Shown here: positions 1 through 64,000 of the stretch, in pieces
Numbering within the stretch: the stretch's first letter is position 1
How the letters are laid out: each line of letters opens with the position of its first letter
Origin: Dehalogenimonas etheniformans
GTDB taxonomy: Bacteria > Chloroflexota > Dehalococcoidia > Dehalococcoidales > Dehalococcoidaceae
DNA length: 64,000 bases
NCBI RefSeq assembly: GCF_014672715.2
Contig: NZ_CP058566.2
Span: forward strand, 186,001-250,000
Direction of reading: 5' to 3'
Notes under the pieces: model-generated
The model's database searches: none
Told to the model about the DNA's origin: nothing
What the model saw: the letters and a program-made list of their open reading frames with translations, nothing else
Made by a program: the position numbers and the translations under genes

Positions 1-2
1 TC

Positions 3-128
3 TTTCACTACAACTTCGTCAGGACTCATAAGAGCCTTGCTAATCCTTATCCGAGAACACCGGCGATGGCGGCGGGTGTCACTAACCGGATTTGGTCTTT
101 TGAGGACGTTATCGGGTTGCTAGGATAG
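3..128 (+). mobile_element. C-terminal end of an IS transposase, cut by the window edge
   Basis: An open frame enters from the left edge and ends at the TAG at 126-128, giving 41 residues. It reads HYNFVRTHKSL early and TPAMAAGVTNRIWSFEDVI near the end. The pattern YNF-R-H-SL followed by TPAM-AG and a W-[ST]-E/D-LI tail is typical of the C-terminus of DDE-type IS transposases. Only the tail is visible, so the family and whether the element is intact cannot be decided. No terminal inverted repeat was identified, although a perfect 10-bp inverted repeat overlaps the stop codon. Confidence 0.6.
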
Positions 129-145
129 CAACCCGTAGTTATAAT
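113..145 (+). promoter_or_regulatory. Promoter with overlapping palindrome upstream of the methyltransferase
   Basis: A -35-like TTGCTA (117-122) and a perfect -10 TATAAT (140-145) are separated by 17 bp. The -35 lies inside a perfect inverted repeat, CGGGTTGCTA-GGA-TAGCAACCCG (113-135). The hairpin could end transposase transcription or act as an operator. A GAGGGA Shine-Dalgarno sequence follows before the ATG at 169. Confidence 0.6.
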
Positions 146-168
146 GCGGGGCAAGTGAGGGACTTCAG

Positions 169-1458
169 ATGGATACGAATGTTATTTACTGCGGCGATTG
201 TTTAGACAAGTTGAAGGAACTCCCAAGCGACAGTGTTGACCTGATTTACATTGACCCGCCATTCAGTTCAAACCGAAGTTACGTTGCCTTTTGGGAAGAA
301 CAGGAAGTTAGGCATTTTGAGGATAGATTTGAGGATGTTCAAGCGTATCTTGATTACATGTACCCCCGTGTTAAGGAAATGTATCGCGTTTTAAAACCTA
401 CTGGTGGGTTTTTGTATCATTGTGACTGGCATGCTTCACATTACGTTAAAGGGATGCTAGACCGTGGCGACTTATTTGGATATGAAAACTTCCAGAACGA
501 AATTATTTGGTATTACCGTGGGGCTGGTATCTCAAAAAAACGGTTTGCCCGAAGGCATGACGTAATATTCTATTACTCTAAATCTAAGGAATGGTTTTTT
601 GACCCCGACCCTGCCCGACAGCCGTACGCTGAAGCTACTGTAGAACGATTTAAGCATCATATAGGGAATGTTAGGGAAGGGCATGATTATGGATTACAGA
701 CATTGAATCCGAAGGGCAAACATCCTTACGATGTGATAACCGATATTCAGCCCGAAGCCCCTTCAGCATTGGCAAGGCGTGGTTATCCAACTCAAAAACC
801 AGTCCCACTAATGGATAGGTTAATCCGTTGTTGTTCTGCCGAAAACTCAATAGTCTTAGATGCTTTTTGCGGATGCGGGACTACCCTGAAGGCTGCACAG
901 ATTGCCAAGCGAAAGTGGGTAGGTATTGATATTTCCCCTACAGCATGCCGCGAAATGGCAAAGCGATTGAGGGAGGAATGCGGGTTACGTGACGGCATAG
1001 ACTTTAAACTACGAAGCATGCCGATGACCGTTGAAGAACTCCGCAAATATCCCCCGCACGAGTTCCAAAACTGGGCAATTATCGCACTGGGCGGGACACC
1101 CAACAAGTCGAAGGTGAGGGATATGGGGATAGATGGCAAACTCTATCCAATCGAAAACATTAGTAAAGAGAAAAAAACAGACCAGCCATATCTAGGCGGC
1201 AAAAACCTATTTGGCGATATTGACAATTACATCCCGATTCAAGTTAAGCGTACTGACCAGGTGGGACGACCCGAAATAGACACTTTTCAGACAGCCATGA
1301 AACGAGATGGCCGAAACAGGGGAATCTTTATCGGGTTTAGTTTTAGCCGTGATGCTGAAAAAGAAATCCGCCGAATTGAGCGGGAAGATGGTTTGAAAAT
1401 TGAAATGGTCACGGTTGACGAACTAGTCAGCCAACTACTGGACAAGCAATTAGGTTAA
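169..1458 (+). CDS. DNA methyltransferase (N6-A or N4-C) with C-terminal nuclease-like domain
   Basis: This 429-residue protein combines a methyltransferase with a likely nuclease. The catalytic motif IV, IDPPF (residues 28-32), comes before the SAM-binding motif I, DAFCGCGTTLKAA (231-243), the order of beta-class amino-methyltransferases that modify adenine N6 or cytosine N4. The last third departs from plain methyltransferases: residues 320-323 read GIDG and 357-360 IQVK, followed by RTDQVGRPEIDTF, resembling the D...(E/Q)xK core of Mrr-like PD-(D/E)xK nucleases. It may therefore be a single-chain restriction-modification enzyme (type IIG-like) or a modification enzyme with a DNA-binding tail. 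It follows a transposase remnant, has its own TATAAT promoter and is visibly less GC-rich than the ribosomal genes, which suggests acquisition. The target site cannot be read from sequence. Confidence 0.85.
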   Translation: MDTNVIYCGDCLDKLKELPSDSVDLIYIDPPFSSNRSYVAFWEEQEVRHFEDRFEDVQAYLDYMYPRVKEMYRVLKPTGGFLYHCDWHASHYVKGMLDRGDLFGYENFQNEIIWYYRGAGISKKRFARRHDVIFYYSKSKEWFFDPDPARQPYAEATVERFKHHIGNVREGHDYGLQTLNPKGKHPYDVITDIQPEAPSALARRGYPTQKPVPLMDRLIRCCSAENSIVLDAFCGCGTTLKAAQIAKRKWVGIDISPTACREMAKRLREECGLRDGIDFKLRSMPMTVEELRKYPPHEFQNWAIIALGGTPNKSKVRDMGIDGKLYPIENISKEKKTDQPYLGGKNLFGDIDNYIPIQVKRTDQVGRPEIDTFQTAMKRDGRNRGIFIGFSFSRDAEKEIRRIEREDGLKIEMVTVDELVSQLLDKQLG

Positions 1459-1476
1459 TTCAAACTGATACACTAC

Positions 1477-1500
1477 CGAGGGGAATGGTCATTCCCCTCG
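1477..1500 (+). terminator. Hairpin after the methyltransferase gene
   Basis: CGAGGGGAAT-GGTC-ATTCCCCTCG forms a perfect 10-bp stem 18 nt after the stop codon. There is no T-run, so it may be an mRNA end-stabilising hairpin rather than a classical intrinsic terminator. Confidence 0.45.
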
Positions 1501-1553
1501 CCTTCGGATGCTGCCCTCTCTACATTCGACAGGCTCAGTGCAGGCTTTAGCTC

Positions 1554-1572
1554 CTCTCCCACCAGGGGAGAG
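1554..1572. repeat. Intergenic palindrome of the CTCTCCC-GGGAGAG type
   Basis: CTCTCCC-acca-GGGGAGAG is one copy of a palindromic family that recurs at 2387-2406 and, in variant form, at 53070-53159. It lies just beyond the 3' end of bacterioferritin, after a stretch (about 1525-1550) resembling a common intergenic repeat (TTCGACAGGCTCAGTGCAGG). Confidence 0.5.
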
Positions 1573-1583
1573 AAAATCCGGAA

Positions 1584-2051
1584 TTACTCGACCCGGGTGG
1601 ACAGGAAGACCTGGATGCCCATCTGACCGATCTGGTCCTGGGTGGTCTCGATCTCGTCGACGTGGCCATCCTCGTCGTCGAGGATGGACTGGAGGATGTC
1701 GCGGGTGGCGTTGTCGGCGACATCGCGGGCGAGCTTTACGGCGGCATTGTAAGATTTGACCGCACCGTTCTCCAAAACGAGGTCGTTGGCGAACATCTTG
1801 GGAACGTCGGCGCCGATGGACATTTTGCGATATTCAGAGACGATCGGGATACCCTCGAGGAAGAGGATACGGCTGATCAGTTTCTCGGCGTGCTTCATCT
1901 CGGTGATAGCGCGCTTCTGGATGGCCTTGTGGAGCTTGTCGAAGCCCCAGTTTTCACACATCTCGGCGTGGACCATGTACTGGTTGGTGGCGGTGAGTTC
2001 GTCGGCCAGTAGGGAATTAAGGGTTGCAATGAGCTGGGTATCGCCTTTCAT
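1584..2051 (-). CDS. bfr: Bacterioferritin
   Basis: A 155-residue four-helix ferritin that oxidises Fe(II) at a di-iron centre and stores iron in a 24-subunit shell. All ferroxidase ligands of the E. coli Bfr pattern are present at the expected positions: E18, E51, H54, E94, E127 and H130. The haem-ligating methionine M52 is also present, so this is a haem-type bacterioferritin and not a Dps or plain ferritin. An AAGGAGG Shine-Dalgarno sequence precedes the ATG. It stands alone on the minus strand, facing away from the ribosomal operon. In an anaerobe rich in Fe-S enzymes it may buffer iron and residual oxygen (inference). Confidence 0.95.
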   Translation of the reverse strand: MKGDTQLIATLNSLLADELTATNQYMVHAEMCENWGFDKLHKAIQKRAITEMKHAEKLISRILFLEGIPIVSEYRKMSIGADVPKMFANDLVLENGAVKSYNAAVKLARDVADNATRDILQSILDDEDGHVDEIETTQDQIGQMGIQVFLSTRVE

Positions 2052-2333
2052 TTTTTCCTCCTTGTTATTCTGTTGTAACTCAATACTACCACCGAAAAAT
2101 GCGGTTACAAACAGAGTGGCTGTCAGCTATCAGCAATCAGTCGACAGTTTACAATTAGACTTCCATATCGCTTACGGTCCTCGGGGTGGCAACCTCACCC
2201 CAACCCTCTCCGTTGGCGGAGAGGCAGTAAAAAGGAAAGGTGATTATTTGACGGTTTCGGTAAGCAGTTCGGCTCGAATTGCTTATGACCGAGATTCTTT
2301 GTCCCGATGCTGGCGGATCGCAACGATGGAGAG

Positions 2334-2356
2334 GGGGCGGGTTAAAAACCCGCCCC
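2334..2356. repeat. Perfect GC-rich hairpin
   Basis: GGGGCGGGTT-AAA-AACCCGCCCC, a 10-bp stem with a 3-nt loop, in the gap between bfr and the ribosomal operon. It is too far from any stop codon to be an obvious terminator, so it is listed as an intergenic repeat unit. Confidence 0.5.
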
Positions 2357-2371
2357 TACGCGGGGAGACGT

Positions 2372-2406
2372 CCTCTCCTTTAATTCCTCTCCCAGCCGCG
2401 GGAGAG
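2372..2406. repeat. Dispersed intergenic repeat, copy 1
   Basis: The first 23 bp (2372-2394) are identical to 53070-53092. The right part folds as CTCTCCC-agccgc-GGGAGAG (2387-2406). A 23-bp exact match 50 kb apart between two gene-free sites points to a dispersed palindromic repeat family. Confidence 0.6.
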
Positions 2407-2462
2407 GAAAGCCTTATTATTTTTGCTCGTGTCGCCCATTCGTCGGGCGCAGGATTGGGCTG

Positions 2463-2491
2463 TTGACAGCCCATCTCCCAAGTGATACACT
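2463..2491 (+). promoter_or_regulatory. Sigma70-type promoter of the ribosomal operon
   Basis: A perfect -35 TTGACA (2463-2468), a 17-bp spacer and a -10 TACACT (2486-2491) leave a leader of roughly 120 nt before rpsL. It is the best promoter match upstream of the 20-kb cluster. The same box pair recurs before tldD (54570-54598). Confidence 0.75.
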
Positions 2492-2562
2492 AACCGATTG
2501 TTGTGGCTTTTTGCCGCAAAGGCAGATGATGCATACAAGGCAGTCTGCCAGCGGGCTTAACG

Positions 2563-2592
2563 AAGGATGAGCTCGTCTCGTCCTTTATTTTT
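2563..2592 (+). promoter_or_regulatory. Terminator-like hairpin in the rpsL leader (possible attenuator)
   Basis: AAGGATGAG (2563-2571) pairs with CTCGTCCTT (2577-2585) through one G-U wobble, followed by a U-rich run (2584-2592). It lies only 25 nt before the rpsL start, where a terminator would make sense only if read-through is controlled. Confidence 0.5.
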
Positions 2593-2616
2593 GTCCGGAA
2601 TTATAAGGAGCACACG

Positions 2617-3045
2617 ATGCCGACAGTGAACCAGTTGATCCGAAAAGGGCGCCATAAGCTGACCAAGAAGGCCAAGACGCCGGCGCTGCATTACAATTTC
2701 AACGCGCTCAAGAACCGCACCTCCTACGGCGCCGGTTCGCCCCAGAAGCGCGGCGTGTGCTTACAGGTCAAGACGACCACCCCCAAGAAACCGAACTCGG
2801 CTCTGCGCAAGATCGCCCGCGTCAGGCTTTCCAACCACATGGAAGTCACGGCCTACATCGGCGGCGAAGGGCACAACCTGCAGGAGCACTCGGTAGTACT
2901 TATCCGCGGCGGCAGGGTGCCTGATTTACCGGGCGTCCGCTACCACATCGTCCGCGGCACGTTGGATACCGCCGGCGTAGCCAACCGCAAGCAGGGCCGT
3001 TCCAAATACGGCGCCAAGGTCGCCAAGGCCGCAGCCAAGAAATAA
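2617..3045 (+). CDS. rpsL: 30S ribosomal protein uS12
   Basis: 142 residues, first gene of the ribosomal cluster. uS12 lies at the decoding centre of the 30S subunit and helps monitor codon-anticodon pairing. The two signature loops are intact: [12 protein letters not shown], which contains the lysine altered in streptomycin-resistant strains, and [13 protein letters not shown]. An AAGGAG Shine-Dalgarno sequence precedes the ATG. Genes rpsG and fusA follow, as in a classical str operon. Confidence 0.98.
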
Positions 3046-3081
3046 ACCCCTAGAGTTTCAGGGAGGCAATTAGAAGAGAAA

Positions 3082-3552
3082 ATGGGAAGACGCAGTTCCG
3101 GAATCAAACACCCCGCGATGCCAGACGCCAAATATAACAGCGTTATCGTCTCCAAGTTCATCAACCGAATCATGGTCGACGGCAAGCAGAACACCGCCGA
3201 GGCCGTGATCTACGGCGCCATGGAGCTGATGGCCGCTCAGGAAGGCAAAGACGCAGTGACCCTGTTAGAGGCGGCGGTCAAGAACGTGACGCCGATGATC
3301 GAAGTCAAGGCACGGCGCGTCGGCGGCGCCAACTACCAAGTGCCGATCGAAGTCCGGCCGGATCGGGCCTTTTCCCTGGCGCTCCGCTGGCTGACCAAAG
3401 CTGCGAGGAGTCGCTCCGGCAAGTCTATGGCCGAGAAGCTTTCGGCCGAACTGTCCGACGCCTCCAAGGGCCTGGGCTCCGCCGTCAAAAAGCGCGAAGA
3501 GACCCACAAGATGGCCGAGGCCAACCGCGCCTTCGCCCACTACCGCTGGTAA
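3082..3552 (+). CDS. rpsG: 30S ribosomal protein uS7
   Basis: 156 residues, the usual bacterial length. uS7 is a primary 16S rRNA binder that organises the head of the 30S subunit and touches E-site tRNA. It opens MGRRSSGIKHP and has the conserved VGGANYQVPIEVRP segment in the middle. A GGGAGG sequence lies about 17 nt upstream of the ATG, rather far. It sits between rpsL and fusA with short gaps, so it is co-transcribed. Confidence 0.98.
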   Translation: MGRRSSGIKHPAMPDAKYNSVIVSKFINRIMVDGKQNTAEAVIYGAMELMAAQEGKDAVTLLEAAVKNVTPMIEVKARRVGGANYQVPIEVRPDRAFSLALRWLTKAARSRSGKSMAEKLSAELSDASKGLGSAVKKREETHKMAEANRAFAHYRW

Positions 3553-3579
3553 ACATAAAGGAAACCCGAAACACTTTTT

Positions 3580-5676
3580 ATGGCACAAGAAACTAGAACT
3601 TTCGAATTAGATAAGATACGCAATATCGGCATCATCGCCCACATCGATGCCGGCAAGACGACGACCACCGAGCGCATCCTGTACTTCACCGGCCGGACCT
3701 ACAAGATAGGCAACGTCGATGAAGGCAACACGGTCATGGACTGGATGCAGCAGGAGCGCGAGCGCGGCATCACCATCACCTCCGCCGCCACCGCCTGCCA
3801 CTGGCACGACTACCGGATCAACATTATCGACACCCCCGGACACGTCGACTTCACCGCCGAGGTGGAGCGGTCACTGCGCGTCCTCGACGGCGGCGTGGTC
3901 GTTTTCGACGGCGTAGCCGGAGTTGAGGCCCAGTCCGAGACGGTTTGGCGCCAGGCTAACCGCTACGGCGTGCCGCGCATCTGCTTTATCAACAAGATGG
4001 ACCGCACCGGCGCCGATTTCTACCGCTGTTTAAAGATGATCGAAGACAGGTTGAAGGCCCGCCATATCCCGGTGGTTATCCCCATCGGCAGTGGGCCTGA
4101 GGGCTTTGCCGGCATTATAGATGTCATCACCGGCAAGGTTTATTCCCACGACGGCGAACAGAACGTCAACGAGATGGTGGAGATTCCATTCCCGGCCGCC
4201 GAAAAAGAGCGCTTCGAGGCTGCCCGGCACCAGATGATCGAAAAGCTGGCCGAGCTGGATGACGAGATCATGTGCGCCTATCTGGATGGCAAGGACATCC
4301 CGGAAGCGGACATCCGCGCCGGCCTTCGCCGCGTCACTCTCTCTAACAAGGGCATCCCGGTTCTGTGTGGCAGTTCTTTCCGACAGAGGGGTGTCAAGCT
4401 ACTGCTGGATGCCGTGGTCAACTATTTGCCCTCTCCCCTCGATACGCCGCCGGTGGTCGGCATCGAACCCAAGGGTCAGTCCGAGGTCAACCGCGCCGTC
4501 TCCGACGAAGCGCCGTTCTCCGCCCTGGCCTTCAAGGTCGTCTCCGACCCGTTCGTCGGCCGCCTGGTCTACCTCCGGGTTTATTCCGGGACTGTCGACG
4601 CCGGCGCCGGGGTGATCAACACCACCCGGGACCAGAAAGAGCGCATCGGACGCCTGCTCGTTATGCACGCCAACGCCCGTGAAGAGATAACCAAAGCCGA
4701 CACCGGCTCCATCGTCGCTTCGCTGGGACTTAAGAATACCTTCACCGGCGACACCCTGTGCGACCCGGCCCACCCGGTGCTCCTGGAGAACATCAAGTTC
4801 CCCGAACCGGTAGTGTCCATTTCCATCGAGCCCAAGACCCGCGCCGACCAGGACAAAATGGTGGACGCGCTACAGAAGCTGGCCGAGGAAGACCCGACCT
4901 TCAAGGTCACCTATAACGAAGAGACCGGCCAGAACATCATCGCCGGTATGGGCGAGCTGCACCTGGACGTTTTGGTCAGCCGCATGTTCACTGAACATAA
5001 AGTGGCGGCCAAGGTCGGCCAGCCGCGGGTAGCTTACCGCGAGACCATCACCACCGACGCCAAGGCCGAAGGCCGGTTTGTCCGCCAGTCCGGCGGTCGC
5101 GGCCAGTACGGCCACGTCAAGATCGAGGTCGTACCGAACACTGAATCGACCGATATCGAAGTCGCCGACGACATTCGCGGCGGCACGGTGCCGAAAAACT
5201 TCGTCAAGGCCGCCGCCGAAGGCATCAAGGAAGCCGCCGCCACCGGCGTCTACGCCGGGTACCCCATGGTGGGCGTCAAGGTGTCGATCTACGACGGCAG
5301 CTTCCACGAAGTCGACTCCAACGAAATGGCCTTCAAAACGGCCGGCTCGATGGCGCTCAAGGCTGCGGTGAATAAGGCCAATCCAGTGCTACTTGAGCCG
5401 ATCATGAAAATGGAAGTGATGACTCCCGAGGAATACATGGGCGATATTATCGGCGACTTAAACTCCCGCCGCGGCCATATCGTCTCCATCGAGCCGCGGG
5501 GCGACACCACGGTCATCCATGCCTACGTGCCTCTAGCCGAGACCTTCGGTTATACCACCACTATCCGTGGCATCAGCAAGGGCCGCGCCACCTCGTCCAT
5601 GGAATTTTATAAGTACCAGGAACTGCCGGCAAACATCGCCAAGACGGTAATGGAAGCCGCGGCAGTCGCGAAATAG
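3580..5676 (+). CDS. fusA: Elongation factor G
   Basis: 698 residues, full length. This GTPase drives translocation of tRNA and mRNA and, with ribosome recycling factor, splits ribosomes. The GTP-binding motifs are clear: G1 AHIDAGKT, G3 DTPGHVDF and G4 NKMD, followed by the domain II barrel and the domain IV segment [15 protein letters not shown]. The classical str operon would continue with tuf, but here the next gene, 14 nt on, is rpsJ, so the EF-Tu gene must lie elsewhere. Confidence 0.98.
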
Positions 5677-5690
5677 GGGATATAGAAACG

Positions 5691-5999
5691 ATGGGTAAAC
5701 AAAAGATCCGCATCAAGCTCAAGGGGTTCGACCACAAGGTGCTCGACCAGTCAGCGCTGCAGATCGTCGAAGCGCTGGAGCGCACCGGCGCGGTCATCTC
5801 CGGACCGGTGCCGCTACCGACCCAAATTAAAAAGTACTCGGTTATCAGGGCTTCCTTCATCGACAAGGACTCCCAGGAGCAGTTCGAGGTCCGCACCCAC
5901 AAGAGGCTTATCGACATCGTGGAAACGACCTCTAAGACCATCGACGCGCTGACCAGTCTCAATATGCCGGCTGGCGTCAGCATCGATATCAAGCTATAG
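5691..5999 (+). CDS. rpsJ: 30S ribosomal protein uS10
   Basis: 102 residues. uS10 is a 30S head protein that also works with NusB in transcription antitermination. The start [22 protein letters not shown] and the later HKRLIDI segment are typical. It is the first gene of the S10-type block and joins directly to fusA, 14 nt away, so the str and S10 operons are merged. Confidence 0.98.
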
Positions 6000-6031
6000 G
6001 CGCTATTAGATTAACCTTTAGGAAACTAGAG

Positions 6032-6655
6032 ATGATGAACGGTATTATCGGTAAGAAACTGGGCATGACCCAGGTCTACGGCGAAGGCGGCAAAGCAGAA
6101 CCGGTAACGGTGCTTGCGGTCGGGCCGTGCACGGTCACCATGCTGAAAACAGTTGAGAAGGACGGCTACGCCGCCGCTCAATTGGGCTTCGGCACGGCCA
6201 AGAAACTGGCTAAAGCGGAGAAGGGTCACACCAAGGACCTGGGTGAATTCCGCCACCTTAGAGAGTTCCGCCTGGAAGACACTGCCGGCATCGAAGTCGG
6301 CGCCAAGATCGACGCCGGGCTGTTTGCCGACGGCGAACTGATCGATGTCACCGGCACCTCCAAGGGCAAGGGTTTTGCCGGCGGCGTCAAACGCCACGGC
6401 TTCCACGGCGGCGCCAAGACCCACGGCCAGAGTGACCGCCATCGTGCTCCCGGCTCTATCGGTTCCACGACCACACCCGGGCGCGTCTATCCGGGCACCC
6501 GGATGGCCGGGCACATGGGCCATGAGCAGGTCACCGTCCGCAGCCTCAAGGTGGTCAAGGCCGACAAAGAGAAGAACCTGCTCCTGGTGCGCGGGGCCGT
6601 CCCCGGCGCCAAGAACGGTCTCATCCTGATTAAAAAATCGAAGAAGAGCAAGTAA
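6032..6655 (+). CDS. rplC: 50S ribosomal protein uL3
   Basis: 207 residues. uL3 binds 23S rRNA early in assembly and sends an extension to the peptidyl-transferase centre. The conserved KGKGFAGGVKRHGFHGG block and the TPGRVYPGTRMAGHMG block are intact. Two ATG codons follow each other at 6032 and 6035; an AGGA at the right distance favours the first. It abuts rplD with no gap. Confidence 0.97.
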   Translation: MMNGIIGKKLGMTQVYGEGGKAEPVTVLAVGPCTVTMLKTVEKDGYAAAQLGFGTAKKLAKAEKGHTKDLGEFRHLREFRLEDTAGIEVGAKIDAGLFADGELIDVTGTSKGKGFAGGVKRHGFHGGAKTHGQSDRHRAPGSIGSTTTPGRVYPGTRMAGHMGHEQVTVRSLKVVKADKEKNLLLVRGAVPGAKNGLILIKKSKKSK

Positions 6656-7288
6656 ATGGAAATTGCCGTTTATAACACCCAGGGCCAGGTAGTCAAGAAC
6701 CGGAATATCAGCGAAGCAGTGTTCGGCGTCTCGATGAACGAGGCGGTGGTGCACCAGGCGGTGGTCGCTCAAGCCGCGAATGCCAGGCAGGGCACCCAGA
6801 GCACCAAAGGCCGCAGCGAAGTGGCCGGATCATCCAAGAAGCTGTTCCGCCAGAAAGGCACCGGCGAAGCCCGTGCCGGCTCGGTCAAGAGCGGCCTGCG
6901 GCCCGGCGGCGGCATCATATTCGGACCCAAGCCGCGGGATTTCGGCAAAGCCTTGCCCAAGAAGGTCAGGCAACTGGCCATCCGCTGCCTTTTATCCGAC
7001 AAATTTTCCAGCGGCGGCCTTAAGGTCATTGAAGGCTTCAATTTCGAAGCGCCCAAGACCAAAGACATGGCGGCTCTTTTGACCGCACTCGAGTGTGTGC
7101 CCTCAGCCATCGTAGCCACCTCCGGCGTGGACGAGAAGGTCGTGCTGTCGGCCCGCAACCTGCCCAAGGTCAAAACCACCCCGGCCAACCTGCTCAACGT
7201 GGCCGACCTCCTGAAGTACGACAAGTTGCTTCTCACCGAGGAAGCGCTTGCCGTGGTCGAGAAGGTCTGGGGCGGCGAGGCCGTTTAA
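6656..7288 (+). CDS. rplD: 50S ribosomal protein uL4
   Basis: 210 residues. uL4 is an early-assembly 50S protein whose extended loop lines the peptide exit tunnel. That loop is recognisable as QGTQSTKGRSEVAGSSKK followed by RQKGTGEARAGS. In gammaproteobacteria uL4 represses its own operon; no such site can be recognised here. The ATG follows the rplC stop directly, which suggests translational coupling. Confidence 0.97.
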   Translation: MEIAVYNTQGQVVKNRNISEAVFGVSMNEAVVHQAVVAQAANARQGTQSTKGRSEVAGSSKKLFRQKGTGEARAGSVKSGLRPGGGIIFGPKPRDFGKALPKKVRQLAIRCLLSDKFSSGGLKVIEGFNFEAPKTKDMAALLTALECVPSAIVATSGVDEKVVLSARNLPKVKTTPANLLNVADLLKYDKLLLTEEALAVVEKVWGGEAV

Positions 7289-7297
7289 GGAGAGGCA

Positions 7298-7582
7298 ATG
7301 CATATTTTAGACGTATTAAAGAAGCCGCTGATCACCGAGAAGAATGCCCGGCTGCAGGAAGCCAACCAGTATGCCTTCGAGGTGTCGAGCGAAGCCACCA
7401 AGCCCCAGATCAAGGCGGCGGTGGAATCCGCGTACAAGGTGACGGTGACCGGGGTCAATGTCCTCACCGTCAAAGGCAAGGAAAAGCGCATGGGGCGCGG
7501 TTTGTACCGGGCTCCGAACTGGAAGAAAGCCCTGGTGACCCTGAAAGCGGGCGACAAGATCCAGTTCTTTGAAGGGGTATAA
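7298..7582 (+). CDS. rplW: 50S ribosomal protein uL23
   Basis: 94 residues. uL23 sits at the tunnel exit and is a docking site for trigger factor and SRP. The [10 protein letters not shown] start is typical, and the central region carries the [20 protein letters not shown] segment. An AAGGAGAG Shine-Dalgarno sequence lies just upstream. Position between rplD and rplB is the standard order. Confidence 0.97.
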
Positions 7583-7584
7583 CT

Positions 7585-8412
7585 ATGGCACTTAAAGAAT
7601 ACAACCCGACTTCGGCGGGCCGCCGGCACCAGACCGGGTACTCCTTCGAGGAGATTACCAAGGCCAGGCCGGAAAAGTCGCTCATCATGACCGTCAAGCA
7701 GGACGCCGGGCGCAACAGCCAGGGCAAATTGACGGTGAGGCATCGCGGCGGCGGTGCCCGGAAGATCGTCCGGATCATCGATTTCAAACGCGAGAAGATC
7801 GGCATTCCCGGCAAGGTGGCGGCCATCGAGTACGACCCGCACCGCTCGGCGCGCATCGCCCTGATCTTCTATGTAGACGGTGCTAAGCGCTACATCCTGG
7901 CGCCCCAGGGCTTGAAGGTCGGCGAGACGATCATGACCGCCCCCGACGCTGAACTAAAGCCCGGCAATTCGCTGCCGCTGCAGAACATGCCTTCGGGCAC
8001 GCTAATCCATAACATCGAACTCGAGCCGGGACGTGGCGGCAAGCTGGTTCGTTCAGCCGGCGCGGCTGCCCAGCTCATGGCCAAGGAGGGTGAGTACGCC
8101 CTGGTCCGCCTGCCCTCTGGCGAAGTGCGGCGGGTGCGCATCGAGTGCTACGCCACCGTCGGCGTCGTCGGCAATGAGGAACACCAGACGGTGTCGCTGG
8201 GTAAGGCCGGGCGCAAGCGCCACATGGGCTTCCGGCCCACGGTCAGAGGCTCGGCGATGACGCCCCGTGACCATCCGCACGGCGGCGGCGAAGGCCGCAC
8301 GCCCATCGGTATGGCTGGACCGAAGACGCCCTGGGGCAAGCCGGCGCTGGGTTACAAGACCCGCGACAAATCCAAGCCTTCGAATAAACTTATCGTCAAG
8401 CGGCGGAGGTAG
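7585..8412 (+). CDS. rplB: 50S ribosomal protein uL2
   Basis: 275 residues, full length. uL2 is needed for subunit association and for an active peptidyl-transferase centre. The C-terminal [21 protein letters not shown] segment includes the conserved histidine region implicated in catalysis, and the [16 protein letters not shown] segment is typical of the N-terminal half. It starts 2 nt after rplW. Confidence 0.98.
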
Positions 8413-8419
8413 ATAATAA

Positions 8420-8719
8420 ATGTCACGTTCTGTTAAAAAAGGCCCTGCAGTCGAGGCCAAACTGATGAAACGGGTCGAGGAAGCAAACCGCTCCGGCAAA
8501 AAGGTACTCATCAAGACTTGGGCGCGCTGGTCAACGATACTGCCTGAGATGGTAGGCCTCAATATCGGCGTCCATGACGGCCGGCGGCATATGCCGGTGT
8601 TCATCACCGAGAACATGGTAGGCCACCGGCTGGGCGAGTTCGCCGCCACCCGAACCTTCCGCGGCCACGGTTCGGGCAAGGCTGCCGAAGCCGCGCCGGC
8701 AAAGAAACAAGGGGCATAA
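8420..8719 (+). CDS. rpsS: 30S ribosomal protein uS19
   Basis: 99 residues. uS19 contacts the A-site finger and forms a pair with uS13 in the 30S head. It opens [15 protein letters not shown] and carries [25 protein letters not shown], both diagnostic. A short Ala-rich tail ends the protein. Confidence 0.98.
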
Positions 8720-8722
8720 ATT

Positions 8723-9061
8723 ATGCAGGTTAAAGCAGTATCAATGAACACCGGGGTTCCGGCCAGCAAGGTCAGGCTGTATATCGACTTGGTGCGGGGC
8801 AAGACGGTCGCCGAGGCCCTGGCCATCCTGAAATTCGCCCCATCGCCGTCGGCGGTAAGCGTGGCCAAGACGGTCAAATCTGCCGCCGCCAATGCCGAGA
8901 ACAACTACCAGCTGGAACCGTCCGCTCTTAAAGTCGTCAAGATTTTCGCCGACGGCGCACCGATGATGAAACGTCACAAGCCGCGTTCCCGCGGCCGGGC
9001 GTCGCCGATTCTGAAAAGGTCGAGCAATATCACCGTCGTCGTGGCTGACCAGGAGGTTTAA
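8723..9061 (+). CDS. rplV: 50S ribosomal protein uL22
   Basis: 112 residues. The long beta-hairpin of uL22 reaches into the peptide exit tunnel, where changes give macrolide resistance. The start [20 protein letters not shown] and the C-terminal [20 protein letters not shown] hairpin are conserved. Its stop TAA shares one base with the rpsC ATG (TAATG), so the two are translationally coupled. Confidence 0.97.
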
Positions 9062-9942
9062 TGGGACGCAAGGTTCATCCGTACGCTTTCCGCATCGGGG
9101 CTATCAAGGGCTGGAATGCCAAGTGGTACGCCGATAAGCACTTCTCGGACAATCTCCTGGAAGACCTGAAGCTGCGGCAGGGCATCAAGCAGAAATATGT
9201 CGATGCCGGCATCTCCAACATCGAGGTCGAACGCCAGGCCAACAAGGTCTCGGTGACCGTGTCCACTTCCCGGCCGGGCATCGTCATCGGCCGCGGCGGC
9301 CAGCGCGTCGACGAGATGCGCAAGTTTCTGGAAGAGCTGGCCGGCAAGAGGATCCAGCTCAACATCCACGAGATCGGCCAGCCGGAACTGGACGCCTTCC
9401 TGGTGGCCCGGTCGGTTGCCGACCAGATGGAGCGCCGCATCGCCTACCGCCGCGCCATGAAACAGGCGATGTTCCGCACCCGGCAGTCCGGGGCCAAGGG
9501 CATCAAGATCGCCTGCGCCGGGCGCCTGGGCGGCGTTGAAATCGCGCGGCGCGAAATGATGCATGATGGCCGCGTGCCGCTGCACACCATTCGGGCTGAC
9601 ATCGATTACGGTTTTGCCGAGGCTAAGACCGCCTTGGGCCGCATCGGAGTCAAGGTATGGATCTACCGCGGCGATATTTTGCCTGAAAATAAGGCTGAGG
9701 CCGAGGAAGCCGAAATGACCGAGATGACGCCGGCGGCGCCCGTGGTTCAGCCCGCGGCTAAGAGCGAAGCCACGGCGGCGGAGAGTCCGGCCGCCCCTGC
9801 GGCCGCCCCGGCAGCCGAAGCCAAACCGCGCAGCCGCAAGAAAGCCGAAACCGCGGTTGAGACCGCCGCCCCGGCCGCAGACGCCGCTCCGGCGCCCAAA
9901 CGGCGCAGCCGCAAGGCGGAAGAGAAAACTGAAGAGGCCTAA
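9061..9942 (+). CDS. rpsC: 30S ribosomal protein uS3 with long low-complexity tail
   Basis: 293 residues, about 70-80 longer than typical uS3. The first 210 or so residues are standard: [12 protein letters not shown] at the start, the KH-domain loop [14 protein letters not shown], and the C-terminal domain ending with the conserved [11 protein letters not shown]. uS3 lines the mRNA entry tunnel and has helicase activity together with uS4. The remaining tail is rich in Ala, Pro, Glu and Lys and has two RSRK-type basic patches. The frame stays open and GC-rich throughout, so the tail is a real extension and not a frameshift. Confidence 0.97.
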
Positions 9943-9967
9943 CTCCGGCCTTTATTAGAGGGATACC

Positions 9968-10411
9968 ATGCAGCAACCAAAACGAGTCAAATACCGCAAG
10001 AGCCATAAGGGCCATCGCCACGGCGAGGCCCAGGCCGGCAACAAGATCGATTTCGGTGATTTCGGATTACAGGCCACCTCGACCGCCTGGGTTACCGCCC
10101 GGCAGATCGAAGCCGCCCGGCGCGCCATGACCCGCTATATTAAGCGCGGCGGTAAGGTGTGGATCCGCATCTTCCCCGATCACCCGGTCACCTCCAAACC
10201 GGCTGAAACCAGAATGGGTTCCGGCAAGGGAGCCCCAGACCACTGGATCGCCGTGGTCAAGCGCGGCCGGGTGCTGTTCGAAATGGGCGGCGTGGACGAA
10301 GGTACGGCCCGCGAGGCTATGAGGCTGGCGGCCTATAAGCTGCCGCTTCAGTCGAAATTCGTCGCCAAGACCGCCGAGGCGGCGGTCGCTACGACAGAGG
10401 AGGTGGCGTAA
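9968..10411 (+). CDS. rplP: 50S ribosomal protein uL16
   Basis: 147 residues. uL16 contacts A-site tRNA and is a late-assembly 50S protein. The segment from [20 protein letters not shown] to [20 protein letters not shown] is diagnostic. The region near 11-35 is [20 protein letters not shown]. Ends 1 nt before rpmC. Confidence 0.98.
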
Positions 10412-10412
10412 C

Positions 10413-10610
10413 ATGAAAATCGAAGAGATCAGGCACCTGTCAGCCGAGCAGATCAGGAAAGAGCTGGACGGCGCCCACCGCGAGTTCATGGAACTGCGCT
10501 TCAAACTGGCGACGAAACAACTGGTCAACCACCGGCAACTGCCGGAGGTCAAGAAGAGGATAGCCCAATTCCAGACGGTGCTCCGCGAGCGCGCGCTGGG
10601 CATAAGGTAG
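10413..10610 (+). CDS. rpmC: 50S ribosomal protein uL29
   Basis: 65 residues, two-helix protein at the tunnel exit next to uL23. MKIEEIRHLSAEQIRKEL and ELRFKLATKQLVNHRQLPEVKK are characteristic. GAGGTGGCGTAAC provides the ribosome binding site inside the end of rplP. Confidence 0.97.
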   Translation: MKIEEIRHLSAEQIRKELDGAHREFMELRFKLATKQLVNHRQLPEVKKRIAQFQTVLRERALGIR

Positions 10611-10616
10611 GATAAG

Positions 10617-10907
10617 ATGGAACACAAACCCCAAATCAAGACGATGATCGGGCGGGTGGTATCCGACAAGATGATGAAAACGGTTATCATCGAGGTCGAG
10701 GGCCGCCGCCAGCATCCGATTTACAAGAAGGCGTACAAGGTGGTCAAGAAATTCCAGGTCCATGACGAAGCCGGGCAAGCCCATTACGGCGATGTCGTGG
10801 AAGTGGTCCCCAGCCGCCCGCTGTCACGCACCAAGCACTTCCGGGTGCTGCGCGTCCTCACCAAGGGCGAGGTAGCTGAGTCTGCCGAACTCAAGGAGAT
10901 CACCTAA
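10617..10907 (+). CDS. rpsQ: 30S ribosomal protein uS17
   Basis: 96 residues. uS17 is an OB-fold primary 16S rRNA binder. The family signature GRVVSDKMMKTVIIEVE is followed by RPLSRTKHFRVL. It ends directly before the rplN start with no spacer. Confidence 0.97.
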   Translation: MEHKPQIKTMIGRVVSDKMMKTVIIEVEGRRQHPIYKKAYKVVKKFQVHDEAGQAHYGDVVEVVPSRPLSRTKHFRVLRVLTKGEVAESAELKEIT

Positions 10908-11276
10908 ATGATACAGGCTTATACGCGCCTCAAGGTAGCCGATAACACCGGCGCCAAGTCTCTGATGTGCGTCAACGTCCTGGGCGGCAGCGGCAAGCGC
11001 CGCGGCCGGATCGGCGACGTTATCGTCTGCTCGGTCAAGCGCTCATCTCCGGATTCCGCGGTCAAACAGGGCACCGTGGTCAAGGCGGTTATCGTGCGCC
11101 AGGTATCGCCGCTGCGCCGATCCGACGGCTCCTACATCAAGTTCGACGACAACGCCGCTGTCATTTTAACCGATAAAAACGAACCCCGGGGCACCCGCAT
11201 CTTCGGTCCCGTAGCCCGAGAGCTGCGCGACAAGAAATTTTTAAAGATCCTGTCCCTGGCGCCGGAGGTCTTATAA
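10908..11276 (+). CDS. rplN: 50S ribosomal protein uL14
   Basis: 122 residues, the usual length. uL14 forms an intersubunit bridge and is a docking site for the silencing factor Rsf[18 protein letters not shown] and [20 protein letters not shown] are diagnostic at the two ends. Confidence 0.98.
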
Positions 11277-11282
11277 CGAATT

Positions 11283-11594
11283 ATGAAAATCAAAAAAGAC
11301 GATAACGTACTGGTCATCGCCGGTAAAGACCGGGGTAAGACGGGCAAGGTCAGGCTGGTTTATACCGCCAAGAATCGCGTCCTGGTCGACGGCGTCAATA
11401 TGGCTAAAAAGCATTCCAAGGCCCGCGGCCAGGTGAAACAAGCTGGCATCATCGAGCGCGAGGCGCCGATAGAGGCCTCCAATGTCATGCTGCTGTGCAG
11501 TAAATGCGGCAAGCCGTCCCGCCTGGGCGACCGCCGGCTGGCCGATGGCAAAAAGGTTAGAGTGTGCAAATCCTGCGGCGAGGTAATCGACTAA
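11283..11594 (+). CDS. rplX: 50S ribosomal protein uL24
   Basis: 103 residues. uL24 starts 50S assembly and has a KOW domain, visible as [20 protein letters not shown]. The C-terminal half carries [11 protein letters not shown] and [11 protein letters not shown], a Cys4 pair that could bind zinc, as in many bacterial uL24 proteins. Short 6-nt gap from rplN. Confidence 0.97.
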
Positions 11595-11595
11595 C

Positions 11596-12141
11596 ATGGC
11601 CGGACTTAAAGAAAAATACATTAAAGAAGCCGTGCCGAGGCTGAAACAGGCCTACGGCTACGAGAACGTCATGCAGGTGCCGCGCATCACCAAGGTGGTG
11701 CTCAACGTCGGTGTCGGCAAGGAAGCCTCCGCCAACCCCAAGGCAGTGGAGACCGCCCAGGCCGATTTGGCGTCCATCGCCGGGCAGCACCCGGTGATCA
11801 CCCGCAGCAAGCGGTCCATCGCCAACTTCAAGCTCAGGGTGGGCATGCCCATCGGTCTCAAGGTAACGCTTAGAGGCGCGGCCATGTACAACTTCCTGGA
11901 GAAACTCATCAGCGTCGTGCTGCCGCGCCTCCGCGATTTCCAGGGCGTGCCGACCGACGCCTTCGACGGTCGGGGCAGTTATGCCCTGGGTCTCAAGGAA
12001 CAGACGGTTTTCCCGGAGATCGATTTTTCCAAGGTCGACAAACTGCGCGGGCTGGAGGTCTGCATCGTCACCACAGCCAAGACGGACGCCGAGAGCCGGA
12101 CCCTCTTAGAGGGTATCGGTATGCCGTTCGCCAAAGAATAG
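11596..12141 (+). CDS. rplE: 50S ribosomal protein uL5
   Basis: 181 residues. uL5 belongs to the 5S rRNA complex in the central protuberance. It starts [17 protein letters not shown] and has the conserved [12 protein letters not shown] and [23 protein letters not shown] segments. Begins 1 nt after rplX. Confidence 0.98.
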
Positions 12142-12149
12142 AGGTAACA

Positions 12150-12335
12150 ATGGCTAAGACATCTAAAATCGTCAAATCCAAGCGGACTCCCAAGTTCAAG
12201 GTGCAGCAGCACAACCGCTGCCTTAAGTGCGGCCGGCCGCGCGGCTACATCCGCCAGTTCGGTCTGTGCCGCATCTGCTTCCGCGAGCTGGCCCTCCAGG
12301 GCCAGATCCCGGGCGTCCGGAAGTCGAGCTGGTAA
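12150..12335 (+). CDS. rpsN: 30S ribosomal protein uS14, zinc-binding type
   Basis: 61 residues, the short zinc-ribbon form of uS14 (type Z). Cysteines C24, C27, C40 and C43 form the two CxxC knuckles, and the end GVRKSSW is the family hallmark. A zinc-free paralogue used under zinc limitation in some bacteria is not seen in this window. Confidence 0.97.
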
Positions 12336-12373
12336 ATGAAAAATATGCTTAAGCAATTACAGGGGGAAGCCCG

Positions 12374-12766
12374 ATGACTGATCCTATTGCCGATATGCTG
12401 ACCCGGATTAGAAACGCCGCCATGGCCGGGCACGAGACGACGACCATCCCGGCCTCGCGCATCAAGCAGAACATTGCCAAGCTCCTAAAAGCGGAGGGTT
12501 TCATCTCCGGCTTCGAGGTTACCGGCACGAAACCCGAACGCCAGATCAAGGTGACGCTGCGCTACGACGAAAAGGGTACCCCGGCGGTGTCCGGCCTGGA
12601 GCGCGTCAGCAAGCCGGGCTTAAGGGTCTACGTCCAGCGCGGCGAGATCCCCCGCGTTTACGGCGGGCTGGGCGTGGCCGTTTTGTCCACCCCTCAGGGT
12701 GTAATGACCGGGTATCAGGCCTGGCGGGCCGGTGTCGGCGGCGAACTCCTGCTCAAAGTTTGGTAG
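12374..12766 (+). CDS. rpsH: 30S ribosomal protein uS8
   Basis: 130 residues. uS8 is a primary binder of the 16S rRNA central domain and, in E. coli, the autoregulator of the spc operon. It opens [15 protein letters not shown] and ends with the [18 protein letters not shown] region. AGGGGGAAG precedes the ATG. Confidence 0.98.
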
Positions 12767-12784
12767 AGTCTAGAGGATACTGAA

Positions 12785-13333
12785 ATGTCACGAATTGGAA
12801 AATTGCCGGTGGCCGTGCCCAAAGGGGTCAAGGTCGCCATCAATGGCGACACTGTAACCGTCACCGGCCCCAAAGGCGAACTTAAAAGGACCTTCTCCCC
12901 GGAGATGGCCATCACCCAGGAAGACGGCAAGCTGGTGGTCAAGCGGCCTTCGGATGCCCAGCAGCACAAGGCCCTCCACGGTCTTTCCCGGACGCTCCTG
13001 GCCAACATGGTCAAGGGCGTCAGCGAGGGTTACGAGAAAGGCCTCGAGATCGTCGGCGTCGGCTTCAGGGCTGAGAAATCCGGCGAGACCCTGGTGCTCA
13101 GGGTCGGCTATTCCCACACCGTCGAGGTGGCCCCCGAAAAGGGCATCACCTTTACCGTCGAAACGCCGACCAAGCTCAAGGTCGTCGGCATCGACAAGGA
13201 GCGGGTAGGCCAGGTGGCGGCCGAGATCAGAGGCGTCAAAAAGCCCGATGCCTACAAGGGCAAGGGCATCCGCTATGCCGGCGAGAGAATCAAGTTGAAG
13301 CCCGGCAAAGCGGTCGGAAAGGCGGCTAAATAA
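12785..13333 (+). CDS. rplF: 50S ribosomal protein uL6
   Basis: 182 residues, two similar alpha-beta domains. uL6 lies near the factor-binding site. [19 protein letters not shown] at the start and [18 protein letters not shown] near the end are diagnostic. Its TAA stop overlaps the rplR ATG by one base. Confidence 0.98.
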
Positions 13334-13698
13334 TGGTTAAACAGACATCCAGAGCGGCGCGGCTGATGCGCCACGAACGGCTGCGCAAAACCCTGTCGGG
13401 CACTGCGAACCGTCCCAGGTTGTGCGTCTTCCGCTCGCTGGAACATATATATGCCCAGGTTATCGATGATAAGCGCGGCGCCACCCTGACGCAGGCCTCA
13501 ACCCTCGATGCCGAACTGAAGACACAGTCGGCGGACAAGAAGAAAATGGACCAGGCGGAACAGGTCGGCAAGACCATCGCCAAGCGAGCCCTGGACGCCG
13601 GGATCAAGGAAGTGGTCTTTGACCGCGGCGGCAATAAATATCACGGCCGGATCAAAGCCCTAGCCGAGGCGGCCCGTTCCGCCGGACTTTCGTTTTAG
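13333..13698 (+). CDS. rplR: 50S ribosomal protein uL18
   Basis: 121 residues. uL18 binds 5S rRNA. The start is basic; [18 protein letters not shown] and the C-terminal [22 protein letters not shown] are conserved. Coupled to rplF through a TAATG overlap. Confidence 0.98.
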
Positions 13699-13706
13699 GA
13701 GCCTCT

Positions 13707-14231
13707 ATGGTAAAAGGAATGATTTCCAAGATCGATCCCCAGGAGCTGTCGCTCAACGATAAGCTGATCTATATCAACCGGGTGACCAAGGTGGTCAAAG
13801 GCGGCAAGCGCATGGCCTTCTCCGCTCTCGTGGTCACCGGCGACGGCGCCGGGCATGTCGGCGTGGGCATGGGCAAGGCCAAGGAAGTGCCGGTGGCTAT
13901 CGCCAAGGCTTCGGCCACCGCCAAAAAGCACCTGATCAAGATCGACATGAACGGCACCACCATCCATCACGAGATCCGGGTGAAATTCGGCGCCGCCGAG
14001 GTCTTCCTGAAACCGGCCGCCCCGGGCACCGGCATCATCGCCGGCGGTTCGGTCCGGGCTGTTCTGGAGACCGCCGGGGTCAAGGACATCCTGACCAAAT
14101 CGCTCGGCAGCCCGAACAAGGTCAATGTCGCCCGGGCGACGATCGCCGCCCTGGCCCAGGTCCAGAACCCCAAGGACGTGCTGGCCAAACGGCGCGCCGG
14201 CGTTACCGCCGAGGAGGGCGCCAATGGCTAA
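13707..14231 (+). CDS. rpsE: 30S ribosomal protein uS5
   Basis: 174 residues. uS5 guards mRNA entry and decoding accuracy. The double-stranded RNA binding part reads [20 protein letters not shown], and the C-terminal domain includes [20 protein letters not shown]. It overlaps rpmD by 8 nt. Confidence 0.98.
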
Positions 14232-14406
14232 GATTTCCATCACCCTGGTCAAGAGCGGCATCAAGTACAAGTTCGATCAGAAAGATACCCTGGAGTCGCT
14301 GGGTTTGAAAAGACTGCACCAGACGGTCGTCCAGGAAGACAACCAGGCCATCCGGGGCATGATCCAGAAAGTCAGGCACCTGGTGACCGTGGCGGAGGCA
14401 AAATAG
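14224..14406 (+). CDS. rpmD: 50S ribosomal protein uL30
   Basis: 60 residues. The ATG at 14224 gives [20 protein letters not shown], the normal uL30 start; a longer frame upstream is only read-through within rpsE. The body contains the [20 protein letters not shown] segment. It overlaps rpsE by 8 nt, and its TAG shares a base with the rplO GTG. Confidence 0.96.
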
Positions 14407-14849
14407 TGAAAGAACATGAATTAATGCCGTCAGCCGGCGCGGCCAAAAGCCGCAAGCGGGTTGGCCGGGGCGACGCCTCGGGCCACGGCAGCTATTCCGG
14501 TCGCGGTATGAAAGGCCAGAAAGCGCGGGCCGGCGGGCGCGTCCGTCCCGGATTTGAGGGCGGCCAGAACCCGCTGATCAAAAAGCTGCCCCAGAAGCGC
14601 GGTTTCGTCAATCCCTTCCGCGTGGAATATGACGTGGTCAACGTCGCTGAGCTAAACCATTTCGAGGCCGGCACCGTGGTCACCCCGGAACTCTTGGTCT
14701 CGGCCAAGGTATTGAAATCAGCCGCCAAGCCGGTCAAGGTTCTGGCCGACGGTGAAGTCGACCGGGCGCTTACCGTCCGGGCCAACGCCTTCAGCATCGA
14801 GGCCAAGGCCAAGATCGAAGCTGCCGGCGGCAAAGTAGAGGAAATCTAA
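14406..14849 (+). CDS. rplO: 50S ribosomal protein uL15
   Basis: 147 residues from a GTG start that overlaps the rpmD stop (TAGTG). uL15 is a late-assembly 50S protein. The Gly/Arg-rich N-terminus KSRKRVGRGDASGHGSYSGR followed by KGQKARAGG is diagnostic. Ends in a TAATG overlap with secY. Confidence 0.97.
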   Translation: MKEHELMPSAGAAKSRKRVGRGDASGHGSYSGRGMKGQKARAGGRVRPGFEGGQNPLIKKLPQKRGFVNPFRVEYDVVNVAELNHFEAGTVVTPELLVSAKVLKSAAKPVKVLADGEVDRALTVRANAFSIEAKAKIEAAGGKVEEI

Positions 14850-16165
14850 TGCCGGAGAAATCGGGCCGACCCAAGCTGCTCCAGGCGATGTTCGATGCCT
14901 TCAGCCTGCCGGATCTACGGCGGCGCATCCTCATCACCCTTGGCATTTTGCTGGCTTTCCGGGTTGTCGCCCACGTGCCCATGCCGGGTGTCGATTCCGC
15001 CGCGCTGGCGAACATGATGGAATCAAATCCCATCCTGGGCATGCTCGATATTTTCTCGGGTGGCGCTCTTAAAAACTTCAGCCTGCTGGCCCTCGGGGTT
15101 TACCCCTATATCACCGCCAGCATCGTCATGACCCTCATGACGCCCATCGTGCCCGCCCTCCAGAGGCTGTCACAGGAAGGCGAGTCCGGGCGCAACAAAA
15201 TCAATTTGATCACTCACTGGCTGACCGTACCCCTGGCCGCGCTGGGCGGCTGGGGCCAACTGGTCCTCATGCAGCGCGAGGGGGTGGTGGCTGCTTCCGA
15301 GCCTCTGATGACTGCCGCCATCATCATCTCGCTGACTGCCGGCACCCTGTTCCTGGTGTGGCTGGGCGAGCAGATAACCCAGTACGGCATCGGCAACGGC
15401 GTGTCCATCATCATCTTCGCCGGCATCGTCGCCGGGCTGCCGACACTTATCGGGCAGGGTTACCTGGCAAAAGACCAGTTCCTGGGTCTGGCGGCTTACC
15501 TTATTATCGCTCTGCTGATCACCATCCTCATCGTCATTTTCACCGAGGCCCACCGGCGCATACCGGTGCAGTACGCCAAAACGGTGATCAAGAGCGGCCG
15601 GATGTACCGCCAGAGCGGCGCTTCCCATATACCGCTCCGGGTCAATACCGCCGGCATGATCCCGCTTATCTTCGCCTCGGCGCTGGTCATCTTCCCGGGC
15701 ACCATCGCCAGCTACTTCATGAATCCGGCGGGCTCTGACCCCAACTTCGCCAACACCATATACAACTGGTTCAACCCCAACACTGGTCTGCCGGTAGGGT
15801 TGTTCTACTGGGTGCTGTTCTTCCTGCTGACCATCGCTTTTGCCTTCTTCTATACCATGGTCGTCTTCGAGCAACAGGACCTACCGGGCACGCTGCAGAA
15901 GCAAGGCGGTTTCATCCCGGGCATCCGGCCGGGTAAGCAGACGGCCAATTACCTGAACGCGGTTATCCGCAATATCACCTGGGGCGGCGCGTTGTTCCTG
16001 GCGCTGGTGGCGGTCTTTCCGTTCATTGCAAACCAGATCACCGGGGTGCAGACGCTCCAGCTCTCCAGCTTCGGCATGCTTATCGTCGTCGGTGTGGTGC
16101 TGGACACCATGAAGCAACTGGAAGCCCAGCTGGTGATGCGCCGCTACGAAGGCTTTATCAAGTAG
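14849..16165 (+). CDS. secY: Protein translocase subunit SecY
   Basis: 438 residues with about ten membrane helices. SecY forms the inner-membrane protein-conducting channel. LRRRILITLGILLAFRVVAHVPMPG is the first-helix region (residues 24-48), and the loop with RRIPVQYAKT and the PGIRPGKQTANYLN segment are hallmark cytosolic parts. It sits between rplO and adk, the standard order. The Tat-type RdhA proteins in this window would not use this channel. Confidence 0.98.
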   Translation: MPEKSGRPKLLQAMFDAFSLPDLRRRILITLGILLAFRVVAHVPMPGVDSAALANMMESNPILGMLDIFSGGALKNFSLLALGVYPYITASIVMTLMTPIVPALQRLSQEGESGRNKINLITHWLTVPLAALGGWGQLVLMQREGVVAASEPLMTAAIIISLTAGTLFLVWLGEQITQYGIGNGVSIIIFAGIVAGLPTLIGQGYLAKDQFLGLAAYLIIALLITILIVIFTEAHRRIPVQYAKTVIKSGRMYRQSGASHIPLRVNTAGMIPLIFASALVIFPGTIASYFMNPAGSDPNFANTIYNWFNPNTGLPVGLFYWVLFFLLTIAFAFFYTMVVFEQQDLPGTLQKQGGFIPGIRPGKQTANYLNAVIRNITWGGALFLALVAVFPFIANQITGVQTLQLSSFGMLIVVGVVLDTMKQLEAQLVMRRYEGFIK

Positions 16166-16174
16166 TGCAGTTTA

Positions 16175-16819
16175 ATGTATAATATAGTTTTTCTGGGCGC
16201 TCCGGGCGCAGGCAAAGGGACTCAAGCCGCTGTGGTGGCCGAAAAAATGGGCATGGCCCATGTGGCTACCGGCGATCTGTTCCGCAAGCACATCGCCTCA
16301 GGCGATGAACTGGGCCGAGAGGTCAAATCGTACCTTGACAAGGGGCAACTGGTGCCCGATGAAGTGACCGTGGCCATGGTGCTCAACCGTATCGGCCAAC
16401 TCTCTGCGGTTAAAGGTGTTATTCTTGACGGCTTTCCGAGGACGCTGGCACAGGCCGAAGCCCTCGACAAGGCTTTGAAGAAAACCGGCGAGAAAGTCGG
16501 TCGGGTGATCTATTTTGCAGTACCGGAGACCGAACTGGTGAAGAGGTTATCCGACCGCTGGATTTGCCGCGGCTGCCAGGCACCCTACACCGCCGCCGAC
16601 CGTTCGGCTTCTGAAAAATGCCGGAAATGCGGCGGGGAGTTGTACCAGAGGACGGACGATACTCCGGAAACGGTACAGAAGCGCCTGACCGTCTACTTTA
16701 AAGAGACGGCGCCGCTTATCGAGTACTACCGCAAGGCGCGCAGCCTGGTGGAAGTGAATGGCACAGGCGAGGTCGAGGCGATCACCGGCCGCGTGGTGGC
16801 GGCGCTGAAAAAGGCTTAA
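16175..16819 (+). CDS. adk: Adenylate kinase, zinc-LID form
   Basis: 214 residues. It catalyses ATP + AMP to 2 ADP. The P-loop is GAPGAGKGTQ (8-17), and the AMP-binding region includes TGDLFR and DGFPRT. The LID domain has four cysteines, C131, C134, C149 and C152, forming the structural zinc site of the long bacterial form. The ATG follows secY by 9 nt, and the stop overlaps the map start by one base. Confidence 0.98.
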   Translation: MYNIVFLGAPGAGKGTQAAVVAEKMGMAHVATGDLFRKHIASGDELGREVKSYLDKGQLVPDEVTVAMVLNRIGQLSAVKGVILDGFPRTLAQAEALDKALKKTGEKVGRVIYFAVPETELVKRLSDRWICRGCQAPYTAADRSASEKCRKCGGELYQRTDDTPETVQKRLTVYFKETAPLIEYYRKARSLVEVNGTGEVEAITGRVVAALKKA

Positions 16820-17571
16820 TGGGTATTATTTTAAAATCGGAAAGGGAAATAGCGCTGATGCGCCGGGCCGGCATAATACTGGGCACGGTGCTGCAGGAGC
16901 TTAAATTAAAACTCAGACCTGGCATGAAAACGGCGGAACTAGACACACTGGCTGACACGATGCTGCGGAAAATGGGCGCGGTCCCCTCCTTCAAGGGTTA
17001 CCGCGGCTTTCCGGCGAGCGTGTGCGTCTCGATAAACGAAGAGATCGTTCACGGCATCCCCGGCGAGCGTATCCTCAAAGAGGGCGACATCGTCTCGCTG
17101 GACCTGGGCGACATCGTCGAGGGTTTCCAGGCCGATTCCGCGTTGACCGCCGGGGTAGGGCAGATCTCAAAGGAAGCGGCTGATCTTATAGCCGCCACTG
17201 AAGGCGCCCTTAATGCCGGTATCGCGGCCGCCAAACCGGGCAACCGGCTGGGCGATATCGGTTCGGCGGTGCAGAATTATGCCGAGAGCCGCGGTTACGG
17301 CGTGGTCAGAGAATACGCCGGTCACGGCATCGGCCAATCGATGCACGAAGACCCGTCGGTGCCCAACTACGGCCGGCCGGGCAACGGCATGGTGCTGCGG
17401 CGGGGCATGACCCTGGCGCTGGAGCCGATGTTGAACCTGGGCACCTGGCGCACCAAGGTCGGCGCCGATGCTTGGACGGTATCTACCGCCGACGATAAGC
17501 TGTCGGCCCACTTCGAGCACACCATCGCCATCACCGACGGCGAGGCGGAGGTACTGACGCTGGCCAGGTAG
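16819..17571 (+). CDS. map: Type I methionine aminopeptidase
   Basis: 250 residues, pita-bread fold. It removes the initiator methionine from nascent proteins. H78 in NEEIVHGIP is the substrate-contact histidine, D95 and D106 are metal ligands, and the [16 protein letters not shown] and FEHT segments provide the remaining His and two Glu ligands. There is no N-terminal zinc-finger extension, so it is the short type Ia form. Translationally coupled to adk. Confidence 0.97.
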
Positions 17572-17582
17572 GCGGCGGAATT

Positions 17583-17804
17583 ATGCCTAAGAAAGACGCT
17601 ATCGAGGTCGAGGGTACGGTGCTGGAGGCGCTGCCCAACGCCAGTTTCAGGGTGGAACTGGCCAACGGGCACGAGGTGCTGGCCCATATCTCGGGCAAGA
17701 TGCGGGTCCATTACATCAGAATACTGCCGGGCGACAGGGTTTTAGTCGAGCTTTCGCCCTATGACCTGACCCGGGGTCGGGTCACCTACCGGTTCAAGTC
17801 GTAA
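17583..17804 (+). CDS. infA: Translation initiation factor IF-1
   Basis: 73 residues, one S1-type OB fold that blocks the A site during initiation. [20 protein letters not shown] at the start and GRVTYRFKS at the end are conserved. In the standard place between map and rpmJ. Confidence 0.98.
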
Positions 17805-17822
17805 CGGGACAAGGAGTTAGAA

Positions 17823-17936
17823 GTGAAAGTCAGGGCATCGGTCAAGACAAGATGCGAAAAATGTAAAATCGTGCGGCGCAACGGCGTGGTCAGGAACATC
17901 TGCACCAACGTCAAGCACAAGCAGCGCCAGGGTTAA
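17823..17936 (+). CDS. rpmJ: 50S ribosomal protein bL36
   Basis: 37 residues from a GTG start with GGAG upstream; too short for usual ORF cut-offs. The zinc-ribbon residues C11, C14, C27 and H32 are present, and [19 protein letters not shown] matches the family. bL36 stabilises 23S rRNA near the stalk base. Nine bases separate it from rpsM. Confidence 0.96.
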
Positions 17937-17945
17937 GGAGAAAAT

Positions 17946-18335
17946 ATGGCACGTATCGCCGGTGTAGATATTCCAGAGAACAAGCAGGTGCTGTATTCCC
18001 TGCCGTACCTTTACGGCATCGGTCCGGCCCTGTCGGCGAAAATCCTGGCGCGGCTCGATATCGAGCCGACGACCAAGGTGAACGCCCTTACCGAAGAGGA
18101 ACTCAACCGTCTCCGCGAGGTCGTCGACAAGGAGTTCCGGGTCGAGGGCGATCTGCGCAAGGAGATCAACCTGAATGTCAAGCGGCTGATTGACATCGGC
18201 TCCTACCGCGGCATGCGCCATCGCCGCAGCTTGCCGGTACACGGGCAACGCACTCGCACTAACGCGCGCACCCGCCGCGGTCCCAGAAAGACCGTCGCCG
18301 GTCGCGGCCAGAAGCGCGGCGCGGCTAAGAAGTAA
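17946..18335 (+). CDS. rpsM: 30S ribosomal protein uS13
   Basis: 129 residues. uS13 contacts P-site tRNA through its basic tail. [19 protein letters not shown] and [20 protein letters not shown] are diagnostic. AAGGAG precedes the ATG. First gene of the alpha-type block (rpsM-rpsK-rpsD-rpoA-rplQ). Confidence 0.98.
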
Positions 18336-18360
18336 CCTACCACACTGATTAGGAGGCAAA

Positions 18361-18753
18361 ATGGCAACCAAGAAAAGGGTTGGCGTCAAGAAAAAAGAGA
18401 AGCGTAATATACCGGTAGGCAAGGCCTACATCCAGGCGACGTTCAACAATACGATCGTCACCCTGGCCGATCCGCAGGGCAACGTCCTGGCCACCACCAG
18501 TTCCGGCAACGCCGGCTTCAAGGGCTCCCGCAAGGGCACCCCTTACGCCGCCCAGATGGCTGCTACGAACTGCGCCAAGAAGGCCATGGAAAGCGGCCTG
18601 CGCCAGATCGAGGTCTTTGTGAAAGGTCCGGGCTCGGGGCGCGAAGCGGCCATACGCTCGCTGCAGGCCGCCGGCCTGATCGTCACCGGTATCCGCGACG
18701 TGACGCCGATTCCCCACAACGGTTGCCGCCCTCCCAAGAGAAGGAGGGTGTAA
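18361..18753 (+). CDS. rpsK: 30S ribosomal protein uS11
   Basis: 130 residues, platform protein near the Shine-Dalgarno helix. [20 protein letters not shown] and [20 protein letters not shown] are conserved, and the end [11 protein letters not shown] is the family signature. TAGGAGGCAAA precedes the ATG. Confidence 0.98.
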
Positions 18754-18762
18754 GAGAGGACT

Positions 18763-19386
18763 ATGGCTAGATATTATTTGGCAGTCTGCCGACAGTGCCG
18801 CCGCAGCGGCGAGAAACTCATGCTCAAGGGTAACAAGTGCTTTTCGCACTGTACCTTTGACAAGCGCCCCAAGCCGCCCGGACCGCAGCCCAACCGGCCG
18901 CGCCGCATGTCCGACCGCGGCACGCAGCTCCGCGAGAAGCAAAAGATCCGTTATTCTTTCGGTATGCTGGAGCGCGAGTTCCGGCGCTTCTTCGCCGAAG
19001 CCGAGCGTCAGCCCGGCGTTACCGGCGACACCCTGATGCTGCTCCTGGAACGACGGTTGGATAACGTCGTCTACCGCCTGGGACTGGCCGATTCCCGCGC
19101 CCAGGCACGGCAACTGGTGCGCCACGGTCATATTATGGTCGGCGGCAAGAATATCGATATCCCGTCATACCTGGTCAAGGAATCGGAAACCATCGCTTTC
19201 AAGGAGCAGAGTTTAAAGACCGGGTATTACAAGCGTGTCCTAGAGATCATCGAGTCCAAGGCGGTACCCCAGTGGTTGACCCTGGACCGCAAAAATCTTA
19301 CCTGCAAGGTAGTCTCGCTGCCCACCACCGCCGACCTGGACCAGAAGCTGGACGCGCGGGCAGCAGTTGAGTACTACTCTCGTTAG
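18763..19386 (+). CDS. rpsD: 30S ribosomal protein uS4, zinc-binding type
   Basis: 207 residues. uS4 starts 16S 5'-domain assembly and lines the mRNA entry channel with uS3 and uS5. The N-terminus carries C9, C12, C26 and C30, a zinc site found in the C+ form of uS4. The S4 RNA-binding fold begins at [10 protein letters not shown] and includes [15 protein letters not shown]. Confidence 0.97.
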
Positions 19387-19414
19387 TTTTTGGTCTGTCT
19401 AAAGGAGGTAGGCT

Positions 19415-20437
19415 GTGTCAGATATTGCCCAGCCCATAATTGAAACAAAAGAGGCCAGCGGCGACTACGCCCATTTTGTCGCCGAGCCACTCGATAAAGG
19501 CTTCGGCACCACCCTGGGCAATGCCCTGAGGCGGATACTGTTGTCATCTCTGCCGGGAGCCGCGGTCACCCAGGTGCGCATCGAAGGCGTGCAGCACGAG
19601 TTTTCGCCGCTGCCCAAAGCCAAAGAAGACACCATGGATTTCCTGCTGAATCTTAAAGGGCTTCGATTGAAATCCCTGGCCAATAGGCCGGGCCGGCTCA
19701 TCCTCGATGTCAAAGGCAAGAAGCGGATCACCGCCGCCGACATCGAACCCTCGAACGATTTCGAAGTCGCCAATCCCGACCTGTACCTGTTGACTCTGGA
19801 CGATAAGGACGCCCACCTGTATATGGAAATGGACGTCGAACTGGGCCGGGGTTACATTCTGGCCGATTCCAAAGAAAACCCGACCATCGGCACCATTCCC
19901 CAGGACGCCATCTTCAGCCCGGTGGAGAAGGTTAACTACACTACCGAGCCGGTCCACATGGGGCAGGAGACGGGCTACGAGCGCCTGCACCTCCACGTCT
20001 GGACTGACGGCACTATCTCGCCGTCCCAGGCTCTGTCCGAGTCGGCGGCGATACTGCTGAAGCAGTTCCAGCCGTTCACCTCGGTCGGCGGAGCGCCGGT
20101 GATCGTCCACGAGAAGCGGGTCGAGAAACTGGCTATTCCCGAAGAGAAGTTCAACATGCCCATCGAGCAGCTCGACCTGTCGGTGCGGTCTTTGAACTGC
20201 TTGCGCCATGCCGGCATCACCACCGTCGGCGAGGTCATGACCCGGGGCATCGACGAACTTATGGGTCTCCGGAACTTCGGCCTGAAGAGCCTGAACGAAC
20301 TGGAAGAGCGGCTGCAGGTCTTCGGCCTGTCGCTGAACCCGGGCGATGGCTGCCCGCCGGAAGAAGCGCCGATCTTGGCCGAGGAAGAAGAAGAAAAGAA
20401 ACCCAAGCGCAAACGCTCACAGGCGGCTGCGGAGTAA
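19415..20437 (+). CDS. rpoA: DNA-directed RNA polymerase subunit alpha
   Basis: 340 residues from a GTG start with AGGAGG upstream. The N-terminal domain that dimerises and nucleates RNA polymerase includes LDKGFGTTLGNALRRILLSS. The C-terminal domain, which contacts UP elements and activators, includes LRHAGITTVGEVMTR and LRNFGLKSLNELEERL. A charged tail rich in Glu and Lys ends the protein. Confidence 0.98.
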   Translation: MSDIAQPIIETKEASGDYAHFVAEPLDKGFGTTLGNALRRILLSSLPGAAVTQVRIEGVQHEFSPLPKAKEDTMDFLLNLKGLRLKSLANRPGRLILDVKGKKRITAADIEPSNDFEVANPDLYLLTLDDKDAHLYMEMDVELGRGYILADSKENPTIGTIPQDAIFSPVEKVNYTTEPVHMGQETGYERLHLHVWTDGTISPSQALSESAAILLKQFQPFTSVGGAPVIVHEKRVEKLAIPEEKFNMPIEQLDLSVRSLNCLRHAGITTVGEVMTRGIDELMGLRNFGLKSLNELEERLQVFGLSLNPGDGCPPEEAPILAEEEEEKKPKRKRSQAAAE

Positions 20438-20448
20438 GGTGAAATAGA

Positions 20449-20802
20449 ATGAGACACGGAAATCTTGTCAAGCGGTTCGACCGCGATAAAGGCCAGCGCG
20501 AAGCGCTGTTCCGCGGTCTGGTAACCGACCTTTTGGGTTATGAGAAGATCACGACCACCGAGCCCAGGGCCAAGGAGATCCGGCGCGTCGCCGAGAAGAT
20601 GGTCACCCTGGGCAAGCGCGGCGATCTGAACGCCCGCCGCCAGGCCATGGCTTATATCTATGACGAGAAGATCGTCGAAAAACTGTTCGGCGACCTGGCC
20701 AAGCGCTACGCCGAACGAGCCGGCGGCTACACCCGGGTCATCAAGATCGGGCCGAGGCTCGGCGACCAGGCTCCCGAAGCAGTGGTGGAGCTCGTCAAGT
20801 AA
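20449..20802 (+). CDS. rplQ: 50S ribosomal protein bL17
   Basis: 117 residues. bL17 lies near the tunnel exit. The start [20 protein letters not shown] and the [23 protein letters not shown] helix are typical. Last gene of the alpha-type block. Confidence 0.98.
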
Positions 20803-20811
20803 GATTTACCC

Positions 20812-21594
20812 TTGATCGGTACGTTGGCAACCAAAGTAGCTTTAATAATTGAATATGACGGCACCAGGCTGGTGGGGTCGCAGTACCAGAGCCGGGGCGC
20901 CACGGTCCAGTCGGAACTGGAGGCGGCTATCGAAAAGCTGACCGGGGAAAAGCTCCGGGTGCTGCTTGCCAGCCGCACCGACACCGGGGTTTCAGCCCAA
21001 GGCCAGGTGGCCTGTTTCCGCGGCGCGTTGAAGCTGCCGCCGGAGCGGGTCATGGGCGGGTTGAACCGCTTCCTTCCCGATGACATCGCGGTGAAGGCGG
21101 TCTACCGGATACCGGACTCGCTGGATGTTCGTCGGGAGGCGGTCAGCCGGGAGTACGTCTACCGCATCTGGAACAGCCCGGTGCCATCGCCTTTGAACGA
21201 GCGCTTTCGCTTCCGGGTGGCAGTACCGCTGGACGAACAGGCGATGGACGCGGCAGCCAAAACGCTCGCCGGCACCCACGACCTGGCAGCCTTCGGCAGC
21301 GCGGGAGCATCTGGCAAGAGCACGGTGCGCACCGTCTATGAAGCGGGAGTTAACCGCGAGGGGCTGGAATTGTCCTTCCGGATGGTGGCCAGCTCGTTCC
21401 TGACCCACCAGATCAGGAACACCGTGGGCGCCCTGATAAAAGTGGGGCAGGGCAGGATGAGTCCCGAAGAGTTCGGGGCATTATTGGAAGTTAAAAAACC
21501 GGGATCGGCCGGTCCGGCAGCGCCGGGCAAAGGGCTGTGCCTGGTGAAGATAAACTACCTGAGAGACTTGGGAGATTACAATGAAAACATTTAG
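20812..21594 (+). CDS. truA: tRNA pseudouridine(38-40) synthase
   Basis: 260 residues if the TTG at 20812 is used. TruA converts uridines 38-40 in the anticodon stem-loop to pseudouridine. The catalytic aspartate lies in SRTDTGVSAQGQ, and the FLTHQIRNTVGALIKVG segment is conserved. No ATG fits: a second TTG at 20824 (starting ATKVALIIEYDG) is equally likely because neither has a strong Shine-Dalgarno sequence. The end overlaps the start of rplM by 14 nt, so the two are coupled, as in many Gram-positive-type clusters. Confidence 0.95.
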   Translation: MIGTLATKVALIIEYDGTRLVGSQYQSRGATVQSELEAAIEKLTGEKLRVLLASRTDTGVSAQGQVACFRGALKLPPERVMGGLNRFLPDDIAVKAVYRIPDSLDVRREAVSREYVYRIWNSPVPSPLNERFRFRVAVPLDEQAMDAAAKTLAGTHDLAAFGSAGASGKSTVRTVYEAGVNREGLELSFRMVASSFLTHQIRNTVGALIKVGQGRMSPEEFGALLEVKKPGSAGPAAPGKGLCLVKINYLRDLGDYNENI

Positions 21595-22009
21595 CGTCAA
21601 GGCGGGGGATATCACCCGCGAGTGGCACGTCATTGATGCCGAGGGCAAGGTCCTGGGGCAGGTGGCGGCCCAGGCGGCGGTCTGGCTGCAAGGCAAGCAC
21701 AAGCCGACCTTCAGCCGGCATCTGGACACAGGCGACGGCGTCATCATCATCAACGCCGGCAAGATAACCGCCACCGGCAAGAAGGGCACCGATAAATTTT
21801 ACTATCGCCACTCCGGCTACCCGGGCGGGTTCCGCAAGGAAAGCCTGAACGAAGCCCTGGAGAAGAAGCCGACCTTCCCGCTGGAGCATGCCATCCGCGG
21901 CATGCTGCCGCGCAACCGCCTTGGTTCGGCGATGTTCAAGAAACTGCGCGTCTACGCCGGCGCGGAGCACCCGCACCTGAGCCAGGCTCCGGCGAAGTCC
22001 GAAGCCTAA
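21581..22009 (+). CDS. rplM: 50S ribosomal protein uL13
   Basis: 142 residues, early 50S assembly protein. REWHVIDAEGKVLGQVAAQA at the start, YYRHSGYPGG in the middle and AIRGMLPRNRLG in the C-terminal half are family signatures. The start codon lies inside truA. Confidence 0.98.
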   Translation: MKTFSVKAGDITREWHVIDAEGKVLGQVAAQAAVWLQGKHKPTFSRHLDTGDGVIIINAGKITATGKKGTDKFYYRHSGYPGGFRKESLNEALEKKPTFPLEHAIRGMLPRNRLGSAMFKKLRVYAGAEHPHLSQAPAKSEA

Positions 22010-22024
22010 TAGAGGGGATAAGAG

Positions 22025-22423
22025 ATGGATACGAAAAAGAACTATTTCCAGGGTACCGGCCGCCGCAAGTCTGCAGTCGCCCAGGTCAGGCTGACGCCGG
22101 GCAAGGGCGCCATTGTCGTTGACGGCAAGCCGTTCGAAGAGATTTTCCACCGGCCGGAATATGTCCGCGCGGTGATGAAGCCGTTTGAGGTCACCGAGAC
22201 CTCAGGCAAATTCAGCGTGATGATCAAGTGTTCCGGCGGCGGGATCTCCGGCCAGAGCGACGCCATCGCCATGGGCGTGTCCCGCGCTCTCATCTCCGTC
22301 GATGAGAAGAACAAAGCGGTGCTGCGCCAGAACGGCCTGCTGACCCGCGATCCCAGGACTAAAGAGCGCAAAAAGGCTGGCCTCAAACGGGCTCGCAAGG
22401 CGCCTCAGTACACCAAGCGTTAA
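22025..22423 (+). CDS. rpsI: 30S ribosomal protein uS9
   Basis: 132 residues. The C-terminal tail of uS9 reaches P-site tRNA and ends in the invariant KR, here RARKAPQYTKR. GTGRRKSAVAQVRL near the start is diagnostic. Last gene of the 20-kb ribosomal cluster, with a terminator directly downstream. Confidence 0.98.
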   Translation: MDTKKNYFQGTGRRKSAVAQVRLTPGKGAIVVDGKPFEEIFHRPEYVRAVMKPFEVTETSGKFSVMIKCSGGGISGQSDAIAMGVSRALISVDEKNKAVLRQNGLLTRDPRTKERKKAGLKRARKAPQYTKR

Positions 22424-22444
22424 CCACCGGATTATTGGAATTGA

Positions 22445-22480
22445 AGAACCCGCTTTCCAAAAGGAGAGCGGGTTCTTTTG
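22445..22480 (+). terminator. Intrinsic terminator of the ribosomal cluster
   Basis: AGAACCCGCT pairs with AGCGGGTTCT around a short AAAA-centred loop, followed by TTTTGTTT. The mirror-image A-run on the left makes it usable from the minus strand as well, where it would end the small gene at 22590-22736. Confidence 0.85.
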
Positions 22481-22589
22481 TTTGGGAGACCGAATAATAC
22501 CAATAAGCCAATGTCAAATACTGCCGATAAGGCAATCCCCCCACTACAAAGACTGAATTGGGTGAAACCTCGTATCGTATTTCTTTAGA

Positions 22590-22736
22590 TCAGCTTGACT
22601 GTTCTTTCAGGGATTTCTGGTAGGCTTTCCAACCGGGGCACCACCCGGTGTGCCATTTCCAGATCCGGCTCATAAAAGCTTTGGGGTTAGCTTCAGCCTT
22701 TTTACGCATGGAGCACTCTGCACATCTGCTTTCCAT
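22590..22736 (-). CDS. Small Cys/Trp-rich protein, 48 residues, function unknown
   Basis: This 48-residue frame is below usual ORF cut-offs but has a full expression signal: promoter TTGAAA-17-TAATCT (22776-22804), a GGAGG Shine-Dalgarno sequence 9 nt before the ATG, and a bidirectional terminator ahead. The protein begins MESRCAECSMRKKAEANPKA and continues through an FMSRIWKWHTGWCPGWKAY core, with a CxxC near the N-terminus, one further Cys and four Trp within about 14 residues. The CxxC plus later Cys and His could bind a metal. I do not recognise a characterised family. It lies downstream of two rdhA genes but has its own promoter, so a link to dehalogenation is only positional. Confidence 0.75.
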   Translation of the reverse strand: MESRCAECSMRKKAEANPKAFMSRIWKWHTGWCPGWKAYQKSLKEQSS

Positions 22737-22775
22737 AGAAACTGACCTCCGGTTTTATAACATTATTCGGGTGTT

Positions 22776-22804
22776 AGATTACTCCAGGCTGGAGGGGTTT
22801 TCAA
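22776..22804 (-). promoter_or_regulatory. Promoter of the small Cys/Trp gene
   Basis: On the minus strand, TTGAAA (22804-22799) and TAATCT (22781-22776) are spaced by exactly 17 bp and lie 40 nt upstream of the ATG. Confidence 0.6.
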
Positions 22805-22940
22805 TGGGTATTCGATTTAAGAATAAGATTATCACCGATACACATTCATCGGGATGTCTTTCCTATCGTGCGTAGGATTACCAATTTAAGGTTATTGCTG
22901 TTTGGCGTTCAACCTGATAATTCATTTCTAGTCTATGTCT

Positions 22941-22990
22941 GTCGCCAGTAGGAATACCAGAGCCGACTCAAAAGAGTCGGCTCTGGCGAC
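22941..22990 (-). terminator. Long hairpin downstream of the tandem rdhA genes
   Basis: A perfect 13-bp stem, CCAGAGCCGACTC (22957-22969) with GAGTCGGCTCTGG (22974-22986) around AAAA, lies 25 nt after the rdhA stop on the minus strand. GTCGCCAG (22941-22948) can pair instead with CTGGCGAC (22983-22990), so two folds compete. There is no U-run, so a rho-independent role is uncertain; it could protect the 3' end. Confidence 0.55.
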
Positions 22991-23014
22991 TATGTACTTT
23001 GCCCGTCCGGCTCC

Positions 23015-24559
23015 CTATTTTCTATAACCCTTATCATATGCAACCGTTGTTGTGTCTATTCCCATTACTGGCAAAGACAAATCCCACCATTCGTCGCTCT
23101 TTTCATCCGAAGAGCCATACCCAAATGTCTCTCCCATTTTGAAGAAAAATCCGTTGAATATACTGACGTTAGCAACGGTACCTTTAATCAGATTATGAAC
23201 CATAGCCGCATTGTCGACAGTAAACGTGCATTCCCCCCAACAAACCTGGCAACCCGCAATTTCATTCCCACCAACGCCTCCATTTTCATTTCGGAAGAGT
23301 CTGCAACCCACACCGTCAGACCAAAATTCTTTGGTACCGGGATTATGAATCAGGCTCTCCTTTCCCTTTATCGGAGTAATTTCCCAAGAAGGTTGTTTTT
23401 CCTGCGAGATAGAACCTGAAGGGCAAGTATTTGCGCACTTGTGGCATGAATGGCAGAAACGCCACATTCCTGCATCGACCGGCTTGGTTGGTGCCATCGG
23501 CAAGTCGGTGATGTAACTGTGTAACCTTCCAATCGCACCATATTCAGGATTCAGACAATAGAGTTGATTCCGGCTATTCTCACAGACACCGGTCAGGTTG
23601 GCGACAGCACCCTCGACAAATGGAACTGTGTTGTCAGAGCCGGCACCAATCATTTGGTAGCCCAAATACCGGAGAAAATCCCACGTACTTGCTTTGACTA
23701 TATCACCGACCATATCACTTGCGTTAGCTAATCCGCCGAACGCAGGAGTACAGCGGAAGAGCTCCCTAGCCATGAGCTCCCAATTGACAAAGTAGTATAA
23801 TTCCTTATTAGGGATTACGTACTTACCCCCAGATACTTCATAAGCTTTCTCGACATCCTCAAAAACAATCACACGTTTGTCAGAGTGTTTTTGGGATTTG
23901 GACACAACCTGAGTGCGCATACGTTGGTCAAGAATACCGAAGCCATTGATCGCTGAGCCGCGATACCGCATGAAAGCTGCCATCACCTTAGTGGCCTCTT
24001 CCGGTGTCCCGGTCCATTTAGGCTCACCCCTTTCCTCCGGAGTGTCGTAGTATATAGTGGTTTCTTTTTGACGATTGGTGCTCTCCATGTCGGTGTCACC
24101 CTTCCAGTTGATGTTCACCGAATTACCCGCCCAGCTTTTCCCCATATACGCAGGCCACCCGTATGTTACGTTTACCTTTCTCAGAGCTCGATTAAGATAA
24201 GAATACCCGGGAGCACCAGATTGTATCTGTTGGTTAACATATTGGTAGCCAAGTTTGTTTTGATTGTCTGCACGTTCTTGCCCCATATACATCACGCATG
24301 TAGCCTTGTTTTGCCCAGTGTGGAACGGGTTAGGACGCTTAAGCACATCCCAATCGACTTCAACAGTTGGATTATAGAAATCTCGTTCTTTCACATACCA
24401 AGGTCGTTTCTGAATATTTCCAGTATCAGCTGACAACAGCTCGTCAAGGTCGTGAAAGACTGGTCCTGACGCCGCGACAGCCGCTCCTACTCCCATGCCG
24501 GTATAACCCATGAACTTCATGAAATCTCTGCGACTCACCATGCTATGAAACTTAGACAT
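23015..24559 (-). CDS. rdhA: Reductive dehalogenase catalytic subunit, second of a tandem pair
   Basis: 514 residues from the ATG at 24559; this start follows AAAGGTG and gives MSKFHSMVSRRDFMKFMGY, whereas an upstream ATG at 24589 adds ten unlikely residues. It is a Tat-exported, cobamide and Fe-S enzyme that removes halogens from organohalides as the terminal step of respiration. The twin arginine is R10-R11. The first ferredoxin motif is CHSCHKCANTCP. The second has a first Cys separated by 17 residues from CQVCWGEC, where the two other RdhA in this window have only 10, so there is a small insertion at this cluster. It lies 30 nt after the preceding rdhA, with no rdhB anchor gene beside it. 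The substrate cannot be told from sequence. Confidence 0.95.
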   Translation of the reverse strand: MSKFHSMVSRRDFMKFMGYTGMGVGAAVAASGPVFHDLDELLSADTGNIQKRPWYVKERDFYNPTVEVDWDVLKRPNPFHTGQNKATCVMYMGQERADNQNKLGYQYVNQQIQSGAPGYSYLNRALRKVNVTYGWPAYMGKSWAGNSVNINWKGDTDMESTNRQKETTIYYDTPEERGEPKWTGTPEEATKVMAAFMRYRGSAINGFGILDQRMRTQVVSKSQKHSDKRVIVFEDVEKAYEVSGGKYVIPNKELYYFVNWELMARELFRCTPAFGGLANASDMVGDIVKASTWDFLRYLGYQMIGAGSDNTVPFVEGAVANLTGVCENSRNQLYCLNPEYGAIGRLHSYITDLPMAPTKPVDAGMWRFCHSCHKCANTCPSGSISQEKQPSWEITPIKGKESLIHNPGTKEFWSDGVGCRLFRNENGGVGGNEIAGCQVCWGECTFTVDNAAMVHNLIKGTVANVSIFNGFFFKMGETFGYGSSDEKSDEWWDLSLPVMGIDTTTVAYDKGYRK

Positions 24560-24589
24560 TTGATACACCTTTCTTATTGTATTTTTCAT

Positions 24590-26095
24590 TCATACTGGGG
24601 ACCCAACTTTCATGTCGTAACCCAGAACGGGTAAATCCATATCCCAGAAATCTTCCGGATTTCTTATCCCATAGTCGAAGCTGTTCGCTAATGAGAAAAA
24701 GAAACTATTAAAAACACTGATATTAGCTATTGTACCCTTCACTACTTCATGAGCCATGGCACCTGTCCCGACAGTGAAAGTGCAATTACCGATACACTGC
24801 TTGCAGCCGTGGCCGGCTTCATTAATGTAAATCCTACAACTTGCCCCATTAGTCCAAAGAGATTTAGTACCTGGATTGTGTAGGAGATTTGGTTTACCTT
24901 CTATGAGAGGCAACTCCCATGAGGTCTCTTTTTCCTTTGAAATCGCTGAGACGGGACAAACATCCGCGCATTTGGTGCAAGTCTTGCAAAAACGCCACAT
25001 GCCTGCGTCGATTGGTTTTGTAGGTGCAACCGGCAAATCGGTTAGAACACTCCACATAGAATGAGCCAAACCATATTCAGGGCTGAAACTTAAAACATCC
25101 TGGCGGCTTCTCTCCCCAATGCCACCCAATATCGTAGTCGCTCCATGCGGGAGTGGGTCGACTCCATCACTCATTACAAATCCTAGCATTTGATAACCAA
25201 GAGAGCGAAGGAAATTGTACAGTGAGGGATAGAAAATGCATCGTAATGCGTCGTGCGACCATCTTCCCTGCGAGTTCATTGAAGGCGCATTTTGATACTG
25301 GTGCCTTGCACCAGGCAATGAAAAACAAATCCAATACATTGGCTTTGAGGGGATTACTAGTTTGCGATTCGTACCACCGCTGTCATATCCTTCAGGTACG
25401 TCCTCATACACAAAAGGTGGAGAATCCGCGGCAGGTGGTGGCCAACTATCTATAAACTTATTGTTGTTGGCATCTCCGCGCTGATAAAGGTGCACCACTT
25501 TATTACGCATTCGGTCGTCAAGGTCACCATAAGCAAAAAGTGCCCCACCAAACATCCGCATAGCTACATTTAACATTTTGTTGGCTTCTTCAGGAGTACC
25601 AGTCCATTTTGGGACACCTCGTTCGGCCGGTGTTTTGGCTTTCGAAGGCATAAATAAGTTTGTTTGAGCTTGCACAGGACCGGTCCATGTCCGAACGACG
25701 TCTGGTTTGGTCAAGCTTTGACCAATCGCCAAGGTTTTCAACCCATAACCCAAGTCATTCGCCGCGATATGCTGTTTAACAGCCTCATTACCAACGGATG
25801 TTGCTGCAACAGTTCTCGCCTTACCGTAATACTGGGCTTGGACATAGCCAGTTTGGCCCGTTAATCTTGCATCGTACCGTTTTTGCATATCCCAATCTAT
25901 TTCCAGTGTCGGATTGTAGAAGTCTCTTTCTTTAACATACCAAGGACGCTTCAGGTTCGCTGATGGTGCTGACAGAACCTCGTCCAAGTCATGGAACGCA
26001 GGGGCGGCACTAGCCGCGGCACCCAAGCCGGCACCCAACAATCCAAGACCTTTCATGAAATCTCTTCGACTCACCATGCTATGAAACTTTGACAC
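24590..26095 (-). CDS. rdhA: Reductive dehalogenase catalytic subunit, first of a tandem pair
   Basis: 501 residues from a GTG start with a strong AGGAGG 6-7 nt upstream. The Tat leader MSKFHSMVSRRDFMKGLG is nearly identical to that of the next rdhA, although the mature parts differ. The RPWYVKERDFYNPT segment after the leader is also shared. The first cluster is CKTCTKCADVCP, and the second is C-x10-CKQCIGNC. The corrinoid is bound by the central nitroreductase-like region. The gene has a 230-nt leader with two hairpins that may control it. No rdhB lies on either side, so membrane attachment must come from elsewhere. Likely the parent or sibling of a duplication; substrate unknown. Confidence 0.95.
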   Translation of the reverse strand: MSKFHSMVSRRDFMKGLGLLGAGLGAAASAAPAFHDLDEVLSAPSANLKRPWYVKERDFYNPTLEIDWDMQKRYDARLTGQTGYVQAQYYGKARTVAATSVGNEAVKQHIAANDLGYGLKTLAIGQSLTKPDVVRTWTGPVQAQTNLFMPSKAKTPAERGVPKWTGTPEEANKMLNVAMRMFGGALFAYGDLDDRMRNKVVHLYQRGDANNNKFIDSWPPPAADSPPFVYEDVPEGYDSGGTNRKLVIPSKPMYWICFSLPGARHQYQNAPSMNSQGRWSHDALRCIFYPSLYNFLRSLGYQMLGFVMSDGVDPLPHGATTILGGIGERSRQDVLSFSPEYGLAHSMWSVLTDLPVAPTKPIDAGMWRFCKTCTKCADVCPVSAISKEKETSWELPLIEGKPNLLHNPGTKSLWTNGASCRIYINEAGHGCKQCIGNCTFTVGTGAMAHEVVKGTIANISVFNSFFFSLANSFDYGIRNPEDFWDMDLPVLGYDMKVGSPV

Positions 26096-26210
26096 TATAA
26101 ACCTCCTAGATTTCGATTTTGACTCAACAAATGCAAATACTAGATAATGGGAACGTGGAAGGCCGCTAAACTCTGACCCTCATCCGGCAGTCTTTACGTT
26201 CTTCCTTTCT

Positions 26211-26233
26211 GGCGGCTACTTGCACTAGCCGCC
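26211..26233 (-). promoter_or_regulatory. Leader hairpin 2 of the rdhA pair
   Basis: On the minus strand, GGCGGCTA and TAGCCGCC form a perfect 8-bp stem around the 7-nt loop GTGCAAG. It lies about 115 nt before the rdhA start, downstream of hairpin 1. The same loop sequence occurs in hairpin 1. Confidence 0.55.
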
Positions 26234-26251
26234 GGTATTATTTTTTGCCAT

Positions 26252-26298
26252 TGAAAACACAAAAAGGCATCAAACCTCTTGCACGGGTTTGGTGCCTT
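26252..26298 (-). promoter_or_regulatory. Leader hairpin 1 with U-run (attenuator-like) before the rdhA pair
   Basis: On the minus strand, a 13-bp stem with one mismatch (26298-26286 with 26276-26264) carries the loop CGTGCAAGA and is followed by TTTTTGTGTTTTC. This looks like an intrinsic terminator placed about 170 nt upstream of the rdhA start, so transcription of the pair may be controlled by termination and read-through. A further GC-rich stem (CCGCC/GGCGG) lies just upstream at about 26320-26337. Confidence 0.6.
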
Positions 26299-26338
26299 GT
26301 ACTCTGGTAGGCAGCTCCCTTCCGCCCGATTGGCGGTA

Positions 26339-26731
26339 GCTTTTATAATGAATAGGTTATTAACTTATATCTATCTCTGACATTTATATTACTTATTGTC
26401 TTTTTGTACATCGTCTATAAGTACTAGTCCTATATTGTACTTTATGCTGATTTATTTTTGTTAATGTCTGAGATGCGCTCAAAGATAAATAAAAATTAAT
26501 CTTTTTGGAGAAAAACTTGGTAGTAGTGAAGGTTATGGTTTTTGACGATGGAATCAAGTGGTCTGGGATATGCAAATCTTTCGCACGATAGGAATATCAT
26601 CAGGTGTTAATTGGGATGTTTGCCCGGTATATAACCGACCATATGGGCATTCACTCCCAAAAAGATCTATAATCGGTTCTCAATCTTCGATTGAGCGCCC
26701 TCCACCAGACTTTTGGCAGTATAGTTTCGAG
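26339..26731. other. AT-rich gene-free stretch between the rdhA leader and the ATPase
   Basis: No gene recognised. 26340-26560 is strongly AT-rich and should hold the rdhA promoter, but no clear -35/-10 pair stands out. 26570-26690, read on the minus strand, has a short open stretch of about 40 codons without a start codon or ribosome binding site, possibly a gene remnant. Confidence 0.5.
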
Positions 26732-29152
26732 TTAGTTTCTACGCCGATACTTGATGATTTCTCTCCAAAATATCGCCACAAACGAAATCAAGGTTACGAT
26801 TGCCAGATTGCCCAGAGAAATGTGCCCCAGCTTCAACTGGGAATTTACCGCGGGAACTGCGATCGCCAGCAGCAGGAATGCGATTGCCGCCACTCCCCAG
26901 ATTACCATAATGCGGTTAGTCAGAAAGCCTATCCTGGTGAGAGGCACGTCATCGGATCTCGAAACAAAGGCTAAGAAAATGTGACCCATGATCCAGGCTG
27001 AAAAAGCGAATGTCCTGGTTTCGGCAACTGGTAAATCCATCCTGAGCGCCAACAAATAAGACGCCATTACCGCCGCAAAGAGGCTCAGTCCGGACACGGC
27101 GATCTGCCATACTAATTGCCTGTCGAACAGTTTCTTTTTTGGGTCTCGCGGCGGCCTGGTGTAAATGGTCGGTTCGCCAGGTTCAGCGACAAAAGCCGAT
27201 GACGCCGCAAGGTCCATGAATAGTTCGAGCACAATAATCTGTATCGGGGCAAACGGGAACGGAATATTTACCAAAACGGGCAGGAGAAAAACCAGTACCA
27301 GCGCGGTTTTAGCTGAAAGATAATATCTGAAGCCTTTTCTCAGGTTGTCGAAAAACTTCCGACCTTCGAAAATACCGGTCGTGATCGTCACATAGTTGTC
27401 ATCGGCCAGGACGGCGTCTGCTGCCTCTTTGGCGGCATCGGTGCCCCGGATCCCCATGGCGATACCGATATTCGCCGCCTTAAGGGCCAGGGTGTCGTTG
27501 ATGCCATCACCGGTCACGGCCACGATTTCATCGTTTGCCTGAAGTGCATTTACCAAGCGGTACTTGTCTTCCGGAGTAGTCCGGGCAAAAACTGAAACAT
27601 TTTTAACCGCCTGACGTAATTCCGGATCGTCGATGGTCCCCAGATCAGTCCCGGTCATAATCCGTCCGGATTCGATACCGACTTTTTTGGCGATGAACGC
27701 CGCCGTTTCCGGGTGATCGCCGGTGACCATGATCGTGCGTATGCCTGCCTTGGCGGCTCGTTCGATGGTGTCTTTAACCCCGGGCCGGGGCGGATCTTCG
27801 AGCGAAATCAGGCCCAGGAAATCCAGGTCGCGTTCGAGTTCAGGCCAGGAGAGATCAAGATCCGAACCGGATATGGTTTTGCTCGCCAGGCCGATGATCC
27901 GCCTGCCTCGCCCTGCTTCTCCCGCCAGGACTGCCCTGGCTTCTTGCGGGCTTTGACGGCTGGTATCGAGTACTTCCTCCGGCGCTCCCAGAACTATCAG
28001 TTCATATTGACCGTTGGACCGTCGAATCACCGATTTCGTCTTCCGGCCGTCGCCGAATGGCCGCTGCCTGACCAGTTCACCGGGTGGGTTGGCGGAGTTC
28101 AATTCCTTGGCCTTTTCCAGGATCGCTTTGTCGGTGGGGGATAAGGACATCACCGTCAGGGCACGGAAGGCGGTGGCGATGATCTGCTGTTCTGCGGATT
28201 GGGGGAATACGGCGACGACCTGCATCCGGCTCTTGGTTATTGTGCCGGTTTTGTCTGTCAGGATTATCGTGGCACTCCCGAGCACCTCGGCGGCACGCGT
28301 TCTTTTGACCAGGAAATTTTTCTTTGATAACTGATATGCACCGAGGCCAAGAATGAGGGTGACGATGATGGGACCTTCCTCTGGAATTGTTGCAAATGAC
28401 AACGCCAGGCCGGTGAGAATCATCTGCTGCAAATCTTGCCCTCTGAGCAGGCCTAATATGGGGATTATGAGGCTGAAAAAAAGAGCGATCCAGACCAGAT
28501 TCTTGGCCAGCGTCTTCATGGCAAGCTGAAGAGGGGTTTTCGGTTCTTTGATTTTCTGAGCAAACGCCGAAATTTTGCCCAGTCTGGTGTTTCTGCCGGT
28601 CGACTGGATCTGGAGCTGGCCTTCGCCGTAGATCACCATGGTGCCGGCACAAGCTTCATCTCCTGGATTTATCTCGATCGGTACCGATTCCCCGGTAAGC
28701 GATGACTCGTCAATCTGGATCCCGTACGACGCCACAACCTTTCCGTCTCCGCCGATTCGGGTACCCGAACTCAATACCTGGAGATCACCGGGAACCAGTA
28801 GCTCCGTTGCGACTTCAACCACCGCTCCGTCCCTGACCACCTTTGAGGTGGGTGCCGCAACTGTCGATAGAGCTGAAATCGCTTTCTTGGCCCGGTATTC
28901 GTTCCAGATCTCAACCAATACAAGGATGAGGATGATGGCGAAGATAGTCAGGGCGTCTTCCAGTTTGCCCCAGATGGAATAAAAAAATCCGACAGCGAGG
29001 AGTAGGAGAATTAGCGGTTCGGTAATTTCCTCCCTGGCGATCTCAAGGAAGCTGATACGGGCAGGTTTCGAGAATTGGTTTAACCCATACTCGCTGATTC
29101 GTGCCTGGGCTTCAGCAGTAGACAAGCCATTGTATTGGCGAATGCCCGTCAT
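26732..29152 (-). CDS. P-type cation-transporting ATPase (P2-like)
   Basis: 806 residues. It couples ATP hydrolysis to cation movement across the membrane. The N-terminal domain (NGLSTAEAQARISEYGLN) is the cation-ATPase type. The actuator motif is TGES (153-156), the membrane motif PEEGP (257-261) replaces the PEGLP of calcium pumps, the phosphorylated aspartate is D300 in DKTGT, and the hinge is GDGINDTLAL. The C-terminal third has the usual extra helices. There is no heavy-metal CPx motif, so a Ca2+-, Na+- or H+-type ion is more likely than copper or zinc, but the altered membrane motif leaves the ion open. It is last in a run with the phosphosugar genes. Confidence 0.9.
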   Translation of the reverse strand: MTGIRQYNGLSTAEAQARISEYGLNQFSKPARISFLEIAREEITEPLILLLLAVGFFYSIWGKLEDALTIFAIILILVLVEIWNEYRAKKAISALSTVAAPTSKVVRDGAVVEVATELLVPGDLQVLSSGTRIGGDGKVVASYGIQIDESSLTGESVPIEINPGDEACAGTMVIYGEGQLQIQSTGRNTRLGKISAFAQKIKEPKTPLQLAMKTLAKNLVWIALFFSLIIPILGLLRGQDLQQMILTGLALSFATIPEEGPIIVTLILGLGAYQLSKKNFLVKRTRAAEVLGSATIILTDKTGTITKSRMQVVAVFPQSAEQQIIATAFRALTVMSLSPTDKAILEKAKELNSANPPGELVRQRPFGDGRKTKSVIRRSNGQYELIVLGAPEEVLDTSRQSPQEARAVLAGEAGRGRRIIGLASKTISGSDLDLSWPELERDLDFLGLISLEDPPRPGVKDTIERAAKAGIRTIMVTGDHPETAAFIAKKVGIESGRIMTGTDLGTIDDPELRQAVKNVSVFARTTPEDKYRLVNALQANDEIVAVTGDGINDTLALKAANIGIAMGIRGTDAAKEAADAVLADDNYVTITTGIFEGRKFFDNLRKGFRYYLSAKTALVLVFLLPVLVNIPFPFAPIQIIVLELFMDLAASSAFVAEPGEPTIYTRPPRDPKKKLFDRQLVWQIAVSGLSLFAAVMASYLLALRMDLPVAETRTFAFSAWIMGHIFLAFVSRSDDVPLTRIGFLTNRIMVIWGVAAIAFLLLAIAVPAVNSQLKLGHISLGNLAIVTLISFVAIFWREIIKYRRRN

Positions 29153-29190
29153 CTATTTTGATAGCTTCTCCCGATACTTTTTGGAGTTTA

Positions 29191-30261
29191 TTACGCGCTC
29201 TCTGCCAGCCGTCCCTTCAGATAGGTGATCACCTCGACCGGCGTGGGATCGACCTCGTTTAGCATCGCCAGGTAGTAGCTTGTATAGTCTCCCATGAGAA
29301 TCAGGGTCATCATCTGGGCCAACGGGGCGATGCCGCGCCCCTCGGTGAAGGTCACCCGGGCGCCGGCGCGGGCTAGAAGTTCGGCGGTTACCTGGTAGCG
29401 CTTGATGTTGCGCTCGTAGAGGTGATTGGAGCGCAGCATGACCACCTGCATTTTGGGGACAAGGTCGGCCGGAAACTGGTACCCAACGACGGCATTGTGA
29501 TTGAGTTCCGGCATTGCCTGGGCGAACGCCCACTGCTTGGCGTTCTCATTCAACTGGGTTTGCCAGCGGTAGGCGACCTCTACGGCAAGATCCGAACCGT
29601 AAATGACGGGGATCCGGCCATAGAATGTGTATGCCATTTCCTTGGCCTGGTTAACCGGCAAGGCTTTAGAGGGCTCGATCTTGCGGGCGAACTGTTCGGT
29701 GACCAGGGCGGCCTCGGCGACCTCGGCCGTTTTATCGGGCGCCAGTCCCAATCGGGTGATGAAATTGAGCAGCGGGAAAACGCCCCAGGCGATGGCGGCG
29801 CGGGGCTGGGCGTCATACTTGAACACGAAGGCCGGCACGCCATTTTCCCGGGCGATGTCCAACAACTTACCACCGGTCGTGATCACCAGTTTCTTGGCTG
29901 GTGTAGCCAGCGCCTGGTTGAAGGCCGAAAGGGTTTCCTCGGTGCCGCCGGAGTAGCTGGAGGCGATAACTAGCGTACGCTCATCAACCCAGCCGGGTAA
30001 ATTATATTCCCGGAGGACGGTGATCGGCGCCTTGGCCTCGTATAGCAGCAGGCGTCGCACGATGTCGCCGCCGATGGCCGATCCGCCCATGCCAAGGATG
30101 AGGACTTTGTTTACGCCTTTGTAGTCGTCCGGCAGCTCGAAGTTGATAGCCGCCTGCCAGGCGTCAAGGATTATGGTGGGCAGTTCACGGATGCGTTTGC
30201 CCATGCCGGAGGGGTCGTACTTAGCGTAAGTGGCTTCATCATCGAGCATTACTTCGTTCAT
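29191..30261 (-). CDS. Bifunctional phosphoglucose/phosphomannose isomerase
   Basis: 356 residues, two SIS domains. It interconverts glucose 6-phosphate, mannose 6-phosphate and fructose 6-phosphate. Phosphosugar-binding loops are seen as GMGGSAIGGDIVRR and ASSYSGGTEETLSAF, and MPELNHNAVVGY carries the conserved Glu and His of the family. It lies 3 nt after the mutase gene, so both act on hexose phosphates from one transcript, probably feeding cell-envelope or compatible-solute (mannosylglycerate-type) synthesis; the latter is inference. Confidence 0.92.
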   Translation of the reverse strand: MNEVMLDDEATYAKYDPSGMGKRIRELPTIILDAWQAAINFELPDDYKGVNKVLILGMGGSAIGGDIVRRLLLYEAKAPITVLREYNLPGWVDERTLVIASSYSGGTEETLSAFNQALATPAKKLVITTGGKLLDIARENGVPAFVFKYDAQPRAAIAWGVFPLLNFITRLGLAPDKTAEVAEAALVTEQFARKIEPSKALPVNQAKEMAYTFYGRIPVIYGSDLAVEVAYRWQTQLNENAKQWAFAQAMPELNHNAVVGYQFPADLVPKMQVVMLRSNHLYERNIKRYQVTAELLARAGARVTFTEGRGIAPLAQMMTLILMGDYTSYYLAMLNEVDPTPVEVITYLKGRLAESA

Positions 30262-30264
30262 AGA

Positions 30265-31701
30265 TCAGACTCCTGCGATTTTTTTCCCGGTTTCAAGGAG
30301 CCGGTCGACCATTTGGGGCGAATCCGCTTCGGCGTAAATGCGGAGCAGCGGTTCGGTGCCGGAGGCGCGGAAAAGCAGCCATGAGCCGTCTGATAGGGTG
30401 AATCGCCAGCCGTCCAGGGTGTCTCGTTTGACATCCTGACCTTCCAGAGTAGCCGGGTTGGCCTGCTTCAGCCGATTCAAGATGGCATCCCGGTCTGTGG
30501 CGTCGAATTCGACGTCGATCCGCCGGTAATGGTGCTCGCCGACCTTGTTGTAAAGCCATTTCAGCAGTTCCGAGGGTTTCTTGCCGGTTTTGGCCATAAA
30601 GTCCAGGAAATACAGCCCGGCGATGATGGCATCGCGCTCCAGGACGTGGTTGCGGAAGCCGTAGCCGCCGCTTTCCTCGCCGCCCAGGATGGCGTTTTCC
30701 CTCTCCATGATCGGAGCGACGTATTTGAAACCCACCGGCGTCTCGAAAACAGGGACTCCGTACAGCTTGCCAAGCTTGGGCAGCATCGAAGAGGTGGTAA
30801 TCGTTTTGACGATGGCGCCTGGCTCGCCTCGGGTTTCGAGGAGGTAGAGGGCCAGGAGAGACATCACTTGCAGTTGGGTCAGAAAAACGCCGTGCTCGTC
30901 AACGATGCCGATGCGATCGGAATCGCCGTCAGTGGCCAGACCGACATCCGCTTTATCGGCGACAACTTTCGCTTCGAGTTCCTTAAGGTTTATATCGATG
31001 GGTTCCGGCTGGCGCATTCCGGGAAAAACGGGATTTCGTTCGGCTTTGATCTCTACCAGGTCGTATTTTATACCGAGCAGTTGGCGGAAAATGCCCGCCC
31101 CTGCGCCGTGCATCGAATCGACAACTATTTTGAAACTGGTTTTCCGCAGCAAGGGAATATCGACCAGTGTACCCAGGTGTTCAAGATATGGAGGGACCAA
31201 TTCGGCGATGACCAACAACCCCTTCTTAGCCGCTTCTTCGGCGGCCATCCTCGATGGGACGAAATCGGAGGCGACGATGTCTTTGAGGTGTTGTTCGATC
31301 CGCGATATCGTCTCGGTCGGGGCGGAAGAACCAGTGTCAGATTTAACCTTGAAGCCGTTCCAGATGCCCGGATTGTGGGAGGCTGTGATTACCACGCCGC
31401 CGCCGTATCTCCGGTGGAGGACGGTCCAACTGACGACAGGCGTGGGCAAAGCGCAGGCGGAGAGGGTGACCTTGATGCCGGCGGCATTAAGTATGGCTGC
31501 TGCCTCGCGAGCGAACTCTTCCGATAAAAACCTGGTGTCGTAACCGATGACTACGCCACGTTTGCCCAGGCCGGTCTCGGTCAGGTAACGCGCATAGGCA
31601 GCGGCGCAGACTGCGACGTTGTCGAAGGTGAAATCGCGGGCGATGAGGCCGCGCCAGCCATCAGTACCGAACTTGATGGCCGCTGCAGGGTTTGAATTCA
31701 T
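30265..31701 (-). CDS. Phosphoglucomutase/phosphomannomutase
   Basis: 478 residues from the ATG at 31701, which has GAGGAG upstream; a longer frame to 31758 is less likely. It moves phosphate between C6 and C1 of hexose phosphates. The phosphoserine is S108 in TASHNPGIWNGFK, the metal loop is DGDSDRIG, the sugar loop is GGEESGGYG, and the phosphate loop near the end is RASGTEP. All four family motifs are intact. Forms a pair with the isomerase downstream. Confidence 0.94.
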   Translation of the reverse strand: MNSNPAAAIKFGTDGWRGLIARDFTFDNVAVCAAAYARYLTETGLGKRGVVIGYDTRFLSEEFAREAAAILNAAGIKVTLSACALPTPVVSWTVLHRRYGGGVVITASHNPGIWNGFKVKSDTGSSAPTETISRIEQHLKDIVASDFVPSRMAAEEAAKKGLLVIAELVPPYLEHLGTLVDIPLLRKTSFKIVVDSMHGAGAGIFRQLLGIKYDLVEIKAERNPVFPGMRQPEPIDINLKELEAKVVADKADVGLATDGDSDRIGIVDEHGVFLTQLQVMSLLALYLLETRGEPGAIVKTITTSSMLPKLGKLYGVPVFETPVGFKYVAPIMERENAILGGEESGGYGFRNHVLERDAIIAGLYFLDFMAKTGKKPSELLKWLYNKVGEHHYRRIDVEFDATDRDAILNRLKQANPATLEGQDVKRDTLDGWRFTLSDGSWLLFRASGTEPLLRIYAEADSPQMVDRLLETGKKIAGV

Positions 31702-31763
31702 GGTGAGCTCCTCTATTCGGTAGGTTCGACCTATTCTAACAACAAGAAACGTTCTCAACTAAT

Positions 31764-31798
31764 GAAAAGCAGGGACACAGTTGAATCTGTGTCCCTGC
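31764..31798 (-). terminator. Intrinsic terminator after metK
   Basis: On the minus strand, GCAGGGACACAG-ATTCAA-CTGTGTCCCTGC is a perfect 12-bp stem followed by TTTTCATT. It ends the ahcY-metK transcript and separates it from the phosphosugar genes. Confidence 0.85.
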
Positions 31799-31817
31799 CT
31801 CGTCCCGAAATGCGCGA

Positions 31818-33029
31818 TTATTTCTTGGCATGGGCCGCCAGGGCGGCTTTGAGCGCTTCAACTTTATCCAGGCGTTCCCAGGGCAGGTCGATGTCGGTCC
31901 GGCCAAAGTGGCCGTAGGCTGCAGTCTGGCGGTAAATCGGCCGCCGGAGTTCGAGGTGCTCGATGATGGCTTCCGGCCTAAGGTCGAAGTTCTTGGACAC
32001 CAAGTCCATCAATTGCTCCTGTGAGATCTTGCAGGTACCGTACGTTTCCAGGGACACGGAAAGCGGCTGGGCGCGGCCGATGGTGTAGGAGATTTGCATC
32101 TCGACCTGGTCGGCGATGCCGGCACCGACGATGTTCTTGGAGACGTAGCGCGCCATGTAGGCGGCGGAGCGGTCGACCTTGGTGGGATCCTTGCCGGAGA
32201 AAGCGCCGCCGCCGTGGCGGGCGATGCCGCCGTAGGTGTCGACGAGAATCTTGCGGCCGGTGAAGCCTGTATCGGAGGCCGGGCCGCCGATGATGAAGCG
32301 GCCGGTGGTGTTGACGAAATAGTTGGTGTTGTCGTCCAAAAGCTTGGCCGGGATGATCGGCTTGATGACTTCCCGGACGATATCATCGTGGATCTTGGAC
32401 TGAAGCACATCGTCATGCTGGGCGGCAATGACCACCGTCTCGATCCTCTTGGGTTTGCCCAGGTGGTACTCCACAGTGACCTGGCTCTTGCCATCCGGCC
32501 GGAGGTAAGGCAGTACGCCCTGTTTTCTGACCGTGGCGAGTTGCCGGCACAGCCGGTGGGACAGGGCGATGGGCAGGGGCATCAGTTCGGGGGTGTCGTT
32601 GCAGGCAAAGCCGACCATCATGCCCTGGTCGCCGGCACCTACGGCATCCATCGGATCGGTCGACCCGGCTTTGGCTTCCATCGACTGGCCGACGCCGAAT
32701 GCGATATCCGGAGACTGCTTGTTGATCGAAACGAGAACGCCGCAGGACTGGTAGTCAAAACCGTACTGGGGCTTGGTATAGCCGATCTCCTTGATGGTGC
32801 GGCGCACGACTTCGGGGATCTCGACATAGGTCTTGGTGGTGATCTCGCCCAGGACGAAGACAAGCCCGTTGGTTACGGCGGTCTCGCAGGCGACGCGGCC
32901 ATAGGGGTCGTGGGCTAAGATGGCGTCCAATACCGCGTCGGAGATCTGGTCGCATATCTTATCCGGGTGACCTTCGGTGACTGACTCCGAAGTGAACATG
33001 TACTTATCGGAATCTTGGCAACTGAGCAT
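31818..33029 (-). CDS. metK: S-adenosylmethionine synthase
   Basis: 403 residues. It makes SAM from methionine and ATP. The N-terminal [21 protein letters not shown] contains the catalytic His and metal Asp; [12 protein letters not shown] and [19 protein letters not shown] are the other signatures. AGGAGGATAT precedes the ATG. It follows ahcY by 8 nt, coupling SAM synthesis with removal of the product S-adenosylhomocysteine. Confidence 0.98.
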
Positions 33030-33037
33030 ATATCCTC

Positions 33038-34300
<1,263 letters not shown>

Positions 34301-34310
34301 TTACCTTTCT

Positions 34311-35867
34311 TCAGGTCAGGTTATCGATGATGTTTCGAACGTTATCCGAAATTGGACGCAATGCGTCAATTATAACATGATTCGGCCCGATTTGAATCTC
34401 GGTCACCGGTTCTGCCTTCGATTTTTGGCTCAGGTAGACCTGCCAGGTGCCGTCGGACACCCCGGCTATCCGTCTTTCAAGCCGATGTCTCAGTTCATCT
34501 TCATCGAGGCGGCATTCGAGGACGATGAAGTCGGCGCCATTCCTCCGGGCAATATCGGCTGCCTTCATGCGTTGTTCTTTCGACAGGAAAGTGGCGTCAA
34601 CGATAGCCGAATCCTTCGATTTAAGGGCTCCCTCTGCCATCATCAGAATGGACTGATACGTCTTCTCAGTCATTTCCCGCGAGTAAAGCCCGGCGTCGAT
34701 ACCCTCCCCTGAACGTTGAATTAATGGCAGTCCCGCCAACGTTTTTCTGGTAACATCGGATGAAATGTAAACGAGTCCCAGGTGCTTCGCTAACTCGGTT
34801 GCGACAGCCGATTTGCCGCTGCCGGTATAGCCAGACATGATGACGAGAATTGGTTTTTGCCTTGTATACGCTAATTCCAGATCGAAATATCCCCTAGCCT
34901 TGGCCAACTCCTCGGCCTTCTCGGCTTCAGGTACAAATGGATCATCCAGTTTGAAACAAGCCACCTTGGCGCGGATATGAGCGCGGTAAGCTTGATAAAA
35001 GCGCAAGAGTTCGCACAAGCCGGTATCGCCGCTCTTTTTGACATATTCATCGATGAAAATCCGCCGCAAATCCGCCCGGCCGTAGTGATCGAGGTCCATT
35101 GACAGGAAAGCAACCTCCGAGGCGGTATCGCCGTATCGAAAGCGGTCGTTGAACTCGATACAGTCAAAGATGCAAATGCCGTGATCCTGGAAACAGATAT
35201 GCGCGGAATGGAGGTCGCCGTGGCAGTCCCTTATGCGTCTTCTTTCCACCCGGCTGACGAAAAGGGCCGCGTGCTTATCGAGAAAAGTATCGAAACACTC
35301 CTTAAGTTTATCGAATTGGGACTGGCTTAAAGCCCGCCCGATGTACGGCTGGCTCTGCTCGAAATTTTCCTCTACGTTCCGCCTGATTCCGTCTGTTTCG
35401 CCGAATCGGGCGATCTCGCCGTTGGTGTCGGCCATGTCGTGGAAATTGGCGACTGTCCTGGCCACGGATTCAAGCATCTCCGGCTTGACATCGCCGGTCT
35501 TCAAGCGGAGGTCCAGCATCCCCTCCGCCGGCAATTGTTTCATCTTGACCGCGTAATCGATGATCTCGCCTTCGCCCCGGAGTCGGATCCTATCGTCTTT
35601 CCTGGTGACCGGGATAACACCTAAATAGGTGTCGGGGCATAGCCGCCGGTTGAGCGAGACTTCTTTATCGGAATACAGCTTGCGTTTTTCGAGTGTGGTG
35701 TAGTCGACATAGCCCAGGTTGACCGGTTTCCTGATCTTGTAGGCGTGCCTGCCGGTAAGCAGCACAAAGGACATCTGCGTCTGGAGGAGTTTGACCTCAG
35801 AAGGCGCGTCGTCCGGATACTGAGCCGGATCCAGCAATGCTTGGATGACCTCGGGAAGCTGGGCCAT
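34311..35867 (-). CDS. Aminoglycoside-phosphotransferase-like kinase fused to a P-loop ATPase
   Basis: 518 residues, two domains. The N-terminal 330 residues look like a phosphotransferase of the aminoglycoside/choline kinase superfamily: HGDLHSAHICF is the catalytic loop (HxD) and IFDCIEFNDRFRYGD the metal segment. From about residue 340 a small P-loop kinase begins with GYTGSGKSAVATELA, with a DVTRK lid-like segment. This two-part layout is widespread as an uncharacterised bacterial family. The substrate is unknown; it is not evidence of antibiotic resistance. It ends 13 nt before ahcY. Confidence 0.85.
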   Translation of the reverse strand: MAQLPEVIQALLDPAQYPDDAPSEVKLLQTQMSFVLLTGRHAYKIRKPVNLGYVDYTTLEKRKLYSDKEVSLNRRLCPDTYLGVIPVTRKDDRIRLRGEGEIIDYAVKMKQLPAEGMLDLRLKTGDVKPEMLESVARTVANFHDMADTNGEIARFGETDGIRRNVEENFEQSQPYIGRALSQSQFDKLKECFDTFLDKHAALFVSRVERRRIRDCHGDLHSAHICFQDHGICIFDCIEFNDRFRYGDTASEVAFLSMDLDHYGRADLRRIFIDEYVKKSGDTGLCELLRFYQAYRAHIRAKVACFKLDDPFVPEAEKAEELAKARGYFDLELAYTRQKPILVIMSGYTGSGKSAVATELAKHLGLVYISSDVTRKTLAGLPLIQRSGEGIDAGLYSREMTEKTYQSILMMAEGALKSKDSAIVDATFLSKEQRMKAADIARRNGADFIVLECRLDEDELRHRLERRIAGVSDGTWQVYLSQKSKAEPVTEIQIGPNHVIIDALRPISDNVRNIIDNLT

Positions 35868-35876
35868 GAACTGAGG

Positions 35877-36314
35877 CTATTCCGCCTTTGGCGGCTTGGC
35901 CGCGGCTGGTTTGGCGGCCTTGGGTTTTTCTTCCGCCGGCGCTTCAGCCTTGGGCTTATGGCCGGCTCTGGGCTTGGTTTCGGCAGCTTCGGGAGCCTTG
36001 GCTTCTGCCTTCACCTTGGGTTCGGAGGCGGGTTTGGCCGCCGGTTTAGCCACCGGTTTCGCCCGGGCTTTAGGTTCTTCCGCTTTCACGGCAGCTTCAG
36101 CCAATGTCGGTTTGGGTGTTATTTTTTTAGGGGTCGCCTTGGGAAGAGGGGCTTTAACCAGGGGTGAAGGCGTCTCTACAATTTCGTATTTTGTCCGGCC
36201 TGGCACCATGCCCGTGCGGACATGGGTTGGGGGCAGGGCTGCTCTGGCACGTTCCTTCAGGATCTCTTTGCGCTTTTTGTGTTTCGCTTGGGCGACGCGG
36301 CTTTTCTTGTTCAT
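35877..36314 (-). CDS. Lys/Ala/Pro-rich basic protein, function unknown
   Basis: 145 residues. The first 60 residues are mixed and basic (MNKKSRVAQAKHKKRKEILK), and the rest is an Ala-Pro-Lys-Glu low-complexity tail with repeated KAE/KPA blocks, similar in style to the tail of uS3 in this window. No enzyme motif is visible. Such tails are common in nucleic-acid-binding or histone-H1-like proteins, which is only a suggestion. A GGAGG ribosome binding site supports translation. It sits 9 nt upstream of the kinase-ATPase gene. Confidence 0.65.
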   Translation of the reverse strand: MNKKSRVAQAKHKKRKEILKERARAALPPTHVRTGMVPGRTKYEIVETPSPLVKAPLPKATPKKITPKPTLAEAAVKAEEPKARAKPVAKPAAKPASEPKVKAEAKAPEAAETKPRAGHKPKAEAPAEEKPKAAKPAAAKPPKAE

Positions 36315-36353
36315 ACAGGATAGCCCTCCTTCAAGATCGATTAAGGTATACGC

Positions 36354-37379
36354 CTAGAGATATCGGCTCCTCATTTTGGCTGTCAGTTCGACCATGATTT
36401 CCAGCAATTTTTCGGCGGCATCCTCACTCATATAGGCCATGCCGCAACTGGGGGTGATCAGGCTCTGTCGCAGGATGGTCCGAAAATCGAGTCCGTCCCG
36501 GGTGAAGGGAGTGATTGCCTCTTCCAGCCGGTCCTTCAGGCTCGATGCCGTCTCTTCCTCGACGCCTTTATTGGTATTGGGCACGATGCCCCACGCCACC
36601 GCCCCGCCCCGCTGGACGAACTGGCGGATGCCATCGGGGTAGAGCGCCAATGAGTTGGCATAGTTGTAGGCATCGAAACTGATGATGTCGGTGGATGTGT
36701 CGGTCAGCAATGTCCAGTCGGTATTGCCGCAGCAGTGAACGCCTTTGACGCCCTTGACCGCCCCCAGCACCTCGGTCAAAAGTGACTGGATTTTTTCTTT
36801 TGAAAGGGGTAGATAAGCTGAGCCATAGCTGGTCAAAGCCGGTTCATCGATGAATATGACGGTGTTGGGCGAAATCTCCCGGAGGATTGCCTCCTGCCAG
36901 GTCACCTTGAGGGATAGCATTTTGGCGGCGGCTTCGGCTAGGACATCGTCGTAGACGATTGGGGTGTCCAGTTCGTCCTTGACCGATAGTCCCCAGCTGA
37001 CCGGACCTTCTACCTGCCCCTTAACGCCCATGGGGTGTTCTGGATGATTTGTCCGAAAGGCATAGAAACCTGCGGCGGAATCCTCGCTGATGGCGTACTT
37101 GGCGGCGTCCCCCGTGATATAGGCGCCGTAGAGTGCTTCCAGTTCATGTTCCCAGCCATCGGGGTGGCTCGCCGAAACGCCTTCCTCGGTAATGCCGACA
37201 CCCGGGAAACCCTCGGCATATTGGGCGGTCATGAGTTCACGGAAGGAGCGCATCGGCAATTGCGGCCAGGCCGGAAGCTCCGTCAGGTAACGGGAGATGA
37301 TCTTGCACGCCTTTACCGGATCACGATGGGGCATGCTGCCGATGATGGTTGGCATTAAATTGAATTCGGTTTTTGGCAT
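36354..37379 (-). CDS. Core methionine synthase (MetE C-terminal-like, short form)
   Basis: 341 residues, about half of MetE, related to its catalytic C-terminal barrel. The start MPTIIGSMPHRDP, EGPVSWGLSVKDE and the zinc-binding HCCGNTDW segment place it in the MetE/UROD-like family; the folate-binding N-terminal half of MetE is absent. Short proteins of this kind in Dehalococcoides have been shown to methylate homocysteine from a methylcobamide instead of methyl-folate glutamate. The neighbours ahcY, metK, mtnP and mtnA fit that role. Which methyl donor this one uses is inferred from family knowledge. Confidence 0.85.
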   Translation of the reverse strand: MPKTEFNLMPTIIGSMPHRDPVKACKIISRYLTELPAWPQLPMRSFRELMTAQYAEGFPGVGITEEGVSASHPDGWEHELEALYGAYITGDAAKYAISEDSAAGFYAFRTNHPEHPMGVKGQVEGPVSWGLSVKDELDTPIVYDDVLAEAAAKMLSLKVTWQEAILREISPNTVIFIDEPALTSYGSAYLPLSKEKIQSLLTEVLGAVKGVKGVHCCGNTDWTLLTDTSTDIISFDAYNYANSLALYPDGIRQFVQRGGAVAWGIVPNTNKGVEEETASSLKDRLEEAITPFTRDGLDFRTILRQSLITPSCGMAYMSEDAAEKLLEIMVELTAKMRSRYL

Positions 37380-37450
37380 CTATGCTCCAGAAATGTACTA
37401 CCTATTAAATCATAAAAGGGCTACTATTGATAACCTTATCGCGGGCTGGC

Positions 37451-38317
37451 TTACTTGATGTATTTGCCGATGATCAATTCAAGGTGTTGCATGCGATCTG
37501 CGGGTATAGCCTTGGGGTCAGTCACAATGGCGTTCTGCAAAGCGGTCGAGCAGGCGCACTTTCTCATATCGGGGAGTCGGCCGACAGCCAGCTTCACTAT
37601 CTTCTTGGAAAGTTCCATGTTAGCGCGGAGGGTTGAAATGATCATGTCCACGGTGACCGGCGTCTCTTCCTCGTGCCAGGAGTCATAATCCGTCGAGCAG
37701 GCAATGATGCCGTAACAGATCTCGGCTTCGCGCGCTAGCTTAGCCTCCGGCAGGGCGGTCATGCCAATGACGTCGGCGCCCCAGCTCTTGTGCAACCTGG
37801 ATTCCGCCCGGGTGGAAAAAGCCGGACCTTCCATCACAACGTAAGTGCCCCCGTCATGCACCGTTGCTCCCGCCTCTTTGGCGCAGTCATAAAGCAGTTT
37901 TCGCATTTCGGGACAGAAGGGCTCCGCAAAACCGATGTGGGCGACGACGCCGTCCCCGAAGAAAGTGTTGGCCCGCTGGCTGGTGCGATCGATCAACTGG
38001 TCGGGAATGAGCAGGTGGCCTGGGGCGACCGATTTTTTAAAGCTGCCGACGGAGTTGATCGCGATAATGTGCTCCACTCCGAGAGATTTCAGGGCCCAGA
38101 TGTTGGCGCGCACCGGGATCTCGGTCGGCATGATCCTGTGACCGCGGCCGTGCCGCGGCAGGAAGGCGACGCGGGCCCCTTCGAGGATTCCGGTAACGAT
38201 GGTATCGCTGGGTTTGCCGTAGGGAGTACCGACGTCCATCTCCTTGATATCGGTGAGCCCTTCGACGTTGTAAAGCCCGGTACCGCCGATGACAGCCACT
38301 TTAACGGTGTCGGCCAT
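37451..38317 (-). CDS. mtnP: S-methyl-5'-thioadenosine phosphorylase
   Basis: 288 residues, purine nucleoside phosphorylase family 2. It splits methylthioadenosine, a by-product of SAM-dependent polyamine and other chemistry, into adenine and methylthioribose 1-phosphate. AVIGGTGLYN is the phosphate loop, FLPRHGRGH and NSVGSFKKSVAPG line the active site, and MEGPAFSTRAESR and STDYDSW complete the MTAP pattern. Its product is the substrate of the next enzyme, MtnA, encoded just upstream. Confidence 0.95.
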   Translation of the reverse strand: MADTVKVAVIGGTGLYNVEGLTDIKEMDVGTPYGKPSDTIVTGILEGARVAFLPRHGRGHRIMPTEIPVRANIWALKSLGVEHIIAINSVGSFKKSVAPGHLLIPDQLIDRTSQRANTFFGDGVVAHIGFAEPFCPEMRKLLYDCAKEAGATVHDGGTYVVMEGPAFSTRAESRLHKSWGADVIGMTALPEAKLAREAEICYGIIACSTDYDSWHEEETPVTVDMIISTLRANMELSKKIVKLAVGRLPDMRKCACSTALQNAIVTDPKAIPADRMQHLELIIGKYIK

Positions 38318-38351
38318 GTCAACAATCCTTTCCTAATTGGGTCTTTGCGAG

Positions 38352-38370
38352 TCCCGACGAAATCGGGACC
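38352..38370. repeat. Small perfect hairpin between mtnA and mtnP
   Basis: GTCCCGA-CGAAA-TCGGGAC, a 7-bp stem in the 113-nt gap. Without a U-run it may be an mRNA processing or stability element. Confidence 0.35.
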
Positions 38371-38430
38371 GTAGCAATCGGCCACGAATTGTTCACCGAA
38401 AACAAAAAAATCCAAATTCGTTATTCAGTT

Positions 38431-39432
38431 TTAAGGCTTTGAGATTCCTTTTTCGGTGATGAACCCGGTAATGTACCTCGCCGGGGTCACGTCGAAAGCC
38501 GGGTTGAACACCTCGATGCCTTCGGGAGCGGTCCTCTTGCCGTAGAGATGGGTGACCTCGTCGGGCGAGCGTTCTTCGATGACGATCTCGTCGCCCTTGT
38601 CGATTCTTTCGTCGAACGTCGTAGAAGGCGCGGCGATGTAGAAAGGGACGCCGTTTTCGTGGGCCAGGACGGCGATGGAGTAGGTGCCGATCTTATTGGC
38701 CGTATCGCCGTTTTTGGCGATCCTGTCGGCGCCGACAACGACCATATCCACCCGCGCCTGTTTCATAAAGTGTCCCGCCATTGAATCCGTGATCAACCGG
38801 AAAGGGACATGCTCGCGTTTCAGTTCCCAGGCGGTGAGGCGGGCGCCCTGGCAGAGGGGCCGGGTTTCCGTCGCCAGCACTTCGATTTTCTTCCCCTGGT
38901 GGAAAGCTTCGATGATGACGCCGAGGGCGGTACCGCTGCCGGTGGTGGCCAGCGGTCCGGTATTACAATGGGTCAGGATGGTGTCGCCGTCTTTGATCAG
39001 AGTCGCCCCGTTTTGGGCGATGCGGAGGGTTGAGTCGATCTCGGCGTCATGGATTTTCTCAGCCTCTGCCACCAGGTATTCCCTGGCTGAAATGACATCT
39101 GAGGCCCTACCGACTGCGGTGTCCATCTGCTCAACAGCCATGAACAGGTTTCGGGCGGTAGGACGGGTCGCCGCGATCTCGTCAGATACGAGTTTATATT
39201 CCTTGCGGAAGTCCTCTAGGTCCTGTGTTTCGATCTGTTGGGCACCGAGGGCGATGCCGTAGGCAGCAGCTACGCCGATAGCCGGAGCGCCGCGCACCTT
39301 GAGGCTCCTGATCGCCTCCGCTACCTGGTGGACGTCGGCAAGTTCTAGGTAGATCTCGTGCTGGGGCAGCCGCGTCTGATCGATTATCATCAGGCGGTCG
39401 CCGAGCCATTCGACAGGTTTGATCGCGGTCAA
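38431..39432 (-). CDS. mtnA: S-methyl-5-thioribose-1-phosphate isomerase
   Basis: 333 residues from a TTG start with GAGGG upstream. It converts methylthioribose 1-phosphate to methylthioribulose 1-phosphate. KVRGAPAIGVAAAYG, HCNTGPLATTGSGTALGV (with the catalytic Cys) and VVGADRIAKNGDTANKIGTY (with the catalytic Asp) are the family motifs. The remaining Met-salvage enzymes need oxygen and are not seen; in anaerobes the product usually enters another route. Confidence 0.95.
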   Translation of the reverse strand: MTAIKPVEWLGDRLMIIDQTRLPQHEIYLELADVHQVAEAIRSLKVRGAPAIGVAAAYGIALGAQQIETQDLEDFRKEYKLVSDEIAATRPTARNLFMAVEQMDTAVGRASDVISAREYLVAEAEKIHDAEIDSTLRIAQNGATLIKDGDTILTHCNTGPLATTGSGTALGVIIEAFHQGKKIEVLATETRPLCQGARLTAWELKREHVPFRLITDSMAGHFMKQARVDMVVVGADRIAKNGDTANKIGTYSIAVLAHENGVPFYIAAPSTTFDERIDKGDEIVIEERSPDEVTHLYGKRTAPEGIEVFNPAFDVTPARYITGFITEKGISKP

Positions 39433-39555
39433 TATCAGCCCTCGGGATGAATAATGCTCAATTATAGCAGACCAGAATGCCGATTTGTGGAGATTTTTAG
39501 CGGATCAAAAAGACGGGAACAGCCGGTCCGGAGCCCGTCCTTTCGAGCATGCGGG

Positions 39556-40311
39556 CTATATCTCGCCGATGTAGCTCTGGGTGGTGGTTGAAAGGAGCAC
39601 CGTACCGTCAACGGCATATTTGGCGAAAATATCTTTGAGGCTCTGGATAAAAGTGGCGTAGTTTTTATCACCCCTGGTTGGAGCGTACGAAGTTGAGAGG
39701 GAATAACCGAGCAGTGTTTCCAGGTCGATCAGACGGTCGTTGGGGAAAACACGATACTCGTATTGCCCGTTCTTGAAGAACATCCGGTAGGCCAGCGTTT
39801 CCGTCGAGCCGCCGCCGGAGCCGATATAGTCAAGGCAGAATTGCTTGACGATCTTCTCGTACTCTTTTCCGAAAGGAGTGTTGATGTCCCTGACGTTCCA
39901 CACCAGCGCCACCTTGCTACCCGGTTTCAGTATGCGGTTGAACTCCCGCCGGGCCTCTTCCAGCTTGAACCAGTGGAATGACTGTGCCGCGGTGATGAAA
40001 TCTAAACTAGCATCGGGGAGGGTGGTGGCCTCGGCGGTGCCGTTGACCACGGCGATATTTCGCGCGTCCTTGCAGTATTCCTGCGCGGCCAGGCGCATTT
40101 GATGGTTGGGTTCCACGGCGTATACCCGGCTGACTCTCCGGGCAAGCAGTCTGGATAGGATTCCGGTGCCCGCGCCGATGTCAGCAACGATCGAACGGGC
40201 ATTGAAGCCGGCCTCGTTTACCAGGTAATCCAGGTAGGTTTCAGGGTACGAGGGGCGATATTTGACATAATATGCGACCCGGTTGGTAAAACGTTCGGCG
40301 TTGTTCAACAC
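39556..40311 (-). CDS. SAM-dependent class I methyltransferase
   Basis: About 251 residues if the GTG at 40311 is used; the open frame extends to a TTG at 40353, and no start has a good ribosome binding site. Motif I is IVADIGAGTGILSRLL, the acidic strand-2 end is VYAVEPNHQMR, and the fourth strand contains SLDFITAAQSFHW. This pattern matches the UbiE/Coq5-like methyltransferase group of unknown substrate. It stands alone between mtnA and the sensor kinase. Confidence 0.85.
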   Translation of the reverse strand: MLNNAERFTNRVAYYVKYRPSYPETYLDYLVNEAGFNARSIVADIGAGTGILSRLLARRVSRVYAVEPNHQMRLAAQEYCKDARNIAVVNGTAEATTLPDASLDFITAAQSFHWFKLEEARREFNRILKPGSKVALVWNVRDINTPFGKEYEKIVKQFCLDYIGSGGGSTETLAYRMFFKNGQYEYRVFPNDRLIDLETLLGYSLSTSYAPTRGDKNYATFIQSLKDIFAKYAVDGTVLLSTTTQSYIGEI

Positions 40312-40475
40312 TCTAACCGATCCGTCGTTGTGAGGAACGAAGAGACGTAGCAATCTGCGGTTGGTGCATTAGGGTACACAAGACAAACATTTCCCATTTT
40401 TACGAAAAATACTTGCACCCCGTTCCGAGGAAAACTTCGGGGGGAATACCCCGCCACTAGGAACGACGCGCTATT

Positions 40476-43400
40476 TTACGGTGTTTGTAAGGGCAATGTG
40501 AAATAGAATGTAGACCCTTTGCCCAATTTGGAGTCAACCCAGATTTTGCCGCCGTGAGCCTCCGTAAGGATACGGCACACCCGAAGTCCCAGGCCGGTAC
40601 CCTGGATGGCTCCTTTGACCTCGAAACCGAGCCTCTCGAAAGGCTGGAACAACCGGTTCAGGTTCTCCTCTGAGATGCCGATGCCTTGATCGGATATGCC
40701 AATGCGGAGGAAATTGCCCTGGATATCGGCAAAGACCCTGACCTCCCCTCCGGCAGGGGAGTATTTAATGGCGTTTTCCACCAGGTTGTAGAAAATGCGC
40801 TCAAGCCGGAGCGGGTCCGCCTGGATTTTGGGCAGACTCTTGGGAAAATCGCACTTCAGGACATGTAGATCGGACTTTCTTTTCATGGACTCGGCAACTT
40901 TGCAGGCGATGTCACCAGCGTCCAGCAGCTTTTTCCGGAGTTCAAGGCGGCGGCTTTGGTGGCGTGAAAGCTCCAACAGGTTGTCCACGATGCTGGCTAG
41001 TATATCGGCGTGGTTGACGGCGTCCAGGAACAGATCGGTCTTAACTTTTTCGGGTATGCCCGGCATGGCGGCAGTAGACAATGCGCCGATAACCACGGTG
41101 ATCGGAGTTTTGAGTTCGTGAGAGATCATGCCAACGAACTCATCCTTCATCCGTTCCGCGTTCTTGCGCTCCGTGATGTCCATAATTGAAGCGATATTAT
41201 AGGCGCTATCGCCGATGGTTACCTTTTCCACCGCCGCCAGCACCGTAATCAGCCGGCCATCTTTTCTTCGCACGGTATGTTCATTCAGGGCCTTGCCGGA
41301 TTCGTCTAGGGCCTTGATCACTGATATGCGCTCGACAGGATTGGTGAACATGTTCAGTTCGAGCGAAGTGTGGCCGATTAATTCATCGCGTGAATACCCG
41401 GTAATTCGCAAGAAAGCTTCGTTTACCTGCGTCCATTGCCCCTCGGGTAAACGGGCTATGGTCATGCCGGCCGGGCTGGCGTAAAAAGATTTAAAGAAAC
41501 GCTCCTCACTTTTCAAGAGAGCTTCCTCAGCGCGTTTGCGTTGAATTGCTACCGACACCTGGTCGGCCACCATGCGCATCATCTCAAGTTCGGTATCGGT
41601 GAATTTCGGCCGGGTCCGGGTGCCAAAGGACAGGGTACCCACGGTTTCATCACCCTGCTGGAGAGGATGGCAGGCATAAACCTGGACACCGAATGAACGG
41701 ACTAAATCCGCGCGGATGTCGGTATTGTGTTGGATATCCTCCGAAATAATTCTACAGCCGTCTCTGGCGACGCAACCGCAAATGGCAGACCCGATTTCCA
41801 GCCAGGTGATATCTTTTGCCACACCTTCCGGAATGCCGGAATAGGCGTTGAGCCGGAGCCTGCCGGATTCAGCATCAACGATGAAATTGAAGAAGACATC
41901 ACAATCCAGGTGCTTCATCACCCGTTCGGCCACCGGTTGGATGATCGTTACCGGGTCGTCGGTTTTAAGCAGCATGGCGTTGGCATCCGCCAGTATTTGG
42001 GCGCGTTCCCGGCTCTTTAAAAGGGAGTCCTCGCTCTGCTTACGGTCGGTAATGTCAGTGATCATGCTCATGGTGCCGGCGAATTTTCCGCCTGAATCAA
42101 ATATGGGACTAGCATTGATGGTCACCCATAATATCGATCCGTTTTTATGTAACAGTTGGTATTCGTAAGACTCGTCGGCTCCATGCTTCCTACGCTCAAT
42201 TCTTGCATCGGACTTTGACCGTTCTTTTTCGGGGACCAGTTCTTGCCATTTTTTAGCCATCATCTCGGCGATGGTATAGCCTAACATATCGGCCATCTTG
42301 TGATTGACATAGGTCGTCCTTCGTTGGTGGTCCACCATCCAGATACCTTCATTTGAGGTTTCGACGATGCCGCGATATTTTTCTTCGCTTTCCCGGAGTG
42401 CATTCTCGATAAGCTTGCGCTCGGTGGTGTCGCGTAAAATTCCCTGCAGTCTGCCGTCGGGCAACTGGCGGCCCACCAGTTCGCCTATGAAAGTCGTCCC
42501 GTCTTTGCGTCGGAATTTCCACTCGTTTCTAAGTATGGCGCCGTTGGCAAGTGAAGAAATTTGGTAGGGGAGACGCGGCAATTCCTCAGGTGCCAGAAGA
42601 TCGATGAGCGTCAAACTGCAAAGTTCCTCCGGGGTGTAGCCGAACATCGCGGCTCCGGCGGCATTTACGTCGACATAGTGCCCATGTGTGTCGGCGACGA
42701 AGATGCCGTCTATCATCTGTTCGACCAGGTTGCGATAACGTGTTTCGCTTTGTTGCAATGCTTCTTCGGCTTTCTTGCTCTCGGTAATATCGCGTACAAT
42801 AGCTACCGACCCAATAATGTTGCCGTGAACATCTTTCACAGGAGCTGCGTTTACCTGGCGGTATCGAAGGTCTCCCGAGGCTGGAGTACGTATAATCTCT
42901 TCCTGCCCTCTGACTGTTTCGCCTTTTAGGGCGCGCAGGGGCGGAGCCTCGTCCACAGGGCGGGGACTACCGTCAGGCCGATACACTTCCAGGCTTTTGG
43001 CTAGAGACTCTACATCTATCTGGTTTTTTCCAGAAATGGGGCCGAACTCGCGGACAGCCGATGGATTCGCCAGTGTGAAATTCTTGTTCATATCGGCAAA
43101 CCAAACCTCGTCTGGAATGCTGTTTACCACAGATGCCAGCCTATCTTTTTCCCGCTGGATGGATTTCATTAACTCGCTCACTTGTGCTTCTGTTTTCTTG
43201 CGATCGGTGATGATTTGGGTCGCCACGGCGATGCCATCCGGTATGGCCGTAACCGTAGCGTGGAACCATTGGTCAACCCCGTCGGCGTTGTAGCGGTCTT
43301 CAAATTGCTCGGGCTTACCGGTCTCAGCAACCCTTTCATAAATTTTGAAAAAATTGGTTTGCGGGAAAGTTGGAAAGATTTCGGTCATGCATCGGCCTAT

Positions 43401-45752
43401 GAGTTCCTCGGGCTTTCGCCCGGTGAGTTTTGCCGATTGAGCATTTTGATAAACGTAAACGAAATCGACAATTTCACCATGTTCGTCCTTGAAGGGTTTG
43501 AGAATGGTGAAGCGATCCAGTGAGTTATCCTGTACCGCCCGGAAACGCTCCTCGCTTTCTTTAAGGGCAATTTCGGCTTTTTTTCGTTTTGTGATATCGG
43601 TGTGCATTCCAAGAAATCCGGTGAGATTGCCGGTATCAGCTTTAAGTGATGCGATGCTGGTAAGGGTCCAAAGCTCCGCTCCGTCTTTCTTGCGGAGCCT
43701 GAGTTCAGATACGAAATTGTTCGGCTGCTTTGTGTTATCTCGGGCATTTTCAGCAGCTTTTTTATCATCGTCAAACATGAAATCGGTAACGCGTTTGCCG
43801 ATTAGTTCTTCCTTGTCATATCCCAATAGTTCCGCCATGCGGTTGTTTACGTATGTGATTGTTCCGTCGGGGGCGTGTGTTGCTATGCCCTCCTGGGCGG
43901 TTTCGATGAGACTGCGGTAACGTTCTTCGCTGCTTCTCAGCGCCTCCTCGGCGTTATTGCGTTCGGTGGCGTCTATACCGACGGATAGAAATCCTTTCAA
44001 TTTGCAGTCCAAGCCGTAAATACCCGAGTTTGTCCATTCCAACCATACCCGGCGTCCATCTTTGCAAATGTTTTCGTTGGCATTTATGTGGAAAGCATCG
44101 GGATTTGTGGCGATTTGGCCGACCATCCTGGCCAGGTCGCGGCCCGTTGTTTCCATTGCCGGAACGATTGTCCCCACAGCCGGCTTGCCTAGCAATTCCT
44201 CCTTGGAGTAGCCGAAGAATTCCAGTGCCCTCGCGTTGGCGAAGGTAATATTACCGGTCAGGTCGAGGCGGAGGATGATGGAGGTGGTATTCTCGACAAC
44301 GCTGCGATAGCTGTCCTCGCTTTCCCTGAGTGCCGCCTCGGCTCGTCCCTTCGATTCCTTGGCGATAATCGTTTCCAGAGCATATGATACGTCGGCTGAC
44401 AACGATTCGAAGAGGGCGGTAGCCTCTGGGTCGAATGCGTCGGATTCCGAACCGTAAACCGTTAGTACTGCTATCGCATTACTATTCACCCGCAACGGGA
44501 ACGCAGCTGAGGAGCCCAAGCCGTATTCTTGGGCTTTAGAACGCCACAACGACATTGTTGGGTTGGACTCGAAATTGACATTGACCACCGACTGGTTATC
44601 CCGGATGGCCGTTCCTGTGGGGCCTTTACTAAGTGCGCCGTGAACCTCAATTCGTATGTCGTGTAGGTAGTTTGTTGCCGACCCCGAGGAAGATTTCGGG
44701 ATAACCTTTTCATCTGCGACTTCACCGATCCACGCAAGCGGGTAATGGCCGTCCTCGGTTATGATGCGGCAGACTTCATCGAACAAATCTTGCTTGTCGG
44801 AGGTCCGCACGATCGTTTCATTGACCTTGCTCAAGACGGAGTGAATCTCGGTCAGCCGTCTGATCCTGATCTCTGCTTGTTTGCGTTCCGTAATGTCGCG
44901 CGCGTAGAGGTTGACATAGCCTTCCTCCGACACCGGGGCGAGAACGAAGTCATAGAAGTGGCCGCCGAACTCAAGTTCAATTTGCTTATGCTTTCCAGCT
45001 GCCAGAGTTTCCGCAATAATTGCCCTGATTTCACCAGATAGGGGATCTCCCCTCGATACTCCCCAACAACTCAAGATATATGAACTCGCTGAATTGGCGT
45101 ACTCGAGCACCCCCTCCGCGGTGACCCGCAATACAGGATTGGGATTCTCCATCGGGAAACGGGATAGGGCCAATATTTCCGATTCAGCTTCGCGATGTTC
45201 CTGAATTTCCTTTTTCAATTTATCGTTGATTTCGTCTGCCTGCCGCCGCGCGTCGATGGCGTCTTCCATCAGGTTGATTGCCGCCCGCCGGGCGTCTCGT
45301 AGAGCGACAACGGCAGAATCCTGTTCTGCTAATTTGCGCCGCTGGAGTTCCCAGCGGGTGACGTCCTCGATTCGGTGCATAATGGCTGTAACTTCCCCCT
45401 CGGCACCGAAAATCGGGGAATTGGTGGTATCCCACCAGCGGGTTTCAAACTGCCCCTTTGCGTCTGGTATTTCATGCTCGGTAATTCCAATTGAATCCGG
45501 AGCACGGAGACCGATCACTCTTTCAAAAGATGAGCGCACTTTGTCGCCGGCTTTACTCGCCGGGTCGGCGATGTTACCGGGGAAAACTTCAAGAAATCCT
45601 TTGCCGACGATGTCATCACGTTTGGTCTGCGTTGCCGAGAGGTATTTATCGGTGACCGCCAGGATGGTGAATTTTGGTGGATCAGCAGCCAGAACCAGGA
45701 AACGGCCGGGTGCAACATCGAACAGTTTTAGGAGGTCGAAGCCGGAGCTCAT
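40476..45752 (-). CDS. Giant soluble multi-PAS/GAF sensor histidine kinase
   Basis: 1758 residues and no membrane segment. I count about nine PAS-type domains and two GAF domains (about residues 300-460 and in the last third), linked by short coiled segments, for example near 140-190. The C-terminus is a complete kinase: H-box MISHELKTP (His near 1545), N-box NLVENAIKYSP, G1 DQGIGI and G2 GTGLGL. PAS and GAF domains bind small ligands or redox cofactors, so it can integrate several signals; ligands cannot be told. No response regulator is adjacent. The ATG overlaps the stop of the membrane PAS gene upstream (TAATG), which implies paired production. Multi-PAS kinases often regulate rdhA operons in this bacterial class. 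Confidence 0.93.
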   Translation of the reverse strand: MSSGFDLLKLFDVAPGRFLVLAADPPKFTILAVTDKYLSATQTKRDDIVGKGFLEVFPGNIADPASKAGDKVRSSFERVIGLRAPDSIGITEHEIPDAKGQFETRWWDTTNSPIFGAEGEVTAIMHRIEDVTRWELQRRKLAEQDSAVVALRDARRAAINLMEDAIDARRQADEINDKLKKEIQEHREAESEILALSRFPMENPNPVLRVTAEGVLEYANSASSYILSCWGVSRGDPLSGEIRAIIAETLAAGKHKQIELEFGGHFYDFVLAPVSEEGYVNLYARDITERKQAEIRIRRLTEIHSVLSKVNETIVRTSDKQDLFDEVCRIITEDGHYPLAWIGEVADEKVIPKSSSGSATNYLHDIRIEVHGALSKGPTGTAIRDNQSVVNVNFESNPTMSLWRSKAQEYGLGSSAAFPLRVNSNAIAVLTVYGSESDAFDPEATALFESLSADVSYALETIIAKESKGRAEAALRESEDSYRSVVENTTSIILRLDLTGNITFANARALEFFGYSKEELLGKPAVGTIVPAMETTGRDLARMVGQIATNPDAFHINANENICKDGRRVWLEWTNSGIYGLDCKLKGFLSVGIDATERNNAEEALRSSEERYRSLIETAQEGIATHAPDGTITYVNNRMAELLGYDKEELIGKRVTDFMFDDDKKAAENARDNTKQPNNFVSELRLRKKDGAELWTLTSIASLKADTGNLTGFLGMHTDITKRKKAEIALKESEERFRAVQDNSLDRFTILKPFKDEHGEIVDFVYVYQNAQSAKLTGRKPEELIGRCMTEIFPTFPQTNFFKIYERVAETGKPEQFEDRYNADGVDQWFHATVTAIPDGIAVATQIITDRKKTEAQVSELMKSIQREKDRLASVVNSIPDEVWFADMNKNFTLANPSAVREFGPISGKNQIDVESLAKSLEVYRPDGSPRPVDEAPPLRALKGETVRGQEEIIRTPASGDLRYRQVNAAPVKDVHGNIIGSVAIVRDITESKKAEEALQQSETRYRNLVEQMIDGIFVADTHGHYVDVNAAGAAMFGYTPEELCSLTLIDLLAPEELPRLPYQISSLANGAILRNEWKFRRKDGTTFIGELVGRQLPDGRLQGILRDTTERKLIENALRESEEKYRGIVETSNEGIWMVDHQRRTTYVNHKMADMLGYTIAEMMAKKWQELVPEKERSKSDARIERRKHGADESYEYQLLHKNGSILWVTINASPIFDSGGKFAGTMSMITDITDRKQSEDSLLKSRERAQILADANAMLLKTDDPVTIIQPVAERVMKHLDCDVFFNFIVDAESGRLRLNAYSGIPEGVAKDITWLEIGSAICGCVARDGCRIISEDIQHNTDIRADLVRSFGVQVYACHPLQQGDETVGTLSFGTRTRPKFTDTELEMMRMVADQVSVAIQRKRAEEALLKSEERFFKSFYASPAGMTIARLPEGQWTQVNEAFLRITGYSRDELIGHTSLELNMFTNPVERISVIKALDESGKALNEHTVRRKDGRLITVLAAVEKVTIGDSAYNIASIMDITERKNAERMKDEFVGMISHELKTPITVVIGALSTAAMPGIPEKVKTDLFLDAVNHADILASIVDNLLELSRHQSRRLELRKKLLDAGDIACKVAESMKRKSDLHVLKCDFPKSLPKIQADPLRLERIFYNLVENAIKYSPAGGEVRVFADIQGNFLRIGISDQGIGISEENLNRLFQPFERLGFEVKGAIQGTGLGLRVCRILTEAHGGKIWVDSKLGKGSTFYFTLPLQTP

Positions 45753-47885
45753 TATTTGTCCTCCTCGGGGTTGAGCATATAACGGGGCGGTTGGCCGGTG
45801 GCGACATAATACCGGTTGATCTCTTTCTTCAGCTCGATCATGCGGAGTTCACGCCCGACTGCGGCGCGGTTGATGCGCTCCAGTTCAGCGTAGCTTTCAC
45901 GGAGTGAATCCTCAGCTTGTTTAAACTCGGTGATGTCCTCTCCGATGACGGTGATGCCTTCGACTGACGGGAAAGCGGTCATGCGGTACCAAGCCTGGGT
46001 ATACTTCCCCTGAATATCGAAGCGCCTGATCTCCTGTTTCTCCATGGTCGCGCGGAAATTGTCCTCGAAGATGGTGCCGATGTGCTTTGGAAACATCGTC
46101 CAGATGTTATTGCCGACAAAATCCGATGGTTCTTTTCCGATCTTGTCTGTGAACTGCTTATTGGCGTAGGTAAAATTCCAGTCACGGTCAAGGACGTAAA
46201 AATCATCGGTGATGCTGTCGAGAATCTCGGCGTTTTTCTGATTACTGGCAGCCAGGGCTTGTTCCACTCTTTTCAATTTGGTTATATCGGTTTGGGTCCC
46301 GATCATGCCGACAAATTTTCCGTCTACGGTGATGGGAGTGAAATCCCGAATGGCTGTTTGGCCGTTGCTCAGTTCGAATTGCTCACCGGTCACGGATTGT
46401 TTGTTAGCCAGGATCTCGATAATCCGCGCTTCGGCCTGGTCTGGATTTTTGAACGCAGGCCTAGCCATAGCCAAAAGTTCTGCCGTTGTTATCCCCTTAA
46501 GTGCGTCAGGTGACATCGTGAGTCCGTAAGCGTCGCAAAACGCCTGGTTAACAAATTCCACCTTGCCGTCCATCGTCATCAGGAGAACGCCGGCGTACAT
46601 GCTGCCTAACATCGTATAGAAGCGCTCCAGGGTTGATTGGAGCAAAGCCTCAGCTTGTTTGCGTTCGGAGATGTCGTGCCCGATAACCAGGGCGGTGCAG
46701 GGTTTTTCCTTGGAAAAGGCTACATTTAGAACAATATCAATTAATTTGCCGTCTTTCTTATTAAATCGATATGACACTTCTGTTTCGAGTTGTTGGCCGG
46801 CAACGCGGCGCTTGATCCTCTCCGCGAACTTTTTTTGGCTTTCCTCGTCTAACAGGCTCATGGGATTCATGCTGAAAAGCTCTTCACGTGAGTATCCTGT
46901 TAGTGCGCACATGGCTTCATTGACGCTGATAAATTTCGGACCATTAAGATCAATTTCGTAAATCCCCGTCGGTGCATATTTGACCAGCGCGAGGGCTTTG
47001 GCCTCGGATTCTCTCAGGGCTTGTTCAACCTTCTTGCGCTCGTTAATTTCCTGTTCGAGTTTCAATGCGTTCTCTTGGAGATCCTGGTTGGTGGCGCGGA
47101 GTTCTTCTTCTGCCTCGGTTCGTCTGGTGATTTCTCTCTCGAGGTCCGATTTAGATGCAGTGATCGTTTTGAGGTTGGCCGCCATTTTATTGAATGAGCG
47201 GGCTAGGTCACTAATTTCATCGTCGTACTTAGTCGGGATGCTGTAACCGAGGTTACCGCTGCCTACGAATCTGACCCCAGCCTGGAGGTCAGCCATCGAG
47301 CTCAGGGTGCGCCGATAAACCAGAAAATAATTGGCGATAAAATATCCTATCGCAAGGATCAAAATGGTGACCGTTAGAAAGATTTCTCTCTGCTGAACTG
47401 AATCCCCATTCCGTTCGAGCAAAGCCGCAAGAGTTGAGGAGTTAGAGGTCATGTCCTGGATTGGTCCCTGGAGTTGCTGCCACGAATTTGCGATTAGGAT
47501 CAGATAAGCCGGATCGGATGCGACTGAGGTTTCTATGATTCCGGCGATATCCTCAAATGTGACGTAAATAGAATCAGCCGCCGCTCGTGTATTTGCAACA
47601 AGTGCCAGTGCATTGGGGGTCCGTAACGGCCATGGCATTGATGTCATCTGAGATATCGGTGTATTTTGATTCCCAGTCGTTGCGCTGCTGCTTAGTGGGA
47701 TTAAATAGGTAGTTACTTGTCAACGTACTCAGACTGGCAACGCTGGTTTCGATACGGGATGCGATTTCGTTCTGTCGCTCAAACCGGTTTTGCTCCGAAT
47801 CAGCGACAAAGAAAGAGCCGGCGACGATCAACAATACAATGCTGAATAACACTAGACTGAGTAAGAACTGGGTCCTGATTTTCAT
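45752..47885 (-). pseudogene. Membrane PAS sensor (HAMP plus three PAS), frameshifted at a C5 run
   Basis: Two frames make up one protein. The first (47885-47574) has a membrane helix FLLSLVLFSIVLLIVAG and the start of a sensor region, then leaves frame at the CCCCC run (plus-strand G 47615-47619). The second (to 45752) holds the rest of the sensor, a second helix EIFLTVTILILAIGYFIANY, a HAMP linker, a coiled coil and three PAS domains, but no kinase domain. Removing one C joins them into an unbroken 710-residue frame (2133 nt). It may be a true mutation, a phase-variable tract or a sequencing error. It is overlapped by and coupled to the giant kinase gene, so a sensor-kinase pair is likely when the frame is intact. 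Confidence 0.85.
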
Positions 47886-48140
47886 ATGAGTGGTGTCTTA
47901 GGACTGAATGGAGGTAAATAGACATTTGCCGGGGTGGGGTTTTCAGGTGACATTATCTTGCCTGTGACATTGGATAGGTTGATCACGCGTCTTAACCTCA
48001 GACGTTTATTCCAGGGCTAAAGCAGACGCCCAATGTGATATCTTATGATAACATATCTTTTCTTGAACATAATAAAAGATCATTCGGAAATAGAAGTTAT
48101 GGGTATCCTAACGCGTGGATTATGGGTTTGGGTTGTCGTA

Positions 48141-48214
48141 AAAATATTTCTTGAAAACGGCACCAAAAACGACACGAAACGCTTGACAACTACATCGTAC
48201 AGGTGTGCTATAAA
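48141..48214 (+). promoter_or_regulatory. Promoter-like repeat block, copy A
   Basis: From AAAATATTTC through CCAAAAACGACACGAAAC to TTGACA (48183-48188), about 48 bp match the block at 55131-55180 on the other strand. A TATAAA box (48209-48214) follows after 20 bp, as in the other copy. The spacing is long for a sigma70 promoter. Confidence 0.5.
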
Positions 48215-48367
48215 TACCGCCAATGCTTCATAAAACACCTTCTGTCTCTCTTAGCGAAGCGAAGAATCTCAACGTCGCACTATCCCGATATCACTATCTG
48301 TCGAACCGACCTCGGAATTGTTTCGGAAGCAGCACCGGCATTTCCTCAAATCTGAACGTAAAATCCC

Positions 48368-48386
48368 AGTCGTTTCAGTCGTTTTT
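48368..48386 (+). repeat. ACGACT-type repeat motif, 19 bp
   Basis: AGTCGTTTCAGTCGTTTTT; its exact reverse complement occurs at 51689-51707. It is related to the AAAAACGACACGAAAC core of the promoter-like blocks. Here it lies 65 nt before the hydratase genes. Confidence 0.5.
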
Positions 48387-48450
48387 CACAATAATGAGAG
48401 TTCAAAATAAACATACTGCTTTGACAGCAATTCAGAGGTTCAGATAATCT

Positions 48451-48879
48451 ATGGGCGTCATGGAACGCATACCCATTCTGGAACTTAAGAATAAAACCGG
48501 CTACGAACTGCCAATCCTCACATTTGAGATCGATCGGACTCTCATATCTCGTTTCACCGCTGCCGTTGGCGATGGTTCACCGCGATGGCAGACCGAAGCG
48601 CCGCCATCGCTCATCCCAGCGCTGGGATTCGACAGGGTCTACGAACTCCTTGCTTCGTCAGACGAGGTCGCGGTGCTCCACGGCGCCACCGAGGTGGAGT
48701 TTTTCCAGTCAGTCGCCCTCGGCGATACCGTGACCATGAAGGCCAGGATCGCCTCGGCCCGTGAACGGGTCTCCGGCGGCAAGACCACCGTTTTCGTCAA
48801 CGTCGATGCTTCTTATTCAAATCAACTCAACGAACCGGTGGCAGTCTGCCGCCAGACGGCGATAGTGACCTCAAAATGA
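48451..48879 (+). CDS. MaoC-like dehydratase subunit with degenerate hotdog fold
   Basis: 142 residues. It resembles the N-terminal (FAS1-type) hotdog domain of MaoC dehydratases: an opening TFEIDRTLISRFTAAVGDGSPRW and a later VLHGATEVEFFQSVALGDTV. The catalytic Asp-His pair is not here but in the partner downstream. Such split pairs form heterodimers (as HadA with HadB in actinobacteria) that hydrate or dehydrate acyl thioesters. An in-frame ATG at 48460 is an alternative start. Its end overlaps the next gene by 4 nt (ATGA), a sign of equimolar synthesis. Confidence 0.8.
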   Translation: MGVMERIPILELKNKTGYELPILTFEIDRTLISRFTAAVGDGSPRWQTEAPPSLIPALGFDRVYELLASSDEVAVLHGATEVEFFQSVALGDTVTMKARIASARERVSGGKTTVFVNVDASYSNQLNEPVAVCRQTAIVTSK

Positions 48880-49304
48880 TCAATACCCCATTTTTTGAAT
48901 ATGTCCCGATAGGAGCGGAAATCCCGACTCTGGAGAAATTACCCACTCCGAGGCAACTGGTGATGTATGCCGGGGCTTCAGGAGATTATAACCCCATCCA
49001 CTATGATCGCGCCGCCGCCGCTGCCAAGGGGTTACCGGGCATAGTTGTCCACGGTCAACTGGTATCGGCCTGCCTGATGCAGATGCTGACGGACTGGCTG
49101 GGTTCGGCGGGTGTGCTTAGAAAATATTCCGTGAGCTACAAAGCGATGACTTTCCCCGGCGAAAAGCTGTTACTCAAAGGAACAATCTCGAAGAAATCGG
49201 AAACCGGCGATGGGCTGGTCACTCTCTCGATCTGGGCTGAGAACCCGAGGGGGGAAAAGACAGTCACGGGAACAGCCACGGTGCAACTGCCCCGGATAGC
49301 CTAG
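48876..49304 (+). CDS. MaoC-like dehydratase, catalytic subunit
   Basis: 142 residues, a hotdog-fold (R)-specific hydratase. YAGASGDYNPIHYDRAAAAA contains the catalytic D37 and H42, and GIVVHGQLVSACLM the conserved glycine-rich helix. It would act on 3-hydroxyacyl or enoyl thioesters (CoA or ACP). It is coupled to the gene before it by a 4-nt overlap, so the two likely form one enzyme. There is no fatty-acid synthesis gene beside it to say which pathway. Confidence 0.87.
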   Translation: MINTPFFEYVPIGAEIPTLEKLPTPRQLVMYAGASGDYNPIHYDRAAAAAKGLPGIVVHGQLVSACLMQMLTDWLGSAGVLRKYSVSYKAMTFPGEKLLLKGTISKKSETGDGLVTLSIWAENPRGEKTVTGTATVQLPRIA

Positions 49305-49828
49305 GCTTTTTGCCCCTTCAACCAATCTTCGCGGTTGATTTCCATACGTAGGAAACGATGTCCGTCCTCTTCAAAGGTCTCGATTGGCTGAAAACCTGCT
49401 CTGAAAAAGGATTTTTGTGCCCGAACGTTATCTTCGAGCGTCCGCAAGGTTAGCTTCTTAAGTCCAGTGCAGCTGAAAACATATTCCACAAAGTGTTTCA
49501 TCGCCGCGGTGCCGTAACCTTTGCCCCAATAGTCCTTGCGGGCGATATTGATGCCGACTTCAGCCGCGGCGCCGCCGTGATTGATGTTATGGCAGGCGCA
49601 ATCACCAATGGAAACACCTTCCTCCGTCTCAATGGCGAAATGAAGCCGTCCCGGCCAGACATTCTTGAGGACGTGGGCGTATTCCTCCTTGAATTCGATG
49701 AAAGTGACGTCCAAAGGTTCCTTGGCGTGGAGCCGGGCGAATTCGGGGTCAGTTTGCCATTCGTAGTCTTGCCTGGCATCATCGAGCCGTTTAGGCCGGA
49801 GGTTGACCCGCGGCAGCTCAGCCGGCAT
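49301..49828 (-). CDS. GNAT-family N-acetyltransferase
   Basis: 175 residues from the ATG at 49828 (MPAELPRVNLRPKR); the longer frame upstream is only a shadow of the HEAT gene. The RimJ/RimL-like pattern is seen in LRPKRLDDARQDYEWQTDPE, IGDCACHNINHGGAAAEVGI and the acetyl-CoA loop KDYWGKGYGTAAMKHFVEYVF, followed by NVRAQKSFFRAGFQ. It probably acetylates an amine or a protein N-terminus; substrate unknown. Overlaps the HEAT gene by 11 nt, and its stop overlaps the hydratase stop of the opposite strand by 4 nt. Confidence 0.85.
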   Translation of the reverse strand: MPAELPRVNLRPKRLDDARQDYEWQTDPEFARLHAKEPLDVTFIEFKEEYAHVLKNVWPGRLHFAIETEEGVSIGDCACHNINHGGAAAEVGINIARKDYWGKGYGTAAMKHFVEYVFSCTGLKKLTLRTLEDNVRAQKSFFRAGFQPIETFEEDGHRFLRMEINREDWLKGQKA

Positions 49829-50846
49829 AGGTCTCTTCGTCCCACTCGGCGCCTTCCTCGGGTTCTTCAGACTCAGGCTGGATAAGAGGAGCTTCGATCT
49901 CGCCGGACAGCAGGCGTGAAGTATTGGAAATGTCTTCCAGCGACTCGGTGGCCATTTCGCGGACAGCCTCGTTTTCGCTGTGGGTGAGTTCTTCGAGTTG
50001 TCTCTTAGCGTCACGACCGCCAACCTTGCCGAGGGCGGTGATGGCGGCCATCCTGACTTCAGCGTCATCATCTTCGGTGAGGCGGATAAGCTGAGGCACT
50101 CCCCGCTCGTCCTCATATTCCCCGAGGGCTACTGCAGCTTCATAACGGAGTTCAGGGAGTTCACTGACCGTTTCATCAAGCAGGGTCTCCAACCAGGATG
50201 GGGCAAGGTTGCGACTGGCGGCAAAGAGAGCTGATGCCCGCAATCCAGGGTCGTCGGAATCATAGGCATCGGTGATGGCTTCACGGACCTCAGGACGAGA
50301 AAGGTATGACGCAGCCTCCAACGCCCGGCGGCGCACGTCGATATCTTCGCCGGAATCTTCAAAAACCGAGAGCAGAGATTTAGATAGAGTCTCGGCGGCC
50401 TCGGGGCTGAGTTTACCGTACTCCGCAAGCATGGAGAACCGTCCGAGTGCTTCAGCGGCGGCAGCGCGAACACCGGCATCAGGGTCGGACTGCATCATGG
50501 GCATCAGCTTGCGGATAAGAGACGGATCCTCGTTTTCCCAGAGTCCCTGGATCGCGGCAGTCCTTACGACGGGAGTATCGTCGTCGAGCATCATTCGATA
50601 CAGTGAGGAAAAATCCAGATTGGCATCATCTTCCGCCAACTCGACCATTCGCCCCAACAGGTGCGCCTTGCGTTCGGCCGGAACCTCAGGCCAATAACGC
50701 CTGAACGTCACCCTTTCCTCAGGTTCGGCCAATGAGAGCGCGGCGATATCCGAACTGGTTAATTTTTCATCTTTCTCGACGAGCTTTTTGATCACGCTCT
50801 CGAAAGAGGGTTCTTCGGGGCTAGTTCGGCGAGTTGGGGTTGTCAT
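49818..50846 (-). CDS. HEAT-repeat protein
   Basis: 342 residues from the ATG at 50846, with GGAGGA upstream. It is made mostly of HEAT-type helical repeats, such as DPDAGVRAAAAEALGRF, DDPGLRASALFAASRN and DDAEVRMAAITALGKVG, and has an acidic tail (SEEPEEGAEWDEE). HEAT solenoids bind other proteins or, in phycobiliprotein-lyase-like members, act as scaffolds; no catalytic site is visible. It overlaps the PAC2 gene by 26 nt and the acetyltransferase by 11 nt, so the three are one transcription unit and may form a complex (inference). Confidence 0.8.
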   Translation of the reverse strand: MTTPTRRTSPEEPSFESVIKKLVEKDEKLTSSDIAALSLAEPEERVTFRRYWPEVPAERKAHLLGRMVELAEDDANLDFSSLYRMMLDDDTPVVRTAAIQGLWENEDPSLIRKLMPMMQSDPDAGVRAAAAEALGRFSMLAEYGKLSPEAAETLSKSLLSVFEDSGEDIDVRRRALEAASYLSRPEVREAITDAYDSDDPGLRASALFAASRNLAPSWLETLLDETVSELPELRYEAAVALGEYEDERGVPQLIRLTEDDDAEVRMAAITALGKVGGRDAKRQLEELTHSENEAVREMATESLEDISNTSRLLSGEIEAPLIQPESEEPEEGAEWDEETYAG

Positions 50847-51642
50847 CTTCTTCGTCCTCCTCTTCCTCAGGTCCGCCGCGCTCCCAAATGGGTTCGGTAA
50901 AATAATCGATGTAGTCGCCCATAGCCTCGGCGGCCATTTCCTTGAGACGGCCGGCGGCTTCGGTAGCCTGTTCCCGGAGTTCGGCGAGGTCGACATCGAC
51001 ATCCAGGATCTTGAGCATTGTTTCGGCGATCGAAAGCGCGGCGATGGGGTTGGGAAAGCGCGAGGCATACTGCGGGACTTCACCGAGGAGGCAAATAGCG
51101 TCGATCTGCCGCTCCTTAGCGACGCCCAGGAGCAAACCGTTCAGGCCTGAAATCTGGAGATCGCCGCCCATAACCAGGCCGCGGGCTTTGAGATCCGTCA
51201 GGAGTGGTTCGCGGGTGGCGGCGCCCCAGACTTTGGGCTGCTCAGAGTGGTGGATGCGGGTGAGGGCAGCGGCGCAGGTATAGAGCCGTTTAACGCCGAA
51301 CCGTTCGGCCACGTCGATGACGGTGTGAGCCATCTCATAGGTCTTGGAGGCGGGCTGGTCGTCGCCGATGAAGATTATCAAATCTTTCTTGCCGGGGCTG
51401 TTCTTCCAGTAGAAGAAGCGGCTCTCCGGAAACTGTGGCGACTCGACGACGTTGTCCCGCACCAGGACGCCGATGGGATCGAAGAAGTAGGGGGCAACGA
51501 CCTCGGCCAGGGGCTTGGGATTGAGCTTGTGGGCGAGGTAGCTCCCCGCAATCATGGCGACGTTGGCGATGCCCGGCCAGGCGGCGATCATGTTGGGCTC
51601 GTGGAGCTTGGGTCGAGCGTGGATTTTTACCAGGCTTCTCAA
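50821..51642 (-). CDS. PAC2 family protein
   Basis: 273 residues from a TTG start with GAGGA upstream. The PAC2 fold is related to proteasome assembly chaperones. IAAWPGIANVAMIAGSYLAHKL at the start, FFYWKNSPGKKDLIIFIGDDQP and GLNGLLLGVAKERQIDAICLLGEVP are typical. The tail is strongly acidic. No proteasome genes lie in the window, so chaperone function is not implied; the bacterial members have no settled role. First gene of the PAC2-HEAT-GNAT unit, with a TTTACA-17-TATTTT promoter upstream (51663-51691). Confidence 0.85.
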   Translation of the reverse strand: MRSLVKIHARPKLHEPNMIAAWPGIANVAMIAGSYLAHKLNPKPLAEVVAPYFFDPIGVLVRDNVVESPQFPESRFFYWKNSPGKKDLIIFIGDDQPASKTYEMAHTVIDVAERFGVKRLYTCAAALTRIHHSEQPKVWGAATREPLLTDLKARGLVMGGDLQISGLNGLLLGVAKERQIDAICLLGEVPQYASRFPNPIAALSIAETMLKILDVDVDLAELREQATEAAGRLKEMAAEAMGDYIDYFTEPIWERGGPEEEEDEEDDNPNSPN

Positions 51643-51662
51643 ATTAAGTAGTCCTCTTTATA

Positions 51663-51691
51663 AAAATACTACCAACAAATTCTGATGTAAA
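51663..51691 (-). promoter_or_regulatory. Promoter of the PAC2-HEAT-GNAT unit
   Basis: On the minus strand, TTTACA (51691-51686), a 17-bp spacer and TATTTT (51668-51663) lie about 20 nt before the TTG start. The 19-bp ACGACT-type motif (51689-51707) sits at and just upstream of the -35 box. Confidence 0.5.
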
Positions 51692-51707
51692 AACGACTGA
51701 AACGACT
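51689..51707 (-). repeat. ACGACT-type repeat motif, second copy
   Basis: Plus strand AAAAACGACTGAAACGACT; the exact reverse complement of 48368-48386. In both places it lies directly upstream of a -35-like sequence, read towards the next gene, so a shared operator is plausible. Confidence 0.5.
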
Positions 51708-51714
51708 CCGTTCG

Positions 51715-53022
51715 TCATTTTGCCGCAACCGGGACAGCGGGGCAGAAGATCGACGGGGTGAAGACGCCGCCCTGCCAGCGGGCATCGGAGGCGAGGGTGA
51801 TATTCGATAATAGCTTGTAAACGTTGCCCGCCACCACAGTGTCCTTTATCCGGCCGACGATTTTGCCGTTTTCAACTTTATAACCCAAAAGAACGTTACC
51901 TGAGAAATCGCCGCCGAGGACGTTGCCTTGCTCGGCGCCCATCAGGTATTCCACGACAAGGCCTTCTTTAATATCGGCTAGCAGTGAATCGAAAGAAACC
52001 GTGCCCGGGTTTACCACCAGTGCGTTAATGGATGGCGATGGCGCCCCGCCGCGGCCACGGCTGCCGTTGCCGGTGCTTTGCTTGCCGGCTTTGGCGGCGG
52101 TCTTCAGGTCGTAGTAGAAATTGGCAACCCGGCCGTCCTCGATAAGAGGCGTGCGACGGCTCGGCACCCCCTCATCGTCGCAGGGGTGAGATGTGGGGCG
52201 CATGGGGATGGTGGCGTCGTCGTAGATCGATAACTTCTTGTCGAAGGCGACCTCACCGAGCCGCTTGGCCAGCGGCGATGCCCCTTCGAGCACCAGTTTG
52301 CCGTTGAAAGCTGAAGCCAGGGCCGGGATGAAAGCGCTGGCGACGCCGGATGGTGTGAAGATAACCGGCAGATCGCCGGATCGGACTGTCACGTTCTTGT
52401 TCGCCCGCTCGAGTTGGGTGAGGGTGTTTTGAATCACTTCGTCCGGATTGTCGATGACGTGGCAATCGTCGAGATCATCGCCCACGAAGAGCATGTCGGT
52501 GCCGCGGACCCACGTGCCCTGGACGCCGAAACCCATGACCGTCTTGCGGTAGCGGGTATCTACACCTCGCGAGTTCATCACCCTGGCGGACACCTGAGCC
52601 GTTTCCACGCCGCCGTCGCACAGCACATCGGGGTACCGGGAGGTGACGGCAGCGATCATCTTCTCGCCGAGTTCCACCATTTTGGAGGTCGGTACCTTGA
52701 GGACGGCTTCGTCGAAGGTGTTGACCTCGGTATAGGCGGTAGACGAAGGGAGTTCGAAATCCACGACCTGGCCGAATTTCGCTGTCTCGACAGCCATTTC
52801 AAGGAGTTTTTCGTTGTCGTCGGGTCGGGTCGAAACGGCAAAGCCCAGCCTGCCGTCCTTGATGATGCGGAGGGCGACGCTGGAACTCTGGCGGGTCTGC
52901 AAAGACTTGAGGCGGTTGGCCTCGAAGTGGACCGGCGTTTCTTCACTGTCGACGATGAACAGGTCGGCCTGCTGGGCGACCCTGGCCGCTTTATCGAGAA
53001 GTTGTTCGAAGGTGTAGTTCAT
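51715..53022 (-). CDS. TldE/PmbA-type metalloprotease homologue subunit
   Basis: 435 residues. It matches the non-catalytic partner (TldE, PmbA) of the TldD/TldE heterodimer, which degrades or matures short peptides. FVLGGDFSGNVLLGYKVENG-like wording appears as GNVLGGDFSGNVLLGYKVENG with a break, and ALVVNPGTVSFDSLLADIKEGLVVEYLMG and STGNGSRGRGG are family segments. It lacks the HExxxH metal motif found in its neighbour. Encoded 144 nt after tldD, with palindromic repeats in the gap. Confidence 0.88.
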   Translation of the reverse strand: MNYTFEQLLDKAARVAQQADLFIVDSEETPVHFEANRLKSLQTRQSSSVALRIIKDGRLGFAVSTRPDDNEKLLEMAVETAKFGQVVDFELPSSTAYTEVNTFDEAVLKVPTSKMVELGEKMIAAVTSRYPDVLCDGGVETAQVSARVMNSRGVDTRYRKTVMGFGVQGTWVRGTDMLFVGDDLDDCHVIDNPDEVIQNTLTQLERANKNVTVRSGDLPVIFTPSGVASAFIPALASAFNGKLVLEGASPLAKRLGEVAFDKKLSIYDDATIPMRPTSHPCDDEGVPSRRTPLIEDGRVANFYYDLKTAAKAGKQSTGNGSRGRGGAPSPSINALVVNPGTVSFDSLLADIKEGLVVEYLMGAEQGNVLGGDFSGNVLLGYKVENGKIVGRIKDTVVAGNVYKLLSNITLASDARWQGGVFTPSIFCPAVPVAAK

Positions 53023-53069
53023 ATCAATACTCTTCCGTTAGTCACTTTTATCGTTAGGAGGAGATTACC

Positions 53070-53159
53070 CCTCTCCTTTAATTCCTCTCCCACAAGGGGC
53101 GAGGAAAACAATTTTACCCTCACCATCTTATCCTCTCCCGCAAGGGGCGAGGGAGGTTG
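53070..53159. repeat. Dispersed intergenic palindromic repeat, copies 2 and 3
   Basis: Two similar units (about 53070-53104 and 53131-53159), each with CTCTCCC-n-GGGGCGAG, lie in the tldD-tldE gap. The first 23 bp equal 2372-2394. Confidence 0.6.
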
Positions 53160-53166
53160 GATGATG

Positions 53167-54543
53167 TTAGCGGCCTCCGATCAGGCATTTTTGAATGCGG
53201 ATGTGTGGCGAGCCGTTGGAGACGGGCAAGGGAGACTGGCCGCCTTTGCCGCAGCCGCCGCCCTGGTTCATGTCGAGGTCATTGCCGATCGCGTCGATGC
53301 GCTTCAACGTCTCGAATACGTTACCGGACAATACCACTGGCCTCAGCAGTTCCTCGACCATACCGTTCCGGATCATGAACGCCTCGCCGGCGGAAAATGT
53401 GAACATCTCCATCGAGGTGGTGCCGCCGTACCAATTGCGGGCATAGATGCCTTCTTTGATATCGGCGATCATGGCATTGAAGGAAACGTCGCGGGGTTCG
53501 ATGAAGGTGTTGCCCATGCGCACGATAGGCGGGTGGCGGAAGGAGATGGCACGGGCGTTGCCGGATGGTTTTTCGCCCATTTTGGCGGCGGTCTCGCGGG
53601 AATGCAGCCGCCCGGTGAGTTTGCCCTCGGTGATGAGATGCACCCGCTGTCCCGGCGTGCCTTCGTCGTCGTAGGCGTAGGAGCCGCGCAGGTTGTCAAG
53701 GGTGGCATCATCGATAATGTTCAAATGCTTGCCGCCGAACTCGCGGCCGAGGACCATGACCTCTTTAAGCTGGGGGTTCTCGTAGATGTGGTCAGCCTCG
53801 GACAGATGACCGAAGGCCTCGTGGACGAAAACGCCGGCCAGCACGGGATCGAGGACGACGGTGTACTCGCCGCCTTTGGCTTGAGGCGCCTTGAGCAAAC
53901 CGACAGCGCGCTCGGCGGTCTCGGTGACCTTGGAATGCAGGCTTTTGATCTCATTGAAATCGCCGCGGGAACCCATCGAGATGCCGGACTGCTGCACTTC
54001 GCCATTGCCGGCGGCCACGGCGTTGACGCGAAGGGTGACGTCGGCGCGTTCCTGGCGGATCAGCGACCCGTCGGAATTGACCAGGATGTAGCGTCGGACG
54101 GAGTCGCCGTAACCGATGGTCGTCGTCTGAAGACCGGAAACGGCCCAAAGAGCCTGGTTGTACTCATCGAGGAGGGCTTTTTTATCCGAAAGGCTGACTC
54201 GCCGGGGGTCGTGTTTGGCGTCGATTTTGACATCGGCATTGGCTTGGGGAACAGGCAAAAACTCGCTCTTTCCCTTGCCGGCCAGCCGGGCCTGCGTCAC
54301 CGCTTGTTCGATGCGTTTTTCGATATTCTCGAGAGAATTGAAGGTGACGAAACCCCAGCCGCCGTTGACCAGGGCGCGCACGTTGCCGCCGGCGTCCCGG
54401 CTGCGGGTGGCGGTCTCGAGTTCACGGCCTCGATAACTGATAGCGGAGGCCTCGGCTTCTTCGAGATGGACCTCGATATGGTCGGCGCGGTAGGCTTTCA
54501 GCTTGCCGGAAAGGTGTTCGGCTATGGCGTCAATGTTAGGCAT
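53167..54543 (-). CDS. tldD: TldD-type metalloprotease, catalytic subunit
   Basis: 458 residues from the ATG at 54543, which is 6 nt from AAGGA; the ATG at 54549 is too close to it. The zinc-binding HEAFGHLSEADH motif (HExxxH) identifies the catalytic chain of the TldD/TldE protease. AYDDEGTPGQRVHLI and the C-terminal GGCGKGGQSPLPVSNGSPHI are further TldD features. The complex cuts short or unfolded peptides threaded through a narrow tunnel. A consensus promoter lies 30 nt upstream. Confidence 0.92.
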   Translation of the reverse strand: MPNIDAIAEHLSGKLKAYRADHIEVHLEEAEASAISYRGRELETATRSRDAGGNVRALVNGGWGFVTFNSLENIEKRIEQAVTQARLAGKGKSEFLPVPQANADVKIDAKHDPRRVSLSDKKALLDEYNQALWAVSGLQTTTIGYGDSVRRYILVNSDGSLIRQERADVTLRVNAVAAGNGEVQQSGISMGSRGDFNEIKSLHSKVTETAERAVGLLKAPQAKGGEYTVVLDPVLAGVFVHEAFGHLSEADHIYENPQLKEVMVLGREFGGKHLNIIDDATLDNLRGSYAYDDEGTPGQRVHLITEGKLTGRLHSRETAAKMGEKPSGNARAISFRHPPIVRMGNTFIEPRDVSFNAMIADIKEGIYARNWYGGTTSMEMFTFSAGEAFMIRNGMVEELLRPVVLSGNVFETLKRIDAIGNDLDMNQGGGCGKGGQSPLPVSNGSPHIRIQKCLIGGR

Positions 54544-54569
54544 ATTCATTCCTTAATGGGGATACTTAA

Positions 54570-54598
54570 AGTGTAACTAGGGTATGGCGGAGTGTCAA
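54570..54598 (-). promoter_or_regulatory. Promoter of tldD
   Basis: On the minus strand, TTGACA (54598-54593), a 17-bp spacer and TACACT (54575-54570), the same boxes as before rpsL. Confidence 0.7.
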
Positions 54599-54602
54599 TC
54601 AA

Positions 54603-55228
54603 GCGGGCAACTTTTTGCCCGCCAAATCCTAAATCCTAATATCTAAACTCTAAACAAATCCAAATATCAAAGCACCAAATCCAAAACTCTTATCTGCAAT
54701 TGTACGGGCACTATTTTTTGATATTTCCCGAAACGACACGATTGAAATCGTTGATCATCACGATTGACTTGTTTGGCGCGGACAATTCATTCAATCCGTT
54801 CATTTCAATTAAATTGAGCTATCAGAGGTCAGCTTTCACCGCGTGTAAGGCAATCCGGCTCAGCCGGATTGTTTTATTGAATTTCCACTTTTGACGTATT
54901 TTTACGAAAACGACTCGGATTTCAGGTTCATTTTCGGTCAAAACGACTCTCCAGTTGTTGAAACAATGGCCGTCTTCAATCGTGAAAAACGGAGTTGGGC
55001 GAATTGTTTCGCCGAGGTTCTTGCGGAAAACAATGTTTCGGCTGGCCTGGGGCGGGGAGTTGGGGCGGTTGGTTGGTACATAAGTGCTATATGACATAGC
55101 AGGTATTATAGCACGGACGTTCCTTGGGGATGTCAAGTGTTTCGTGTCGTTTTTGGCGCCTTTTTCAGAAAATATATTTTGAGGGAAATAGAGGCGTTGT
55201 GCCGGTTTGTGGTCTATCTGGACGTGGT
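54603..55228. other. Gene-free region between tldD and the DMP19 pseudogene
   Basis: It holds a hairpin GCGGGCAA-CTTT-TTGCCCGC (54603-54622), an AT-rich stretch with near-repeats of AAATCCTAA/AAATCCAAA (54623-54690), two AAAACGACTC motifs (near 54912 and 54952), and promoter-like block B (55105-55180). A 91-codon frame (55097-54822, minus) begins 7 nt after the block B TATAAT, but has no ribosome binding site and no recognisable family. Confidence 0.55.
55105..55180 (-). promoter_or_regulatory. Promoter-like repeat block, copy B
   Basis: Minus strand: an AT-rich start, CCAAAAACGACACGAAAC, TTGACA (55136-55131), 20 bp, and TATAAT (55110-55105). About 48 bp match copy A at 48141-48188, and the TTGACA to TATAA distance is the same. 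Confidence 0.55.
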
Positions 55229-55724
55229 TTAGATCGAGTCCGCATACTCTTCGATTAAGTCAATAAGTTCAGGTTGGATTTCGTAGAACAACGAGTCCAA
55301 CTCGTCCATTTTGGACTCATAGTCTTTGTCGTCAGAGACTCCTTTTTTTGTATCTCGATAGCACGAGGGAAAATATCGACAAAGGCATCAACTTGCACCA
55401 ATTTAAGCGCAGTTAGAACTTCTTGCTGATCAACATCATTTGCGTTTTTAAAATATTGCTTGTGCCCACCATTCATGACTTCATTATAGTAAAGCAAGGC
55501 GAGTTCACTGGCCTTCCATGCGGAAAGCTTTTGTTTTGATCGTGCGACGCGAGTTTCTGTGCTTTAGGATTAGCTTGAGAGAGGTACTTTTCGTAGCCCG
55601 GGTGGTTCCTCATCAGTTGCCCGAATAGAGCTGCAGTTATGAGGGAGATGATGACACCCGCCAACACCAGCTTTGAACGATTTACCTTCCAGAAGCTCTT
55701 TGAGTTCGCCTCAGGCATGGTCAA
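55229..55724 (-). pseudogene. DMP19-like (DUF4375) membrane protein with two frameshifts
   Basis: Three consecutive frames form one decayed gene. The first (from 55724) has MTMPEANSKSFWKVNRSKL and a membrane helix. The second carries the DMP19-type core LLYYNEVMNGGHKQYFKN. The third supplies the end, MDELDSLFYEIQPELIDL to the stop at 55229. One shift lies near 55545-55570; the other is probably in the A7 run (T7 at 55343-55349). DMP19-like domains are poorly understood. Its start overlaps the end of the ribonucleotide reductase gene by 14 nt, so it was the last gene of the cobamide operon. Confidence 0.75.
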
Positions 55725-57501
55725 TTCTTCTCAAGGAGTTGAAGTAACCACTTACCAGTTCATCTCCTACGCTGCCGTTACAAAACGGCTGATTTGACCT
55801 ACTGCAATCACGATATACAGTAATCCCCTTCAAACCCAGTCGATAAGCTAGATGCAAAATATCAAGCACATCTTGCTGGCTTGCATGCTGAGGAAGGTTG
55901 ACCGTTTTGGAGACGGCAGAATCCGTATGTTCTTGAAATGCCGCCTGCATTCTGACATGCCACTCGGGAGACACGGTATGGGCGTTAATAAATACACCTT
56001 TGAGATCCTCACTGACTTCTGGCATTAAAGGCAGGTCATTGTTGTGAACCAGCCGTTGAACCAGCTGGCAGGAAAATATGCCAGCCTGTTCAAAAGCGTC
56101 TTTAAAATGAGGGTTGATATCGAGAAGATGGTGTTCACCATGAAAAGCGTTCCTAATGAACGCCATGGCGAAAGCAGGCTCAATACCTGAAGTGCAACCT
56201 GCGATCAGTGAAATGGTCCCCGTTGGCGCTATCGTGGTGCAGGTCGCATTCCGCATTGGCTCACCAGTGTCGTTGTATCCCGGGTAAAGTCCTCTTTCTA
56301 AGGCTAGTTCTCTCGAAGTTTCATGGGCTTCTCGATTAATGTATTTCATCACTCGTCTTGCTACATCTAAGGCTTTAGTTGAGTCATATGGAATCCTCAT
56401 CTGCAGCAGCAAGTCGGCAAAACCCATTATTCCCAAGCCGACTTTCCGCGTGCGAAGCGTTGCACGTTCCATCACTGGACTAGGATATCGGGTCAAATCG
56501 ATACAATTATCCAGGAAGCGAATTGCCGATCTGACAACTTTTCCAAGTTTATCAAAATCGATCTCAGCACGGTCGCCATCGATAAAAAGCATACGGCTTA
56601 AGTTTATCGAGCCCAGGTGGCAAAATTCGTTCGGCAGTAGCGGTTGCTCCCCACAACCGCTGACATGATCTAAATCACCGTGTTGAGGCGTCGGATTGTC
56701 GCGGTTCACTCGATCCAAAAAGATAACCCCTGGATCGCCAGTTTTCCAGGAAAGATCAGCTATTTTTTTTAAGACGAAACCAGCATTTAACAAGCCCACT
56801 GTTCTCCCCGAGACTGGATGAACCAGTGGATAGTTCTCTTCTGTCTTGACTCGTTCCATGAAGTCGTCAGTTAGACCGATGCAGGTGAAGAAGTTGGCAA
56901 AGGTGGATGGATCCTGTTTAGCCTGGATAAATTCCATGATATCGGGATGATCCACGCGCAACATTGCCGAGTTGCAGCCGCGACGGATGCCGCCCTGACG
57001 AATATTCAGAGTTGCTCGCGACAATATGTCCAAAAGTCCTAATGGGCCAAAAGCCACACCCTGTCGGTCACCAACACTATCACTTCTTGGGCGGATACTC
57101 GAAAAGTTGAAGCCGATACCGCTGCCGCCTTTATGGACCAGAGCGGCGTACTTCACGGTATCGAACACTGATTCCAGCGTGTCCTGGATCGGCAGGACCA
57201 TCGTTCCGGCCAGTTGGCCGTGCCCGGTTCCGGCATTAAGAAGCGTAGGCGAATTAGGCAAAAATTCAAGACTAGCCATTAGGCGATAAAAATCATCGAT
57301 AACTGCCTCGACATCAGCCTGACGATCATATTTACATTCGATGGAGGCAACGGCTTTGGCGACCCTCCGAAACATGTCATCTGGATTTTCAGAAATTTCG
57401 CCAATCTCGTTTCTTCTCAAATAGCGTTTCTCTAACACAAGTTTTGAGTTCGAAGTAAGTCTGGGCTCGAAGACAATGGGTACGGTAGTATTAATTGCCA
57501 T
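55711..57501 (-). CDS. nrdJ: Divergent adenosylcobalamin-type (class II) ribonucleotide reductase homologue
   Basis: 596 residues from the ATG at 57501 (AAAGG upstream). Class II enzymes make deoxyribonucleotides by using adenosylcobalamin to form a thiyl radical. The fold is clear: FLPNSPTLLNAGT, HKGGSGIGFNFSSIRP, RVDHPDIMEFI and GLKGITVYRDCSR. The thiyl Cys C283 and E285 are kept in SGCGEQPLLP, as is C294. Three normally conserved things are missing: the Asn of NxCxE is S281, the N-terminal redox Cys (usual LxxCF) is T100, and no CxxC tail follows. It ends in VSGYFNSL. It may still reduce ribonucleotides with altered chemistry, or it may do something else. It overlaps the nitrilase-family gene by 11 nt. 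Confidence 0.8.
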   Translation of the reverse strand: MAINTTVPIVFEPRLTSNSKLVLEKRYLRRNEIGEISENPDDMFRRVAKAVASIECKYDRQADVEAVIDDFYRLMASLEFLPNSPTLLNAGTGHGQLAGTMVLPIQDTLESVFDTVKYAALVHKGGSGIGFNFSSIRPRSDSVGDRQGVAFGPLGLLDILSRATLNIRQGGIRRGCNSAMLRVDHPDIMEFIQAKQDPSTFANFFTCIGLTDDFMERVKTEENYPLVHPVSGRTVGLLNAGFVLKKIADLSWKTGDPGVIFLDRVNRDNPTPQHGDLDHVSGCGEQPLLPNEFCHLGSINLSRMLFIDGDRAEIDFDKLGKVVRSAIRFLDNCIDLTRYPSPVMERATLRTRKVGLGIMGFADLLLQMRIPYDSTKALDVARRVMKYINREAHETSRELALERGLYPGYNDTGEPMRNATCTTIAPTGTISLIAGCTSGIEPAFAMAFIRNAFHGEHHLLDINPHFKDAFEQAGIFSCQLVQRLVHNNDLPLMPEVSEDLKGVFINAHTVSPEWHVRMQAAFQEHTDSAVSKTVNLPQHASQQDVLDILHLAYRLGLKGITVYRDCSRSNQPFCNGSVGDELVSGYFNSLRRIDHA

Positions 57502-58276
57502 TATTGATGCCTTTCGATCCAAATAAATGTATTACTTCGAACTGTTCTGAGGTCGGTCGCATCGATGCTAGATCCCAATCAAAAAGTAAAACCGCTGGAT
57601 CGCCCGCATAAGAGAAAACAGGTTGCCCACCTATAATTACTGTGCTCTCGCCCTTGGTCCAATCGACGTTTCGTTCAATACCGGTTCGGTTGCATGCCCA
57701 TAACGGCAAGTCTGTCTCGATTGAAAGTTTTTTCCAATATTCCATCGGTGGGAACCTATGGCCCCAGGCAGCATTGACAATCAGAAGTTCAGCGTCTTTT
57801 TTGGCGAGTGAGACCCCATGTTGAGTATTCAGTGTATCGGCGCAAATCAAGATACCAATTTTTTTGCCTGACACTCTGACGGGCTCAGTCTCCCGACCCG
57901 GAGAAGACCATTTCTCTTCGGCGCCGGGATGGACCTCGATCTTACGGTGTTTACCAGCTATACGTCCTTTGTCGATAGCAAAAACCGTGTTATAACATTT
58001 GCCTGAAGAAGCATCGCGCTCGGGATATGACAAGAAGATTAAAATATCAAACTCCCAGCTTAGAGCCACGATTTTTGTCATCCATTCATCCGGCTGAGGC
58101 ATTATCCAATCGGAACCAACAATATCCTGGAAGAAATAACCGGGGATGCATAGCTCAGGTGTGAGAATTATCGTTGCTCCGAGTCTTGCCACCGACCGTA
58201 TGAGTTCTTCTACCAATATCCTATTGGCTTCGATTGCGCCTGGCTCAGGATCCATATGAAGCATGGCGACTTTCAT
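57491..58276 (-). CDS. Carbon-nitrogen hydrolase (nitrilase family)
   Basis: 261 residues with the full catalytic triad: E41 (LTPELCIPGY), K112 (HRKIEVHPGAEEKW) and C145 (LICADT). Members split amides or nitriles or transfer the acyl group. It sits between cobO and the ribonucleotide reductase homologue and overlaps the latter by 11 nt, so it belongs to the riboswitch-controlled operon. Corrinoids carry many amide groups, so a side-chain amidase role can be imagined, but nothing in the sequence proves a corrinoid substrate. Confidence 0.85.
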   Translation of the reverse strand: MKVAMLHMDPEPGAIEANRILVEELIRSVARLGATIILTPELCIPGYFFQDIVGSDWIMPQPDEWMTKIVALSWEFDILIFLSYPERDASSGKCYNTVFAIDKGRIAGKHRKIEVHPGAEEKWSSPGRETEPVRVSGKKIGILICADTLNTQHGVSLAKKDAELLIVNAAWGHRFPPMEYWKKLSIETDLPLWACNRTGIERNVDWTKGESTVIIGGQPVFSYAGDPAVLLFDWDLASMRPTSEQFEVIHLFGSKGINNGN

Positions 58277-58798
58277 CTAGAAATCGATCCCTTTTCTGGC
58301 AGAAAGTCCCAGATCAAACGGGTGACGAATGTTCTTAAGTTCAGCGACATAATCCGCTTTTTCAATTATTCTATCAGGGGCGTATCTGCCTGTCAGGACC
58401 AGTTCAACGCCCTTTGGTTTGTTATCAATGAGCTTTAAAACCTCACCAATGTCCACGATTTCCCAGGACGTGGCGGTGTTCAATTCGTCCAGGATAATGA
58501 CATCATATTTGCCGCTTTCCATAGCATTTCTTGCGGCTTTGAGAGCCTGTTCGCTCAGGTTCAGGTCCTCCGGGGAAATATCTTCGGGGCTGAGGAAATT
58601 TGGGCGCCCAAACGCTTGAAAATCTATCCCCAACTTCTTCAATGAAGCGTATTCTCCATATTTGTGTGGTCCTTTCATGAAAAAGACGATAAAGCATTTT
58701 AGACCATAACCAGAAGCTCGAAGGGCTGTTCCAAGGGCGGCTGATGTTTTACCCCTTCCATCGCCGGTGAAGACCTGTACTTTGCCTTCTAATTCCAT
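58277..58798 (-). CDS. cobO: Corrinoid adenosyltransferase, CobA/CobO type
   Basis: 173 residues from the ATG at 58798, which has AGAGGA upstream; the frame to 58846 is longer than needed. It transfers the adenosyl group of ATP to reduced corrinoids. The P-loop is GDGRGKTSAALG, and the VIILDELNTATSW segment and the C-terminal HPFDLGLSARKGIDF end are family signatures. It directly follows cbiB and precedes the nitrilase-family gene without a gap, so adenosylation is coupled to cobinamide processing. Confidence 0.94.
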   Translation of the reverse strand: MELEGKVQVFTGDGRGKTSAALGTALRASGYGLKCFIVFFMKGPHKYGEYASLKKLGIDFQAFGRPNFLSPEDISPEDLNLSEQALKAARNAMESGKYDVIILDELNTATSWEIVDIGEVLKLIDNKPKGVELVLTGRYAPDRIIEKADYVAELKNIRHPFDLGLSARKGIDF

Positions 58799-58799
58799 T

Positions 58800-59732
58800 T
58801 CATCCTCTAATAAAAAGAACTGCCGTAAGTACACAAATACTCGCAATTATCCAGAGACTAACACTCCAGATGAACAGCCCAATGGCTCGGTCGATCGCCG
58901 AAAAGTCTGGGTCAATCGGTGGGTCTATGCCGATTGAATAGTGGCCACGTTTGGCAAGTGTTACCCCGAGAGCGCCTGCTGCCGCGGTCATAGGCCAGCC
59001 ACCGTTTGGGCCGGGTGTCAGGGAGTGTTGGGTGAGCATGGTGGTCCATGATTTTCGAAAATCGAGGTTGCGGAATTTAGCTCCTAGCACAATTGCTAGC
59101 CCTGTCAGCCTTGCCGGAACGAAGTTCACTAGGTCATCAAGTCTTGCGGCAAACTTGCCGAGGTATTCGAACTTCCCCCGATATCCGATCATATTGTCCA
59201 GAGTATTGATCACCCTGTGAGCGACTGCTCCGGGAACCCCAAAAATTAGGAAATAAAAGAATGGTGCGACCACAAAGTCGGAGGCATTTTCAGCAATAGA
59301 ACGGACACTTGAAGAGATGATGTCTTTATTAGATATTGAGCCGTTTCCCTTTACAGTATCAAATAGTCCTCTCATGTTTTGAGGAACTGGTCGTCCATTT
59401 TGAATGATCTCCTTGGTACGTCTCGCAACCTTCCATTGTTCCCTAATACAAAAGGTCGATTTGAATATGAGAATACCGACTAGCACAAAAAGCCATCTAT
59501 TCGTATCTTTGCACCAGGTCATCAACCAGAACACCGCTAGACTAATAGTTATTGTCAAAAGGCTTACCAGAGCGCCGTATACTAGTTGCCCGATCGGTTT
59601 TAGCTGGAACCCGGGTTTGATCAAAGCATCAATTAAACGACCAGCCCATACAGTAGGGTGTAGGGAAGTGGGATATTCTCCTATCAATAGGTCAAGAAGA
59701 ACAGCTCCGACCAAAATTAAGATCAGTTCCAA
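58800..59732 (-). CDS. cbiB: Adenosylcobinamide-phosphate synthase
   Basis: 310 residues from a TTG start with AGGA upstream, several membrane helices. CbiB attaches an aminopropanol arm to adenosylcobyric acid. DLLIGEYPTSLHPTVWAGRLID at the start, SSVRSIAENASDFVVAPFFYF in the middle and TPGPNGGWPMTAAAGALGV near the end are diagnostic. With CbiZ it allows salvaged cobinamides to be cut to cobyric acid and rebuilt with the preferred arm. Confidence 0.95.
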   Translation of the reverse strand: MELILILVGAVLLDLLIGEYPTSLHPTVWAGRLIDALIKPGFQLKPIGQLVYGALVSLLTITISLAVFWLMTWCKDTNRWLFVLVGILIFKSTFCIREQWKVARRTKEIIQNGRPVPQNMRGLFDTVKGNGSISNKDIISSSVRSIAENASDFVVAPFFYFLIFGVPGAVAHRVINTLDNMIGYRGKFEYLGKFAARLDDLVNFVPARLTGLAIVLGAKFRNLDFRKSWTTMLTQHSLTPGPNGGWPMTAAAGALGVTLAKRGHYSIGIDPPIDPDFSAIDRAIGLFIWSVSLWIIASICVLTAVLFIRG

Positions 59733-59734
59733 CT

Positions 59735-60493
59735 TTAGAATCCTCTTGAATTCCTGATTGCCTGAATGGTTGAAGAAGTGACTGTTCTTGCCATCATCTC
59801 ACCTAACTTGGTGTGGCCGCCGACGTAGGTGTATTTGTATTCGGTCCCCGAGACGATTGTTATCTGGTCGGTGCCGGTGCCTGTGGCCATGAGATTGGGA
59901 GCGTAAGCGCTCCGGATATCGAGTTCCTGTAGGGCGACATTCTTGGCTTCGGTGATAGTGATAAACGATGATGCTAATGCCGGAGGCTCGAGGATAGCAT
60001 TGGTTAGTACGATATTGTTGATAGTGCCGATCTTCTCGAACTTTCCGTTCCTCTCAATCCCAGAAGCTTTATCTACGCCAACCCTCATTGCATTAGTTTT
60101 AACACCGGCGGTCGTGAAGCATATGACCCAAAATTCGTCGTAAATTTCTTCGTGCCAGGCTACCTTTTCCTGGTTGACGCCTGTAGACATAAAAGCGATG
60201 TCTTCGATTGTCCTACCAAGTTCAGAAAGCACATCTTTCATTATCTGACCATATGTGTCCTGCCAGCTGTGTGATTCATCATGCATAAAGTCCCAAAGAC
60301 CTCTTGGAACGTGGCAATTACAAATTACATCGGTTTCTATATATCCATGCCTTGTGGAGAGAACCGGTTGCTTCCGGGGGAGGGTAATGGCGAGTGTATC
60401 AGTCGGTGTTCCTAAGGCCTGATGGTAGACAACATCTGCGGTTACACCATGAAAAGTACCAATCGGTTTTCTAGTGGTTTTCGGCTCAGCCAA
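59735..60493 (-). CDS. cbiZ: Adenosylcobinamide amidohydrolase
   Basis: 252 residues from a TTG start with AAGGAG upstream. CbiZ removes the nucleotide-loop arm from salvaged cobamides or cobinamides to give cobyric acid, which is then remodelled. Family segments include FMSTGVNQEKVAWHEEIYDE, TTAGVKTNAMRVG, ITEAKNVALQELDIRSAYAP, ATGTGTDQITIVSG and YVGGHTKLGEMMA. It lies between the radical SAM gene and cbiB with gaps of 11 and 2 nt. Remodelling enzymes of this kind suit bacteria whose RdhA need a particular lower ligand. Confidence 0.94.
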   Translation of the reverse strand: MAEPKTTRKPIGTFHGVTADVVYHQALGTPTDTLAITLPRKQPVLSTRHGYIETDVICNCHVPRGLWDFMHDESHSWQDTYGQIMKDVLSELGRTIEDIAFMSTGVNQEKVAWHEEIYDEFWVICFTTAGVKTNAMRVGVDKASGIERNGKFEKIGTINNIVLTNAILEPPALASSFITITEAKNVALQELDIRSAYAPNLMATGTGTDQITIVSGTEYKYTYVGGHTKLGEMMARTVTSSTIQAIRNSRGF

Positions 60494-60504
60494 TCTTCTT
60501 CTCC

Positions 60505-61284
60505 TTAGTAAAGTCTAATGACTTCATACATGAGATCTTTTTTCTCAAGTTTCGATTCGGTTTGTTGCGTACAGGTCACATTTACCAGATGTTTTTTCGC
60601 GACAGTGACCGCTTCGATCATTTCGTCCGGCGTAGCTCGGCGCCAAGGATTCTCAGCACCCGATTCAAAATATGCATCAATGCGATACGGAATGTTCGGA
60701 TCGATCATAGCGACAAATGCTGCAATCTTCTCGGTTTCATCCAAATCGATCATCCCGGGAATAAAGACGCTTTCCGCTCTAAGTTTCTTGCCTTGTTGAT
60801 ATACTTTACAGAAATTACCTAGCACATTTCTGTTTGAATGCTCGGTATAAGCTCGGTACACATCAGGGGTCACCGCCTTCAAGCTCATAACAATTTCATC
60901 AGTGTTTGTTAGATCCGGCAGTTTAACCCCATTGGTATTTAGTGTGATGTAACAACCGAACTCATCTTTCAATGCCTTTGTGATATCAGAATAGGAAGGA
61001 TCTATCGAAGCTTCCTGTCCTTCGAAAAGCACTTCTTTAATTGGGACTTTTTTCAGAATCGTGGCGAGTTCGTCAAGCAACAGGAATTGTTCCGGGGATT
61101 TTGGTTTCGGCAGTTTAGGATCCCGCAAGACGACATCGAGATTCTCCTCCAAAGCCATGCAGTTAATCTCTTTATTGCAAAGACAACCCTGACATTTGAG
61201 GTTACAACCCCAGTGAAAAAGATAAGCCTTTGATATCGCTGGAGCATAAGCCACATGGTAGACCTTTGTTTTTATAGCTACCAT
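60505..61284 (-). CDS. Radical SAM protein, first gene of the B12-regulated operon
   Basis: 259 residues from the ATG at 61284; a longer frame runs back through the riboswitch and is not real. The [4Fe-4S]-SAM site is C27-x3-C31-x2-C34 in FHWGCNLKCQGCLCNK. The rest has the half-barrel look of activase-like radical SAM enzymes (LNTNGV, MSLKAVTPDVYRAY) with no SPASM or B12-binding domain. It is the gene most directly controlled by the cobalamin riboswitch and is followed by cbiZ. Its product could act in corrinoid or lower-ligand chemistry, or activate a partner protein; function unknown. Confidence 0.85.
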   Translation of the reverse strand: MVAIKTKVYHVAYAPAISKAYLFHWGCNLKCQGCLCNKEINCMALEENLDVVLRDPKLPKPKSPEQFLLLDELATILKKVPIKEVLFEGQEASIDPSYSDITKALKDEFGCYITLNTNGVKLPDLTNTDEIVMSLKAVTPDVYRAYTEHSNRNVLGNFCKVYQQGKKLRAESVFIPGMIDLDETEKIAAFVAMIDPNIPYRIDAYFESGAENPWRRATPDEMIEAVTVAKKHLVNVTCTQQTESKLEKKDLMYEVIRLY

Positions 61285-61303
61285 AGTTTCCAAAATTCCT
61301 CCC

Positions 61304-61338
61304 AAAAAGAGAGCCCCCTCCGAAAGCAGGAGGGGGCT
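61304..61338 (-). terminator. Riboswitch terminator hairpin
   Basis: On the minus strand, AGCCCCCTCC and GGAGGGGGCT form a perfect 10-bp stem with a 7-nt loop, then CTCTTTTT. It lies between the cobalamin aptamer and the radical SAM gene, the expected off-state structure when the ligand is bound. Confidence 0.85.
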
Positions 61339-61388
61339 AACAATATTAACACCGTTCCAACCTTCAGTAACCACCAGAAGGTGTAATT

Positions 61389-61502
61389 CCTGAAACCGGC
61401 GCTTTGCTGGCTCGTGGTTTCCCACACACAGTAGGCGGTACTGCGCCGGATTCTCACCGGCTTTCTGTTCCTTTACCCGATTTGATATGCGGGTGTTTCA
61501 GG
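61389..61502 (-). promoter_or_regulatory. Cobalamin riboswitch aptamer
   Basis: On the minus strand the aptamer is closed by CCTGAAAC (61502-61495) with GTTTCAGG (61396-61389). Inside are GCCGGTGAGAATCCGGC and GCAGTACCGCC-TACTG, the conserved B12-box region of cobalamin riboswitches. A strong terminator follows. High intracellular cobamide would stop transcription of the radical SAM-cbiZ-cbiB-cobO-nitrilase-nrdJ operon. Confidence 0.87.
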
Positions 61503-61549
61503 CGTAATTAATTGTTAAAGGGCGATCGATGTTCCAATTAGGTAACTAA

Positions 61550-62992
61550 TTACCTGTAGAACACATCATTTTCGTAATGAATACCATTAACAGGCAACGG
61601 AGTAGTCCACCATTCTTCCGTTTTATCTTCTGGCCTCAGACCATAACCAAACGACTTATCTGCAGCTATAAAGAAAGAGTTTAGCAAACTGGTTTTGGCG
61701 AGGGTAACTTTGACCATCTCGTGGACAGTCGAAAGAGCATCTTTGCTGAAGACACATGTCGCTTGGCACATGCCACAATAGGTGTCGCTTTCCTGCCAAT
61801 ACCTGTTGCACTTGTGATGGTTAAAGTACCAGGTTTTAAGACCTGGGTTATTGAACAATTCCGGTTTGACAAGATCATAAGCCTGAGTGATCTCCCACGA
61901 TGGCTCAGTTTCACCCTGAAGCGCCTTCGAAGGGCATACATCTGAACATTTTTTGCAGGTATAGCAGAATTTTCTAGATCCGAAATCAACCGGTTTCATC
62001 GGAGCAATCGGAATATCAACAATGTTCATAGTCGATTGACGTATCATCGGACCCCACTCGGGAGTAATCAAGTGCTGCATGCGGCCTTGTTCACCTAGAC
62101 CGGACATCACGCCCCATCCTACAATGGGTCCGTTGCCCTGGATATTCTGCCTTATCGTTGTGTAACCAAGTACCTGAAGGAAACACATCAAACGCCATTG
62201 GGTAATATCGCAGTTGTCATAAGCCGTTCCGGCGCCACCATCGGAAAGGTAGCCTACTCGGGCGGAAGCATCAAGCGATTGCCGAATTGTGTGTACTACT
62301 GCATAGCGTGAAGAACTGGGAACTATTACCTTCTTTGCTGTGGCATCATAAGTCGGTTTCGGAGCTTCTTCAAAAACGATATCCGGATTCGGAGCTTGCG
62401 GCATTTGTCCCCAAATCATTTTTTTTGTAGTTTCATTAATTTCAGCAAAGCCAACAGACGAGCCCCCGCAATAACGTAGTAACTGGGTTAACATGATAGA
62501 CGCTTCTTCCGGGGTACCAGTCCATTTTGGGACACCAAGTACTGTCGGAGTCGGGATTAACGGCCATCCTTCCACCATCTCTTTTACGAGGGTGGCTTGA
62601 GACATGCGCCAGCGGACACCACCCCAACCTGCCAGCTTCATGGCATTGTCGCGAAGAGTAAAACCAGGGACGTCGTTTTGGGTCATGTTCTTTTGGTAGT
62701 CGGCTTTTGTCTTAGCTTGGATGGCAGCGGCCTCTTCTTTACTGAGATGAGAAGCGAAGTTGTTATATTTACCTTTCTGGAAGCGCTGCATTTTCTGCCA
62801 ATCGATTTCAACGGTTGGTTCATCGACTTCGGTAACAAACCATGGATTTTTGTATATGTTGCCGGATGACAATAATTCATCAAGGTCATGAAATTTGGGT
62901 TGGATCGCTGCTGCCGCCCCAATACCGGCGGTCGCGATCCCAATGGCTTTCATGAAATCACGCCGAGACAATGTCGAATGTGCTCTTACCAC
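61550..62992 (-). CDS. rdhA: Reductive dehalogenase catalytic subunit (third copy)
   Basis: 480 residues from a GTG start 7 nt after AAAGGAG. The Tat leader is MVRAHSTLSRRDFMKAIG with R10-R11. The first ferredoxin motif is CYTCKKCSDVCP; the second is C-x10-CGMCQATC. The sequence differs clearly from the tandem pair (for example ENPWFVTE-like text is YKNPWFVTEVDEPTVEIDW here), so it is not part of that duplication. It follows an OmpR-type regulator and directly precedes the cobalamin riboswitch and salvage operon, placing enzyme and cofactor supply side by side. No rdhB is seen. Substrate unknown. Confidence 0.95.
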   Translation of the reverse strand: MVRAHSTLSRRDFMKAIGIATAGIGAAAAIQPKFHDLDELLSSGNIYKNPWFVTEVDEPTVEIDWQKMQRFQKGKYNNFASHLSKEEAAAIQAKTKADYQKNMTQNDVPGFTLRDNAMKLAGWGGVRWRMSQATLVKEMVEGWPLIPTPTVLGVPKWTGTPEEASIMLTQLLRYCGGSSVGFAEINETTKKMIWGQMPQAPNPDIVFEEAPKPTYDATAKKVIVPSSSRYAVVHTIRQSLDASARVGYLSDGGAGTAYDNCDITQWRLMCFLQVLGYTTIRQNIQGNGPIVGWGVMSGLGEQGRMQHLITPEWGPMIRQSTMNIVDIPIAPMKPVDFGSRKFCYTCKKCSDVCPSKALQGETEPSWEITQAYDLVKPELFNNPGLKTWYFNHHKCNRYWQESDTYCGMCQATCVFSKDALSTVHEMVKVTLAKTSLLNSFFIAADKSFGYGLRPEDKTEEWWTTPLPVNGIHYENDVFYR

Positions 62993-63175
62993 CTTTGTAC
63001 TCCTTTCATGCGGGTTTTATGCCGAAACCAGATCCCTAGTGATAAATAGTAACATGAAAGTTCTAAAAAGATACTAAAAAACCGGCATGGCCTCTAAATA
63101 ATATCTAAACAAGATTTAATCAGGAATCCAAAGAGCATCACTTTTGGCCAAAATCCTTCGAACCTTGAGGATCAG
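62993..63175. other. Gap between the response regulator and rdhA
   Basis: 183 nt, AT-rich, with the AAAGGAG ribosome binding site of rdhA at its end. It should carry the rdhA promoter and perhaps the regulator's site; no clear -35/-10 pair or terminator is visible. Confidence 0.4.
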
Positions 63176-63892
63176 TTATGGATTTTGGTGATCGGAGGAG
63201 TTGGATATAAAAACCCTATACATGTAGCCGATGCCGGGGACGGTCTCAATAATTCTCGGATTAGCAGGATCCTTCTCAATCTTCGCACGGAGCTTGCCGA
63301 TAAAGACGTGAAGGTACTGTCGTTCGTTGATATACTCGTTACCCCAGACCTTAGCCAGTAGGTTATCTTGAGTGATTACCTTATCTGCATTGAACACCAG
63401 TTCTTTTAACAGCATATACTCAGTGGGAGTGAGTCGAATTTCATTACTTTCGACGTAAATGCGCCTCTTTGCTGGGTCAAGTCTAACCGGCCCAGCCTGC
63501 ACCGGTAATGATGGGGCAGCATCTAATGCCTTGAACCGTCGTAGTACTGCATGGACCCTGGCGATGAGTTCTTCGATACCGAATGGTTTTGTGAGGTAGT
63601 CATCAGCGCCGATGTTGAGGCAAGTGACTTTATCGCTCAATTCCCCCCGGGCTGAGAGGACGAGAATCGGAACTTGGGTCCATTTACGCAGGTTACGAAT
63701 AACATCATATCCATCGATGCCTGGCATCATTATGTCCAGAATAACCAGTTCAGGTAGTTCCTCCTCCATAACAATTAGCGCTTGGGAGCCGTTTGAAGCA
63801 GTCAAGACGTCCCAACCTTCCATCTTAAGGTTGGCGCGCAGGAACTTAATGATCACTGGGTCATCATCAACGATTAAAACTTTAGTGCCCAT
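63176..63892 (-). CDS. OmpR/PhoB-family response regulator
   Basis: 238 residues from the ATG at 63892 ([12 protein letters not shown]), preceded by AGGTG; the frame extending to 63985 adds unlikely residues. The receiver has the acidic pocket D9-D11, the phosphorylated D53 in [12 protein letters not shown] and K102 in DDYLTKPFG. The C-terminal winged helix includes [20 protein letters not shown] and a final [28 protein letters not shown] wing. It probably controls the rdhA downstream; the cognate kinase would lie beyond the right edge or elsewhere, for example the orphan multi-PAS kinase (speculative). Confidence 0.92.
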
Positions 63893-64000
63893 CAATCGAA
63901 GCACCTGAAGGGATCCTAAACCAAAAGGTGGAGCCATGACCCAGTTCCGAACAATAACCAATTGAACCTTGATGGGCTTCAACAATAGCGCGGCAGATCG

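Follow-up and report, generated by a model that had tools for sequence, protein, structure and literature searches.

Short class II ribonucleotide reductase homologues of Dehalococcoidales carry an altered active site, lie mostly beside reductive dehalogenase and cobamide genes, and may serve cobamide supply

Since cells depend on it, the active site of working class I and class II ribonucleotide reductases (RNRs) is nearly fixed. An NPCXE finger loop occurs in 3,175 of 3,347 class II sequences (PMC9669993); class III enzymes have MGCR or MCCR as their finger loop (PMC9669993) and keep the beta-A cysteine (PMC4493059, PMC9669993). The PNSP apical loop is the diphosphate-binding loop of NDP-type RNRs (PMC8365446). 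Proteins of the DUF71-B12 group have been linked to B12 salvage in a study that remarked on five DUF71 proteins in Dehalococcoides CBDB1 and makes no mention of an RNR-like enzyme (PMC3541065). An expansion of the RNR gene family was recently reported in Dehalogenimonas strain NSZ-14, which belongs to a group of dehalogenating bacteria most of which are unable to synthesize cobamides (PMC13390414, 2026). The same paper labels "RNR" genes in rdh clusters and dcpA islands, assigns them to the color class of DNA replication-associated genes and reads them as such, and we found in it no mention of an altered active site or a separate subfamily. Our literature search, which covered few subscription-journal papers, returned no report of an altered active site in short NrdJ proteins and found nothing on RNR homologues in nucleoside biosynthesis.

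We analyzed a window of 64,000 nucleotides (G000:C1:186001-250000) in the single-contig, 2,068,322-bp genome of Dehalogenimonas etheniformans (G000). As listed in Table 1, the window contains a gene for a short NrdJ homologue (P0001), whose reading frame is uninterrupted and whose residue numbering from the ATG agrees with that of the preliminary description of the locus. In profile searches, the protein scored 592 bits against TIGR02504 (cut-off, 400) and 381 bits against the RNR barrel PF02867, and reached 772 bits against the closest NCBIfam equivalog, below the required 961. The structure model called for in the preliminary description, built with AlphaFold2 (pLDDT 89.4, pTM 0.91), matched T. 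maritima NrdJ (3o0q) over almost the whole length (Z 47.6, rmsd 1.8 A, 543 residues aligned); as modeled, the window protein has the class II RNR (NrdJ) fold. It resembles the dimeric NDP-type class II NrdJ (T. maritima; TIGR02504; PRK08665) in its ten-stranded barrel, thiyl Cys, finger-loop Glu, beta-F Cys, PNSP loop, and loop-2 Gln and Arg. Unlike canonical NrdJ, its subclade has replaced the Asn-Pro of NPCGE, lost the beta-A Cys, exchanged the Ala after loop 2 for Cys, and has no zinc-finger or CxxC tail. In the alignment to the T. maritima chain, Thr100 occupies the position of Cys134, Ser281-Gly-Cys283-Gly-Glu285 that of Asn320-Pro-Cys322-Gly-Glu324, and Cys294 that of Cys333, which bears out the earlier reading that C283, E285, and C294 are present, with Ser281 in place of Asn and Thr100 in place of the redox Cys. 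The SGCGE sequence deviates from the class II NPCXE finger loop. The C-terminus, GITVYRDCSRSNQPFCNGSVGDELVSGYFNSLRRIDHA, has no CxxC, as had also been described, and no zinc finger; two cysteines close to the end, C566 and C574, might conceivably act as an atypical tail pair. Among the Pfam-scanned neighbors in the window, no zinc-finger NrdJb gene of a split class II enzyme (NrdJa/NrdJb) was found.

Table 1. Features of the short nrdJ gene and its neighborhood in the window
Feature	Position in window	Strand	Remark or basis
Short NrdJ homologue, 596 aa (P0001)	55711..57501	minus	ATG at 57501, stop ends at 55711
PNSP diphosphate-binding apical loop, residues 82-85	57247..57258	minus	Kept; alignment; PMC8365446
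Thr100 codon	57202..57204	minus	Beta-A redox Cys here in 103/103 canonical NrdJ; alignment
Loop 2, QGGIRRGC, residues 169-176	56974..56997	minus	Includes family-specific Cys176; alignment
Finger loop, SGCGE, residues 281-285	56647..56661	minus	Canonical NPCGE; thiyl Cys283 kept; alignment
Cys294 codon, beta-F redox Cys	56620..56622	minus	Retained here, missing in L009 and L051; alignment
Nitrilase-like carbon-nitrogen hydrolase	57491..58276	minus	PF00795; overlaps start of nrdJ-like gene
CobO/BtuR corrinoid adenosyltransferase	58277..58846	minus	PF02572
CbiB/CobD adenosylcobinamide-phosphate synthase	58800..59732	minus	PF03186; TIGR00380 over cut-off
CbiZ adenosylcobinamide amidohydrolase	59735..60493	minus	PF01955
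Radical-SAM protein, CNLKCQGC	60505..61425	minus	Profile search; resembles glycyl-radical-enzyme activases; under all NCBIfam cut-offs
Reductive dehalogenase RdhA	61550..62992	minus	TIGR02486 over cut-off; twin-arginine signal
OmpR-type response regulator	63176..63985	minus	Profile search

The genes of Table 1 lie on one strand in the transcription order response regulator, rdhA, radical SAM, cbiZ, cbiB, cobO, nitrilase-like, and nrdJ-like, with intergenic gaps of -47 to 124 bp from rdhA onward. Same-strand CbiZ, CbiB, and CobO/BtuR together with a reductive dehalogenase confirm the cobamide-salvage context claimed earlier. In this respect the short nrdJ loci, surrounded by DUF71, CbiZ, CbiB, CobO, and BtuF-like genes, resemble the DUF71-B12/CbiZ salvage sets (PMC3541065); the link of an RNR-like enzyme to such genes is reported here. 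Rfam gave no match in the window, which hence holds no known cobalamin riboswitch, and none was found in seven related loci. Elsewhere in the window and on the same strand are a downstream gene pair that by eye resembles TldE/PmbA and TldD (51715-54549), two adjacent rdhA genes (23015-26095) that encode twin-arginine signals and are not part of the cobamide run, and a 1758-aa open frame that by eye has many PAS-like repeats and a histidine-kinase-like end (40476-45752).

The genome encodes ten full-length NrdJ homologues, one canonical and nine short (594 to 606 aa), and yields 50 rdhA hits above the threshold of that family. The canonical protein (G000:C1:1646080-1648881, 933 aa), with SACF, NPCGE, C294, and a cysteine-rich tail, is canonical in all tested respects; it answers the earlier question of a second NrdJ and rules out the window gene as the sole RNR of the genome. 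Neither a class I beta subunit nor NrdD was found in this genome. The searched genomes of Dehalogenimonas or Dehalococcoides-like members of this family (G000 to G010) each have one long NrdJ and one to nine short forms. Two NrdJ-like gene fragments in D. etheniformans (G000:C1:459073-459462, L013, and 1599510-1599719, L019) look like remnants of further copies, and L019 closely follows a group of one radical-SAM and four rdhA genes.

We compared 40 distinct short sequences from Dehalococcoidales with 103 canonical NrdJ sequences, most of them from other phyla. Position 281 is Asn in all 103 canonical sequences and in none of the short ones (Thr in 25, Ser in 10, Asp in 4, and Cys in 1), and position 176, Ala in the 103 canonical proteins, is Cys in all 40; Cys283 is invariant in the short forms and likewise Cys in the canonical 103. 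Because every short form has lost Asn281 and gained Cys176 and none of the canonical set has, the altered residues of the window protein reflect more than chance. Furthermore, Gly replaces Pro at position 282 (35/40), Arg replaces Lys at 168 (31/40), Val or Ile replaces Thr at 280 (34/40), and Asn205 has given way, mostly to Tyr; the remaining canonical residues that were lost are grouped around loops 1 and 2, position 205, and the finger loop. Retention is otherwise broad, with 130 of 198 strongly conserved canonical positions unchanged in 90% or more of the short forms and the phosphate loop and the loop-2 Gln and Arg invariant among 25 aligned members. One subclade (L058, L076, L078, and L081) has the finger loop DPCGG and has lost E285. 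When columns 100, 176, 281, 282, 285, and 294 were left out, the 40 short sequences made up one side of a branch (SH-aLRT, 99), so that an RNR tree of the kind proposed in the preliminary description separates them from canonical NrdJ as a single clade. Values of dN/dS between short pairs were 0.04 to 0.11, indicating purifying selection, the window gene standing outside this test, as it has no close orthologue and its synonymous sites are saturated. These values rule out decaying or degenerate copies for the short family, and the window reading frame is intact.

The beta-A cysteine, Cys100, is kept in 37 of the 40 short proteins and the beta-F cysteine, Cys294, in 30. Only the window protein (Thr), L009, and L051 (both Ser) lack Cys100; these three form one clade (support, 100), and all carry the rSAM-cbiZ-cbiB-cobO-nitrilase run. 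L009 and L051, the nearest relatives of the window protein, are without both redox cysteines, yet Cys283 and Cys176 are kept. It had been suggested that C176 and C207 compensate for the missing cysteine. C176 is universal in the short family, including the 37 members with an intact C100, and is therefore not a replacement for it, which rules out C176 as a general substitute. C207 occurs only in the three short members without C100 and may compensate for its loss, although these carriers form one clade and may represent one event.

In D. etheniformans, eight of the nine short nrdJ genes have an rdhA no more than 8 kb away, where 1.9 would be expected (circular-shift P of about 0.0006). At 32 of the 40 distinct short loci, the nrdJ gene belongs to a same-strand run that also holds RdhA, radical-SAM, DUF71, or cobamide genes; the runs contain radical SAM at 18 loci, RdhA at 16, DUF71 at 14, CbiB at 8, CbiZ at 7, and CobO at 6. 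A radical-SAM gene is directly 5' of the short gene at eleven distinct loci, at several as a two-gene unit, and both G000 and G003 carry two copies of the full run rSAM-cbiZ-cbiB-cobO-nitrilase-nrdJ. In Dehalococcoides (L077, L079, and L080) one short copy is accompanied by a radical-SAM gene only, near hydrogenase-type genes. Some short copies sit on genomic islands. By coordinates, L071 (G004) and L062 (G007) fall inside the dcpA islands of PMC13390414 (NSZ-14, 1,384,297-1,407,259, and IP3-3, 1,612,218-1,635,409, respectively, on the presumed strain identity), 211 bp before a dehalogenase gene; on these coordinates, the "RNR" of that paper and the two short nrdJ are the same genes. A 14.6-kb block with a short nrdJ, rdhA, and response regulators (L010, 1734-16361; L066) is shared by G000 and G005, two Dehalogenimonas species, at 98.3% identity and represents a recent transfer of an nrdJ-rdhA unit. 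An rdhA was present in 16 of 17 genomes with a short gene versus 7 of 22 without one, a comparison that is confounded by kinship and carries little weight.

Three further observations concern these neighborhoods. Several DUF71 (PF01902-type) paralogues occur in one genome and repeatedly adjoin short nrdJ (L011, L012, L014, L015, and L016). The short-nrdJ operon at L078 includes a gene (4915-5634) for a CbiE-like corrin methyltransferase (70.8 bits, below the cut-off of 92.9), which is odd for a corrinoid auxotroph, presumed here to be D. mccartyi 195. At L014, a c-di-GMP-II riboswitch (4194-4276, minus strand; 64.1 bits) lies about 3.8 kb from the short nrdJ.

The loop-2 pattern QGG[VI]RxGC, searched at the DNA level in samples of the class and the phylum totaling about 650 Chloroflexota genomes, identified NrdJ-like genes in Dehalococcoidales only, and the 18 other checkable pattern loci contained no NrdJ. 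A scan of named genomes returned at least 80 canonical NrdJ proteins, with no short form among the matches listed. The short clade is likely confined to Dehalococcoidales.

The nine short relatives in D. etheniformans combine a rebuilt active site with, in most cases, B12-recycling and dehalogenase neighbors and therefore probably carry out a different radical reaction. Our main reading, to which we assign a probability of roughly 45%, is that a Dehalococcoidales subfamily of the class II RNR fold has stopped DNA-precursor synthesis and would now act as a cobamide-dependent thiyl-radical enzyme serving cobamide supply or remodeling for reductive dehalogenases. The earlier idea of a cobamide-dependent radical enzyme with a new job gains support from the canonical NrdJ in the genome, the absence of class I and III RNRs there, and the expanded subfamily tied to dehalogenase and cobamide genes. 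The window subclade has kept the fold, thiyl Cys283, Glu285, and the diphosphate loop, dismantled the Asn, the beta-A Cys, and the usual re-reducing tail, and acquired Cys176 after loop 2. Adenosylcobalamin, or less likely the neighboring radical-SAM protein, would generate a thiyl radical on Cys283, which would then abstract a hydrogen from a nucleotide-like, phosphate-bearing substrate; the presence of CobO in several runs fits adenosylcobalamin as the putative cofactor. With the radical Cys and the PNSP loop kept but the Asn, the beta-A Cys, and the usual tail dismantled, the enzyme is most simply read as abstracting hydrogen from a phosphate-bearing substrate and not carrying out the customary two-electron reduction. 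A reaction that lacks the standard dithiol pair might be redox-neutral or use another reductant, and its product would serve the cobamide of the co-encoded dehalogenase. A role in cobamide supply or remodeling is the most economical guess because cbiZ, cbiB, cobO, and DUF71 genes are neighbors in hosts mostly unable to make cobamides. In a more specific form, which we consider unlikely as it stands, the short family would chemically alter the cobamide, for example at its nucleotide loop or a nucleotide-activated precursor, and so fit imported cobamides to particular dehalogenases, having evolved from a class II RNR and expanded with the dehalogenases.

Several points weigh against a new function. 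The genomic context is guilt by association, with one Dehalococcoides copy accompanied by no more than a radical-SAM gene; no cobalamin riboswitch turned up in the window; C566 and C574 might serve the window protein as a tail pair; and across the family as a whole the losses are confined to Asn281 and the usual tail, so that members with C100 and C294 may have RNR activity. The short forms could thus be working RNRs with an unusual reductant, in which Ser or Thr at 281 stands in for Asn, Cys176, Cys207, Cys294, the tail cysteines C566 and C574, or an external reductant replaces the usual pair, and the copies supply dNTPs or ride on mobile islands. Such an explanation draws on the fold and its broadly retained conserved positions, the TIGR02504 score, the intact PNSP loop, the frequency of C100 and C294, the presence of C207 exactly where C100 is lost, and the island location of some copies, and it is implied by the DNA-replication label in PMC13390414. 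Nonetheless, we regard it as unlikely: every complete genome searched in the two genera has a canonical NrdJ, Asn281 is missing throughout, L009 and L051 have neither redox cysteine, the neighbors are dehalogenase and cobamide genes rather than nucleotide genes, and nine extra RNR genes are hard to explain in a slow-growing bacterium with a 2-Mb genome.

A rather improbable alternative is that the short forms are non-catalytic or weakly catalytic proteins that bind cobamides or nucleotides, as a sensor, carrier, or loading factor for the neighboring dehalogenase. The close link to rdhA and two-component regulators, the loss of the catalytic Glu285 in one subclade, and the variable redox Cys are consistent with it; however, Cys283 is invariant while adjacent residues changed, purifying selection is strong, and the phosphate loop and the loop-2 Gln and Arg are invariant, as expected of an enzyme. 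It is highly improbable that the radical-SAM protein, rather than adenosylcobalamin, makes the thiyl radical, with the pair working like NrdG and NrdD, for although an activase-like gene precedes the short gene at the eleven loci mentioned above, many short genes stand without a radical-SAM gene next to them, the best match among solved structures is the B12-dependent T. maritima enzyme, and the C-terminal part has no conserved Gly that could carry a glycyl radical. Indeed, the tails of the 25 aligned short members share no invariant Gly, and a glycyl-radical enzyme is ruled out for this reason. The short loci resemble class III NrdD/NrdG in having a radical-SAM gene beside a barrel thiyl-radical enzyme with its thiyl Cys on the finger loop; unlike NrdD, the window protein has no glycyl-radical domain or conserved Gly, carries Thr100 for the beta-A Cys and SGCGE as its finger loop, and is clearly class II in sequence. 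The proposal that it uses another reductant as class III enzymes do fits poorly with the missing beta-A Cys and C-terminal Gly.

With a retained radical Cys, rebuilt substrate and reductant sites, and up to nine copies per genome, the short clade amounts to a natural experiment on the chemistry that the RNR barrel can perform beyond ribonucleotide reduction. The annotation of these genes as RNR and DNA replication (PMC13390414) may hide a step in cobamide supply to dehalogenases, and such a step, if true, would bear on how chlorinated pollutants are degraded.
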